Below are positions 1 through 64,000 of a DNA stretch of 64,000 nt, piece by piece. The notes beneath the pieces are model-generated. The model had not been told where the DNA came from. It saw only the letters and a list, made by a program, of their open reading frames with translations, and ran no database searches. This stretch comes from Tubulanus polymorphus (lineage: Eukaryota > Nemertea > Palaeonemertea > Tubulaniformes > Tubulanidae): assembly GCF_964204645.1 (NCBI RefSeq), contig NC_134026.1, forward strand, positions 8,133,450 through 8,197,449, in the 5' to 3' direction. Position 1 is the first letter of the stretch; each line of letters begins with the position of its first letter. Position numbers and translations under genes: made by a program.

Positions 1-143
1 CTTACAGTTACCATAATCATTCTAAAACTATGTATGCAACACATATAATTAGAGTAATTGAGAATCATTAGCACCAAATATGAAATTCTCAAAGTAAAAA
101 AAAATGTTCAGATTAAAAATAAAACATATTTACAATAAAATAA
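1..143. other. A/T-rich 3' flank of PAGR1
   Basis: No gene is visible. This is the region just downstream of the minus-strand PAGR1 stop codon and probably contains its 3' UTR. The AT-rich text holds TTTATT-like stretches that could serve as a minus-strand poly(A) signal. Confidence 0.4.
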
Positions 144-1570
144 TCAATCATCTATTTCTTGTTTAGAGGAAGTTGATTCAGATGGAGAACCAGGATATGG
201 AACTAAAGGGAATATACGCGAACTAGCAGTTGACTCCGGAAGTCCTGGAAATATACGAGGACTAGCAGTTGACTCTGGGAGTCCTTGCAAAACATGCGAA
301 CTTGATTCTGCGTGTCCCAGAAAACATTCAGTGTTATTCGACTCTGGGAGTCCTGGGATCAAAGGAGAGGTGCTAGAAGTTGACTCAGGGAGTCCTTGGA
401 ATCTGTGAGCGCTGCTAGGTGTTGACTCCGGGAGTCCTGAAAACACGTTAGTACTGCTTGGAGTCGACTCAAACAATGTTGCCTTAGACTTAGGCGTTTC
501 TTCTTTTCTTTTCCTGTAAATGTCGCCTAGAATTTTATCCATTGTTGCAACACGTTTCTGAGTTCGCGGAGTTTTACTAGTAGCTGAAAATAAACAACCG
601 ACTCTGGTGAGGGTAGCGGGCTGCAGCGAGTGAAGCGATCTGTGGCAAATTAGTTTTTACCTGGGGTACGTCTGGGAGTTATTTCTGAAGGTTCCGATGA
701 GAAGGAATCGAAATCAAATTCAGTCGGTATTTCGTCATCAGCTCCATTCCTAAAAATATCGAACAAATAAATAACACACAAATCTTCCACCAGGGGGCGT
801 CACCAAGGGGGGTTTGGGTGTGGCTGACCTCCTTTTTAAATATTTTGTTCCAAATTTTTTTAGGCTAAACAAAAATAATACCTTGTTTCTCCGCAACGCC
901 GGGTCATTTTTGTAAAATATGATAAAATTTGTAAAAAGTTCATTTCTATAGCGGCGGGGTCTGTTATGTAAAAATTGATCACGAGTTTAAAAAAAGTAAT
1001 GTATAGGGTAGATACGTGGCCGGTCGGGTCAACTTTAAGACTCGGCAGAGTGTAGAAACAAAGTATCAATTTTTTTTAGCCCTACGTTCCCTTAAACAGG
1101 TCCAGAAAATATCCCTCTCAAGTTTCGAATTTCAAAAATCTAGATTCTTTAAGAACATTCAAGCAATTTCGAGGATTTGAAAATGCTTGTTTGGCTAGTG
1201 CGGTGTTAAGTATGGTTTCTGCTTAATATCGGTTCCGACACCCTTTAGAAAAATCCTAGAAATATCATCAAAAATACATTAATTCCTCTTTATGTATTTT
1301 TGATATCATTCATCATCAGGTAGATATTTACTTCTCATTTTCCTCATCGCTATCATCATCATTGTTATCAGTCACATCGGTTATAGTCTCCGCATCGCTA
1401 GGCAACACACGTCCCGGATTAATCCAGTTGAACTGCAATATTCCATTGTTGTCTCGCAGTTTGTTGTATAATTGTATAATATCAGTAACACTGGGATCGT
1501 CATCCTTCTCATCATCACTCGCCTCTAAACACCAATCATCATCATTTTCTCTTGACGCGGTCGTAGACAT
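144..1570 (-). CDS. PAGR1: PAXIP1-associated glutamate-rich protein 1 (PAGR1/PA1) orthologue
   Basis: Three minus-strand exons: 1570-1332, 749-661 and 583-144. Phases 2 and 1 agree across both introns and give 255 aa, against about 254 in human. Recognised by the acidic N-terminus with WCLEASDDE, the helix DIIQLYNKL, the IPTEFDFD motif (about residue 88), the ITPRRTP segment, and the basic RVATMDKILGDIYRKRK helix; vertebrate PAGR1 has the same order. In vertebrates PA1 binds PTIP and sits in KMT2C/KMT2D histone H3K4 methyltransferase complexes in the nucleus; a similar role here is inferred. Odd: the C-terminal third is about eight degenerate copies of an 11-15 residue unit built on G-L-P-E-S-T, not known to me in the family. 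Intron 1 carries a small inverted-repeat transposon. The start has an in-frame acidic continuation typical of the family. Confidence 0.87.
863..1081. mobile_element. Short MITE in PAGR1 intron 1
   Basis: The left end GGCTAAACAAAAATAATACC..TTGTTTCTC is mirrored by the reverse complement of the right end (GGCTAAAAAAAATTGATACTTTGTTTCT). The ends resemble those of two longer copies near 19.1-19.7 kb and 59.7-60.3 kb, so this is probably an internally deleted member of that family. No coding capacity. Confidence 0.55.
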
Positions 1571-1611
1571 CGTTTGTCGGTATCTGAAACTGTTCGAATT
1601 GGGGGTTACAT

Positions 1612-1838
1612 CACAGGGGCTCGTATTTGAAGTTTGGGGGTGAACTGTAGCTTAGATCATCCAGTATCCCTGGTACTATATATATAAAAATAACTTTTTT
1701 AGGGTTAGGGTGAGGATTAGGGTCCATTCTCTAAAAGTCCGTTTTTTAAAAGTTCTTTGTATATATATAGTACCAGGGATACTGGATGATCTAAGCTACA
1801 GTTCACCCCCAAACTTCAAATACGAGCCCCTGTGCCGT
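1612..1838. mobile_element. Foldback MITE with 9-bp target duplication
   Basis: Near-perfect inverted arms of about 75 bp (1612-1685 and 1755-1834) begin CACAGGGGCTCGTATTTG and surround a short loop containing GGGTTAGGGT. The direct repeat GGGTTACAT lies on both sides (1603-1611 and 1839-1847), a 9-bp target duplication as expected for Mutator-type elements. The left end lacks four bases (ACGG) present at the right end. It lies just upstream of the PAGR1 start codon. Confidence 0.8.
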
Positions 1839-1847
1839 GGGTTACAT

Positions 1848-2529
1848 TAAGGTATTAAGGAATATCAGAATAAAATGAATTTGAATTGGACGCACAAAGA
1901 TATGAGAATAATGAGTTCAAAATGTACAGATTTCAACATTCAAAACGCAACGAATAAAAATCACCAAACTTTACCTAAATTTACATCACAGTTTATCAAT
2001 CAAAGCCACAATTTGAGGAAACGCGGGCAGGATTTTAACGATTTTAAACCGTAAAATGTTATTAAATCTCAACGACCTTGAATTGGGTGTCTCTACAACC
2101 GGGACATAGCGCGTCCTTTTACCGGCAACCAGTCCAACTGAAGAAAACCGTTTTAAACCGATGCGAAATACGTGAAATTCTGGATTTGTAAGTGGAAATT
2201 CAGGTAAATATTTGTGTTTAAGATGTAGAGAAAAATGTGTAGAAAAAACTGAATCGTTGAATAACAGCAACAAAACAACGGTAAGAATGAAAGAGGAGAG
2301 GGATAATTCACAATCAGCCCTGACCCCCTAGCGGCAAGAATGAGAGAGGAGAGGGATAATTCGCAATCAGTCCCGAACTGCCCTATATTGAATGTAGTTT
2401 AATTTTGTGATGCCCCCGCCAGGATTTAAATTTTTAAATTAACTTAACAAATGATGCAAAAATAATCTCGCAAAAAATTAGTCGTCTCAGACTGAGATAC
2501 TGTTTGAATATTTCAGAAGACGTAGAGCG
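1848..2529. promoter_or_regulatory. Divergent intergenic region, PAGR1 / CARF-like gene
   Basis: This 0.7-kb spacer separates head-to-head genes and probably holds both promoters. It contains a partial tandem duplication (AATGAGAGAGGAGAGGGATAA-type text twice, around 2287 and 2338). A splice acceptor TTTCAG ends at 2517, just before the downstream ATG, implying a 5' UTR intron for the plus-strand gene. A 95-codon minus-strand frame at 1986-2273 has no recognisable features. Confidence 0.4.
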
Positions 2530-5500
2530 ATGTCTGATTATATTCTACGCAGAGTTCATCAAGTTATCGATGAATTCATCAAAGACCAAAGAGAAGAAGA
2601 TAATTATATCCACGGTTACCTGGATACAACGAAAGAGAATGCTGCTGATAAATTATTAGATGGTTTACGTTTGGCCCAATCCGCAAACTTCGTACAAAAC
2701 GCTATGAAATACGGTTTATACCATAACTGGTACCCGGGTTAGTATCACAGACACTCACTAGGGGGTGTTACTCCGATTTACTTTACTTTAACAGATACCC
2801 GGGTTAGTATCCGAAACACTCACTAGGTGGTGCTCTGATTTATTTTTATCATTCATAGGTAAATTGATGGCTGTTAATAAAGAGAAGAGGAAAAAGAAAG
2901 AAGATGGCGATGATTTTGATGAAGATTCAATTGATATCAGTAAATCAATAATAGAGGAAACTATGGAGGAAAATGAGGAGGGAGTTATAGAAACAGAGGT
3001 AAAAACAGAACCAACAACAGCAGCTGCAGCAGATAGTGGAGAGATGAAACTGATGAGTAAGTATCCACTCTCACCCCCATCCCCACTTCCCTAACCCCCT
3101 CTCACTCTCTCCCTGTCCGCACACTCCCCTAACCCCCTCTAACTCTCCCCCTCTCCGCACACTCCCCTAAATCCCTCTCACTCTCTTCCTCTCCGCACAC
3201 TCCCCTAACCCCCTCTCACTCTTTTCCTCTCCGCACACTCCCCTAACCCCCTCTCACTCTCTTCCTCTCCGCACACTCCCCTAACCCCCTCTCACTCTCT
3301 TCCTCTCCACACACTCCCCTAACCCCCTCTCACTCTCTTCCTCTCCGCACACTCCCCTAACTCCCTCTAACTCTCCCCCTCTCCGTACACTCCCCTAACC
3401 CCCTCTCACTCTCCCCCTCTCCGTACACTCCCCTACACCCTCTCACTCTCCCCCTCTCCGTACACTCCCCTACACCCCTCTCACTCTTTTCCTCTCCGCA
3501 CACTCCCCTAACCCCTCTAACTCTCCCTCCTCTCTGCACTCCCCTAACCCCCACTCCCCTAACCACCACTCTCCCACACTCCCCTAACCACCACTCGCCC
3601 ACACTCCCCTACACCCCCTCTCACTTTCTCCCTCCTCTTCACACTCCCCTACACCCCCTCTCACTCTCCATCCTCTCCACACTCCCCTAACCCATCTCCC
3701 TCCTCTCCACTCCCCTTCACCCCTATCACTCCCTCCTCTCGGCATTCCTTTCCATCCCCTCTGCACTCCCTTTATCAACCCCTCTCACTCTCCCTCTCCT
3801 TTCTAACCTGATATGTTTCTGAGCCAGCATTCATGTCACTGTGCATGGTCTCATCAAGTTAAACCCCTCCCACTCTCTCTCTCTAATCGGATGTTGTATA
3901 TTTCAGAGCCAGCGTTCAGGTGGTCTCATCCAGTTAAACCCCTCCCATTCGCCTTCTCACTATCATCACTCTCCTCTCTATAATCGGATGTTGTATATTT
4001 CAGAGCCAGCGTTCATGTGGTCTCATCCAGTTATACCGATTAATGGCGAACCGTTTCTAATGAATTATGTGAAGTCTTACAGTTGTTGCTTCGGTAAAAA
4101 CTACCACAAGCCTGGAAGTCGTAGTAAGATACCGGTGAGTATAAATCCTGGAGCCACCCATCTCGTCAGCTGCCTGGAGCCATCCACTTTTGTAATGAAC
4201 ATGTCGTTGTAAATATAATTGTAGCTGACGGAAGAGAACGGCGGTGACGATGACACCGAGGGGAATCCTCCGCCGGCAAAAAAACGTCGCTCCTCGTCCA
4301 GCGTGAAATACGAATGTCCGGCGATGTTGCATTTCCGCGAGTTCAAAACGTTCCCCGGCTACGCGCGCTATCCGAATATATCGAAGTATAAAAAGAACAC
4401 GTTGCGTAATAAACTGATGGAGGCTTTGTGTCAGGGCACGGTGAACTCGGAGATTCGAGTCTACGTATCTATACCGCTACCGGCGGCTCATCTCAATCAC
4501 CCGGTCGGCGCCGAGTCCAGTATGAAACTGCGCATGCACCCGTTAGTGCGTAAAAAAATCTATCAATACGTCGCTGAGGGATGTAACGACAACAAAACGA
4601 TCAAATCGATGCTGCGTCAATACGTGTTGAACGAATTATGCGCCGAAGGTATGAGACCGTTGCCGGATAACCGCAGTTATTACCCAACTGATAAGATGAT
4701 CAACTGCCATCGTCTTATCGCGGCCAGGTACTCGCCCGATCAGCTTCACATGATTAATCTGCAACAGAAAATTCACGTGTGGCAGAAAGATTTCCCCGAT
4801 TCGAAGATCTTCCTGTGCAACGGCAACGAGATCCACACGTCCGCTCAACCTCAGTTAGCTCAGTATAACAGTCAGGGATTCCTGTTTATATATCAGGATT
4901 CCTGGCAGTCCGATCTGTTACAACAGTGCGGTACCGTCTGTTATTTTGATGCCGCTCATCGGTATATCGATGGCTACGATTTCAGACTCTATACACTGTA
5001 TGTGAAGGTGAAGGAACAGTTGTATCTAGCGGCTCTGATAGTGAATTTAGAGGATAGCACCGACGCGCTGATCGATTGTATCCGCGTGCTGCTCTGTTGG
5101 AATCCTCTCTGGCAACCGGAACACATCACCGTCGACTTCTGCTATATACTGATGGCTTCGTTGCAGATAATATTCCCCGAAACGGAGGTCGCCGTCAACG
5201 ACGTCATCCGCAATAGGGAATTCGATGGATGGTGCGAGAAGTCGACCGATCAGGACGTCCGCACCGTGTTCGATCATCTCAATAAGATGATTAACAATCA
5301 CTCGAGGGTCGACCTCGAAATCGAGAAATTCGCGTACGACCTCAGTTTGACGTATCTGTGGCAACTGTCGCCGGAATTCCGCGTTTGGGTCTCCGAGGAT
5401 TTACCGCATTTTCTCAAATTCGTCGCCGACAAGCGCTCGTTGGTGATGAAAGAAGAGGTGCATCGATTGTTGAAACAGAAGAGATTGCGATTCCCCGACG

Positions 5501-7092
5501 GTTCGAATATTCCTCTGCCGCACTCGAACCTCGCTCTCTCGAACGTGCTCTCCTATCTGATCACCGAACACGTGCAAGACGTCCGCCAGTTCTTCCTGAT
5601 GAAGCACGGCGACATCTTGCACGACGAATATTTCTCCGAGGTTCCCGATTATTTGAAGGATCGCCCGAAGCCGTTCGTGCGCCACTGTCAGTTGCAGAAG
5701 ATGGCCGCCGAGAATTTCAAACGCAGCGAAATCGATAGATTCGGGGACGACGGCACGTATTCGATCTCTTTATTCCCCAGTTGTAATCAGAGAGTTGTAT
5801 TTAACCTGACCACTCCAGTCTGTGAGTGTAATATTTGGCAACTCACTAACAACCCTTGTAAACACTTTTTCGCTGCGTTCAATCTTTGCGACGAGACCTG
5901 GTTCTCTTTACCGGATTTCTACAGAAACGACCCGCGCATCACCTGCGCACCGTTACCGGCTCCCAAAGTAGAAATGCCGGCTATGGACTCCGATCCCGAA
6001 TCGTCGGTTGCTTCGTCTCTCGTCGAAGCAGCGCCCCCTAGTGGTAAACCGATGTCGATAGCGGCGTCTGCCGAGCAAATATCGGTGTCGACGGCGACGG
6101 GCAAACCGACCGTTTTCACGGCGATGGTTAAAGATAAAAACGGAGTCGAAACGAAATCATTGTTGGTTCCGTCTGCCGAACAGATTAAACCACCGGAGAA
6201 TTTGAAATCGGTTACGAATTCGTTAGGATACGGGCAGTGTATCATCTGGGTGAATCAGAGCGGAGGTCAGATACCCTATCTAATCACTAAACACAGGGAT
6301 CAACCGATACAAGTGAAATCATTACAGGTCGTAATGCCGGGAGACAAGTCGACATCTCCGGACCAGGATCAGTTGACCAGTCCGATTCACAGGAAAAACA
6401 GACTGGCGACCAGTCCGATAGGCAACGAAAACTCACCGACGTGGAAATCCAAATTACTCGGAAGAATCAAAGAAGATCAGATGAAAACGGAGAAGGAACC
6501 GGCGGTCGGCGAGGAGACGAGCGACGAGTTCATCGAAAACATCATGGAACGAGCGAAATTGGAGGTTTATCTGAAACGTAAAGAATCAATGAGCGACAAC
6601 GTAAAACAAGCTTTACTCGAAAAACAGCAGGAGAACATCGAAAAGGGACGACAATTGAAATCGCAGTTAGTATCGGTAGTCAAAACACCTCCCGCTACAC
6701 CTACGATAACGCCTGCCACACCGGCGGTGACGCCTATCAATCTGCGCAATATCAAACCGAAATCATCACCGACGGAGAGCGCCACTTCGTCCGTTATTAG
6801 AAGCGGTAAACGAGATTTAGTATTGAATAAAGATGAGGTGGTTTTGTTGATTCCGTGGAACGAACAGAAACTACGATCGGCCGATAAAAACGGAGTCGCT
6901 TACGATCGAGCGAACGACGTTCGCAAAATATTGACCACGTGTATTTCGTCGTCGTTTCAAATTCAAAACGTCGAAACGTTCGAACAAGTCGAGAATCTCG
7001 CGATGAAAATTCTCAATATTTTACGATCGCAAAATAAAACCGATTTACCGGTTACGGCTACGGTTACCATAGATACGCCCAGTTCAAAATAA
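2530..7092 (+). CDS. CARF-like protein with MULE-transposase-like core and SWIM zinc finger
   Basis: Four exons: 2530-2737, 2859-3056, 4004-4134 and 4225-7092. All phases agree and give 1,134 aa. The N-terminus has a short helical segment, then an acidic/basic linker. A calcium-responsive transcription factor (CARF/ALS2CR8)-like region with CPAMLHFREFKTFPGY lies at about residue 208. A MULE transposase-like fold follows at about 395-520, with YFDAAHR (Asp about 421) and ITVDF (Asp about 483). A SWIM finger C712-x-C714-x9-C724-x-H726 comes next, then a long Ser/Thr/Pro-rich tail with a helical end. Such proteins are probably domesticated transposases acting as DNA-binding regulators; that role is inference. 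The expected third acidic residue with its CxxH context is not evident, so catalysis looks lost. An AATAAA overlaps the stop codon. The large last exon is noticeably G/C-richer than its introns. An acceptor 13 bases before the ATG implies a further 5' UTR exon. Confidence 0.78.
2728..2830. repeat. Duplicated splice-donor segment
   Basis: The sequence TACCCGGGTTAGTATC with following ACACTCACTAGG occurs at 2731 (the used donor of exon 1) and again at about 2797 inside the intron. The second copy creates a decoy donor about 66 bases downstream. Confidence 0.75.
3095..3800. repeat. C/T-rich minisatellite, about 38-bp unit, in CARF-like intron 2
   Basis: About 18 imperfect copies of a pyrimidine-only-like unit (CACTCCCCTAACCCCCTCTC then ACTCTCTTCCTCTCCG) fill most of the intron. 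The strand asymmetry (almost no G on plus) produces long artefactual minus-strand frames of Gly/Arg/Val. It lies between the donor at 3057 and the triplicated acceptor. Confidence 0.9.
3817..4040 (+). repeat. Triplicated splice-acceptor / exon-3 start
   Basis: Three tandem copies of an 80-90 bp unit contain TTTCAGAGCCAGCGTTCA and GTGGTCTCATCCAGTTA (near 3820, 3900 and 3998). Only the last continues into the open reading frame of exon 3. The middle copy keeps a full acceptor at 3905-3906 and would read in frame for about 25 codons before a TAA. The first copy has lost the acceptor (TTTCTGAG). Confidence 0.8.
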
Positions 7093-9035
7093 AACGTATT
7101 CAATCGTTTCCGCTACGGTTACTATGGATATGCCCAGTTCAAAATAAAACTGAGTCTATTGTTTTTGCTGTACTATGTTCAGAGACATAGTAGCAAACGG
7201 ACTATGTATGTAGATACATGTACATTGTAACTAACTACATAATAAGATACATTGAGTGTAAATAATGTATGTATAAGATTTTACGAATTGTATTTTCAAG
7301 TTATCTTTGCTTTTATCTTTATATACAGCCATAGCTTATTGATACAGGGGTTATTAGTACGGGGGTCAGGCGTACTGGGGGGGTTGTTGGTGATGGTTTG
7401 ATGTCAAATGCAATAAAATGTAAGCATTTATCCTAGAATGTATGTAACTAAAATTTTGTGTAAAATGTTTCAAATATTTGTCTGAATTCTGACTATTTTA
7501 GTTTTAAGAATTAAATTACTTATAAATCATTTTCATCTTTTAAATTGTACATGGTTTATAGCAAGTCTACTTGGTGCTAGTTAATGCTGCTTTGGGAACA
7601 ATTCTTTAAGGCCTTGCCCTTGATTTATGCTTTATCCAACAAGTTTATCTGAAAATTTGCCGAAGCAGTACGATACCAGTACTTATGAAAATATCAAAAG
7701 TCAAGCACACACCACTTCTGGGTAATTGACATGGCCTAGTTCATGTGTGACATAAAAACCGAAATTTATTAGTCTGAGGAAGAAGTGAGCTGGAAAACTG
7801 ATTAAAATAGCCGGAATGAAAAAATTTCGGGAATAAAATTTGCTTTAAAATTCTTCCTGAGGCATGTGAGTATTATATCAATCCTCGCTTGCCAGGGGTT
7901 CGGTATCCACCAGCGGTACAGCTTTAGCAGCGGAAGAAGGTTTAATCAAATTTGATTTGGTCTAATTTTTCAATCTAACACAGCTTCGAATAGATTCATC
8001 AAATCATCAGATCACCACCGCCGAAGTTGATACGATTTAAAAGGACGGATGCCGACTCACAATCACAAGAGCTTCGAGTGCCATCTACAGCCCGCTGTTT
8101 TTTTTTACTCAAACGCGATGCGCTGTCCCATAACTGATCGTTGTAGAATCCACGATGTTATCAAGTGGAAATCTCTATCAAAGCTGCCAAAGCTTTTTGG
8201 AAACTGGACCAAAATGGTGAAAAACTGAAAGTAAACCGAAAACGATTTTGTTGTAGCAATAGTCCCCCCACAGGCAATATTTTCTTGTCAGCGGTTTGGA
8301 ACAAATCTAATGGTTTAACGATGAACGATGCAGCCGCGAAAGCTTATCTAATACGCCAAATTGATAAAGAGTCCACCCCTTCAAAACGTACGTACATCCA
8401 GACGTTTCGGTACCTAAAGAAATCTACAACGAACTATACTCAGTCGCAATACAAACAAATCTCTTTTGGCATCCAGAAAGGAAGATGCAAGGAAAATCCC
8501 TCAATAAATGAATTACTGACAAATAAGTTTAAAATGCTAAAAATATTTCAACTATCTATTAGCGACACTTGACGGATCCTCGCCCGCCATATGTGGAATC
8601 CCCGAGTGCCACAGTAGCGGTGCGGGTACCCCATTGAACTATTAAGCGGTAACCAGTCTAGCCCCCATATATCAATGGCGTATTGCTCTCAAAAATGATT
8701 ATTACAATTTATCATGAAAGAGTCATGAAATATATATTACAAAATAAACGCCAAATTCACAATTGTAATTGTAATCTTGAAACGCCCGATGACGTCAGTG
8801 ATTTACAGATTCAAAGTATCAAAAACCGGATGCGAGACAAAAAGCCAAATTAATATTTTTTGATGCAATGAATTATCGGTTTTTAATTCTGTAAATAGTG
8901 GATTTTATTATATCGTTCTCTCTCCACGTTTTTTTGTGGTTATTATACTAGTACATATACATTTACATACTGGGTATCAATACATGTAAACGTTATTGTA
9001 ACGGTTTTTACGGCGTCAAAAAATTAAATCACTGA
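7093..9035. other. Intergenic region between CARF-like gene and receptor cluster
   Basis: The first 60 bases repeat the end of the gene (CTACGGTTACTATGGATATGCCCAGTTCAAAATAAAA), giving a second AATAAA at 7143-7148. A short interspersed repeat (TCCTCGCTTGCCAGGGG at about 7880) recurs near 20.1 kb. An open frame of 135 codons at 8165-8572 has no recognised domain and lies among repeat-like text; I do not call it a gene. Confidence 0.4.
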
Positions 9036-9986
9036 TTATTTGACTGAATTTCTACAGCGGATTTTCATACAGAAATATTCATGAATTTCTCGTCCTAGTA
9101 AAAGATATATGTAAAAATTAACCACATAGTTACACATTTGAAACTGAACAAATATGTCATAAAGAAAATCTCTCTGTTCCACTGGGATTGGTAAATATGT
9201 AGTAATAGTGGTTGGAAGTATGAATATTGCAAATGCGAAGGAAACTGTAACAAGCATTATTGTTGTACGTTTTGATTTTGTAGTTTTCTGATTGGACGAA
9301 ACCATTTTGGAACCTCTGAATAACTGAACTATTATAACAGAATTTGATGTAATGATCATAGTTAAAGGCAGAAGATGAACGTAGATGACACCTACAGCTA
9401 GAAATGTTTTTTGGTCAAATAATTCATAGTAACATCCGAAAAACCGGTCTGTAAAATGCACCAACAAACCAGGTGCGAGACATATAGCCAATGCATTCAC
9501 TACAGTTATGATCAATATAGCAAATCTAGCGAATCTCGGTGTACATATCAAACGAGATGTGAACGGGAAGAGCACAACTGCCGCACGTTCTAGAGATATT
9601 GCTACTATTAACCACGAACTATTGCTACCTGCAAGCAGCATTACAAATTCATACATTTTGCAACTGATAAGTGAGTTCATGATGAATATAGGACCATCTT
9701 TAACTTGATAGAGAACATACTGTAAAACAGGCAACAGTGTAAAACTGGTACCGTACATTAAATCGCAGACCGACAAAATGATAAGATAGTTTGCGTAAGA
9801 TAAACTTCGGAATCGGCGACTTATCATTATCAGGAAAGTAGCTGAATTCCCGAATCCCCCTAACAGGAACACGATTGGCAGAATGACCAGTGAAACAGTA
9901 TGGTAGATTCCAGATCTGTTCACAAGAGACATGAGAACAATGTTACAGCCGTAGGCTCGACTGATTTGAATCTGAGTAGAATTCAT
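9036..9986 (-). CDS. Rhodopsin-family (class A) G protein-coupled receptor, copy 1
   Basis: Single exon, 316 aa if translation starts at MNSTQIQ (ATG at 9984-9986); the two paralogues support this start. Seven hydrophobic segments are visible. TM1 has FGNSATFLIM (class A GN motif). TM3 ends in SLERAAVV, an ERA variant of D/ERY. ECL2 has GCYYE. TM6 has FILPT instead of CWxP. TM7 has NFYIYLLLGREI, an NPxxY variant lacking the Pro, leading into helix 8. The N-terminal NST is a likely N-glycosylation site. The ligand is unknown; peptide or chemosensory receptors of lineage-specific expansions are plausible. The frame stays open upstream to 10286 through about 100 codons, mostly a 19-bp minisatellite, so a longer product cannot be excluded. 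Confidence 0.88.
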   Translation of the reverse strand: MNSTQIQISRAYGCNIVLMSLVNRSGIYHTVSLVILPIVFLLGGFGNSATFLIMISRRFRSLSYANYLIILSVCDLMYGTSFTLLPVLQYVLYQVKDGPIFIMNSLISCKMYEFVMLLAGSNSSWLIVAISLERAAVVLFPFTSRLICTPRFARFAILIITVVNALAICLAPGLLVHFTDRFFGCYYELFDQKTFLAVGVIYVHLLPLTMIITSNSVIIVQLFRGSKMVSSNQKTTKSKRTTIMLVTVSFAFAIFILPTTITTYLPIPVEQRDFLYDIFVQFQMCNYVVNFYIYLLLGREIHEYFCMKIRCRNSVK

Positions 9987-9994
9987 GTACGAGG

Positions 9995-10150
9995 GTATGC
10001 TGACTGAGTATTCTGATTGTCTGAGAATGTACTGACTGTTTGAGAGTGTACTGACTGTCTGAGAGTGTGCTGACTGTCTGATAATGTCCTGACTGTCTGA
10101 CAGTGTACTGATTCTCTGATTATGTTCTGACTGTCTTAGAATGTTCTGGA
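9995..10150. repeat. 19-bp minisatellite remnant upstream of receptor copy 1
   Basis: Degenerate copies of GTACTGACTGTCTGAGAGT lie directly 5' of the receptor start on the minus strand. They are open in the receptor frame, adding a Ser/Gln/Thr-rich repeat in front of MNSTQ. The same unit precedes receptor copy 2 and forms a larger array at 12.5-13.1 kb. Confidence 0.85.
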
Positions 10151-10286
10151 ACTGACTGTGTCTTCTCGAGGATCGGAAAATTAATTCAACATAAATATCA
10201 CGAACTGTCTTTACTAAAATTCGTCTGTGAGATTCATTGTTAACAGCGAATAGAAAATCAATTCTCAGAAATCTAACACAGGACAT

Positions 10287-10926
10287 TGATTTCGTGAACG
10301 TTTTATACGGTATATAATATGAATCTAACTAAATTAAATGTTTTACTATAAATAAACGTAATTCATCAGTTCTATTCAGGTAAAACACGAGTCAAAATAG
10401 TATCATTATTCAACTACATCAAATACAGGAGCCAGGAATTCTCAAGGGCAATTGTTTACTTCAAAAATAGAAATACATGTATTTCCATTTTCAATTTTCA
10501 TTCTAAAACGAAAGGTCGAACAAAGTAGGTTCGAACAGGGAATATTCGGGATGCCAACCATATACCACTGATCAGCTCTAGTTTTTAAGTTTTTTTTGTC
10601 GATGTAGGGACGATCGATACCTGCTATCATTCTCTTATCAATAGCATTTTCTAATACAATGCGGTACCGACATTCGTAGCAAAAAATTAGTTCATTTTCG
10701 ATTATTGTCTAGGAGGTTATTAATAGGCAGAGGGATAGTTTTGTTAGATTTAAGTAACCCTTAAAATTGAATCTAAGTAACTCGTAATTGAATTAGATCA
10801 AGTAATTCTAAGATTTTGTGTTTCTTGAACTATAATGGCCCTATATGGAGCATTATCGATAATGCTTAGAGCTTTTTGATGATGTTACAATGTGTGTTAA
10901 GCAGAAAGTAAGGGTGAAATCAATTG
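10287..10926. other. Spacer between receptor copies 1 and 2
   Basis: AT-rich text with no convincing gene. The 62-codon minus-strand frame at 10442-10630 has no features. Likely the promoter/5' flank of copy 1 and the 3' flank of copy 2. Confidence 0.35.
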
Positions 10927-11877
10927 TTATTTGACTGAATTTCTACAGTGGATTTTCATACAGAAATAATCACGAATTTCTCGTCCCAGTAAAAGATATA
11001 TATAGAAATTTACCACATAGTTGCACATTTGAAACTGAACAAATAAGTCGTATAGAAAATCTCTCTGTTCCGGTGACATTGGTAAAAGTGAAGTAGTAGT
11101 GGTTGGAAGTATAAATATTGCAAATGCGAGTGAAACTGTTACAAGCATTATTGTAGTACGTTTTGATTTTGTAGTTTTCTGATCAGACGAAACCATTTTT
11201 GAACCCCTGAATAACTGAACTATTATAACAGCATTTGATATTAGAATCAAAGTTAAAGGTAGCAAGTAAATGTAGACGACAAATGCCGCAATTAGAGTTA
11301 TTAGGGCTAACAATTCATAGTAACATCCGAAAAACCGGTCGGTAAAATGTACCAACAATCCAGGTGCGAGACATATAGTCAATGCATTCACTAAAGTAAT
11401 TATCAATATAGTCAATCTAGCGAATCTCGGTGTACATATCAAACGAGATGTGAACGGGAAGAGTACAACTGCCGCACGTTCTAGAGATATTGCTACTATC
11501 AACCACGCACTATTGCTGCCTGCGAGTATCATTACAAATTCATAGATTTGACAGCTGATAAGTGAACCAATGATGAATATAGGACCATCTTTAACATGAT
11601 AGAGAACATACTGTAAAACAGGCAACAGTGTAAAACTGGTACAGTACATTAAGTCACAGACTGACAAAACTATAAGATAGTTAGCGTAAGATAAACTGCG
11701 GAATCTGCGACTTATCATTATTAGGAAAGTAGCTGAATTTCCGAAGGCTCCTAACAGGAACACGATTGGTAGAACGACCAGTGACACAGTACGGTAGCTT
11801 CCAGATCTGTTCACAAGAGACATGAGAACAATGTTACCACCGTAAGCTCGACCGATTTGAATCTGAGTAGAGTTCAT
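10927..11877 (-). CDS. Rhodopsin-family G protein-coupled receptor, copy 2
   Basis: Single exon, 316 aa, starting MNSTQIQIGRAYG and ending CRNSVK, the same length as copy 1. Most differences from copy 1 are scattered conservative substitutions concentrated in TM5 and the loop around residues 195-215 and in the 280s. It keeps GNSATF (TM1), SLERAAVV (TM3), the GCYYE loop, the KTTKSKRTTIMLVTVS segment before TM6, and NFYIYLLLGREIRDYF (TM7/helix 8). An in-frame stop close upstream confirms the start used for copy 1. It lies in tandem on the same strand with its own upstream 19-bp minisatellite, so the duplication unit was probably minisatellite plus receptor. Confidence 0.92.
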   Translation of the reverse strand: MNSTQIQIGRAYGGNIVLMSLVNRSGSYRTVSLVVLPIVFLLGAFGNSATFLIMISRRFRSLSYANYLIVLSVCDLMYCTSFTLLPVLQYVLYHVKDGPIFIIGSLISCQIYEFVMILAGSNSAWLIVAISLERAAVVLFPFTSRLICTPRFARLTILIITLVNALTICLAPGLLVHFTDRFFGCYYELLALITLIAAFVVYIYLLPLTLILISNAVIIVQLFRGSKMVSSDQKTTKSKRTTIMLVTVSLAFAIFILPTTTTSLLPMSPEQRDFLYDLFVQFQMCNYVVNFYIYLLLGREIRDYFCMKIHCRNSVK

Positions 11878-11889
11878 GATTCATGAAAA

Positions 11890-12075
11890 TCAAATGAGAG
11901 TGCACTGACTGTCTGAAAGTGCACTACTGCCTGAGAGTGCACTACCTGAGAGTGTACTGACTATCTGATAGTGTACTAAACTGTCTGACCATAGTGTCCC
12001 GACTGCCCGATAGTGTACTGACTGTCTGAGAGTGTACTGACTGTCTGACTGATTGTCAGAGAATGTTCTGGAACC
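11890..12075. repeat. 19-bp minisatellite upstream of receptor copy 2
   Basis: Degenerate repeats of ACTGACTGTCTGAGAGTGT, the same unit as at 10.0 kb and 12.5 kb. Some units are shortened (ACTACCTGAGAGTG). Confidence 0.85.
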
Positions 12076-12525
12076 GACCTTGTGTATTTGAAAATGCGTT
12101 CAACTTTGATACGAAGATATCACTAAAGTCTTTATTACAGCTACTATTCACGATTCACAGCGAACAGAAAATCAATTCTCAGAAATCTAACTCAATTTAC
12201 TCAGATATTCTGAAAGTTTATTACTGTGAATATATGTAATATATATGAATGTAACTAAATCAAATATATTTGATATTCGTTGTACGAGAATTCATTTGTA
12301 AATGGTGAAATGTTTCGTAGTAAAACATCTGAACAGGTTTGAACATGTCTATCAGTTCATTACAGGGAATACACAGGTCAAAATAGCACTAGGTGACCAT
12401 CAGTCAGTTTTGGTTACTGGCTACAAGGGAAATAAATGAACTATACTCCTCTCAATGTAAGAATTGTTTCATTGAAATCTATGTCACCAGATATACGTAA
12501 TGTTATGAGGTCGGAGCTAATGAGA
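12076..12525. other. Unique spacer, duplicated receptor 5' flank
   Basis: Includes text homologous to the 5' flank of copy 1 (CAGCGAACAGAAAATCAATTCTCAGAAATCTAAC at about 12158, matching about 10242), showing that the duplication extends upstream of the coding region. No gene seen. Confidence 0.55.
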
Positions 12526-12529
12526 GTGG

Positions 12530-13075
12530 AGTCTACTGTCTGTCTGAGTACTGACTGTCTGAGAGTGTACTGACTGCCTGAGAGTGTACGGACTGTGTGA
12601 GAGTGTACTGACTCTCTGAGAGTGTACTGACTGTCTGAGAGTGTACTGACTGTCTGAGAGTGTACTGACTGTCTGAGAGTGTACTGACTGTATGAGAGTG
12701 TACTGACTGCCTGAGAGTGTACGGACTGTATGAGAGTGTGCTGACTGTCTGAGAGTGTACGGACTGTGTGAGAGTGTGCTGACTGTGTGCGAGTGTCTTG
12801 ACTGCCTGAGTGTGTACTGACTGTCTGAGTGTGTACTAACTGTTTGAGAGTGTGCTGACTGTCTGAGAGTGCACTGACTACTGACTGTCTGAGTGTGTAC
12901 TGACTGTGTGAGAGTGTACTGACTGCGTGAGAGTGCACTGACTGTGTGAGAGTGTCTGGCAATGTGAGAGTGTACTGACTGTGTGAGAGTGTCTGGCAAT
13001 GTGAGAGTGTACTGACTGTGTGAGAGTGTCTGGCAATGTGAGAGTGTACTGACTGTGTGAGAGTGTACTAGTGTT
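12530..13075. repeat. Main 19-bp minisatellite array (about 28 units)
   Basis: Tandem GTACTGACTGTCTGAGAGT units, changing at the right end to a longer compound unit with GTCTGGCAATGTGAGA. Because 19 is not a multiple of 3, each frame reads a 19-residue repeat (for example SQYTLRQSVHSQTVSTLSD) and two minus-strand frames stay open for 160-170 codons. These are repeat artefacts, not genes. Confidence 0.92.
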
Positions 13076-14754
13076 GCGACAATGAGTTTTATTCCTTACA
13101 CTACGTGCTTGGACATCTCATCTTAGTTCAAACAAAAAAGAATTCATTGTTTCTCATCACTGCCCGCGTCAAGAAAACGTTTTGCAAAGTTATGGTCGAA
13201 AATGTGATAGGGGTGATCTCGCTTGCGTCTTTGGATGATTATCTTTATATCACCCGAAGGTAACTCAATGCCAAAGAGGACATTTGAAGGAGGACCCGAA
13301 GCCAAAAGTCACTAAACCCACCCAATAATTGAGTCGGCCGACGATATAGCAGTCGCCGTGAGCGGCCACACGACCGACTTTTTCGGGCGATTTACAAAAA
13401 TTCACTCGCGGCGATCGGGCGAAAAAATACGTCCCTAGCTTAATGGTGGAGACTGGACCCAATTTACGCGATTACCTTCGGGTCATGCAAACTTCGCCCA
13501 TTGCCTAATTAGCAACTCGAGGAAATCGTCATCAAGGGTGGGTGCTTTTGTTCGGTACTGGATGAAAAACCAAGAAAATCCAAATCAAGATTTTCTCAGC
13601 AGTCTTTGACTATTCAACAAAGTATTCCGAATAAAAATTCTTCATTTAGTGAGACAAATTGCATTCGGTCCTTACTTCGGGCTCATATGAGAAGTGCTTA
13701 CATAAATGCTGATAGACTCTCGACCGTGGGGGTATCACCATCCTCATGGCTGTCGTCGCAAGAAGAATCTTCCTCCGACGAACTGCACGAAGATTTTGAA
13801 CTAAAGACAAGAAAATGCTCGTCTGACGATGTGAACGAACGGAACTTCTTTTTTCTTCCTCCTTGAGGATGATTTAGAATGAGAGACTCCTTAATTTACA
13901 TTCTTGTCCTTTTTGACCGCAAATAAATCAAGGACTGTTTCTGCTTTTTGGTAGGCCCTATGCCTGGCCCTTGGCGCTGAGATTGGTGCCCTGACGACGT
14001 TGATGCCGACTGGCCCAATCCGGACCAAATGTAGTCCCTGGTGAAGTCGCTGCCGGGTTGCAGTGGTCCCCGGTTTCGAATGCAACCTCAGGCTCGTACA
14101 CCGAGTCTGAGCTGCATCACGTCGGAAACACGATAAAATGAACACCTGAATCTAGTGTTCACTAGTCAAATAGATAAATGGATTGAAAACGATTAAATTG
14201 GTTGTTAAAAACAACTAATAAATTGCGAAATTTTCGATCGCCGGCTTTACCCACGGAAGCGTCGCGGTGTTGAATTCGGCCGGCGCGTAGGCTACAGGTA
14301 GTGCGGTCGGGTAATTTCTGATAGCGCCCTGGCTCAAACCATGGAATTGGTATCATTACCCCGGCCAACCGTTACTCTAACCATTTAGCAGTCTTCGTCT
14401 CTCGCGTCACGGCGGAGACTGGGAGATATCCGCCGGACTAGTCCCCGACCGGAGAGGCGAGAGACCCGAAGTTATTCCTGGGTGAAACGCGATTAGCTTC
14501 CATGAGTCGAACACTCAGACCGCTCGCCCAGTTATCATACTTATGCGATGATTGAAATGAAATCTCGAAGAGAAGGGTTCCCGGACAATCCACAACGGGT
14601 CGGGCTTGATAGTACAATGTACTTTAATGAACGAGTACCGGACGATGGGTCCGGCCAGTATGTCAATATAGTTACAGCTACATAGAAACTTAATAACGAT
14701 GCATTGAATTGATGATTTTTATTGAAGGAATCGGCTGCTGTATTCAGTTTTGTG
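13076..14754. other. Intergenic region with degraded repeats
   Basis: No convincing gene. Frames at 13606-13866 (+), 13891-14145 (-) and 14162-14368 (-) lack family features. The G/C-rich stretch 14260-14480 (GGCCGGCGCG, CCACGGAAGCG) looks like an old repeat. The last 100 bases should include the RWDD4 promoter and 5' UTR. Confidence 0.35.
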
Positions 14755-16087
<1,333 letters not shown>

Positions 16088-16301
16088 AACTATTAAGTGG
16101 ATAGAGTGGATGTAGTCTAAGAGTGGATGATACTTAAACTCGGTGGATGCAGTCAAACTGTGGATATCTAAAACTGGATTGATATCGTGAGACGGTGCGG
16201 AAGTCTAGGTGGATTAAGTTAAATTGCCTCAATTATCAGAAATAAATAACAAAATAGAATTTAATTTAGCTCAGTTTTTATTGGCTGACAGTGATAGATA
16301 G

Positions 16302-17953
16302 TTATTTCGCATCTTCTTCAAACTGCTTTTGAATATCTTCTGGTATTTCCACTTCCTGCAGGTTGCTATGCTCCTCGCTGGGCTCATCTCCGATCAATAT
16401 TTGTATTAAATCGTGTATTGATTTTTTAATTGATTCATCCGTTTCCCAATTATCTAAATCTCTTACGATCACGTATGTATTTTTACTCTTTATGAATTGA
16501 CGAGCTGGTTTAGTGGCGCACATCTGAAATATATTGAAAAACACTGGTTACTCAGTACAAATGTAACTGGATCAAGTTTGAGAATGCTTGAGTTTGACAG
16601 TTCGGATTCATTCAGTTCCATAGTTCAGGATCCAGTTTCATAGGTCTGGATCCTGTTCCACAGTGTAGAGGGTACAACTCAGCACTTCTAAACCAAGTTC
16701 AACAGTTCTGGACCAAGTTCTAGAGTTTTGGATCCAGTTCCAGGATCCTGTTCCACAGTTCTGGATACAGCTCCGTACTTCTGGACCAAGTTCCACAATT
16801 CAGGTTCCGGTTCTTCAGTTCTGGATCCAGATCATCCAGTTGTACCCTAGCAGCAAGAGGGGGATGGATGATTTACCTTAAGTATCGCTTCTATTAGTAA
16901 AAGTCTAAGTTCTAATTCTGGTTCCCTTTGTTTCTCAGGAGGCAAATATTGTAAATCTAGAGGTAATCGATCCATGTCGTCCTCGTCATATTCTTCACCT
17001 CCAGCCAGAGGTAATAATAGATATGGTAAAATGTCTACTTTCTCACTCAGCAGCCACTCGTGATAATCTACAAATATAGAAAAACGTAAATATCTTTCAA
17101 AGTCTGTACACTACTCAGCTCAGACCCTAGTGAACCCTTCTTTCTAGGCCCTGTTTTATCCCCTTGTTACCTGGAACCACCGCCAATTCATTCCCTACTC
17201 CCATGGAGTTTGAAGCCTGAACAATTCTAGAAGAATTATGTCCATGTTGAGGTGGAGGGGCAGGTTTTATAGTGTGATCTAGTTCTCACCTATCTCGAAG
17301 CAGCAGTTTTTAATTAGTGTTATCGCTCCTCTTCGTCGGATTTTCGAATCCAAGAAACTAATAAACACCAGAATCCTCTGTATCACACATCTCTCTTCGT
17401 CCAATATATATTTACGAGTTTCTTTGATTTGAGTTAAATTCGCTAAAATGCAGCCCAAATAATCCAAACTTTCTCCTTTCGAATTGTAGCCTTTCGTACA
17501 AAAAGCGTTGATGATTTTATCGAAGCCGATCGAATCTGAATTTTCGTCGACAATTTTAAACACTTTAGCGGCGCATTTCTCGAAACGGGTGACGTTTGAG
17601 AGTAGTTTACACGCGAGATCCGAATCGCTACTCTCCGAATCCAGAGCTACGCGAAACAATCGCATAATTAAATCGCTGGAATTCTGTAACTGTAGAATTT
17701 TCCACGAAACGGAATCGACGGCGCTGAGATTGATCAGAGTCTTATAGGCGTACTTCACAAACGAAGGCTGATCGTCTTCTAAGCAGCAGTGAAATATCGC
17801 GTTTAAACTCGGTTCGTTTCGAGACAGAGTTTGAATTCCTTCATTCGTATCAGTCATATCCAAAACACATTGTATCGTGATTCCTCTCAATTCCGGACGA
17901 TCTTTATTCGTTAATAAATTAACGAACTCCTCGTCTAATTTCACTGTATTCAT
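16302..17953 (-). CDS. HGH1: HGH1 homologue (FAM203/BRP16)
   Basis: Three minus-strand exons: 17953-17290, 17067-16877 and 16523-16302; phases agree; 358 aa (human 390). An armadillo/HEAT-like helical repeat protein. N-terminal exon with LRGITIQCVLDMTD and CKLLSNVTRFE; middle exon with PYLLLPLAGGEEYDEDDMDRLPLDLQYLPPEKQREPE, the diagnostic HGH1 block; last exon ARQFIKSKNTYVIVRDLDNWE and LIQILIGDEP. In yeast and human cells Hgh1 is a chaperone adaptor that works with TRiC/CCT in folding of translation factor eEF2; the same cytosolic role is expected. The ATG at 17951-17953 follows one base after a TTTCAG acceptor, so a 5' UTR exon lies upstream and the nine extra in-frame residues before it are intron. 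The AATAAA (16277-16282, minus) is about 20 bases past the stop. Confidence 0.95.
16590..16850. repeat. Degenerate tandem repeat in HGH1 intron 2
   Basis: About eight diverged copies of a unit near 30 bp built on GTTCTGGATCCAGTTCCACA. It resembles the ends of the CAGTTCCACAGT MITE family seen at 50.3 and 52.5 kb. No coding potential. Confidence 0.6.
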
Positions 17954-19087
17954 ACTGAAATATAGAAAAACAGCCCGCAATACGTTAATATCGGCACCGT
18001 AACGTGCTGCCCCCTACCCGGAGATTCAGAAATGAAGTCGAACATGGTAGGCGAAGATTAAATGATTCAAGGCCGTGAATTAAACATGATACGGGCCGAT
18101 TATAATAAGTACACACCTTGATAATGTTCTGATATCAGTGCAACATCGAATCTTATTTCTAAATCTGTTTATTCGCGTAAAGTTTATTGTTTTCCACACG
18201 TGCCAGAAAGGAATAAACCGGAAATGGGTGGCCGGACGGAGCACTCCGTGATGGATAACTCCTAGATGAAGCGGCGAGGCTGCCTCCGTTTTCTTTGACA
18301 TCAGAAAAGTTCAGTAACACAAACTAAATTTAGTTTGTTTTTTTTCAAATTTTTGGTTGATATTAATAAAACACATATAGGTGGTTGGTGTATGATTTTT
18401 CGCTTCTATCATTAGATATGAGTCGCGTGATTTAGGTATGATTATGACGCACAGGATACGATAGATGGCGAGCTAGTAGTTTAAGTCTCAGCGAATTGAG
18501 TAGCAGAACCCCGAAATAATTTAACGAATTTTGAAAAAAAGTTTTAACCAGCTTTCTCTCTTGAGTCAGTTCACAGTTCACAAAATTCAATTCGATAAGC
18601 GTTCATTATTGCTTGTTTTGGAGGTCAGTACGTACGCCTACGGAAGCCCGTCGGGGAGGGGAGCTGAAAATCCGTACAAAAAGTGCGTCACGACGAAACG
18701 TTCCCAGGAATTCCCCTCTCTCGGTCTTTCACTTCGTCGACCACGGTATATCGTACCCGGAACACTGAATGCTGGCCCTACGGGACGAGCATTCTCTTTG
18801 GGATAGTTGCTTTTGGGAGGGGGGGTTCACTTCTGGTATACGCAAGGGGCGATAAATGATGTAGACCTACTGAGAGCGTGGGGAGGGGGATTAATACCCG
18901 AAAGTCGAGCGCGTGCTTAATGTACGCGGCTCCTTTCCTCAGGCACACAGGTGATCGAGGGCCACCCGGTCCCCCACCTTCCCTGAGTTAGTTACCACCT
19001 ACAAGCCCTTCAGAGGCCCCCGGGGATGCCAAGCGTCCCTCTCCAGAGTTCGTCACAATATTTTGTTAGTAAAAATACGTTATGTTA
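17954..19087. other. HGH1 upstream region, no gene seen
   Basis: Should contain the HGH1 promoter and non-coding first exon (the minus-strand text near 18000-18300 is a candidate). A G-rich stretch at 18800-18900 and the frame at 18531-18806 show no family features. Confidence 0.35.
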
Positions 19088-19712
19088 GGCCCTTCAAAGT
19101 TGATTACCTTGTTTCTCATCCAAATCTCTTGACGAGGGCGGGCGAATTTTTTTGTTGAAATAAAAAAGGGGAAATATACTCGTATTTTCATATTTTCCAA
19201 GATGACGAGGGCGGGAGGTTTTTCTTTTCAAATCCAAAAATTATTCACTGTGTAATACTTATATATGTATATAGTTTTTCAGAGTCTTGATTCATAGAAA
19301 GTGGGCAGCACCATAATCATTTGCTTATTTTCTTTATCTAAAACATCTAAACTACACAATTTCAAATAAATGCAGTCTAAAATGGCATATATAATCTCCA
19401 GGGTCACATGCCCAATCATCATGTGAATGGTTGGGAATGCCATTCTTATTATCATATCTAAACTTTGAATCGACCAATATGTCCAATAAGTGCATTACTA
19501 ATACACAATACTAATTATCGATAAAAGCGAAATGCATAAAAAGATCACCATACAACGCGTGAGGTGTTTTTATTTAAAAGAAAAGAGCCGACTGAAAACA
19601 ATCTGACGCGGCCGTTTCGGACTTAGTTTTGTCTTTTTATTTTGTGGCTTTCGGGAGTGACGCGGGCGGCTTTGCGATTTGATGAGAAACAAGGTATCAA
19701 CTTTCATGAGCC
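19088..19712. mobile_element. MITE, about 0.6 kb, PIF/Harbinger-like ends
   Basis: Left end GGCCCTTCAAAGTTGATTACC..TTGTTTCTCATC matches the reverse complement of the right end (GGCTCATGAAAGTTGATACC..TTGTTTCTCATC). The subterminal text repeats a GACGAGGGCGGG module (19132, 19203). The left flank is TTA and a TTA lies near the right end, suggesting a 3-bp target site. No transposase frame, so non-autonomous. A second long copy lies in FAM136A intron 2. Confidence 0.7.
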
Positions 19713-19810
19713 TTTATTGTTACTGTTGTTCACTTTCTTAGAGTCCCAGCTGGTTGTCTGAGCTGGTGTTATATCTTGTAGAGAGGTATGTATGTAAATA
19801 TAATCATGAT

Positions 19811-20500
19811 CATCTTCACCCGTCAAGGGATTCGAACCCACTACGCTAAAGCTGTTCCCCGAACCCCTTGACCTCACGAGTCGTTGGAGTCGTTACTAGC
19901 CGACCAGAATCCGGTCGTACCAACCAGCGCTTGTAACAAACCGTCAGTAGACATCTGTTGGTTTTCCCGTTAAATCAACCAATCAGCGAACGTTTTACCG
20001 AACAAGGAAGTATTTCGCAAATCGATATATGACGTCACGCGCAACAGCGCCAGTAATGAAATCACGCTTCGTGAGGCCAGGGGGCTGGTGGAAGCGAGTT
20101 CGGGAGTGATACCGGACCCCTGGCAAGCGAGGATGAATCATGATTGCATTGTTCGATCTCTATATCTAGTCTTGTTGAGAATGTTCTTTTTTCATGGTAA
20201 CCGACGATATGTATACGCGCGTGTTGTTTTCATTTTATGACATAAATCAAAACCAATATCAACCCTATTCCGCATCATCATTAGTTCGTCTGAAAGACCA
20301 TATGCATCTTTTGGCAGAAGATGGAAACTCAAATATGATACTGTTTGTGAATGGCCACATCACACCTGACTGACCACCACACTTACCCATCTTCACCCGT
20401 CAAGGGATTCGAACCCACTACGCTAAAGCTGTTCCCCGGGCTGGTGGAAGCGAGTTCGGGGAGCGATATCGGACTTCTGGCAAAAAGGCTGACCAGGCAA
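19811..20500. repeat. Interspersed repeat copies with RNA polymerase III B-box-like core
   Basis: A 50-bp segment (CATCTTCACCCGTCAAGGGA TTCGAACCC...) occurs at 19811-19860 and identically at 20388-20437. On the minus strand it reads GGGTTCGAATCC, a B-box match, preceded by an A-box-like TAGCGTAGTGG, but the two are too close for a functional tRNA promoter. A second module (GGCTGGTGGAAGCGAGTTCGGG) follows at about 20083 and 20438, and in inverted form near 7880. Probably a tRNA-derived SINE or its composite; medium to low certainty. Confidence 0.5.
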
Positions 20501-20928
20501 ACTTACGGACTCCGTCAATTACTACTGATCTATTGTCTAAAATCTAGCAGCAGCTGCTGGCATCCTGGACCCGGTTTGAGTCCTGGCTAGGGTTACGGGG
20601 ACTTAAGGTCATGGGACTTAAGATTTTCCCCATTTTGAGGATCGAATAGAAATATCGGGTTTTGCTTTCTGACCTTGGAGCGCGTATGTACGTTTCGGAC
20701 GTATTTCGATGGTTTGATGGAAGAGATATCGAAGGAGACCCTTCTACACTTCGCCGCGCTAGTGTGAGATATTGATTTGCACGCAAAGAAAGGAATGCTA
20801 TAACTCGAATATTCCCGACACCGGCAGCATAGCGCATGTTGTATAAATTTCTACCCCCCCCCCCCCATTCTATCTCTATTTGCCTCTGACGGATGTAATT
20901 GTGGGAGAGAGACGAAATATTCTAGTAA

Positions 20929-21215
20929 TAATACAGTACCATAGGGCGCTACAGGGAGGACGGCTACAGGGTCCATGTTGCCTTGATATATTGGGGGTTT
21001 CTACCACATATCGAGTAATAATACTTGGAATATAGTAGCATAGGGCAGGCTACAGGGAGGACGGCTACGGGGTCCATGTTGCCTTGATATATTGGGGGTT
21101 TCTACCACATATCGAGTAATAATACTTGGAATACAGTACCAGGGCAGGCTACAGGGAGGACGGCTACGGGGTCCATGTTGCCTTGATATATTGGGGGTTT
21201 CTACAGCATATCGAA
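20929..21215. repeat. Three tandem copies of a roughly 103-bp unit
   Basis: Units start near 20929 (shortened), 21015 and 21118. Each contains GGGAGGACGGCTACGGGGTC, CATGTTGCCTTGATATATTG and GGGGTTTCTACCACATATCG. The last two are nearly identical, indicating recent duplication. It precedes the putative poly(A) region of the 2,094-codon gene. Confidence 0.88.
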
Positions 21216-23478
21216 CGTGGTAAGAATACACCAGACCTTCAGATCCGCCTCATAGGGATCGTATACATACCCAGCATGACCTCGCGAAATTCTATCACTT
21301 CGTGGGCCTGAACGTGCCACACACGTCTGTATATCACCTGTTGTACAGTTTATAAAATTTCATAAAAATCGGTCAATGATCTGATTGTGGAGGGGAGGTT
21401 GATGATGATGACCGTCCTTCACTCAAGGTAAAAAAAACATCAACCTCATTTTCGATCACAGTATGTGGTGTGTGATTATTAAACTAATCAAACAGTTACA
21501 TTTATCTGAAACAGACTATAAACACAGCTCATCTCTCGCTCTCTCTGACGTCACTCAAACAAAATCGATTAAAGTTGAAGCGCTCTTTATCAACCGGAAC
21601 CGGAAACTGACGATCCATCACAGTAGAACGTGGCGAATTTCGCTCTCAGATAACATTGAAAACAAAAACTCAATTCGATATTTAAATTAATGATGATGTG
21701 GTTTTTTATTTACAAATCCGAGAAACTTTCAGCTTCCAAAGTACGAGACGAACCCGAAATCATTTAAACGTGTTTCCTTGGACACATCGTTAATTCGTAA
21801 CCATAATAACCCGTTACAATACACGTTACTATGGTTACAACGGATTTTACTACATTATTAGAGTCTGTTCTATAAATTCTGTTACAACAAAATAAAATCA
21901 AAACACAATAAAATATGATTGAATTTTAAACTATTCGACAACAAACATAAATTTGACAACAATTGTAGATAGGTCACGTGATGTATTAATATAATTATAT
22001 ATTCATATCTAAAAGGGGATTTCCACCAATCACAATCCGTGTTACATTCATATAATTTATTTGAATAATTACCATTTTTATCTAATGTTATTTTATGTTA
22101 TTTTCAAGCGAATTTTAAGCGATATCTTAAATGCGTTTTAAAAATTATTTACAAATCCCCTTTTAGTTGTTTCTATACTTTTTTTTACATTAATCTAATA
22201 CCCGAAATGAATGAAATATTTCAGCTTATATGTTATTAATTCTGGTTTCCAAAAATTATAAAAATATTTGAAGCACCGGATTTAAAAACGAATTCACGAA
22301 GAATTACAATGTGTATGAATTTAATATTTCGAGTTTTTGAGCAGCTAGTTTCGAATATACATTATATACACAATATCAGCGGAGAAACAGGAGCCACGAG
22401 GAGCTGAGCAGGAGCTTCATGTGGATCGAGCCAGGCTGACTCGTGAGGAGCCACGATGAGCTGAACGAGGAGACGAGGAGCCCGACCGACTCGTCAGGAG
22501 CCTCACAGTTCAAACACTGCGCAACATCAAACACTTTCATAAATATTTATTCTAAGATGCAATTTTCAATGTTTGCCAGAGATGAAATTATCTCTCACTC
22601 GCCGCTCTTAGATTCTTGGCAACAGCAACAGTAAAAAAACAAAAGTTTCCGGTGGTTCTCACAGCTCCCGGTGACTCTCCAACCCTAACCCTTACACAAA
22701 CCAGAAACACATATGTATATATATCACATGTGTTCGTTATGCTATAAGCTGAATTTTATAATAAAAAACTACTCAAAATAACAACAAACTGTCGATTAAT
22801 TTACATGATTTTTATCAATGGAATTAAAACAGAAAAAACCGTGGATGAAGTGAGCCCTGGTTATCGAGTATAAACACCTGTCTACCCTACTGTAGCATGG
22901 TATAATCGACAGACTGAAGATTTAAATATCCTCGCGAATCGATATCAACCAACAACCAAATCACTGTACAAGACGGTTACCATGGTAACTGAGATAATGC
23001 AGATTCGTGGTAACGGAGTGATGGATAGTGGTGGAAACTAACTGCTGCTACTGCAGCTGAATTCGCCAACTTCTCGTTTCATATTGCTTGTGATAATTTT
23101 TGTTAATAAATCAACATTTCAATAATAAGTGATAAGAGAAAAGGGGCGCCATTGAGTGGAGAAGGGCGCCGGGAGCGGGGCGTCTCTGAGCGGTAACTCT
23201 GTTTAATCGAGTCTTATACATTGTAATCGATCTGATGGAGGTGTTTTGTATAAACAGATTGATCCTCGCGTGCCGCAGCCGGTTTTAATCCATTGATGTA
23301 CTAGTAGGCCTAGGCCATTCGTCTAACAGATGTTACACACATCTATTACACATAGATTTGTATATCCGACTAGTGATATGTATGTATAATATCTGTCGGA
23401 CCCCTGGGGCCGGGACCCCCAGCAGTGTGATATACCCCACTCCAGCTAAGCTGATGATGCTTGACCAGTCACTGCCAG

Positions 23479-23509
<31 letters not shown>

Positions 23510-26036
23510 TTAGAGTCTTTGTGTCAAGTTGACAAAGAGACCGATGAGTCATCTTCCCTTCATCCCTCCCTAGATCCAGCTCAGAACTCTGATTATACGT
23601 GTGACTGGATTCCATTTAGCATTATTAAACCACCGACAGTTTAATACGCCTTAAATATCGCTATCTGATAAAAATAGCTAGGGGTATGGGGAAAGGGGAC
23701 CTAGGTCAGGGAGGGGAGGTGAAAGAGGAAGGGGTAAGGGGCAGGAGAGGTTAGCGAGGGGAGTGAGGTAGGGAGGGACGGGTTATAGGGAGGGGAGATA
23801 TAAGGAGGGGATATATGAGGTATAGGGAGGGTAGGGGAGGTATGAGACGGGGATTCGAGCTGGGCGGAGAGGTATAGGGAGTAGGGAGGGGAAGGTATAA
23901 GGAGGGGATGAGGTATAGCGAAAGGAGGGAGGTATAGGCATCGGGAGGTAGGTGTGTGAGGTATGTATATACAACTGTGGTTTAAACATCGGGCGAAAAA
24001 GCAATTAAGATTTGCATCAAAAGCGAAAGTTGAAGTAAGAGGAAAATTCAGCAAAGATGAGCGACGATAGATAGAGTTCACAGCAGCAACGGACCAGAAG
24101 TGGAGGTCACAGCCGCAGTGACCTCTAGTGACAATAAGCTAAAGATGAAAGACCACCACAGTTATACATGTATCAAACACACATTGAATTCATTCGTCAT
24201 TTCATTGGAATCAGTCACATGTTATTCTCAGAATCCTAGGCTGGCTGCCGCAGTCCCTCCTTAGACTAATATCCCCCCCTGGCACTCGCGTTACCGGCTG
24301 CGGGATATGCATGTTGTTAAAACTGTTATATCAATACATTGTTATTGGTTTTCAAACCGTACATTCAGTGATATTAGGAGAACAATGAAACCACAATGTA
24401 TAAAATCAATACATCGTTACTACTGCGCATAGTATCTCTCAACAACTCACTCCTCGGGTTAGCGTTAGTTAGCCTAATCCTCCTGATAGTAGTAGTACTA
24501 CCACTACCTCGCCGGGTAGTACTACAACTACTTGAGTCAATTTTCATGCTGTTACATGTATCATTATTATCATCGTTCTCAATCGTGTTAAATTTACAGA
24601 AATAAAAACAATAAAATATCAACGAATTTCTAAAACAACATCAATCACGATTGACGGAAACAAAAAACATGACGTCACTAACGAGATATTCTACGTAAGA
24701 AGACAATCGACATGCAACTCCTGCGCAGTGCCACCTGGCGGTGAGTTCAGTGTTAGACTTATAACTAAAGTTCTAAAAGCAAAAAACTTCCAAAGTTTTT
24801 CAAGACTGAAATAAAGCAGGGACAAAAACCAAAAGTGTCAACAGTGAATGTAAACACACAGAAAGAACAGGAGCGAAACAGAATGAAATGGGAGTGATTT
24901 AGATTGTTGTAACAGATACAAGAATTAGACAAACATTTATTCATTCCGTGGCTATACAGAACTAACTATACAGTCATCCAGAAGAATCTTCCAGATTCAT
25001 TTGTTTGTTTTATACGAAAATAGCACGTCATTAGAAAATCTCAGCTTACATCTCAATTTGAGATTTGTGAGAGTTTTACTCAAACCTGGATCACACTAAA
25101 CAGGGTAAAGATCGACGGCAGAGCCGCGTATTACACGCACGACCCCCTCGATGCTGACCGTCCCTGTTTAGAATGATTGGTGCTGCCTCGGGTTCAAACA
25201 CGAAAAATAACATGCTATAAATAAATATATATCATGATATATGAAAATGCGAAACAATGTACGTAGGCCTCTCACATTGTACCGGAAGGACCCTTATCCT
25301 GTATATTGTACCGGGGGACCCTTATCCGGTACAATGTAGAAGGGATTAAGTGAAGAGTAAATGTCGCTACTCTAGACTTAAGTTTAAAGCGACCCCTGCC
25401 CAAAGCGGGTTTATAAGCCTACACTGTAATCGATCGATAGACACGCCACCTATACGTAAATATAGACGGCGTGGTGGGCACGGGAGGAGTTGCCATGACG
25501 ACGTCGTACATTATTGGTTTGGTTTAACAGATTATTTTTACATTCATTTTTATCATTAATTTCTACATTAATTTAAAACACGAAATTACAGAAAAAAACC
25601 CGAACCTTTTACTGAATTATCGTTACAGAAGACGAACAACCTCTCGCGAGAAAATCCGTGACTAGAATGCGCAGTTCCGGCAGCGATCAGAGACAGACAG
25701 ACAGACAGACAAAGCCGGTACATGTCCCTAAACCTCAAACTCCAGCCGCAACTCCTCCTAGCGGTTAATATCCAAACGAAAGTCAAACAATCGACGAAAT
25801 TATTCATGATTTATCAATCACCAAAAATAGTCCATCGCATCTTTACAAAGCTCGAACAATTTGCATTGTTTGATTTGGCTGGATGTGTCCGCGCGCGCAC
25901 GCACACGGTGTGCACACGTCCGAACGCACACGGTGCACATAGTTTCCAGTTTATAAAAATATATTCTATTCATAGAAAACAGCAATGATGAATGAGGCAG
26001 TCAGGCGTGCGGGCGGGCGGCAGTGTCAGGTGGAGT
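21216..26036. other. Long AT-rich non-coding region; possible 3' UTR of the 2,094-codon gene
   Basis: No supported gene in 4.8 kb. It lies directly 3' (minus strand) of the big frame and could be a long 3' UTR. On the minus strand AATAAA-type signals occur, for example at about 21700. Contents: CTG run 23480-23507; G/A-rich stretch 23695-23960 that creates artefact frames on the other strand; GACA run 25685-25710; an inverted repeat around CATTGTACCGG/CCGGTACAATG at 25274-25338; an alternating CGCGCGCACGCACAC stretch at about 25890-25940. Confidence 0.45.
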
Positions 26037-29000
26037 TTATATAGAATACACCTGAATCTTATTATGTGGTCGTTGAATCGCTGCGTCCCACCAACCCTTA
26101 GCTCCACTAGGAATATGATGCCGGTTCAATCTGCCATCCATGTGATTTTCCTGATGTGACGGAGGTGTTTTCAGTTCTAACGTATAAATTTCGTCGTCAT
26201 CCGTATAAATGACGCAATGAAGGACTTTGGCGACGTCATCGGCGTTCTTCTGTATGGTCACGTCTCCGTAGTAACAATTGTTACGGCCGATCAATCCGTC
26301 TTGATAACGGAATTTCACGAATAATCCGTTACCATCGCTGCGGCGTTTAATTTTAATGGCGGCTCCGTAGATACGACGTTTTTGTTGATCCATCCATTTA
26401 CGTAGGCCCTTCTCTTCACTCAGCCAGCGTGATTCTTCATACTGCGGATTAGTGAGATATATGTGTGAGTATTGATTGAATAGAACTGGTAATATAAACG
26501 CGTCAGGTGCCCGTTTATCCTCATCACGTATTGGCTGATTGGCGAAATAAAGTCGAATTGTTCCCGTTTTATTAGAATTCTCATCATGTTTCGGAACCGC
26601 TAACGAGTGGTGTTTCGGAGCAACTTCCGCTGTTTCCGGTTTAGGCGTGGGTAGTGAGTCGGATTTTGTAGGTGGAGCCACTGGTTCGATGACTTCTATT
26701 TCTGGAGATCTGACGGCTGGTTTGACAGGTGCAGCTGTTTTGACAGGTGTGGCTGCAGCTGATGGCGGCTCAGACCCGGCAACTATTAGTGGAGTTATAT
26801 AAGGTAACTCCTGTTCGACCTCTTGCTCAGATTTAGGAGGTTTAATGGTGACGACTGGTGTAAGTGGAGGAGGTTCAGAGGTCGGTACTGGAGGAGGTAT
26901 GTTATTATCATCGCTCTGTGATTTTGGAGTAGAGGTATCGACCGGTCCCGTCTCTCCGCTCGGGTAAGAATAATCAGAATTTGGAGTCTGAGAAATAACG
27001 GGTTCGGTTTGAGGCTTTACTACTTCTTCTGCCTCGATTTCTTTCTCTTTCTTTTTGCCGTCTTTCTTATCTTTTTGTTTCTTTTCTTTTTCGAGTCTCT
27101 TCTTTTCGAGTCGCTCTTTCTTTTCCTTTTCTTTTCTTTCTTTTTCTTCCTTTTTGGCAAGAGCTTTTGCTTCTTTTTCTTTTTTCTGTTTCTCTTTTTT
27201 CTCTGCCTTTTCGCGGTCTCTATTTTTCTTCTTATCTTTCTTGTCTTTATCTGCTGCTTCTTTCTCCTTCTTCAATTTATCTTCCTCAGTTTCTTTAACG
27301 GGAGCAGTTTCTACCTTCAATTCTACAACAGGAGCAACAATTTCAATCTCTTCATTTCTATCAGTTTCTCCTGTCTCTTCTGGCGCTGGCGTCTCGTCAG
27401 GTCCGGTCTCATCCGGCGCTGGTGTCTCATCTGGCACTGGTGTCTCGTCAGGTCCGGTCTCGTCTGGCACATGTGTCTCGTCCCGCGCTGGTGTCTCTTC
27501 TGGCGCCTGTTTCTCGTCAGGTTCTGTCTCGTCTGGTCCTGGAGTCTCTTCCGGCGCTATCGTCTCATCCGGTGCTATTGTCTCGTTAGGTATGGTCTCC
27601 TCAATTCTAATTTCTGGCGAATCGTCATCCTTCAGTTCTACGATAAGAATTGGTTCGGGATGATGTTGAATTTCTTCTGTTTCAGGTTCATCCAACTCTT
27701 CAGGCAAATCCTCAACTTCATCAACTTTAATCTCAGGTGTTGTAAGTGTGGCCAATTCAGCAGCGGTGTCAGGTTCATCCTCCTGTAACTGATCAGTTAT
27801 ATCCTCCTCTGTGACCGGTTTCGATGAAAGTTGTTCTTTCACTTCTTCTAAAACTTCATCGACGATTTCATTAGCGATTCTTTCAGCGAATTGAACATCA
27901 GTTTCATTGACATTAGGAACAACCTGTTCATCGTCAACATTTCGCTGTTCAGGTGTTGTCGATGTAGACGGTTTCGGTTCCTCTAACTTCTTCTCCTCTT
28001 CTTCCTCCGGTTTCGGATCTTCTTTAGTTTTCGGATTTTTCTTGAAGAAATTAAAACTGAAAAATCTCTTCTTTTTCTTTTTATCATCTTTATCGTGTTT
28101 CTCATCAGTGTCATCTTCATTTCTATCCTTCGTTCCGTCTGGCTTTTTCTTATTTTTCTTTCCTAAACCAAAAGACGCTCGAATTCCTGATTTCTTAGGC
28201 TTCGACTCTTCTTTTTCAGTTTCATCCTCTTTAGATACAGGAACAACTTGATCTTCATCCTTCTTCTGTTTCTTTTTATTTCCCCAACCAAACGATGCAA
28301 ACAGCTTACGTTTAGGAGCTCTTTCATTTTCAGTTTCGGGTTCCTTTTCGTCCTCTTTTTCTTCATTCTTATCTTCATCTTCTTTAGGTTCATCATTAGG
28401 TTCATCTTCTTTAGATTCTGGAAAAGCTTCGACGATGGAGTTATCTATTTGAACAATTGGTTGTTCCTCCTCGATATTCAGCTCTGATTCATCAATAGCC
28501 ACAGCTCCTTCCAATATAATTTCTGTATCAAACCCATCGTCAAGATCAACAGTTTTGACAACATCAGCAGAACCACTGATTGGTTCAGCATTGATTGGTT
28601 CCGCAGATTCAGTAACTGATTCAGCTGATTCAGTGATTGGTTCATCATCTTCTACTTTTTCAATAATGAGAACCGGAATGGTTGGTTCGATTAAAATCTC
28701 TTCACCTTTATTTGACAAATTTTCATCGTCAGGATCAATGAATTTTGAGGAGAATTCCTCTTTCACAGTTTCCACAGTTTCTTCCTCCAGTGGTAATTCT
28801 GTATCTATTACTGGCTCAACTGAATCTAGTTCATCGTGAACCTCTGGTTCAGGTATATCAGGTTCAGGTACCTCAATTTTCACAGGTATCTCGGGTTCAG
28901 GAGGTTTTACTTCAACTTCTTCATTGATATCGACCACTATTGCTGCTGGTTCTGGCACGGCTGATGCTGCCTCTGCTTGTTCAGTCTCTTTCTCAATGTC

Positions 29001-32000
29001 AACTGTTTTATTTTGATCAGTTACAACTATTTCAGGCTGCACTTTATCTTTCTTTCCAAAAGACAGCTTCTTCTTCTTCTTCTTTTTCTTCTTCTTTTCT
29101 GCTTCTTTATGGTCTTTTTCTTCCGGTTTGTCATATTGCTTTTTATCTTTATGCCTTCTACCGAAATGAGGTAAATGAAAATGAAACCTGAACGGACTTT
29201 TCGAGCGATCTTTAGATTTTTCAGGTTTTTGTGTATCTTCGTCTTCATCAACAGCATCATCTGCAGCATTTTCATCTTTTTCATCCTCGACTGATGCTTC
29301 ATTCGTTACCGGTTTCACGACTTCCGTTTCGTCATTTTCTTTAAGTAATCCATCGTTTGTTTTAATTTCATCTTCATCTACAGCTACAGCACCTTCCATT
29401 ACAATAACTATATCATCCACATCCACATCCGCATTCTCATCCTCATTTGCTGCTTCAGCTGCTGTAGCTTCTGGTAGTGGCTTTTCTAACTCATCGGTAA
29501 TTATTGGTTCTGGTTCTTCTATCGCTATCGCACCTTCTGTCACAATTGTGATGTCATCTTCGTGTTTACTGGTGTCATCTATGATCGGTTGTGATACTTC
29601 TGTATTCTGTTCTGGCTCTGGTAATATATTATCTATACAGATACTCATATCACCGACAGGTAACATATCGCTTTCATCCAGATTCAACGGTTCATCTTTC
29701 GGTTGAAGTTCTGTTTTTGCTAATTCAGAATCGACTTCTTTAAGAAGTGAAGTTTCTTCCTCAGTCGGAGTCGATTCTTGTAAAGGAATTGGAACCTCTG
29801 CTGTTATTGTTTCATTATCTTCAGCTTGGAATCTATTCACGTCTGCTTCATCTGGTTCAATCTCTTTTCTATCTTCCACTTTCTCTTCGTCTTTCGGATC
29901 TGTTGTTTTCGGTTTGTGTCCGAGACCCAAATGTAAATGGAATTTTTTCTTTTTGTGTTGTGAATCTTCTTCTTTCTTCTCAGTTTCTTCATCTTTTGGC
30001 TTCTTTTTCTTTTTCCTGTTTTTCTTTTTCTTGCCTTTTCCAAAACTTAAATGGATTCCAAACTTATGTTTGTCGGAATCAGGTGTTTCTTTTGCGTCTT
30101 TATCGCCATCTTTTTCATCAACAAGTTTTCCTTCTGATGTTTCTGCAACTGGTTTCACCTCTACTGGTATTTCCTCAATAGGTGCAGGTGTCGTTTCCTC
30201 AGCTGGTTCTACTAATTCGGGTGTATGTTCGACAGGTATTTCCTCAACTGGTGCCGGTGCCTCTTCAACAGGTGCCTCAGCGATTGGTGTCACTACTACA
30301 TGTGTATCCTCTGTAGGCTCATCAACACGTGTCTCCTCTATAGGTATCTCTTCTACATGTGTCTCTACAGGTGCCTCTTCTGCAGGTATCTCCTTTACAG
30401 GTACCTCTTCTGTAGGTGTCTCATCGACAGGCGTCTCTTCAACAGGTGTCTCTTCTACAGGTCTCTCTTCAGCAGTTGTCGCCTCGGTAGGGGTCTCTTC
30501 TATTGGGGTCTCGTCGACTAGAACCTCTTCTTCAGGTGTCTCGTTTATGGGTGTCCCGTCTACAAATGTCTTTTCTGCAGGCGTCTCTTCTGTAGTTGTT
30601 TGCTCCGGTATTTCTACTAATTGTGGTGGAGTATATTGTATCGGTGCTGGTGGTTCTAGCGAAACAGATCGCTCTGTTCTCTCCGTTACGGGATTCTCCT
30701 GGCTTTCATCAATTACTTTCACTTTCTTCTTTCCTCTTTTACCAAAACCGAACGAAGCTCGGAACCCGACTGCTTTTTCTTTATCTTCAGTTTTTTCCTT
30801 CTTCTTTTTGTCTTTCTTCTTTTTCTTTCCAAAATGAAAGAATGGTATTTTTATTTTATGTCCAGTTTTCTTTTCTTTATTTTCTCCTTCAGCGACAGAT
30901 TTATCAGGTTTATCTTCATCTTGCTGTGTCATATCTGAATTGATGACTATTACCGGACTGACCTCAGCTACCGGACTGACCTCAGCTACTGGACTGACCT
31001 CAACTTCTGGACTGACTTCAACATCTGGACTGACCTCAACTTCAGAAATGACCTCAGTGACCGGTTCCTCCGGTTTATCTACTATTTGTTGATCTTCATG
31101 AATCGCATCAGACTCCAACAATTCATCTTCAGTTGGTTTTTCGGAATTCTCGTCCATTTCAATCTTGTCTTTTGAGTCATCTTTTTCATCTTTAGAGTCA
31201 TTTATCTCATCTTTAGAGGCATCTATGCCATCTTTAGAGTCATCTATGTCATCTTTAGAGTCATCGACGTCATCTTTAGAGTCATCGACGTCATCTTTAG
31301 AGTCGGATCTCTCTTCAATCATATCATCTTTATCTTCGGGTTCATATTCTATGTGATCTGTATAAACTGCTATCGGTTGGGATTGGACACTGATTTCAGG
31401 TTTCTCAGTGAACTGTAGTGTTAACTCCTTCTCTGTCTCATCATCTGCTACTGCTGCTGCTGTTATTGTCGGTTTAGTATCTGGCTCGTATTCACTTATC
31501 TCACTCGTTTCTACACCCGGTTTTGTATCCGGTTCATACTCCTCTAATTTCACCTCATTTTCATCATTCATCTCAATATCATCTTCTTTTTTATCTGTCT
31601 CTTCATTCTCTTTATTGTCCTCTACAGTTTTATCGTTCAAATCCTCCTCATCTTTCTTCGTTTTTCCGACTCCGAATGAAAGATGAACTTTACCTTTCTT
31701 ATCAATCTTTTTATCTTCATTCTTGGTCTCATCGTCATCTTTCTTTTTCTTCTTAGACTTTTTCCCGATTCCGAATGAAGCTCGTAGCTTCCTCTTATCT
31801 TTTTGTTTATTATTCTCCTCAGTGGGGGGCGTGTCGACCTTTTCATCTTTGACTTCTTTTTGTTTTTTCTTGTTGCCTTTTTTTCCTAATCCGAATGAAG
31901 CTCGTATTTTAGCCCCAAGACTCAACTGCTCGTCTCCTGTTTGTTTGTCTCCTATTGCTCCTCGTGTTTCATCACTTCCATTCACCGCTAAATCATCACT

Positions 32001-32321
32001 TTCTTTCTTCTCTTCGACAGCAGCAACAATTTTATCTTTCTCAGGCTCCGTATCCTGATATTCTTTATTTGCATCCGTATCATTTTTATCAGCAGCTTGT
32101 TCAATGTGACCTCCGTTAATACCCTGAGTTTCATCATTCTCCATAACCTCCTTTACCTCCTCCTCATCAACCTCCTCATCGCCATGATGATCTCCATTCT
32201 CTCCGTTTTTACTCACTACCCCCGAATCATCGCTATGTAACATTTCATCGTGTTCACTGTTATCGATTTTGACGTCGTCAGATGGCGCTGCTGTTGTTCT
32301 CTTCACGTCGCATTCTTCCAT
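26037..32321 (-). CDS. Giant acidic protein with repeated basic Phe/Gly/Lys motifs; unrecognised C-terminal domain
   Basis: One uninterrupted frame of 2,094 codons, ATG 32319-32321, stop 26037-26039. An acceptor-like TATTCGCAG ends ten bases before the ATG, so a 5' UTR exon probably exists. Most of the chain is Glu/Asp/Pro/Thr-rich and disordered, with tandem runs (VEETPVEETPVDETP near 600-700; DSKDDVDDSKDD near 345; PDETGPDETP near 1620). About twelve basic-aromatic motifs, typified by RASFGLGKKxKKKK, are spread at roughly residues 140, 180, 215, 490, 520, 755, 795, 1050, 1080, 1345, 1385 and 1420. The last (KKKKKRFFSFNFFKK) looks like the MARCKS effector region. A Lys/Glu single-helix-like segment spans about 1680-1765. 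The final 170 residues look globular (RLYFANQPIRDED, RWLSEEKGLRKWMDQQ, GWWDAAIQRP). I do not recognise the family; membrane or cytoskeletal scaffolding is inference only. Confidence 0.85.
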   Translation of the reverse strand: MEECDVKRTTAAPSDDVKIDNSEHDEMLHSDDSGVVSKNGENGDHHGDEEVDEEEVKEVMENDETQGINGGHIEQAADKNDTDANKEYQDTEPEKDKIVAAVEEKKESDDLAVNGSDETRGAIGDKQTGDEQLSLGAKIRASFGLGKKGNKKKQKEVKDEKVDTPPTEENNKQKDKRKLRASFGIGKKSKKKKKDDDETKNEDKKIDKKGKVHLSFGVGKTKKDEEDLNDKTVEDNKENEETDKKEDDIEMNDENEVKLEEYEPDTKPGVETSEISEYEPDTKPTITAAAVADDETEKELTLQFTEKPEISVQSQPIAVYTDHIEYEPEDKDDMIEERSDSKDDVDDSKDDVDDSKDDIDDSKDGIDASKDEINDSKDEKDDSKDKIEMDENSEKPTEDELLESDAIHEDQQIVDKPEEPVTEVISEVEVSPDVEVSPEVEVSPVAEVSPVAEVSPVIVINSDMTQQDEDKPDKSVAEGENKEKKTGHKIKIPFFHFGKKKKKDKKKKEKTEDKEKAVGFRASFGFGKRGKKKVKVIDESQENPVTERTERSVSLEPPAPIQYTPPQLVEIPEQTTTEETPAEKTFVDGTPINETPEEEVLVDETPIEETPTEATTAEERPVEETPVEETPVDETPTEEVPVKEIPAEEAPVETHVEEIPIEETRVDEPTEDTHVVVTPIAEAPVEEAPAPVEEIPVEHTPELVEPAEETTPAPIEEIPVEVKPVAETSEGKLVDEKDGDKDAKETPDSDKHKFGIHLSFGKGKKKKNRKKKKKPKDEETEKKEEDSQHKKKKFHLHLGLGHKPKTTDPKDEEKVEDRKEIEPDEADVNRFQAEDNETITAEVPIPLQESTPTEEETSLLKEVDSELAKTELQPKDEPLNLDESDMLPVGDMSICIDNILPEPEQNTEVSQPIIDDTSKHEDDITIVTEGAIAIEEPEPIITDELEKPLPEATAAEAANEDENADVDVDDIVIVMEGAVAVDEDEIKTNDGLLKENDETEVVKPVTNEASVEDEKDENAADDAVDEDEDTQKPEKSKDRSKSPFRFHFHLPHFGRRHKDKKQYDKPEEKDHKEAEKKKKKKKKKKLSFGKKDKVQPEIVVTDQNKTVDIEKETEQAEAASAVPEPAAIVVDINEEVEVKPPEPEIPVKIEVPEPDIPEPEVHDELDSVEPVIDTELPLEEETVETVKEEFSSKFIDPDDENLSNKGEEILIEPTIPVLIIEKVEDDEPITESAESVTESAEPINAEPISGSADVVKTVDLDDGFDTEIILEGAVAIDESELNIEEEQPIVQIDNSIVEAFPESKEDEPNDEPKEDEDKNEEKEDEKEPETENERAPKRKLFASFGWGNKKKQKKDEDQVVPVSKEDETEKEESKPKKSGIRASFGLGKKNKKKPDGTKDRNEDDTDEKHDKDDKKKKKRFFSFNFFKKNPKTKEDPKPEEEEEKKLEEPKPSTSTTPEQRNVDDEQVVPNVNETDVQFAERIANEIVDEVLEEVKEQLSSKPVTEEDITDQLQEDEPDTAAELATLTTPEIKVDEVEDLPEELDEPETEEIQHHPEPILIVELKDDDSPEIRIEETIPNETIAPDETIAPEETPGPDETEPDEKQAPEETPARDETHVPDETGPDETPVPDETPAPDETGPDETPAPEETGETDRNEEIEIVAPVVELKVETAPVKETEEDKLKKEKEAADKDKKDKKKNRDREKAEKKEKQKKEKEAKALAKKEEKERKEKEKKERLEKKRLEKEKKQKDKKDGKKKEKEIEAEEVVKPQTEPVISQTPNSDYSYPSGETGPVDTSTPKSQSDDNNIPPPVPTSEPPPLTPVVTIKPPKSEQEVEQELPYITPLIVAGSEPPSAAATPVKTAAPVKPAVRSPEIEVIEPVAPPTKSDSLPTPKPETAEVAPKHHSLAVPKHDENSNKTGTIRLYFANQPIRDEDKRAPDAFILPVLFNQYSHIYLTNPQYEESRWLSEEKGLRKWMDQQKRRIYGAAIKIKRRSDGNGLFVKFRYQDGLIGRNNCYYGDVTIQKNADDVAKVLHCVIYTDDDEIYTLELKTPPSHQENHMDGRLNRHHIPSGAKGWWDAAIQRPHNKIQVYSI

Positions 32322-33470
32322 AATGTCCGTCTGCGAATAATGGGTAAAATATCCAACGAAATAAAAGCAGCTTCAAAGTGAAAAGCAAGCTGAGCGAGTT
32401 GTGTATTCGAATATATCTCTACTCTCCTTGGTATAAACACCCTGCAATGAGATAAAGAGATAGAGAACTAGAGGGATTAAACAGTCTAACTGTATTCAAC
32501 ATGTGCGGCACAGCACTAGACTAACTCATATAATAAAAACTATTTTATTAATTTGCGCAGTATTAAATAACCACGAGTACACCTGATTTCTTAGTCTATA
32601 CCACCATCCCCATACCACCTCATTTTACCATGCTAATACCACCATATACTTCCTAACCCTACCAATATACCACCCCTATACCACTCGCCCTACCATACAT
32701 ACCATCCCTATACTATCTAACTCTACCACATTACACCCCTATACCACCTTACCCTACCATACGCCTAATACTACCTAACCCTACCATAAATACCACCTAC
32801 CATCTCATTCTCCCGATCCTTATACCACAATCCCTATACTACATCATCCTACCATACGTATACCCTGTCATACATCACATACCTACACCACAATCTCTAT
32901 AACACCTTATTCTATCTTACCACCCCTATATACTACCTAGTAATCCTAACAGGCCTACACACCATCCTTAAACCCCCGTTGACACAACAAACAGCTGAAC
33001 ACCCAACTCTTGATACCCTTGATACCCTAACTAATGTATACTAGTATGAAATTTAGAAGAGGAAAATGAAAAATATTTTATTGAGCGCATTTGATGACAA
33101 TACTGAGGTAGAACATATGTTACCTCACTTGCCAGTGTCAGTATTCTACCGTTGTCTATTTTATCTGTTTTCCGTTATTTATGTGGAATTTTAAACCATT
33201 CAAGCGATTTCTAGTTATTTTTACTTTTATTTATCGTCATAAAAACCGCAGGTTTTCAAATCAATTCAACGCGAAGCAAAATGCACAAAATCGACCGTAA
33301 AATTCTCTCAAATTTTTAAATCTAGGATAAGATAAAGAGTCGGGGACCCTGGAAATATTCAATCTTAAACAGCACATGTTCTACAGGAGCCAACAGACAT
33401 AGAAAGCGAACAAACAACGCACTGACAGACTGTTGTGCACTGCAATATAATCAGCGCTGCGCAATTCCCT
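32322..33470. repeat. Upstream region with CTATACCACC-type degenerate tandem repeat
   Basis: From about 32575 to 32960 the text is a decayed array of a unit near 26 bp (ATACCACCTTACCCTACCAT). The rest is AT-rich with no gene. The first 100 bases probably include the promoter or non-coding exon of the big minus-strand gene. Confidence 0.6.
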
Positions 33471-33474
33471 TTTC

Positions 33475-33610
33475 GGTAACCCTCAAATACCCGGTAACCC
33501 GTCAAATACGTGGTAACCCGTAAAATACTAGGTAACCCCTTAAATACCCGGTCATCAGTCATATACCTGGTCACCAGACATACCTGGCCATCAGTCAAAT
33601 ACCCGGCGCA
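33475..33610. repeat. Tandem repeat, 18-19 bp unit
   Basis: About seven copies of AAATACCCGGTAACCCGTC, the last ones changing to GGTCATCAGTCATATACCT. No coding role. Confidence 0.8.
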
Positions 33611-33984
33611 TAAACATCCTTCCCATCGAACCTGATGGCAACGCTAGCCACAGCACGAAGCCCTTGTGTCACAACACACTCGACCAGGTGCGCAGCTACA
33701 AGCTCAGCTTAAATGATGTCATTATTAGCCAATCCAGAAATATCGTATAATTTTTGCCGGGGTTTTTCTATGAAATGTGCCTCAGCGATTATGTCGCAAC
33801 GAGCAATCTGCGCATGTATCCCTCCCTCGGCAGGGATTCGAACATGATGGCATCGAAACTCGCCCGCATGATACGAAGCGCAGTTTTTTCCCATTTTATT
33901 TTAGCCCGGGTTTTACCGTTTATAGTTCATCCGATTATACAACAAGGAATCTTATTGCTGCCGCTACCTGCGGCAAACCTCCGC

Positions 33985-34160
33985 GTGTACCTGCGCACCC
34001 GGACTAGTGTGGCTGGCACGGCTTGTTCCGTGGCTGAGTGTACCGCTGCCTTCAAGTTCGAATCCTTACCGGGTAAGGATGCCCGTGTAGAGACGGATAA
34101 TACGATAACCAGCATCTCCCGATGCTATGTAGATATATATTTAACCCTTTGTTCGCTAAA
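33985..34160 (+). repeat. Possible tRNA-derived SINE fragment
   Basis: TGGCTGAGTGT (A-box-like, about 34032) is followed by GTTCGAATCC (B-box, about 34056) and TTACCGGGTAAGG. A related GGGATTCGAACATGATGGCA segment lies at 33831. The spacing is shorter than in a true tRNA and no cloverleaf closes, so I call a SINE-like remnant rather than a tRNA gene. Confidence 0.4.
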
Positions 34161-34314
34161 GCCGACTGCCTACGGCTGGGAGAGGGTGACTCATCAATAT
34201 TTAATGATTCTCACTATCACTAATTGGTAGTAGAGATCTATCAGGATTATCGATTAATTCAGTCTCACAGTTTTGTGTTTAGTACTCTCACACTCAAACC
34301 ACGTGCTACGTTAG

Positions 34315-34316
<2 letters not shown>

Positions 34317-34367
<51 letters not shown>

Positions 34368-34380
34368 AATGCTGCTGCTG
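34317..34380. repeat. CTG trinucleotide run
   Basis: About 20 CTG units with one interruption (AAT). The minus-strand reading gives a poly-alanine frame that I treat as a repeat artefact. Confidence 0.95.
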
Positions 34381-34438
34381 GAGAGTGTAGGATTTGTGTG
34401 TGACTCACAATCAATAACATAACTCTCACCTTACACCA

Positions 34439-34755
34439 GCACCAGCCCATATGCCTCCTCACAGTCTGGGTCCTCCCACGGCTCCGTACATGCCCTCACG
34501 GCTCATAACGGCCCCCGATTACAAAGTCACCTCCTCAGAGGTTCAGTATCAGTGTTTATATCAAAACTATTACAAGTGTTAATAATTCAGAGCCATGAAA
34601 TTAACACTTCGACAGGAATCGGGATAGGAGCAGGAGTAGCAGCAGCGGCAGCAGCGGCAGCAGCAGCAGAAGCAGCAGCAGCAGTGGCACAGGGGCAGCA
34701 GGAAGGTGGAAAGCTAATCGATTTTATGAATAAATCATTACTAAAACAATATTGA
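34439..34755 (+). other. Possible coding exons of an unidentified plus-strand gene
   Basis: An acceptor-like CTCACCTTACACCAG ends at about 34438. It is followed by an open frame starting MPPHSLGPPTAPYMPSR (ATG about 34450) that runs 44 codons to a TAA near 34583. A second frame then ends TGIGIGAG, an alanine run coded by mixed GCA/GCG/GTA codons, and EGGKLIDFMNKSLLKQY. The sense-like ends hint at real protein, but no partner exons could be joined with confidence. It may belong with the terminal exon at 39.4 kb. Confidence 0.3.
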
Positions 34756-35787
34756 CATTTTACATTTTGTTAATTGTAGCAACGTCGTCGCCCTTTACGC
34801 CCCCTCAACCTCATCGCACTGCTCCTCACCACCCCTCACCCTTATCTCACTGCTCTATCCTCACTGCCCCTCGCCACCCATAACCTCACCCCTCACATCT
34901 CCCCTCCCACTACACATTATTCTCAATAGGTTAAAATAATAACAAAACTTAAACGAGTTAGTAAGAAAGTCATTGAAATTCTCAAAGAAACAAAATGTAA
35001 ATTGTACTTACAAGGTAAAAGTAAGATGATTAAATCTCTACACAACTGGGGCCTACTTTAAAAAAGGAAGAGGATGCTGAAGCGCTAATCACTTCTCCCC
35101 GTATCCCTGCCTTCTTGTATCTATCTAAACATCCAGTCTCTCAGTCTGCTGCAGCAGAGAGAAAGATGGAATACTATAAACATCGTTTGCACCTATCAAA
35201 TTACATCTGTTCAAGACGCTGCCAACTATGTAAGAAACGCGGCTCGAGCGAGAGAATGAGGAGGCAATGGTAAAAACTAGGCCTGGTGATAATTAAACAT
35301 GATGCAGATTCCATTCTACATCACATACAACATTGATAAGCGCAACTTACCCGATAAATGTTTATCATTCTATAATCATCTTACTCAATTACTATAACAA
35401 TCATATTTATTTATCAATTTAATCCTAGAATAGATTGAGTTTTATTCCCGTTGAATATTTCACGTACAAACTCCGTACACATCATCAGTAATATTGATTT
35501 ATCAGTAGCGGCCGCGGCGCAGACGACAGCGGGTCAGTTCATTCTTACTAGAGGGGTGTACACGCGACAGATGTTTAAAAGGTGACAAAAGACGCGCGTG
35601 CATGCGCCTCGTGCACCACCTCGTGTGCCGCCCCGTGCGCCAGCTGGTTCCATACTCTACAAGCCGACTAGTAAACAATCTCAACCCCAAACTGCAATTC
35701 TACGTATAAAAAAGTATCATAAGTAAGAGTTGTTAAGTGTTGTTTTAAGTTGTTTATTTTTGTTCATTGTTGTTTAGAGTTATATCT
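34756..35787. other. Intergenic region; one open plus-strand frame without a clear start
   Basis: From 35034 to 35270 a plus-strand frame of 79 codons is open, containing IPAFLYLSKHPVSQ and CSRRCQLCKKR and reaching a GTAAAA donor-like site. It reads protein-like but matches nothing I recognise. 35500-35700 is G/C-rich with a GCGGCCGCGGCGC island. Confidence 0.3.
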
Positions 35788-35855
35788 ATATCCGAATAAC
35801 CATAGAAGCGATAACATTAAAAACCTCATTTTCTAATGAGTAAATACAGTTTATT

Positions 35856-35891
35856 AACACGAACGTTTTCGGGATCATATCCCCTCATCAG
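35856..35891 (-). ncRNA. Hammerhead-ribozyme-like motif, left Penelope repeat
   Basis: Minus strand reads CTGATGA, a 4-bp stem (GGGG/TCCC) with loop ATATGA, GAAA, then AACGTTCGTGTT and AATAAA. This has the conserved hammerhead core order (CUGAUGA, stem II, GAA, stem III, cleavage site). Hammerheads are known in Penelope terminal repeats. Stem III is short and stem I is not evident here, so cleavage is unproven. Confidence 0.55.
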
Positions 35892-37012
35892 GTGAAATAC
35901 AAGTGAATCAAATGATTAAACTACAGGTTTATATACAACATAAGTTACAAAATTACAAGTGCTAAATTCTAAGCTAATTACAAACCAAGTATTTAATTAC
36001 AAACTAATTATTTGAATACATTTAGGATAAAGGATGAGCCGTTTTGAAATAATTGTTGATTTAAAGAGGGTCGTTGCGCTTTAATAAACAGGGCCTCCCT
36101 AATTTTACAGTCGAGATCAGATGAACCTTTGTCTAGAATTTTGAATTTGTTGTTACTGAATTCCTGATCACAAGTGTGACAAATTGCGAGATGTTGTCCA
36201 ATCGCAGAAGTCTTTGATCTGTGTTCCTTAATCCTGATGGCCAAATGTCGTTTAGTTTTCCCAATATAGGAAGTGTTTATATCACATAAACAATTAAATT
36301 TATATATGACTTTAGCCTTCAGCGATTTAGGGGTAGCACATTTCAAAGAGAAAAAATTCTTAATTTTGGTCGTAGTGAATGCACATTTCAAGTTGATTTC
36401 AAAATTCCTTTTAAATAGATATTTTAATTTTCGGGCAAATAGGATTGACGGGTTACCAATATACGGTAATGAAATGAATAGATCAATTCCATCTTCAACA
36501 GGTTTCGGTTGAGGTTCTGAGTTCTGTTTTGATTTCAAAAATCTATTAATACATTGATCGATGACATGAATAGGAAACGCATTAGATTTAAACAGATTTT
36601 TCAAGAAATTGATTTCTTCTGAAAAGATGGTCCAATCACTGCAAATATTGTAGGCACGAAAAAGCATGGTATTGATGAGTCCTATTTTCCATTTATACGG
36701 ACACATGGCGTTGAAGTTCAAAAGTAGGCCTGTGTTGGAAGCTTTCCTGTACACTCGAGATATAAAGTCACTACCGGTTTCTAACGGAATTTGTATTTCG
36801 GTATCGAGAAAAGGTAATAGATTAGGACCTAGTTCAAAAGTGAATTTAAGGTTAGAATGGAGGCGATTCAATTCTTCAAAAAATAGTCTATAACTGGATA
36901 CATTTCGAAATATGCCGAAAATATCGTCCACGTATCTCAGGTATAATGTAATTTTGTAACTTATGTTGTATATAAACCTGTAGTTTAATCATTTGATTCA
37001 CTTGTATTTCAC

Positions 37013-37048
37013 CTGATGAGGGGATATGATCCCGAAAACGTTCGTGTT
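37013..37048 (+). ncRNA. Hammerhead-ribozyme-like motif, right Penelope repeat
   Basis: Same core as in the left repeat but on the plus strand: CTGATGA 37013-37019, stem II 37020-37033, GAA 37034-37036, stem III AAC/GTT 37037-37048. The inverted placement puts one motif outward on each strand. Confidence 0.55.
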
Positions 37049-37116
37049 AATAAACTGTATTTACTCATTAGAAAATGAGGTTTTTAATGTTATCGCTTCT
37101 ATGGTTATTCGGATAT

Positions 37117-39375
37117 TTGAACTCTCTTCCTAAGATTTATATCTATATGTACTACATTTCTTACATTGTTTTAATAAAATGATAACACCTATAAACAGCG
37201 GGCGTCATTGCTAAAAGTTGCCGTTAGGTTGGCAGGTGGATAGAAACTACTTTATATTTGTGATAATTGTTACGTACCATACTTTGCGCAACTGACCGCC
37301 GGTGTTTGTGGTACCGCTGTGATGTTTGGGGTACAGGTGTTAGGGTTTTGTACAGGGGTAGCTGTAGGGTTTAGGGGCAGATACAAACTATGGCACGTGG
37401 TCATAGTGGTAGTGATACTGTTGGTAATGGGTATACCTGCACTAGTGAAAAGTGCGGAATGTCTACCATAGCTATTTATAAAACTTCTTATAGATGTTTA
37501 TTCTCCTGTAACTTCACTGAGTGATGTATAGCAAGCTATACCTGGCGGACAAGTTGCTGCAGAGCACCAACTCGGCTCCTATCCACGCATCCAACATATA
37601 TACTACCACCACATACACCACTCGGCTACCATCCATCATGTACCACAACATACGCCAACTCGGCTACCATCCATCAATCACCACCACATATATTCCCGTA
37701 CTACTATATTATTGTACTTTTGAATACCTTGGTTGGTATATCCCTAATATTCTGCGGGGTCAGAGAGAGATGATAAAATTAGCCCATTAGTTTTCCCTCC
37801 TCTCGATAAGTCACAGCAAACTCATCTAAGGTAGCATACCTATGTGCCCTCTGATCATCCCGCCCTCGCCACCCTCGGCTACAGAGTTATCCTTATTACA
37901 GCAATTATACTACAATCGAGTCACCATGGTTATTGTATTCTTACCTTCAGTTGTAGAGAAGTGTTGTCCAATGCTCTCTCAGCTTTATGAGGAGGGCACC
38001 CCGACTGACTGCGGCTAACAGTGTCTGCTGTATGCAGCTAGTAAACCAAACCCTCCTTCTCATCAACAACCTGACTCAATCTCTTCTTATCATGTTATAG
38101 ACACCTGTTTGTAAGACGATAAAGTTTTAAACACAAAAATAAAAAGGTTGTGTGTGTATATACGTATGTTAGACGGGAGTTTGTCTGACTGAAACCCGGA
38201 GTGCACGGGAGTGGGGAGTGGGGGATTATTTAATAAAATATGATTGATAAGATCTGGTTAGCTCCGGATGACAGATTGATGAAGGGTCTAATTGTGTAGT
38301 TTCACACTCAATTAAACAATCGATTAATCGCCGTAAATAGCGATAAGAGATTTATGACCGACCAGCACTTATTCGCCATCTATCGTATATTGAATGAACT
38401 AACCCGACTCCGAATCGAGAATTTGAGTAGTTGCGGGTTATTGTGTCAGGAATCTCTGTCGGAATTCTGTTAGTAATTCATCACAGTATGATGAATAGAA
38501 ACAAGTGGACACGTGACACAATCTGAGATCAATATCAATTATTGATTTCTATTTGATTTTAAGTGATTTCCAACAATGACGACGGTTGAGAATATTCCCG
38601 TCAGTTATTGATCGATGAATCCACGACACACATGATCATCTGAGCTGAGAGATCAGAAGACAGAATCCCTCTGTTACTCCCCATACTACTGCTGATGCTG
38701 CTGCTGCTGCTGCTGGTGCCAGCTTCATCACCTATGAATTAACCCCGTTGGCTATCTATTTATTGCGCATGCGCTCGGTTTATGATAAAAAAAACATCGG
38801 AATTAATAATTAGCCTTGCGAAGTGAGTTTTTGTTGCTAAGAAACGTACTCTCAGATTGACATTTACCCGAGTGTACTCATACCCGCGTGTAAAAAAAAG
38901 TTTCTTCTCAGTGATTGAGACAGCGTGTGGGTTCTGTATAGCAGCTGCAGCAGCAGCAGCAGCGACAACACTGAGATTTATTATCGTCGTGGTTACTACT
39001 CCCCGACGGCGCGTGACAGTTGGATTTTTAAACGCGGAAGTAAAATCTAATCGAGGAGTATTTGAATGTTGCCTGTAGTTGGGATATTAGTTACTCTACT
39101 CTATATAGTATTAATCCAGGAGTTATTCTCGTACGGTTTGGATGATGCGTTTAAAGGACGTCAACCCAAAAATACCACGTCGACATCGTCAATGGGGCGT
39201 GAGAGGTGAGGGGAGCGTTGGGGAGGGAGTGTGTGGGGCGGGGAGGGGTGCCGTCAACCAGGGGAGGGAGGGAAGTTTGCCGTCAGGGCGATCCTCAATT
39301 ACCTTGTAAATATTCAACTTTGAAATGTTAAACTAATCGTGAGAAAGTAATATCAGTAATAATGAAATGTTGTTT
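37117..39375. other. Intergenic region, no supported gene
   Basis: Mostly AT-rich. Short CTG runs at about 38693-38715 and a GCAGCA run at 38940-38965. The frame at 37521-37790 is a degenerate repeat of CATCCATCA/ACTCGGCTACC. Upstream exons of the terminal exon at 39376 are expected somewhere here but could not be placed. Confidence 0.35.
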
Positions 39376-39574
39376 GTTGTTTTCCGATTTTAGGCATAAA
39401 ATCCAGAATGTCACTAAAAAGAACATCCATAATTTGGACACACTATGGAAGCGCATGTGTCAGGCGAATGAACATATCAAACTCAATGGCATAAAACAAG
39501 CTATGATCACAGAAGCGATGGCGCATGCGCGAGAATTGAGACGTCTTGAAACATGTAATTTAATCGATACTTAA
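39376..39574 (+). CDS. Terminal exon of an unidentified gene (partial)
   Basis: An acceptor TTCCGATTTTAG ends at about 39394-39395. It is followed by an open frame HKIQNVTKKNIHNLDTLWKRMC...MITEAMAHARELRRLETCNLIDT and a TAA at 39572-39574, then AATAAA at 39603-39608 and a GT/T-rich tract. The entry is in phase 2. The frame stays open back to an ATG at 39362, but that part reads as intron. The peptide is amphipathic and helix-rich. I do not recognise the protein, and the preceding exons are not identified. Confidence 0.5.
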
Positions 39575-39810
39575 TTTATACAAGATTCAATCAATAATCT
39601 GTAAATAAAAATATTAGTATTTTAAAGTGTGTTCTGTTTTATTGGAGCTGTCTGATTGTACGGAGGCTACCTCTATGAGTTTCTGATTCCAAATACCATT
39701 ATATCATGGACTCTAAAAGAGTTCACGATTTGCCCAAGGTTTCACCAGTAATGCTGTCCGATCCTTTGGGTGCTACTACGATACCACTAGTATAAAAAGA
39801 ATGTGGCCTG

Positions 39811-40767
39811 TTATTTGAGTGAGTTTCGACAGCGGATTTTCAAACAGAAATATTCACGAATTTCCCGTCCCAATAAAAGATATATGTAAAAATTAACTAT
39901 ATAGTTACACAATTGGAACTGAGCCGAAATATCTAAAAGAAAATTTGAGATTGGTAAAAATACAGCAATAGAAGTTGGAAGTGTAAATATTGCAAATGCG
40001 AGTGAAACTGTTACAAGCATTATTGTCGTGCGTTTTGATTTTGTAGTTTTCTGATCAGACGAAACAATTTTTGAACCTCTGAATAACTGAATTATTATAA
40101 CAGAATTTGATGTTAGAATCAGAGATAAAGGCAGAAGAAAAACATATATTACATATTGCATAAAAAGTAGAAATTGATCAGACAACTTGTAGTAACATCC
40201 AAAACTATCCAAAAAATTCATTACTACTGAAGGGTGAATACCGATTACTAGTGCGTTCATTACGAAAATGAATGCAATGGCGCATCGGGCGAATCTTGGT
40301 GTACATATCAAACGAGATGTGAATGGGAAGAGCACAACTGCCGCACGTTCTAAAGATATTGCTACTATTAACCACGCACTATTGGCACCGATAGAATCTA
40401 TCACATATTCGAAGATTCGACAACTGATCAGCGAATCCAACAAGGGTATTGGACCAGTTTCCACGTGCAGTAAGACAAACTGTAAAACGGGCATAAGCGC
40501 AAAACCGATACAGAACATAAAATCGCTGACTGATAAAACGATAAGATAGTTAGCGTAAGATAAACTGCGGAATCTGTGACTTATCATAATCAGGAAAGTA
40601 GCTGAATTTCCGAAGGCACCTAACAGGAACATGATGGGTAGAATGGCCAGTGACACAGTACGGTAGATACCAGACTTGTTTTCTACAGACATTAGAACGA
40701 TGTTGATGAAAGATCGACCACCGACAATCTGCATCTCAGTAGAATTCAGCATTTGTTCAACACTCAT
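39811..40767 (-). CDS. Rhodopsin-family G protein-coupled receptor, copy 3 (diverged)
   Basis: Single exon, 318 aa, start MSVEQMLNSTEMQI (ATG 40765-40767); an alternative internal start would give a product beginning at MLNSTEMQ, aligned with copies 1 and 2. It keeps GNSATFLIM in TM1, LERAAVVLFPFTSRL after TM3, the KTTKSKRTTIMLVTVSLAFAIF block, and NFYIYLLLGREIREYF in TM7/helix 8, ending CRNSLK. Clearly paralogous to the pair at 9-12 kb but more diverged in TM3, ECL2 (SFGCYYKL) and TM5. It sits about 28 kb away on the same strand and lacks the upstream 19-bp minisatellite. Ligand unknown. Confidence 0.9.
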   Translation of the reverse strand: MSVEQMLNSTEMQIVGGRSFINIVLMSVENKSGIYRTVSLAILPIMFLLGAFGNSATFLIMISHRFRSLSYANYLIVLSVSDFMFCIGFALMPVLQFVLLHVETGPIPLLDSLISCRIFEYVIDSIGANSAWLIVAISLERAAVVLFPFTSRLICTPRFARCAIAFIFVMNALVIGIHPSVVMNFLDSFGCYYKLSDQFLLFMQYVIYVFLLPLSLILTSNSVIIIQLFRGSKIVSSDQKTTKSKRTTIMLVTVSLAFAIFTLPTSIAVFLPISNFLLDISAQFQLCNYIVNFYIYLLLGREIREYFCLKIRCRNSLK

Positions 40768-41439
40768 GTTAATTCGAGTAACAGAAACTTTAAAGTAGAA
40801 TAATCGAGTTTCCCTTGTGTGCTCGTCAGATTTTCATATAGGATTGATCAATGATCGTGATAGTCTCCTCTCATATATTGATGAACTAATTTCACTTTAT
40901 GCGAAATCCTCACAGTTCTATAATAAAGTCTTTTTATATCTGTACATGAATAGTTATTCATCATTCATTTTTTTAGATTTCGTAAAGCTATTCACAATTC
41001 ACACTACACACTGGTTGACCAATTATCGTGCCATACTGTTTAGATTGGGCTCACGTACTGTCAACTCACACTAGTATTGATGAATCAATTTTACCCGAAG
41101 GGTGATACAGATCTTATTCATGACAGCTTTTCATCATTTGATTTGTTAGATGAAGTTTATTGTTGACTTACAATTTGGCACATATCAAATATCAATTCTC
41201 AGAAATCTAGCACTTATATATTATATATATTATATACTATTTCTATTCAGGAAATATCGGGTGGGGCACGCAGTCTTGAATGAAATCCTATTTCAGTATA
41301 GTTTTTTTTATAAAACAAAATACATTTTCGAAGTTTCGCGTCGACTAAATGACTAAATGTCCTGTCCAGTTGTCCGGTTCAGCCACTGGCAGTCGAGCAT
41401 GGAATTCCCCCAATGCGGAAGTAACTGTTTGTTTACAAC
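40768..41439. other. Divergent spacer, receptor copy 3 / GNAT-PARP gene
   Basis: AT-rich, no gene. It contains CAATTCTCAGAAATCTAGC (about 41193), shared with the 5' flanks of the other receptors, so this is the receptor's upstream region. The last 60 bases (CCAATGCGGAAGTAACTG) probably hold the promoter of the plus-strand gene. Confidence 0.45.
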
Positions 41440-44400
41440 ATGGCGACTGTAGTACCCGAATGGGCAATTTGTGCTCACTTATCGCCAGTAAATATATCCA
41501 GAGGAGCTCGCGGAAGCGTTGACACCGACGCAAATATGTCATGCAATCATAATGACACATATTCATTCTCCACTGAATACATGGTCGGTGCGCAGCTCGA
41601 CCAAAAACAAGATTTTGTGCGTTCCAAAACATCATCCAGATCCACCGCCGGCGCCAGCACCACTTCCTCCTCCGCAAACAGTTCGAAAAAAAGTTGTCTT
41701 TCGTTAACACCGCTTATAGTGGACTTTCAAAGATTGCTGAAAGGCCAGAATAAAGCCAAAGACAAAAAGGAGACAGATTTTGATGCGACTAATGGCGTCA
41801 TTCCAGGGGTAAGAAATCTCGGCATTCAGTCATGCCAACCTTTCATCGCATCCTGCCTGACCTTCCTTGTATTGAAAATTCAATCAGGTTGTATTTAGAA
41901 CCCTGCCATTAACAAACTTCACAGGCTTAATTTACGACACTTGTAGGCCTATTTGGAATGAAATGGCGTTAATCTAGCTGATCACCAGTTAGCCTAGTTA
42001 CCTAATCGTTGGTGGTAAGCTTATATGTAATCGGATGACTCATGATAATATCTGATCGTTTTAAACTAAACCACAGACAGGTTACTGACTAATTAGCTTG
42101 CCACAGGCCTTGAATTTTGGAAAATCAGAGCTACAGCAGAAGCATTTTACCAAAGACCATCAGCATCTCAATTTGCCTCCATAAATTTTAAAACCCATGG
42201 CAAAAATGTTGATACAGAATAAAAGTACTGAAGAATATTATTATAGATAGGCCCCTATAGAAAATTTGAAATCAATTGAATATAGAATGAAATTTCACTT
42301 CACATTGCTCGAGATGAAAATTTCAACCAACCAGTAGGCCTATTAAGTGACTAACTTTCCTTAATCAGTTAAGCCTATGTCTTTAAGATATCCAGTTCTG
42401 GAACTAAACTACTTTAATCTGTGGGTTGTGGTCTTAGAACTGTAGTTTCATATTTCTCGAATTGTTTTATCAGGTTTCGAATAGAGAGTTACTGCACGCT
42501 GTGATCGGATTATACGATGTATCACTGTCTGAAATGACTCCCGATGTACTGTATAATACCGTATGTGAGAAACTGGCTCGAACTATCATTCTCGTTAGAG
42601 ACATACAAGGTAAACTGTACTTGCTTAATCCGTATCGAGATAAATATGGCAGATTTTGACGTGGTGTAATGTGGTAATTCACGGATCTGTTACTACTTCA
42701 TCCTATGAAGGATTTTTGTATACTGGTTGATTGTAACTCCGTTCATGGTCCAAATGTCCAGTATGGGCAGTCCAATCTGGTAGAGTTACAGCCTATAGGC
42801 TCCTTGGGCTGTCCATCATAGACTATTATCATATGATTCATTCTTTGTGTAATAAGAGTGTTGATCTTGTAATGTGCATACAGAAATGTTAAATTTTGTA
42901 TTTGTATTGTAGAGAGTTCTATGAAAAATATTCATTGATTTGTTACAATTTAAGTGGCATAAGATAATTTCTGGCGGTTTGATTTGAGTGATATTTCAAG
43001 CTGCTATGGGAGAGTTTAGGCGGCATATGATTGATCTTTTTGATTTGCTGGCAAGGTGCATTCGCCTTCATTAAGATCCACCGAAAATGAATTAGCAAAA
43101 ATTGGCAATAGTTTTTTTAGCCGGATTTTGTCTCTCTTGTATAAATATTGTTGTTCTCATCAGACTTAAGCCGACTTGAATGTAAATATGTAAATGTTTA
43201 TTGCAACAGAACTTTTTTGACATTTTTGGCTCGCAAATACTTACCGTTGTGAGTGCTGCTCTTACATTGTCTTTTACAAAATAAAATTATTATTATTATT
43301 ATTATTATTGTCATTTTTTTGCGATTCAGATGTCGTAAGTGAATTAGAAAAAAAACGTGAGAAAGCATCATCGGTAAATGGTTCTGAAAAGGATAACAAT
43401 TTTGAAAAACAGCAAGAAAATGCGGAAACATCTCGCGTGAATGAGGAAAATAGTGAGAAAGTAAATGGCAAGATGATAAATGGAGAGACGAATGAGAAAG
43501 AATCAGGTTGGTATCTGAATATTTTTCGTGATTGTCCGAAATTATACCTTGTATCATAGGTGTCTTATCTTTCCGATATCTGAAGGTGAAACGGAGGATG
43601 AAGAGAAAAATGAAGAAGAAAATGACGATAATGGAGATGAAGATGAGGATATTTATGTCGACGAGGATGAAGACAAACCTGCTACATTCGCCTGTGTTTA
43701 TAGCGATACAGAAGATGAAGAAGATTCTGAAAGGTCTGTATATACAAAATGTTAACGGCCTGTCAAGGTCCCTACGACTCCTTGATTCCTTTAAAACTCC
43801 TTCTAAATGGAAAATGCTTTTAAAGGCGCTTGAAACTGCTTTGATTTGAGCAAAATGTCCAAACTTCTGTATAATCCCTTTAATTTTTACCAGTAGGCAA
43901 TTAGAAATTTTTCATTAGACTACATCTTAATTGATACAGTTGGGACCAGAATATTTTTTACCCAATTAGGCGGTTGCCAAATTACAAACCAAGTTTAGTT
44001 GTTGTTGTTAACTAGTAGTGAATAGCCCAATTTATTTCCAATTGGGTTGACCTCTGAGAAGTTGATAGATGTATTTGTCAAATAAACTTTTTTTTCAAAT
44101 ATATATATAGCTTTATTTCAGGGAAAATTTTACAATAAGTTATTTTGCTAAGGTCAAAATTGACATTAATAGCATAGTTATAAATATTTAACATTCAAAA
44201 AACCGCTATGTAGAAAAAAGACTATTACAATTATTAAGAACAAAATAATAATAATAATGATAATAATAATAATAATAATTATAATAATAATAGTAATGAC
44301 AAAAATAATAGTATCAATAATAATGACAATAGTAAAAAAGAAAATATTGGTTATAATAATTATTACAATAACAACATCACCACTATCACACAGTATTGAT

Positions 44401-47400
44401 CATTTCACAGTCGGTAGTCATAATGAGATTAGTAATTATTTAGATTTGCAAATTTTGCGGTTAGTGAGATAATACTGATGTTAGTATTATAGTTCAGGTC
44501 TGGACTACCAAACAATAAAGATTTACATTTATCAATAAGTCATTTTGAAAGGAATTGCTGCATTGTAGATAATTGAATTTCATTAGCAAGGTCCTGGAGT
44601 AGGCTATGGATTTTATTGCGATGAGGAGGGTGCTGGCATTTTAAAATTAGATGAACTGTATCGAGTCTTTTGTTGTTGCAATTAGGGCAATTTGGATGAA
44701 GCACATTGCTAAAATTATGGTCATATATAGCTGTGATCGTAAAAACATGTAGTCTACTTAGAGACATTTCTTCTCTACGATTTAAATTTAATAAACTGGC
44801 TGCCAGTATATTTGTATATTCTCTTAAACGCATAAAGCAATTACTTTTTGATGAGTTTATAAAATTCATTAAAACGATAAACTTTCCAGTTGTCTTCAAT
44901 AAAATTTTTGGCGAGGCAACACTCGAAATGTGAATTGTTAGTGTTTAAACCTTTCAGTGCTGACTAATTGATACCCTATCGTGCTGGAGATAATTTGAAA
45001 ATTTTTAAAAATTCCACCCTAGTGTGTTGAATAACGGGAATACCACTATAGTGCGTATACACCGCGGCGCGGTGTATCGTTAGTTACTAGTATTTCACTA
45101 TGTTTGACACGTGCTGCCATCTTTCAATAGAGATAAAAACTAATTACCAATTACACCAATACACCGCAGTGCAGTGTACTAGCAAAATCCATCACCAATT
45201 CATACACCGCACTGCGGTGTAGACACACTGACAGGATTAATACACAGAAGTTTATATTGAATAATAACTGTCTTGTATAGCTCGGATATTTTTCCAATTA
45301 TATGAACTTTCCTGAAGAACAGGATTAATTTTGTTTCACATTCACTAACGCTCTTAGAAATTGATCATGATTTATTTTCAGTGATGAAGATGATGATGAT
45401 GATGATGACGATGAAGACGATTTCTCACTCGGTATAAATACGTTTCTGTCGATGGTGAAAGAAAGACGAAAAGAGCGATTGAATCATACCGGAAAATACG
45501 AGTCAAAACACGTTCATATCGAAAACCGAATCGTCGGCTGTATCACTTACGACAAGAAATTCTGGTAATATTCCTATCGAAAATGAAAGAAATCTGTGAC
45601 CCAAATGCAAAAATATTACTCGGCAATGTCAAAATATTTCAATATCTATTGTTTTTTTGGGCCAGTTCAGATTAATTCATTGTTGACTGGTCGAAGTCAA
45701 GCCTCTGTAAAAATAGACCAGTTAATCAGCTAAGACTGCAAAGGTGTGCAAAGATGATCTTGAAAGACGGTTTTGATCTGTTAGAATGAGTGAATATATC
45801 ATTAAAACAATCACCCATCCAAATCTGCGTCCGACTGAAGTAATCTGTGAATTGAACTGAATTCTGCACTGTCTGCGATACTTAGAATTATGAGTATTTG
45901 TTATTTCAGTCGTGGCCAGGAACGAGTAATACATTTAACGCTTATAGCTGTGCGTAAACGATTCCAGGGATGGGGAATAGGAAAATATCTACTTCAAGTA
46001 AGTTGTAAATGTGGCTTTCTTCTCAGTTGCATACATTCGATAGTTGATTAGTCTGAATATCGCACAAGGTACGTGCGAACCATTGGAAACAACAGCTATA
46101 AAGCTTATAAAGTTTATTTTCAATGATTAAATTAATAATAGCCTGTTTTGTTTTTTGCAATCAGGTCTCAGGGCCACTTAAAAAAGCAATTACATAGGAT
46201 TCACATGATCTGCCTTTAGTAGCAACGATTCCCATTTTCAATAACTAAATTACTACAATTTGATCCTGATTTTCTTCATGAAACTGGAGCCGGGACGATA
46301 TTCAACCCTAACATCAAATATTATCCTCGGTCTGATGATGGATTTGACTTTTCTTTTCCAGCAAGTGAAAGACCCGATGGTTGTTGGTCAGTACGACGCC
46401 GTAGTCGTGCACGCTGATAATTCAGCAATCGAATTCTTTCAAAAATATGGCTTTAACGATGATATGGTGCTCAATAATAAATGGACGTAAGTAACGTTGA
46501 AATGAAAGTGAGCGCACATTTTGTCAAGAGTGTGTCAAGGAATCATCCAAGTTGGCTCATTGCTGGTGAAAGCATGTTTCAAGAATGGGCTTACCCCTTT
46601 CTATAATTGATTTATATCGTACGTGATAATGTACTTAGAAATTTAGAAAATAGATAGTTTGAATGTAGTGAGTGTTCAAAATCAAACATAACCCAATTTG
46701 TCAAAAGAAATTCTAAAATAGGCTTTCATCCTCAGAATGAATTGTATTTTGTTATGTAAGTGTATGACAAACATTTGAATTGCCCAGTCTTTTTTTTTTT
46801 AAGTGTCAAATATGAAATTAAACTGGCATCAAATCTACCTGCATCCCAGAATGTCCTTGTATTTCTTTGAATGGTTTGTGTTAGTTTGGTTATTCATTTA
46901 TTTTCAGTGAATTTGCAGAACAGTTTACCAACTGCACGTTAATGTGCTTCTTACCTCAGTTCCACAGTGAGTATCACGGGCCACACTTTTCATGCATTCT
47001 ATAGGCCCTATTACATGATCGAAGATACTAGGCAATATTAAATCAATCCCAAATGTTTTGACACAACCGCCAATTGTCAATTTTCAGGTCATAGTCTTTT
47101 AGGAAAAACTACAAATGAACTGGATTTAGCGAGTATGGATAAAGAGCTTAAAAAATGGTATGAAAAATCTTTTAAATACTCTTTGACTTTGGCCACTAAT
47201 ATGAACTATATTTTCATTTAGAGATGCCAGCACCAAATAATATATAATTTCTCGGCATAAACTCGATTTGTTGCCTACCATCATTTGCACTGGCGGTCCT
47301 ACGACCTTGACATTCGTCATCGATAATACTTAACTATGTACAACGGAAAAAAAGTTGAAAATGTGGGTGTACAAAGTATGCTATTTTTGGTTTGAGGGGG

Positions 47401-48686
47401 CACGTGTTTTTTTCCTTTTCTTTTTTTATTAGACATATTGTGATGCACTCGGATTTCAGAATTGATGAGAAACTAGAAATGAATTTCAAGTAGCTATAAA
47501 GCTGTTATAAAGATTGAACAGGTTAATTCTTTATAATCATTTGGTTTCAGGCGCGATAAAACGCTTGAAGCATACCAAGCTCAAGTTTCATGTATTACTC
47601 GATACAAAAATGAGATTCTTCATTTGAGGAAATTGGTGAGTTACATTCATTTAAAGACTTTATGCTGAGATAAACAAATTGCCTATGATAATAAGGTACT
47701 GGTTATTTGATTTTGATGATGTATTAAAAGTTGAAGATCCACCCACTTGAAGTCATTATTTTCACCATGTCACCAGTTAATCAGTTATCTCTCACCAATT
47801 TGTTGGCCTAAAATGGTTCTGGTTATGCCCGTCTTACTGTTAGTACCTAGAAATCTAGGGCTGGGCCAGTTTTATAGAACAGTTTTCGTCCAACATCCAT
47901 CCGTCTGCCTTTAGCCAAATCCAGTCTTTGTGGAAAGTTTTCATTATGATTTGATATATGATCTTGATTATGTATGTATCTACCGTACATTTCTGCATTC
48001 ACCAAGGGGCAATGGATAGTGAAATCATATTTCCATTATATTGATATTATATTATATTTGGGATCTCGGCATATTTAAATTTTTACCACATTCAATTGCG
48101 AAGTTGTAGCTCATGACATCTATGATTTTGGCGAGTTTCATTGGTGTCTCAAAGCCCATATTTATCAGGGGGCATTGAATTTTAGAATAGTCAGATTGTG
48201 GAACATTTCAGACACCACTTTCCAAGTAGGCATGGTGTCTCTGGGCCTCAAGTTTAAATAGGCGCAGAGTGGCCACTGACTTGAAAACTCATTGAAAACT
48301 CAGGGATTCAGAAAGATCTGAAAAACTCAGGAAATTGACGAATTTTACCAAAAACTTGGAAAAACTCAGGGAATTTGGATAATGCTATTGACCACGTGTT
48401 TCTTTATCAGTACATAATTCAATGAAAGATGAATGAATTGTAACATTTTAAACTTAGAAATTTCTCTGGTTAACTCAGGGAATTCTGTGTTTACAATCAC
48501 ATGGAAAAATCAGGGAAAACCCGGGAAATTTGTAAATTGGCGGAAAGTGGCCACCCTGTTACACTTACACCGGTATCACGCTGAATTTTCTTTAATATTT
48601 GGATGAAATACGAATCTTACACATTGATAACTCGCATAGTGAACACGCTTTGTGTGACTGTGATTTTGATATGGAAGTGTCTTAAC

Positions 48687-48722
<36 letters not shown>

Positions 48723-50066
48723 GCACGAACAGCCATGTAGACGATCATAAATATGGTATGGTTATAGATGTGCGTGTAATCTACTGTAAGCAGGCGTGAA
48801 GCTATATTTGACAGTCTGACCGCTATTACGAAGTAGGCCGGGAAAGAGTTAATACTGTAACTCGTGCATTAAATCCGTCAGTTCGTTCAAGATTGTTTTG
48901 ATAAATGCGTGTAGTGTAAAAACTTGCCTTTCAATCTATTTCGAAAACGTTTACTATGTCATCAGCGTCATAAAAATCGATTTCTATAGGGCCGACTGAA
49001 AGCTACCTGTTTATTTATTAGCCGGTTAATTTCAATGTATTTGTGTTCCACCTGACCTGTCGTTAATGAAACCAGATTTCACGATATTCAAAATTGTTTT
49101 AATCTCCTTATTATGTGGGTCATATAACACTGAATACGAGGAGTATGTTTGTGCGTTTTAAGTGCACAAGTCTCGTTTCTTAATGTGGTTACTGGATCTG
49201 TGAGGATCAGCTACATTTTGCTCTTGTAAGTATACGAAATGAAAATCACAAGCACGTTTGATACGTGTATCAAAGATCAAAGATCAAAGAAGTTTTTTAC
49301 CAGAGTTACCGGTATCATTGATTATTCTTTTCTTGATCGGTTCAGAAAAACGTTTTATGATATCTTTTAGCTTGTTGAATTAATTCAGAGGTCTGACAAG
49401 TACAAATTTTTTTGGTTATCTTTTAATTCGGGTATTTCAAAATAGCATGGGATATTTTTTCTGGTATAGGTGAAGATATGATTTAAACAATTAAAGATTG
49501 CAACTAGAAACAAGAAGAAACGTCAAGTGTTCTACGATATGCACTACTGCACTAAGAAACATTTCTTGGAATTTCGTTTCATGATGATTTATTGCATAGG
49601 CCCCATGTACTTTAAAAAAGTTGTGATCAAGAATTTAATTCCTTGAATTTCAAGAATTTTTTTGAAGTCTATTTTGACTTGGTTCTACGTTGATTTGCTT
49701 TATCCACGATATATATCTGATAGGTAAAGATCATTTTCGTTTCAAGGTTACGCAACAGGAAAAAGATATTCTGAAATTAAAAGCTGAAAAATTGAACGCT
49801 GAACAAGACAAATATGAACTAGGTAAATTTGTGTTTCTTATTTTAAGAATGGTGAGATTTATTTGATGATGATGTAAGTGGAATCTTACTTCAACTAGGC
49901 CTATAAGTTCAGGTGACCCCTGGATAGGTTTGATAGACCAGTGTTATTTTGGACCTTTGGTTTAACTCAATATACTTTCATCCAGGTAAGACCCCTGGTC
50001 TAATGAGCGGGAACCTGAATGTATGATTTTATCATATATAGGACGGTGTAACTATTAAGTTAAAAC

Positions 50067-50103
<37 letters not shown>

Positions 50104-53100
50104 TGTTGGTGGCTTGTTCTTTCAGAAAAAGATTTTCTAAAGTTTCGACTTTCCTTGACCAGGAATTCTCTTTCCGGTTCCAATGATTGCCGTAAGTTGA
50201 AAACGAAATATAGTTTTTGAAATCAAAAAAAGAAATCAATTAAGACGTAAATAATTGGACAAAAAATATTTCACAAATTTTGAATAATCTCGGAAAATGA
50301 AACCGCAGTGTGTTGATATAGGTGCTAGTAAGAACAAAATTATCCAGGGACCCAGTTCCACAGTTCTGAGTTAAGATTTGACTCAGAGTTAATTCATGGA
50401 AAATGAATTGATTTTAACTCACAGAGTTAACAATAACTCACGACTGTGAAACTGAGCCCTGTGAGATCATTGTCAATGCAATGTTTTATTTACGTTGATG
50501 ACAACAAATTGTGATTTCATTATTTATAAAGATGTTTCAAATATCTTGAGATTGGATTGATTTTTCTTGAACTGAAATTTTCCTTCGCATTTCTATATAG
50601 TAAACATAAAAAATCAGCGAAATTATTCTATTTTGTTCTTTGTGAATGTGCGCAGTCCATTTAACAGATACTAGCAATATTGATTGATGTTGCGTGTCAC
50701 TAATACACAACCTCGTACGCGGATATCCATTATCCGTCGCAAACAAAAGGACATTTCATCGTATATTGTCGTAGCGCCGTACGTCGGCGCTGATTAAATA
50801 TTTGCTACGTCCCCTCTGTGGTGTACGGTTATGACGGAGCCTTCGTTTTAATCCGGTTACAGCGCAGGCGATGAAGCTTTATTGCTGCTGTATCTATAAA
50901 TACGGACCGTTGAAATTAATAAGCGATCTAGCGTCAGTATGAAACTCGGGATCTCAATTGGAGCTTGGTCGGTGTAATTTGTTCGAATTAACTCCCACTG
51001 CATATGCATCTGATACCTTCTAGGGGCACTCGGCCTTATCAACGCGTCAAATGGGTGTATATTGAATGCGATTAGCGTCGTCGACGAAGACCACAAAGTT
51101 TATGGTCTCGCGAATGGTAATAAGTAATGATAATAGCAATAATAGCTTGCCTTCACTTCGATGTTGCAGTTTATAGCGTTGAGAAAGACGACAGCAGCCA
51201 AACTGAACAGTTAATCAGGGACTTAGAACGACAGTGCGGTATTAAACAGGACTGCGAACAAGAGAAAAAGATGGAGCACAAAGACAGTTTCTTCAGCGAA
51301 GCGGTGGATATCCCACCAGAACTTAGCGATTTGAACGTTATCGGTAGGTAAAAAAGTTCTTAACTTGATGGGGAATGTTATTGAATAGTGAAGCTAATGA
51401 ACTAATAATGCTGCTGAATTTGACTGAAAAGTTTAATCGGTGGCATCGATCATCTGATCAAATCGATCACTTTTATCTTTGAAAAAAATTGATATGATGT
51501 ACAGCTATTCAACTTGAAGTAGTTTTGACCATTAGAAGGATTTCTATTAAACAATGCATGAAAGACAAACAATGTTATGATACCTAACATTACAAGAATG
51601 ATATTGGACAAAATTTTTGTAATCGTATAGGGAAAATTAACATTATCAAAACACATTGCCCGCAACAGTGCCAGCATCCTTATTATAATTTTACATAGAT
51701 GTATTTCCATGAAAAATTCCCTTTTTGTTCAATTGCAAATAAAAATCTGGGTTGGGAAAAAAGATCTGCTGCAGTTGCAAGAAACCCACTGTATTAAAAC
51801 TGCAGTGGTTTTTTGCACAAAATTCACCAACAAGTGGCATTTTTAGAGGTTTTGCACAAATTACGATTAAAACCATACGCGTTGAAAATTAGAATCATCA
51901 TTGGGACGCATTTTTATACATTGATTAGTTGATCAATATCACTTTTATTCTGATCGTAAATCTACGGTACATACATATAACCAGTAATGGTATATAGACA
52001 TTTTCATCTCTCCATGTTTTGTGTGAAATCATTTCTCGTTTCATTTGCTGTCTAGAGAAGACAAGATATATGGTCTATCCGAAAGATAACCAAGAACCCT
52101 ATGACCATATGGTCGATGCGCAGGACTTTTTTCGCGTGACGGAAGACTTCAAAGCAAGCATGAAATCAGATAAATCAGTCACCCAAAGTTGTGAAGTAAA
52201 GTCGATCAACAAGGTAGAGATGTGGATTTGATACGATGCCAATTGTAGGGTAAACCTTGCAACTTATAATACCAGTAGCCATTTGGTAATAGGCAAATTG
52301 TAGTCAAGATATCTCAACCAATAACTTTTCTTCAACTATTTAGGCTACTTTAACCCCAGGAGTGGTTGAGAGGTACGAAACTAAAAAAAGATTACTGAAT
52401 CAGCCGTCAATGCTAGCACGACTCTATTACTGTGGTTCTTTGGAAAACCCAAAGAGATTATCCGAAATTCTCAAGTATGGATTTACCGAAAGAGGTAATT
52501 ATTCAGAGCACTGGATTAATCCTCAGGGGCCAGTTCCATAGTCATATGGCTTACGTTTTTAAGACCAGTCTTTAGTTTGTAAGACCAATTTAGTTCTACA
52601 GCCAATCTAACAACTTAAGACCAGTCTTAAGATTTCAGACCACTTTTAGACTTAGGTTATGGCTAAGCAATTCGGCCCTGGTTTCAACTTCCAATTATCC
52701 TACACTTTCCATCATAGTCTTAACAGTTCAGGGGGCCAGTTGCACAGTGGTGACTTAAGTCAAAAAGTGGTCTTAAATCTTAAGACTGGTCTTAAGTTGT
52801 TAGATTAGCTATAGAACTAAGTTGGTCTTAGAATGGTCTTAAGTCTAAGACATGACTATGCAACTGGCCCCTGATTTGGATTATGCCCTATGCGATGTAT
52901 AGCAATATCATGCTTAAACATTTCGTTACAAATGTACTTACATTTCAGATTTTACTCATGGCGAGTACGGAAGAGGTTTACATTTCTCATTGTTCCCATC
53001 AAAAGCAGCTAATTTTTCAGCAGTAAGTGTACTAGCGTAAAAAGGTTTTTACATTTCGTTGATTGTTCAAAGCCCCAACAATGCAACTTTTGATTATGGT

Positions 53101-53851
53101 GACTTTGTATCGTAATTTCAGCTCGGTAAGCTTTTACTCGCCGAAGTATCTATCGGTAAAGTAGAGGTTATCAAGAAGAAAGACCACACGCGTTCGTCGG
53201 CCAGTTCCGGATACGATTCTGTAGTGGTAAGCAATTAAGTAAACAACTGACAATTGCAGTAGGCCTAGAACCCGCTTAATCGGGATCATCTGATTATATG
53301 AAATTTATTTGGATTCGCATTATACAGATTATGAGAAATCATATGTTTTTAGAATTTACATGATATACTTCTAGCGAGGACTGCGGATAATATCCAGAGG
53401 TCAAAATTAAAAATAAACTGGGTTGGACTCCTGGTTACTTTGATCAACAATTAGTTCTTGTGTAGCTACAGTCGACTCCGCCTATGGTGGCAATGCCGGG
53501 ACTGGCAAAATGTTACCGATATAGACAAATACCTGTAAAGATTTAGATTTTTTACATTAACAAACAGTAGGGACAGAAAAATGTTTTATCATTCCACTGG
53601 TTTGAATGGATTACTGAAAAGACCAGTACCACTATAGGTGGAGTCTACTGTATTGATCTAAGTATGAAGCATGTTCTACAAGACCGATGAGTTACTCTTT
53701 TCATTTTCTATTGGTACGACATAACTCTTCATTGCAGACTCCTGGTAGGCTGTTGAAAGATTCCCACGATGCGGACATGTGCCAGGAATACATCATATTT
53801 GACATAAACCAAGTTCTACCATTGCATGTTCTGTCGTACGCAATTCACTAA
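41440..53851 (+). CDS. GNAT acetyltransferase - coiled coil - PARP (ADP-ribosyltransferase) fusion protein
   Basis: Eighteen exons: 41440-41808, 42474-42609, 43330-43506, 43586-43733, 45382-45564, 45910-45997, 46362-46486, 46908-46966, 47088-47157, 47551-47635, 49747-49822, 50126-50191, 51170-51343, 52056-52213, 52344-52494, 52949-53022, 53122-53226, 53738-53851. Every junction has GT-AG sites and all phases agree, giving 785 aa. Order: Ser/Thr-rich N-terminus; small helical segment (124-168); acidic linker; GNAT domain about 310-430 with the acetyl-CoA loop Q-G-W-G-I-G (357-362) and ADNSAIEFFQKYGF (385-398), GCN5-like; coiled coil about 450-515; PARP domain about 640-785 with LYYCGS (C668), YGRGLHF (H700) and QEYIIFDINQVLPLHVLSY (E765). 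The usual ART triad is His-Tyr-Glu; here it reads Cys-His-Glu. Substrates unknown. I recall no named protein with this architecture. Confidence 0.85.
43285..43309. repeat. (ATT)n run beside exon 3 acceptor
   Basis: About eight ATT units end 20 bases before the exon 3 acceptor of the GNAT-PARP gene and form part of its polypyrimidine tract. Confidence 0.9.
44245..44905 (-). mobile_element. 3' end of a LINE (non-LTR retrotransposon), 5'-truncated
   Basis: The minus-strand frame 44899-44540 contains HPNCPNCNNKRLDTVHLILKC...HRNKIHSLL, the Cys-rich block typical of the C-terminus after the RT domain of jockey/CR1-type LINE ORF2. Downstream on the same strand, after about 200 bases of 3' UTR-like text, lies an (ATT)n tract (plus-strand AAT at 44245-44300), a usual LINE tail. 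It sits antisense in intron 4 of the GNAT-PARP gene. Confidence 0.65.
44949..45236. mobile_element. TTAA-flanked MITE (piggyBac/Kolobok-type), copy A
   Basis: Flanked by TTAA on both sides (44945-44948 and 45237-45240). Ends ACCTTTCAGTGCTGAC and the reverse complement CCTGTCAGTG. It contains three palindromes of the form TACACCGC..GCGGTGTA (about 45058, 45161 and 45203). Homologous, in inverted orientation, to the copy at 58.1-58.4 kb. No coding frame. Confidence 0.75.
48265..48558. mobile_element. hAT-like MITE in GNAT-PARP intron
   Basis: Ends CAGAGTGGCCACT / AGTGGCCACCCTG, the CAGGGTGGCCA type of inverted terminus common in hAT-derived MITEs. The interior has repeated AAACTCAGGGAATT modules. 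No clear 8-bp target duplication, so probably old. Confidence 0.55.
48686..48722. repeat. (AAT)n microsatellite
   Basis: About twelve AAT units in the intron between exons 10 and 11 of the GNAT-PARP gene. Confidence 0.95.
50068..50102. repeat. (TGAT)n microsatellite before exon 12
   Basis: About eight to nine TGAT units end 24 bases before the exon 12 start of the GNAT-PARP gene, close enough to include the branch-point region. Confidence 0.95.
50345..50461. mobile_element. CAGTTCCACAGT MITE family, copy 1
   Basis: Begins CAGGGACCCAGTTCCACAGT and ends CTGTGAAACTGAGCCCTG (inverted). The interior is rich in GAGTTAA/TTAACTC palindromes. In a GNAT-PARP intron. Confidence 0.65.
52524..52680. mobile_element. 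CAGTTCCACAGT MITE family, copy 2
   Basis: Begins CAGGGGCCAGTTCCATAGTC and ends TAAGCAATTCGGCCCTG. The interior is built of AAGACCAGTCTTA palindromes. Forms an inverted pair with copy 3, 50 bases away, between exons 15 and 16. Confidence 0.7.
52729..52873. mobile_element. CAGTTCCACAGT MITE family, copy 3
   Basis: Begins CAGGGGGCCAGTTGCACAGT and ends CATGACTATGCAACTGGCCC CTG. Same interior AAGACTGGTCTTAAG palindromes as copy 2. The two copies can fold on each other in the transcript. Confidence 0.75.
53469..53650. mobile_element. Tc1/mariner-like MITE
   Basis: TA-flanked element of 182 bp with inverted ends CAGTCGACTCCGCCTATGG and CAGTAGACTCCACCTATAG. It lies in the last intron of the GNAT-PARP gene, 87 bases before the final exon. 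No coding capacity. Confidence 0.75.
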
Positions 53852-55743
53852 TTGCCCAGCCAACAAGAGTACGCCGGTCAACGCTGACGCTAAAGAATCG
53901 TGAGAGATTTTGTTCACTGACTGAAAAAGTTTCTTGTTGTGTGAAAAGATTTTGTGATAATTGTGGGAATGCCTGTACATAATGGCCTTGTATGGTCTAT
54001 AAAGTGAAACTGCATTGATATATGGAATGTCAATATATCAATACCATGGGCGTCCCCAGGATTTTTCAAGAGGGGGGGGGCAAATTTCTCTTTAAATGGG
54101 TCTAACCCAGATTTCAAATTTTATAACTTGACAACTATCATAGTCCCTGGTCCCATCATTATACTTACAGCAATTTTCGGACGTTAAAGTTGTAGTCCAG
54201 TCTATAGAATTAACTATTTTTGATCTCAATTGCAATCATAGCAGAAAAATTGTGTACTTTATGAAGTATGTAAAAAGGTATTTTCCATCATTCTAAAGGG
54301 CACTATCGCCCAATTAGGGGGTCATTCTGTCCCCCAACCCTCTCTCGGGACGCCCATGAATACATGCAGTAGACTCCTCCCATCTCATATTCCTATTTAT
54401 TTGGTATATGGTTTAACTTATAACTTGGCAATATTTTGCCCGTTTCTACTAAATAGAGTAAGGAGGGCTCTATGTTCTTTTCAGATTTGAAACAAATTCC
54501 GCATTTTTATTTTAAGATTATTCATTATTAATCAGATTTAAAGAATGAACAAATACTACGAGTTACTAGGAAAATACGATGGTGCTGTAGATATACATAC
54601 ATACTCAAAAGTAAACCTGTCCCCTTGGAATCAAACATACATTAGGAGTTAAATATTCAATTCCGATGTTACTAAAATCTAAAAAATCTATCTCATCAGC
54701 TTTGTGAATCTCAATACATATACATGAAGAATCTTGAACTTTTTGCAAGGTTTCCTTTTGAGATATTTTGAATATGACCATCAATGAACATTGCATCTTT
54801 TCGAAAAGTATTAAGTTACTATTCCATCCAACCAACTATGCCATCCCTCCGACTCATGATCCTATAACAAGACCATGAGTAGTGTATTTTTTCAATATCA
54901 AAGTTTATTTAGTTTCTTATGAGCAAAACTTTATGTCGCCATATTTGTACTATATAAATGACCTTGTATTTATGTTTTTAAAGAAATATATATTTTATTG
55001 AAGTTTCGTCTAAATACCTACATGTTGATTCAATCTTTGAGGAAAAGTAAAGAATATATGACGAAAATGTCTCCGAGGCCATTCATTGATGAGCTTCCCC
55101 TCCATGTGATGTGTAGGGGCTCGTCTGGCAATGAAAGCATCAATAAAAATTCCTGAATTTTCATGTTGGTACATGTAACACATCGATGAATCGTCCAAAT
55201 AAGTACTTATTCAACACAATGATTGGTTATGTCGAAGAAAACACGTGTACATGTAGTATTTGGCAATGCAGTGCTCTTGGATTTATGTACTGTATTAAAT
55301 TTCGCCTCACTCCGACATGGCTAACTTGGACAAAAACGAAATCATTCGTCAGACTGCCTAATGTTTTTTCCTATCCATAACTGGGACTTTGCCAGTCAGT
55401 TTGTCCGAGTTAGGCGAGGTCTTATTCATGTGTATGAACTGAATATTTGGATGGAAATTCAATTTCATACCAGACTTCCTACTAATAACTGTCGATGCAA
55501 TGATTTGCTTGTCAACAGCAGTTTGATGTAATGATGATATTCCACTGTATTTGAAGTCCTCGGAATAGACGTAAAATCTCCACGGATCAAAGAGTTAACA
55601 CTAAGCTATTTTTGAAGTACGTAAACACATCTTTAATTAAGTTGTATTCATATAAACTAACTAAGATAGAACAGATTTTCCAACATTATAATAGATGTAT
55701 TATACACTGTACTTGCAGATAGGTACATAAGTAATAGAAAAGG
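53852..55743. other. 3' flank of GNAT-PARP and spacer to LRRC42
   Basis: Holds the GNAT-PARP 3' UTR (end not certain; AT-rich with several AATAAA-like sites), a MITE at 54045-54358, and another TGTCCGAGTTAG/GGCTAACTTGGACA inverted pair near 55316-55420. Minus-strand frames at 54605-54835 and 55010-55198 have no features. Confidence 0.4.
54045..54358. mobile_element. MITE with CATGGGCGTCCC ends and 5-bp target duplication
   Basis: Inverted ends CATGGGCGTCCCCAGG and CATGGGCGTCCCGAGA are flanked by AATAC on both sides (54040-54044 and 54359-54363). The left subterminal part has a G-run (GAGGGGGGGG). It lies in the probable 3' UTR of the GNAT-PARP gene. Confidence 0.75.
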
Positions 55744-57529
55744 CTACATATATAGTTTTAACAAATCTGAATCATCCTCACTATCGCCAGTATTCTCATT
55801 GTATGATTGTAATACCGATGCAGAAGTACTATCGAATGTAGTCTTTTTGTTCTTATTGAAACGACAAAAATTCAACTCGCGTATTGGAATATAGCAATTC
55901 ACATCTTCATCCTCAGCCTGATGCAACTTCTTAGTTTTATCTAAAATTTCAACACAGTAATCATTAATTACTTAAATTGAATGCAAGCTAATTGATACAT
56001 TGTATATTTAACTAGGGTGAATCGCGAAAGTATTTCTATCAAAACCTGCTTCATGTGGATCATTTGGGACTGATCAAATTATTCAAGCAAATTCATATTA
56101 TACATAACCAGAACAATAAAGGTCGAGTGGCCAGTAACGTAAAAATAAAATAAAATCTTGGTAATACTGATCAAGATTAAGTTGGTTTACATATATATTT
56201 ACAGAAATTAATTCCTTGTTGAGTGGGTCTTGGTTGACACCAGCTTTTAGGTTCAACAGTACTCCAGTCTTTCAATATATCTGCTGCCCAGCCTTCATTT
56301 TCAATAGTTTCGCAAACAGCAGTTGCCTGGGACCTGGGTATAACATCGAAGCCTGCTTTTTTCAGACCTTGAACGCCAGTTTTCTGGACAGCAGTGTCAC
56401 TTAAGTCGATACATTTCAAGTTCGGAAATCGTTTAATGAAACGGATTCCTGCATCGGTCACCAGCTTGTTTCCTGAAATCAGCGTTCAACATACACAGTA
56501 AGACAAGTTTCTAAACAAGTCAAAAACTAAATATAGTTTTACGGATACGACCTGCCAGATGAAGAATCTCCAGTTTCTTAAGGCCACCTTTCTTTGCACC
56601 TACTGGAATCGTCAATAGACGTAGAGATTTGTCTGTTGTTCCCGATTTGACTAGTGACAAATACTCCAAACTGAAAAATTCAACGTGCCAAATGAAGGAA
56701 ACATTTTTGATTACCGGTACATTTAAAGTAGGGTCCTTATCTGAAACTTCCCTCAGAGACTCATGTACAGCTAAAGTCCTTTAAAACGCTATTGTTGGAA
56801 CCAATGAAAAATATGGCGATATAAAGAATGGCATTTCCATTGAAATTGAGCCATTTGTTCTGCGAAAAATGTTGATGTTAGGTGAGCAGTGGCATTAAAA
56901 AAGATGGCATTTTATAATGGACTTAGACTGTAATTCTTTTTAAATGTTCCAACATCTGGATTCAGATAGTTATCAATTCCAATGCTACCAAGTAAAGCAG
57001 AGTTTACTGGAACATATGTTACTCAATGCACATTAACTGCTCTTGCCTATACGTACTAAAGGGATGAATCGTAAAGGAAAGATTACAAATAACTTTCTCA
57101 CTTTGGCAATGATTGCGAAATATGCAGGAGAAAATCGTGATCATCCCCGAGCGTACAATAAGAAATGTCCAATTTGCGTAAATGCAGAAATACTGAAAAG
57201 TGTTCCTCATACAAGCACAGCGAAACGTTAGATCTGCTGAGATTCATACTGGATAGTACGAGTTCTTGATATGTGTCCGTAAATTTAGACATAGCCAGCT
57301 TCGAACGTGCATCAATCGATAAGAATACGTGCTTCACTTCGGCCATTCGAAAAATCTGGCGACCAACTTCAACCGGAAAACCTTCGAACGATTCTACATT
57401 GTGTACATTGATGGCGACATATTCCATAGCAATTTGAAATAATTTCCTCGGCGAGCGCACGACATTGTTAAGGTCATTTTCACAACTGATCGCGCAATTA
57501 TCACCTCTTCTCTTCTTCACACCAGACAT
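55744..57529 (-). CDS. LRRC42: Leucine-rich repeat-containing protein 42 (LRRC42)
   Basis: Four minus-strand exons: 57529-57102, 56670-56552, 56472-56203 and 55940-55744; phases agree; 337 aa (human 428). Diagnostic blocks in family order: GFPVEVGRQIFRMAE, the first LRR LRKLDISYCTLGDDHDFLLHI, PNLEYLSLVKSG, KKLEILHLAGNKLVTDAGIRFI, LKCIDLSDTAV, and ENEGWAADIL (human EGWADQIVLQW). The C-terminus is Lys/Asp-rich and short, ending SDLLKLYM. The function of the family is not established; LRRs suggest protein binding. A TTGCAG acceptor about 30 bases before the ATG implies a 5' UTR exon upstream. The shorter length comes from a reduced N-terminus and tail. A missed exon is possible but no phase gap demands one. 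Confidence 0.9.
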
Positions 57530-58598
57530 GATCTTAACATCACGCTGTCAAGAACCTGCAATGAAATAAATCATGTTGTCTGCGGCCATGGCTAGCTGCC
57601 ATAATGGCACACACAACCCATGGTCATCACCTGAATGCTTTAAAGTTTCAATATACCTAAGACTTTCTTTAAATCGAAAAAGATGCCACAAAATGGCAGA
57701 GCTGGTAGACTCTGTCACAGTAGAGTAAAAATAGTAGACTCCCTCTACACATTGCAAGAGAAACATATGCACTATTGCAAAAATGCTTGTGGGTCTCCCC
57801 GGCCCCCAATGAAATTAAAAGACTAGGACCAATTGTCTAACAAGTGTTCCCCGTAGGCTGCAATTTGCATTGTTAAGTGTAAGACATATGAAATGGGGGC
57901 TGCTCAAGTAGAAGGCTTTCAAACCCCTTAAAAATACAGAAACTTTAGCTTAACTTTGGTCTAATCTTCTATTTCTGGTACAGGCAGCAGATATTTTTGT
58001 TTATATGCATAAATATTCAATTGCCCAGATAAAGGTAACAAACAAAATAAGGATTTTTCCACTCTAATTTAGAGCATATCTTCATTTGTAAGTAACCCTT
58101 TCAGTGCACCTACACCTTGGTGCATTGTAAAAATCAGTGATGGACTTTGCTAGTACACTGCACCGCATATTGATGTTATTGGTAATTAATCTTCATCTCT
58201 AATGAAAAATGACAGCACCCATTAAACACAGTTAGCCATAACTAAGGATACACCCTTGTTGCACAACACTACAAGCAATATGCCTGTTAAATGATGCACT
58301 TTCAAACTTTCAAATTTTATCTCCAGCACTTTAGGGCATTAATCAGTCAGTCCTGAAAGGGTTAAAACTTTATCACATTTCCATGGCAGAACGAGTACAA
58401 TATTTCAGACAAATCATACGCTCAAATCAGTTCTTTAATCCACATAATATACACGTAATACTATATTCATTCAACTCTAATAACAAATTTCTCTAAAACA
58501 ATAATTTAGTCCATCTATCATAGGTTGGCAGTATTAAAAATCTACTTTACAATCCAAATTCGCTAAATCTTTTCTTCTAAATGATTGATATATAGTTT
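57530..58598. other. LRRC42 upstream / FAM136A downstream spacer
   Basis: Contains the likely LRRC42 5' UTR intron, the TTAA-type MITE copy B, and the 3' end of FAM136A. The minus-strand frame at 57548-57772 (74 codons) has no recognised features. Confidence 0.4.
58096..58361. mobile_element. TTAA-flanked MITE, copy B
   Basis: Ends CCCTTTCAGTGCAC and CCCTTTCAGGACTG (inverted), TTAA at 58362-58365, and a decayed GTAA at 58092-58095. Its reverse complement follows copy A at 44.9-45.2 kb along most of its length. Confidence 0.75.
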
Positions 58599-61233
58599 TC
58601 ACGATTTATAATCCTTGTTCAGAGTTTCCTTAATCTTTTTCATCATATTCGGTAGTAATCCCGCGTGGGAATCGGCGCATTTCAAAACGCACGCTTCCAT
58701 TTCTTTCCGGAGTTTCGAAGAGTCCACGTCGCTCGTGTTCGGCCCTAGTTTATCGCGGATCCGGTCCTGACAGTCCATGGCACATCTTTGTAAACGATTC
58801 TGAAATAGAAAGATCGAAGCACAAATTCAATCAAAAAGAACCACAACTAAACGGACAAACTTTGGTTATTGTGATTATCTACTAGAGTTAACCTTGCCGA
58901 ACTAGGACAGAACAACGAAATCATTCAGGCCTCGAAATTAACAATGGCACCAGGGGCATTTGCTGCTGGTTGTAGCCTAAAACTATTGCTGTGGGTTTGT
59001 CTCCTTACCCACGGCACTGACTGCCGTGGGTTTATACATAGTTATAACTACAAGTGCTTTGATCATGATCCGTCACTCAATCATTTGTTACATTGTTTAG
59101 AAACAGGAGAGGCAATGGCAGTTCTATTCATAGCTGCCTGTATACGACGCACAGTGCTTGAGTACTTACAGCCTATTCATTCTAGGCCTAATAGTAACAC
59201 AGGAACACTGGAAAAGAAATGCTGTAGGTCAGATTTGCCCAAATTCGAGGCCTGTTATTTCTCTGACTTCCTAAGGCAATTTCCTATCCTTAACTTGGCC
59301 TTTCAATTACCTCGGACCAGTATTGCCGGTCCCAGTTAAACAAGGTTCACAGCATTTTTTGACAGAAGACAAACCAAATGTAAGGTAGTTCGAAAATAGC
59401 GAACCTCATGAGTGAGCATAATCACTGTATATAGTTCAGACCTGTAGTTTATCTATTATTTGATCAGACTTATTTTTCTGCCATATTCCACTACATTATA
59501 TTCTAAGATATTTTTTGTTGTTATCTTAATGCTAAGGTATGAACCCCTGAGATTAAGGAAACTATCGCGGAAAAACAAGTCTCATCAATCAATTCAATTA
59601 ATTGACTTTAGTTCCAAGATAGCGGACAGTGCTAAACTTAAGATCAAACTATAGTTAGCCTAGACTAAACTAACACTTTGACGTAAGGCCAAAAAGATGC
59701 CTTGTTTCTCATCACACTTTTGTTTTGTACCATGACGAGGGCGGGCAGTTTTTATCTTTATGAACGGGTATTTTTTTTTTATAAGGTAGAAATAAAAATT
59801 GTTTGAATTTTTTTTTGAGATGCGGGAGGTGTCTTTTTATCTTAATTATAACAATAAAAATATCCCTCGACATATTCTCTTCAGATGCGAGATGTAGTTT
59901 TTTTATTTTTAGCACCACATTAGCACGAAAAATGAAAGAGAAATCGCTCCGAAATGAGAATCACGCCAGAAATCAAACCGGGAGGTAGCTCCACAGCGAC
60001 CTTGGCGTTAGACATAGGCTTACGGTAACCGACTCTGACGTTGATATGGGCTCGAGTCACCAGTGGTGCCGATGAAATTTATACGATCAACTTTTCTCAA
60101 TATGTTCATAGAGAAATAAAATGATAAAATAATGACGATATGCTTTTTATATCAATGCGGGTGGGCGGATTTCAATTTTCATAAAAAACACATTTATTTT
60201 CGAGCTATGATGCGGGAGGGCGGACTTTATTTTTTATCGCTAATTTGCCAATGATTTTTCCCATGAGGGCGGGATTTGAAAATCATGAGAAACCAGGCAT
60301 CTTTTTTTTTGGCCTAACAACCTGTTCCAACCTGAAAATTTTCCATTTCACCCTGGATATATTGTTGGGCCGATTGCACTGGTCGCGAACACTGCTCCAA
60401 ACATCGCTGAACGTCTTCCATGCTGTAATAATTGTCCTCGCAACATTTCGTACTACATCTGTACATAGACGCCTGAAAGTAAAACAAATTAGAAAGCGGA
60501 TTTATGACTGGAATAGGTTATATTTCATAAATGGATACACATAGATATAGGTCTAAGAAATAAAACAAAGTAAATGATAATAATTAGGGTCAGGTTTTGT
60601 TCTATTTAAGGTTAGGATAAGGGCTAATAATGGTAAAGAATTAAAACATTCAATGCAACTCGCCTCAGCTATATAGCAGAAAAATGCAGCGCTTGTAGTA
60701 TGCAGCTGGTCAGGGCTCAAATAACCTGCTTGCCTTGTGCTTTCCACTCTTATTCTTTTTCCCTTTTTAGTTTTGGCCTTGATTTGAAAAAGTTGCACAC
60801 TTAACTGCACATGCGCGATGTCCAACCTACTGTCTGTCACACCTGCTCTCCGTGCGACGTTTTGGTCCGTAATTTGGTCAATAAACAGTTTATCTACCTT
60901 TATTACGCATCAATTTGTTCAGTGAGGACTTTGCATTCAGAAATAAACAACAAGTTTTACTGAAATTGTTTTTGTTTTCATTTAGACGTGAATATCTGGC
61001 TAAATATGTGTATGTACGTCAGACAAAACTGGACCGAGCCAAATATCCACTTCCAACAAATAATTCACCTTCTGGAGTGACCACAGAAGCAATAAACTTG
61101 TGAATTGAATTGGCAAGGTGCCGTGGTGTGGTGCGGTCGGGGTACAAACCTGCATCTTTCGTAAATGTGTCTTGTCCAATTCGTTCAACGTCTCTGTGAC
61201 TGCCGTTTGAACTCGGTTTTGTGCTTGATCCAT
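58599..61233 (-). CDS. FAM136A: FAM136A orthologue (twin CX3C mitochondrial protein)
   Basis: Three minus-strand exons: 61233-61150, 60472-60332 and 58799-58599; all phase 0; 141 aa (human 138). Exon 1: MDQAQNRVQTAVTETLNELDKTHLRKMQ. Exon 2: CSTKCC, then CLEQC with PVQSAQQYIQGEMENFQ. Exon 3: RLQRCAMDCQD, ACVLKCADSH, PNMMKKIKETLNKDYKS. Four CX3C motifs in the family arrangement mark an intermembrane-space protein folded by disulphide relay; the biochemical role is not established. The long intron 2 holds a 0.6-kb MITE and a chance 131-codon frame. A Mutator-like transposon lies 120 bases upstream of the start codon, within or next to the promoter/5' UTR. Confidence 0.95.
59687..60314. mobile_element. 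MITE, 0.63 kb, PIF/Harbinger-like, in FAM136A intron 2
   Basis: Inverted ends GGCCAAAAAGATGCC..TTGTTTCTCAT and GGCCAAAAAAAAAGATGCC..TGGTTTCTCAT, with TAA on both flanks. The interior repeats a module like GATGCGGGAGGGCGGA followed by a T-rich stretch (59732, 59820, 60155, 60210, 60262). Same family as 19.1-19.7 kb and the short copy at 0.9 kb. Confidence 0.8.
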
Positions 61234-61803
61234 TTTGGGAGTCGATCTAATCGAGTCTAGGTCAGTAAAAGTGAAAAACCAGGGTAAATTGCAGTAAAAA
61301 GCGTGACCCGGAAACTTAGAGTAAAACTCTTTAGTCGTCGATGTAATTTTCAGGGGTAGGGTATGAAAGCCGGCCGCGGCCGCTGGTATGAAATGCAGTC
61401 GCGGCCCCGGCCGCGGCCGCACAAATTGCGGCCGCTGGAATATCTCAATCGGAGGTCTTTATTTTGTAATAACATCCTGTGGTCTTTTTTTGTAATTGCG
61501 TCCGCTGTCAATTGTGCCAAATCACAAAGAGAAGTCAATTAAAAACTCAACTATTTAATGAAAAGATATGCGCTTTATTTAATACCTGATTAAATTCAAA
61601 ATTTTTTATTTAATACATTATACATCTAACACACTATCATTCAATAAGGTAATATATTGTTCTTAAGGCTTTAGCCCACACAGAAAGCTACTTTTCTCGC
61701 TGAAAATATTGTAGAATTTATTGTTTGTGTTTTCTCCCCTTTAACCTCTATATAGCATATCACTGCTTTCCGCTTTATCTAATACATACTGATATTCAAA
61801 AGT

Positions 61804-62067
61804 TTACTTAAAATTAGAGTTAGACATCTGGTGCTCCACAGCACACTGCACATCGATTTTCTTTCCCCGAGCTACATTCCCATTAATCTTCTGGCATTCG
61901 AAATGCAGCCAACGCATACAAAAATCACATTGAATCCATTTAACGTCCTTTTTTGTTGGTTCACTGCAAAATGACATTTCACAAATTTTGTTGCAGTTGC
62001 GCGAGCTGTAATGCAATATACGGTTCGAAACGTATGATCTGAAGATATCACAATGTTGCTGGCGCAT
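61804..62067 (-). pseudogene. PHD-like zinc-finger fragment inside the Mutator-like element
   Basis: 87 codons. The pattern C-x4-C then IQCDFC and WLHFEC resembles the N-terminal part of a PHD finger. The last Cys pair is only partly recognisable (CAVEH). Probably the remains of a transposon-encoded or captured gene; the short length and lack of splice partners suggest it is broken. Confidence 0.5.
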
Positions 62068-62984
62068 AATTTTTGGAGTTACGGCGTTTGCAATTGCCTC
62101 AGCATTCTGAAAAATAAAAGAGTAAATTGCTGTAAACTTGTGTCTACTGTAATCGATTTTGAAAAAATCCTCAATTTAATAAAAATGCAAAACCTTATCT
62201 TTAATACCCTAAAATCCCCTGCTTTTGGTTCAACAGGTGGCGTCGAAATGAGAAAACTGTTCCGTTCTTCATTTAAGGCACTTTCTGAAATTCATACAAA
62301 TAAATTAAAGATTAAAGCATAGAACGATAATACTTGCTGGTTTAAGGATGTTCGTGGTTACTCTTCCATGCGCCACGTGTTGCTTTCGTAACGCTGCTGA
62401 ATAAGGACAATATTGCAGGCCTGTGCCGAGCCTTTTTGAGCGGCAGTTCTATTTAAAAAGGGCACCTTTTCACCGTATATATATGAAGTGCATATATCAA
62501 TATGTAGTGCCCGGGTACCTGAATAAATCATTTGAGAAGAAATTACTTTTCATTTTCCAAAAGCATGAAAATTGAATCCAAATTTCGAAAAATCTTGACA
62601 ATTTTTTGGCGCTAACTTTTTTTGAAGGGCACTACTTTTAGGGAATTTTTTGGGAGTTCGTTCGCTGGCCCCGAACGCCCGTCCCCTTCGGCACGGCTTG
62701 AGGTGATGGAATTCCGAACTAGTTAAATATGTAATATGTAAATAATTAATTTTGGAAATTTAAACCAGGGACATTGGGACTTCTAATAAGCCTTAAAATC
62801 TTGTTACTAATCACCACGCCTAATTGTGATGTACCGCTATGCAACCTAAAGGTTCTGCCTAGGTTGCAAACCATTACTTCACAATTAGGGGTGGTGATTA
62901 GGCGTTGCATAGTTTACATTTCAATCGAAAATCCGTGGGTATCATGATGAATCAATTGCAGATCACAATATCCGTGATAAAACG

Positions 62985-63195
62985 ATACGAGTAAAATCCC
63001 ATCCCACAATGAATGAATTTAGTGATAAAATGTTTATTAAAACATATAAGAAATATTTCGAAGAAGGGTGGTAGAAACCACCCTTCTTCAGTCTAAAATG
63101 ACTGAAGAAGAGTGGTAGTAACCACCAAATATTTCTTATATGTTTCAATAAACATTTTATCACTTAATTCATTCATTGTGGGATTTTACTCGTAT
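62985..63195. mobile_element. Foldback element nested in the Mutator-like transposon
   Basis: Arms of about 100 bp start ATACGAGTAAAATCCCA and enclose smaller palindromes (GAAGAAGGGTGGTAG / CCACCCTTCTTC). Nearly complete complementarity indicates a long hairpin. Confidence 0.8.
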
Positions 63196-63462
63196 AGTTT
63201 ACATTTCAATTCAATCAACACAAATCTTTTGTTTTTGAAATATATATAGATAAGTTTATTCATGCAATAATGAGAATAAGTACTAACGGTAATCTTACAA
63301 AATAAAAAAAGGCAATAACAACGTCATTACAAAATAAAGACCTCCGATTGAGATATTCCAGCGGCCGCAATTTGTGCGGCCGCGGCCGGGGCCGCGACTG
63401 TATTTCATACCAGCGGCCGCGGCCGCGACCGCGGCCGGCTTTCATACCCTACCATTTTCAGG

Positions 63463-64000
63463 AACGAATCAGGGTAGACTGGTTGCCGGTCTCTACCTCA
63501 CTTAAGACCTATTTGCGTGCGATCGGTCTGTATAAATCGTTTCGTGGCGTTTTTTACCAAACTGATCCTTTGTAAATCGATTTTTAAATGATGAAAAAAG
63601 AAAAATTGAATTGGCTCATTTTATAGATCGGGCTCAAGACCCTGAGATCACAGCTGGTCGGCACCTCACTAGGAGATGGCAGGTCCAATTTACTAAAATG
63701 AAAATCATTGCGAATCCCTGACTGAACTGGCGTAAACTAAGGTAATGGTAGAATGTCTAATATTATTGCGGCATGTCCGCTTCATACATATTCCGAAAAG
63801 GACATATATATTCTGACAATGATAATGATGATAATTCAGTATAACTCGGACTTTTCAATCCGGCAATTTCATTTAATTCGGATGTCCATTTAACCTGGAA
63901 CCACGTAAACTATCTGAAATCTTGGCAGTTCCTATAGTCATTCAATTAAGTAAGTCCAATGAGTAAGAATTCCTAGTATAACCATTCATGTTTTAACTTA
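63463..64000. other. Right-end flank, no gene seen
   Basis: Continues the sequence that stood 5' of FAM136A before the transposon inserted. The right part has AATTCGGATGTCC-like text reminiscent of MITE ends, but no pair could be closed in the window. Confidence 0.3.

Follow-up and report, generated by a model that had tools for sequence, protein, structure and literature searches.

The window analysed here, a 64,000-nucleotide stretch of the Tubulanus polymorphus genome, carries at 41440-53851 on the plus strand, the strand to which all coordinates below refer, a gene predicted to encode an acetyltransferase (GNAT) domain followed by a C-terminal PARP domain. Our rebuilt exon chain agrees in position and strand with the original prediction, which had joined 18 exons in consistent phase into 785 aa; the phase consistency was recovered but not the count, as we obtained 17 exons and a predicted protein of 763 aa for which the surplus of ~22 aa, downstream of residue 362, was not required. 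All 16 introns are GT-AG, the exon phases are consistent, no internal stop is present, and the chain opens with an ATG at 41440 (A at -3, G at +4) and closes with a TAA. No RNA family matched at the gathering score in the interval 40000-56000. The N-terminal part of the protein is encoded by exon 1 (41440..41808, with the start ATG; aa 1-123) and exon 2 (42474..42609; aa 124-168), followed by a charged linker in exon 3 (43330..43506) and an acidic linker in exon 4 (43586..43733).

The GNAT domain starts in exon 5 (45382..45564), directly after a poly-Asp run, continues with a core strand and the acetyl-CoA P-loop in exon 6 (45910..45997) and with the remaining core, ADNSAIEFFQKYGF, in exon 7 (46362..46486), and reaches a GCN5-like end strand (TLM.C) in exon 8 (46908..46966). 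Exons 5 to 7 are covered by the domain-profile match, and exons 6 and 8 by the alignment to GCN5; exon 9 (47088..47157) is a linker. The Pfam profile check found Acetyltransf_10 at aa 294-400 (E 1.8e-12, above the curated cut-off, profile positions 9-109 of 128), in line with the GNAT domain originally proposed. The two motifs on which that proposal relied were likewise found in the rebuilt protein, QGWGIG at the same position (aa 357-362; 45965..45982) and the GCN5-like motif at aa 385-398. The P-loop is intact, QGWGIG satisfying the GNAT consensus Gln/Arg-x-x-Gly-x-Gly/Ala given in the source excerpts consulted. When the GNAT region was compared with the PDB (25 sequences, E ≤0.01), the top seven matches were named GCN5 (best E 1.2e-6) and the eighth a histone acetyltransferase; the GCN5 alignment extends to the TLM strand, close to where the GCN5 domain ends. 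Pfam matches to FR47, BUD22 (aa 153-289, a charged stretch) and Acetyltransf_CG lie below their cut-offs and were set aside. NCBIfam gave six GNAT matches, all under cut-off, and none in the PARP half.

The catalytic Glu of GCN5/KAT2 is not kept. In the alignment, His346 (codon CAT, 45932..45934) stands at the position of Glu122, described in the available part of PMC4964394 as the catalytic residue of Tetrahymena GCN5. A His has been proposed as the base in other GNAT enzymes, aralkylamine N-acetyltransferase and Naa50, according to the excerpts seen, and His346 may possibly act as a base in acetyl transfer here.

Downstream of the GNAT domain, exons 10 (47551..47635) and 11 (49747..49822) encode a probable coiled coil at about aa 460-500, and exon 12 (51170..51343) an inter-domain linker. 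The coiled coil, a further element of the original prediction, is modestly supported: the best 28-residue window (aa 467-494), which spans the exon 10/11 join, is hydrophobic at seven of eight a/d positions, but 126 of 2000 shuffles of segment 430-560 scored as well.

The exon joins inside the GNAT and PARP domains are supported by homology, because both domains cross several exon junctions. The exon 11/12 join, the least certain of the chain, is based on frame and splice signals, without homology support, and its position outside both domains would suit two same-strand neighbours, namely one gene for the GNAT domain and coiled coil, made up of exons 1-10 or 1-11, and a second, PARP-like gene that would begin with an ATG at 51127 or elsewhere upstream of exon 13. 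The ATG at 51127 is in frame and lies in an open frame upstream of exon 12, but this is not unusual, since 4 of the 16 internal exons are preceded by an in-frame ATG. An upstream gene, if separate, would need to end in intron 10 or 11. Both introns are long (2111 and 1347 nt, respectively), as a pair of genes would allow, but neither contains AATAAA; this counter-argument is weak because ATTAAA, which itself speaks for separate genes, is present in both (three copies in intron 10, one in intron 11), and because the first AATAAA beyond the gene's own stop is ~1.3 kb away. Against two genes also stand the splice sites of intron 11, both acceptable and with the reading frame kept, and the coiled-coil register, which continues across exons 10 and 11. 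On balance we regard two neighbouring genes as unlikely; the presence of GNAT and PARP domains in a single predicted polypeptide is supported, and both domains are likely on one transcript.

The PARP domain starts in exon 13 (52056..52213), continues through exon 14 (52344..52494; strand with LYYCGS), exon 15 (52949..53022; GRGLHF...SKAANF) and exon 16 (53122..53226), and ends in exon 17 (53738..53851; QEYIIFD, then the TAA stop). Profile matches cover exons 13, 14 and 16, and PDB alignments exons 14, 15 and 17. The domain-profile check placed PF00644 at aa 586-737 (E 4.6e-10, 39.8 bits versus a cut-off of 26.7, profile positions 2-152 of 199), which bears out the C-terminal PARP domain expected from the earlier reading, and the profile applied to exons 10-17 alone gave E 1.2e-11.

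The active site of this domain is altered. The His-Tyr-Glu triad of active PARPs is replaced by C646-H678-E743, so that, measured against the description of pseudo-PARPs, two triad residues are changed and one is kept. Cys646 (codon TGT, 52431..52433) takes the place of the triad His, an assignment resting on the alignments to PARP1 and to L004, a locus in the same genome; the PARP4 alignment, which scores highest in the PDB, is no test of this position because it begins at Cys646 and pairs it with a Cys. His678 (codon CAT, 52981..52983) replaces the triad Tyr in the alignments to PARP4, PARP1 and three genes of the same genome. The triad Glu is kept as Glu743 (codon GAA, 53786..53788) in the PARP4 alignment, the PARP1 alignment of that piece not being significant by itself. 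A purely dead domain need not retain this Glu, yet it is present. The positions of PARP1 Ser904 and Tyr907, which we take to be nicotinamide contacts, are occupied in the alignment by Ala686 and Phe689. The same genome has other PARP genes; the six distinct ones that were read all keep His and Tyr.

A double writer that draws on both acetyl-CoA and NAD, as implied by the earlier claim that "both enzymes modify proteins", is hard to reconcile with this pocket: two active writers are unsupported as stated because the triad His and Tyr are both altered, and the two presumed nicotinamide contacts are changed as well. The parts of the literature consulted describe ZAP and RCD1, in which at least two NAD-binding residues are missing, as lacking catalytic activity. 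The intact GNAT P-loop, the retained Glu743, a PARP profile match that exceeds its curated threshold and the existence of plant PARPs with Cys for His and Glu kept would all fit activity in both halves, an outcome that we nevertheless judge quite improbable from the residues present. Some altered activity is possible, since the triad Glu is kept and the land-plant clade 1D PARPs carry Cys-Val-Glu, a change whose effect the sources seen call unclear. The opposite extreme, a non-catalytic scaffold in which neither domain is intact as an enzyme, both being degenerate, would account for catalytic sites that differ from the reference enzymes in both halves (His for the Glu of GCN5; Cys for the His and His for the Tyr of PARPs), but sits poorly with the intact acetyl-CoA P-loop and with the His proposed as base in other enzymes of the GNAT fold; it appears unlikely. 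In our best reading the PARP-like module is degenerate or re-tuned, and we give roughly even weight to a protein in which a GCN5-like acetyltransferase is joined via the probable coiled coil to a C-terminal PARP-fold module that would not work as an ordinary PARP enzyme.

In such a protein, one transcript unit would carry both domains and the coiled coil could mediate self-association. The GNAT half would bind acetyl-CoA and acetylate protein lysines or amines, while the acidic stretch ahead of it may contact basic partners, e.g. histones. The PARP-fold domain would make no ordinary ADP-ribose chains; it might instead bind NAD, ADP-ribose, RNA or a partner protein, or be a scaffold for one of these, and could position or gate the acetyltransferase. 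A bolder and doubtful extension is that of a conserved animal family in which a PARP fold with an unusual Cys-His-Glu pocket would sense NAD or ADP-ribose and directly gate a GCN5-like, acetyl-CoA-using enzyme, such that DNA damage or NAD state would alter acetylation within a single polypeptide.

No second copy was found in the 267.8-Mb genome with the whole protein as query, a result that covers the best 27 candidates, so that a diverged copy could escape. Of the 21 matches that these yielded, 17 are exons at the gene's own locus. The other four were rejected as paralogues, being weak (E 0.095 to 2.6); two of them (L039 and C2:3179219) cover the acidic stretch and the first GNAT residues. 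A COX1 fragment gave no match in the assembly, in itself an uninformative outcome; gene structure and the genes nearby suggest an animal. The GNAT region (194 aa), used as sole query, had 27 pattern-fitting stretches in prokaryote genomes and 14 in viral contigs, none of which was confirmed; these collections are non-animal and hence silent on animal conservation.

The usual link between acetylation and ADP-ribosylation runs through separate proteins with cofactor pools or targets in common. With both folds in one polypeptide, that link would become directly testable. Among the titles and abstract openings listed from the open-access literature, we found no description of a GNAT-PARP pairing; those listed for mollusc PARPs and for domain combinations described no such fusion either. 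In the accessible text of individual papers, "acetyltransferase" and "GNAT" do not occur in PMC2964712, "acetyl" occurs once in PMC4245714 (in a reference title), "acetyltransferase" once in PMC10450202 (naming a purification tag), "PARP" and "ADP-ribos" not at all in PMC7790372, and "PARP" not at all in PMC11788884. PMC2993927, in the portion available, reports Acetyltransf_1 as partner-selective in four of five organisms, PARP being left out of its domain set.

Compared with GCN5/PCAF (KAT2), the top-scoring PDB matches for its GNAT region, the protein shares the P-loop and, towards the domain end, the strand containing TLM, but has His346 instead of the catalytic Glu and an acetyltransferase domain joined to a PARP domain, and neither a bromodomain nor PCAF_N is among its seven Pfam matches (E ≤1). 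With PARP4 and PARP1-3 (clade 1) it has in common the Pfam profile match, the triad Glu and the GYDSV and EYIIFD.NQV segments; it differs from them in the triad His (Cys) and Tyr (His), and WGR, regulatory, BRCT, VIT and vWA domains are not among the seven matches. The land-plant clade 1D PARPs, as far as the sources seen describe them, also carry Cys for the triad His and retain the Glu, but have mostly Val in place of the Tyr where this protein has His, and belong to another lineage with another domain set. The pseudo-PARPs TASOR, ZAP/PARP13 and RCD1, presented in the excerpts consulted as inactive PARP folds with regulatory roles, resemble it in combining the fold with changed NAD-site residues, whereas this protein retains the Glu, has a GNAT domain as partner, and lacks TASOR, zinc-finger and WWE domains among its seven matches. 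If its PARP half is a sensor and not an enzyme, an acetyltransferase would join TASOR, ZAP and RCD1 as a carrier of a non-catalytic PARP fold.

The gene at 41440-53851 (+) was modelled from splice sites and reading frame, with the DNA read directly. The rebuilt chain comprises 17 exons, with GT-AG borders in 16/16 introns and no internal stop, and encodes 763 residues (2292 coding bases including the stop). The original prediction had 18 exons and 785 residues; the rebuilt chain needs no extra exon and, as the predicted motif positions agree with it up to residue 362, the discrepancy sits downstream of this residue. A Pfam profile search bore out the presence of both predicted domains, each above its cut-off: Acetyltransf_10 covers residues 294-400 (E 1.8e-12, score 47.8 versus 23.6) and PARP covers residues 586-737 (E 4.6e-10, score 39.8 versus 26.7). 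Acetyltransf_7 and Acetyltransf_1 likewise pass at the same place as Acetyltransf_10, the other three of the seven matches of the 763-residue protein falling below cut-off. As several exons make up each domain, homology supports the exon joins inside both. The N-terminal 228 residues, searched alone, gave no match to E 0.1. Intron 4 carries, at about 45055-45230, several clustered short near-palindromes on tacaccgc...gcggtgta.

The GNAT and PARP halves likely belong to one gene, as judged from the sequence. The model is weakest at the exon 11/12 join, a junction outside both domains across which frame and splice signals are consistent. An in-frame ATG at 51127, upstream of exon 12 and with the frame open, would suit two separate genes, GNAT and PARP, but such upstream ATGs are not unusual (4/16 internal exons), and we consider this split unlikely given the fitting frame and splice signals. 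The lack of AATAAA in introns 10 and 11, both scanned, is a weak argument against it: intron 10 contains three ATTAAA and intron 11 one, and the first AATAAA beyond the gene's own stop lies about 1.3 Kbp downstream. The putative coiled coil between the domains also argues against separate genes, as it continues over the exon 10/11 join: residues 467-494 are hydrophobic at 7/8 a/d positions. This pattern agrees with the coiled coil proposed originally, with support that is modest because shuffled versions of segment 430-560 equal the fraction somewhere in 126/2000 trials.

The GNAT region alone matches 25 PDB sequences to E 0.01, of which the first seven are named GCN5 and the eighth a histone acetyltransferase; the best is Tetrahymena GCN5 (E 1.2e-6), and the GCN5 alignment extends into the TLM-containing strand near the domain end. 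His346 lies at what we take to be the strand position of His120 in aralkylamine N-acetyltransferase. The acetyl-CoA loop is intact, QGWGIG agreeing with the P-loop consensus Gln/Arg-x-x-Gly-x-Gly/Ala (excerpts of the GNAT review PMC4964394), and His346 aligns with Tetrahymena GCN5 Glu122, the proposed general base in the same excerpts. Since these excerpts also name histidines as the proposed bases of two other enzymes, aralkylamine N-acetyltransferase and Naa50, acetyltransferase activity despite His346 is plausible. A scaffold without catalysis, with the altered GNAT and PARP catalytic sites on its side and the intact loop on the other, appears improbable.

By phmmer, PARP4 (E 0.0013) comes closest to the PARP half, followed by PARP1 (E 0.0045), a ranking that is not decisive. 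The triad positions read Cys646-His678-Glu743 versus the His-Tyr-Glu of active PARPs. The change to Cys646 is seen against PARP1 and against L004, a PARP-matching locus of the same genome (E 0.004); the PARP4 alignment starts only at Cys646, set against a Cys, and is thus uninformative on the triad His. The change to His678 is seen against PARP4, PARP1 and three genes of the same genome (E 0.004, 0.048 and 0.070). Glu743 pairs with the PARP4 Glu, the corresponding PARP1 piece on its own not being significant. In the PARP1 alignment, Ala686 and Phe689 replace Ser904 and Tyr907, presumably nicotinamide contacts. As Glu743 is retained, an altered PARP activity is possible. Two working enzymes in one protein, which would draw on Glu743 and on the acetyl-CoA loop against two changed triad positions, seem very doubtful.

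A PARP profile search of the same genome gave 20 exon-level matches at seven places, read as six distinct genes, one of them twice; the gene at 41440-53851 is not among these 20, and no second copy of it was found in this genome. From their motifs, the others would be PARP1-, PARP2-, PARP3-, tankyrase- and PARP16-like. Triad His and Tyr are present in 6/6 and Glu is visible in 5/6, its position not being resolved in the PARP16-like gene. Among the PARP genes as read in this genome, the triad change is particular to the GNAT-PARP gene. The PARP2-like gene occurs twice with equal profile scores, on a chromosome-size contig (C3:3442120-3443051) and on a 244-Kbp contig (C13:17928-18859), perhaps as a recent duplicate or leftover haplotype.

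Among the matches listed from open-access full text, no paper was found describing the GNAT-PARP pairing, and no paper of the open-access library searched uses both terms, GNAT domain and PARP domain; a word search of the main text of two PARP surveys (PMC2964712, PMC4245714) found no mention of such a domain. As these searches covered open-access papers, and not animal proteomes, InterPro or subscription papers, the architecture may already be present in databases. The gene model joins two known folds in an order not found in the open-access papers searched, together with an altered PARP site.

Elsewhere in the window, three long receptor-like frames (9036-10328, 10927-11880 and 39811-40833, all -) are similar to one another and look like a local receptor family; the first two show this resemblance in the frame list, and the third has a rhodopsin-family 7tm_1 match (E 1.7e-17). 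A DUF383 match (17279-18013, -; E 1e-29) is presumably an HGH1-type protein, and a frame with the reverse-transcriptase motif YVDDIF and, further on, a SYIGKTKRHL segment (36008-36988, -) resembles what we take to be a Penelope-type retroelement fragment. An uninterrupted 2111-codon frame (26037-32372, -) is repetitive and very rich in charged residues; ASFG-x-GKK-like units recur along it. The Cys/His segment CECNIW...CKHFFA of a 955-codon open frame (4225-7092, +) looks, we assume, like a SWIM-type zinc finger.

On sequence grounds, the predicted protein combines a GNAT domain bearing an intact acetyl-CoA loop with a PARP fold bearing a changed triad. Our reading of the whole, which could equally well prove right or wrong, is an acetyltransferase that would self-associate via the coiled coil, and whose position or gating would depend on a PARP-fold module no longer producing ordinary ADP-ribose chains. 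TASOR, ZAP/PARP13 and RCD1, described in excerpts of PMC7532188 as inactive PARP folds with regulatory roles, are a precedent for a regulatory PARP fold without catalysis, and land-plant clade 1D PARPs are one for a Cys-x-Glu triad, the effect of which is described as unclear in a passage of PMC2964712.
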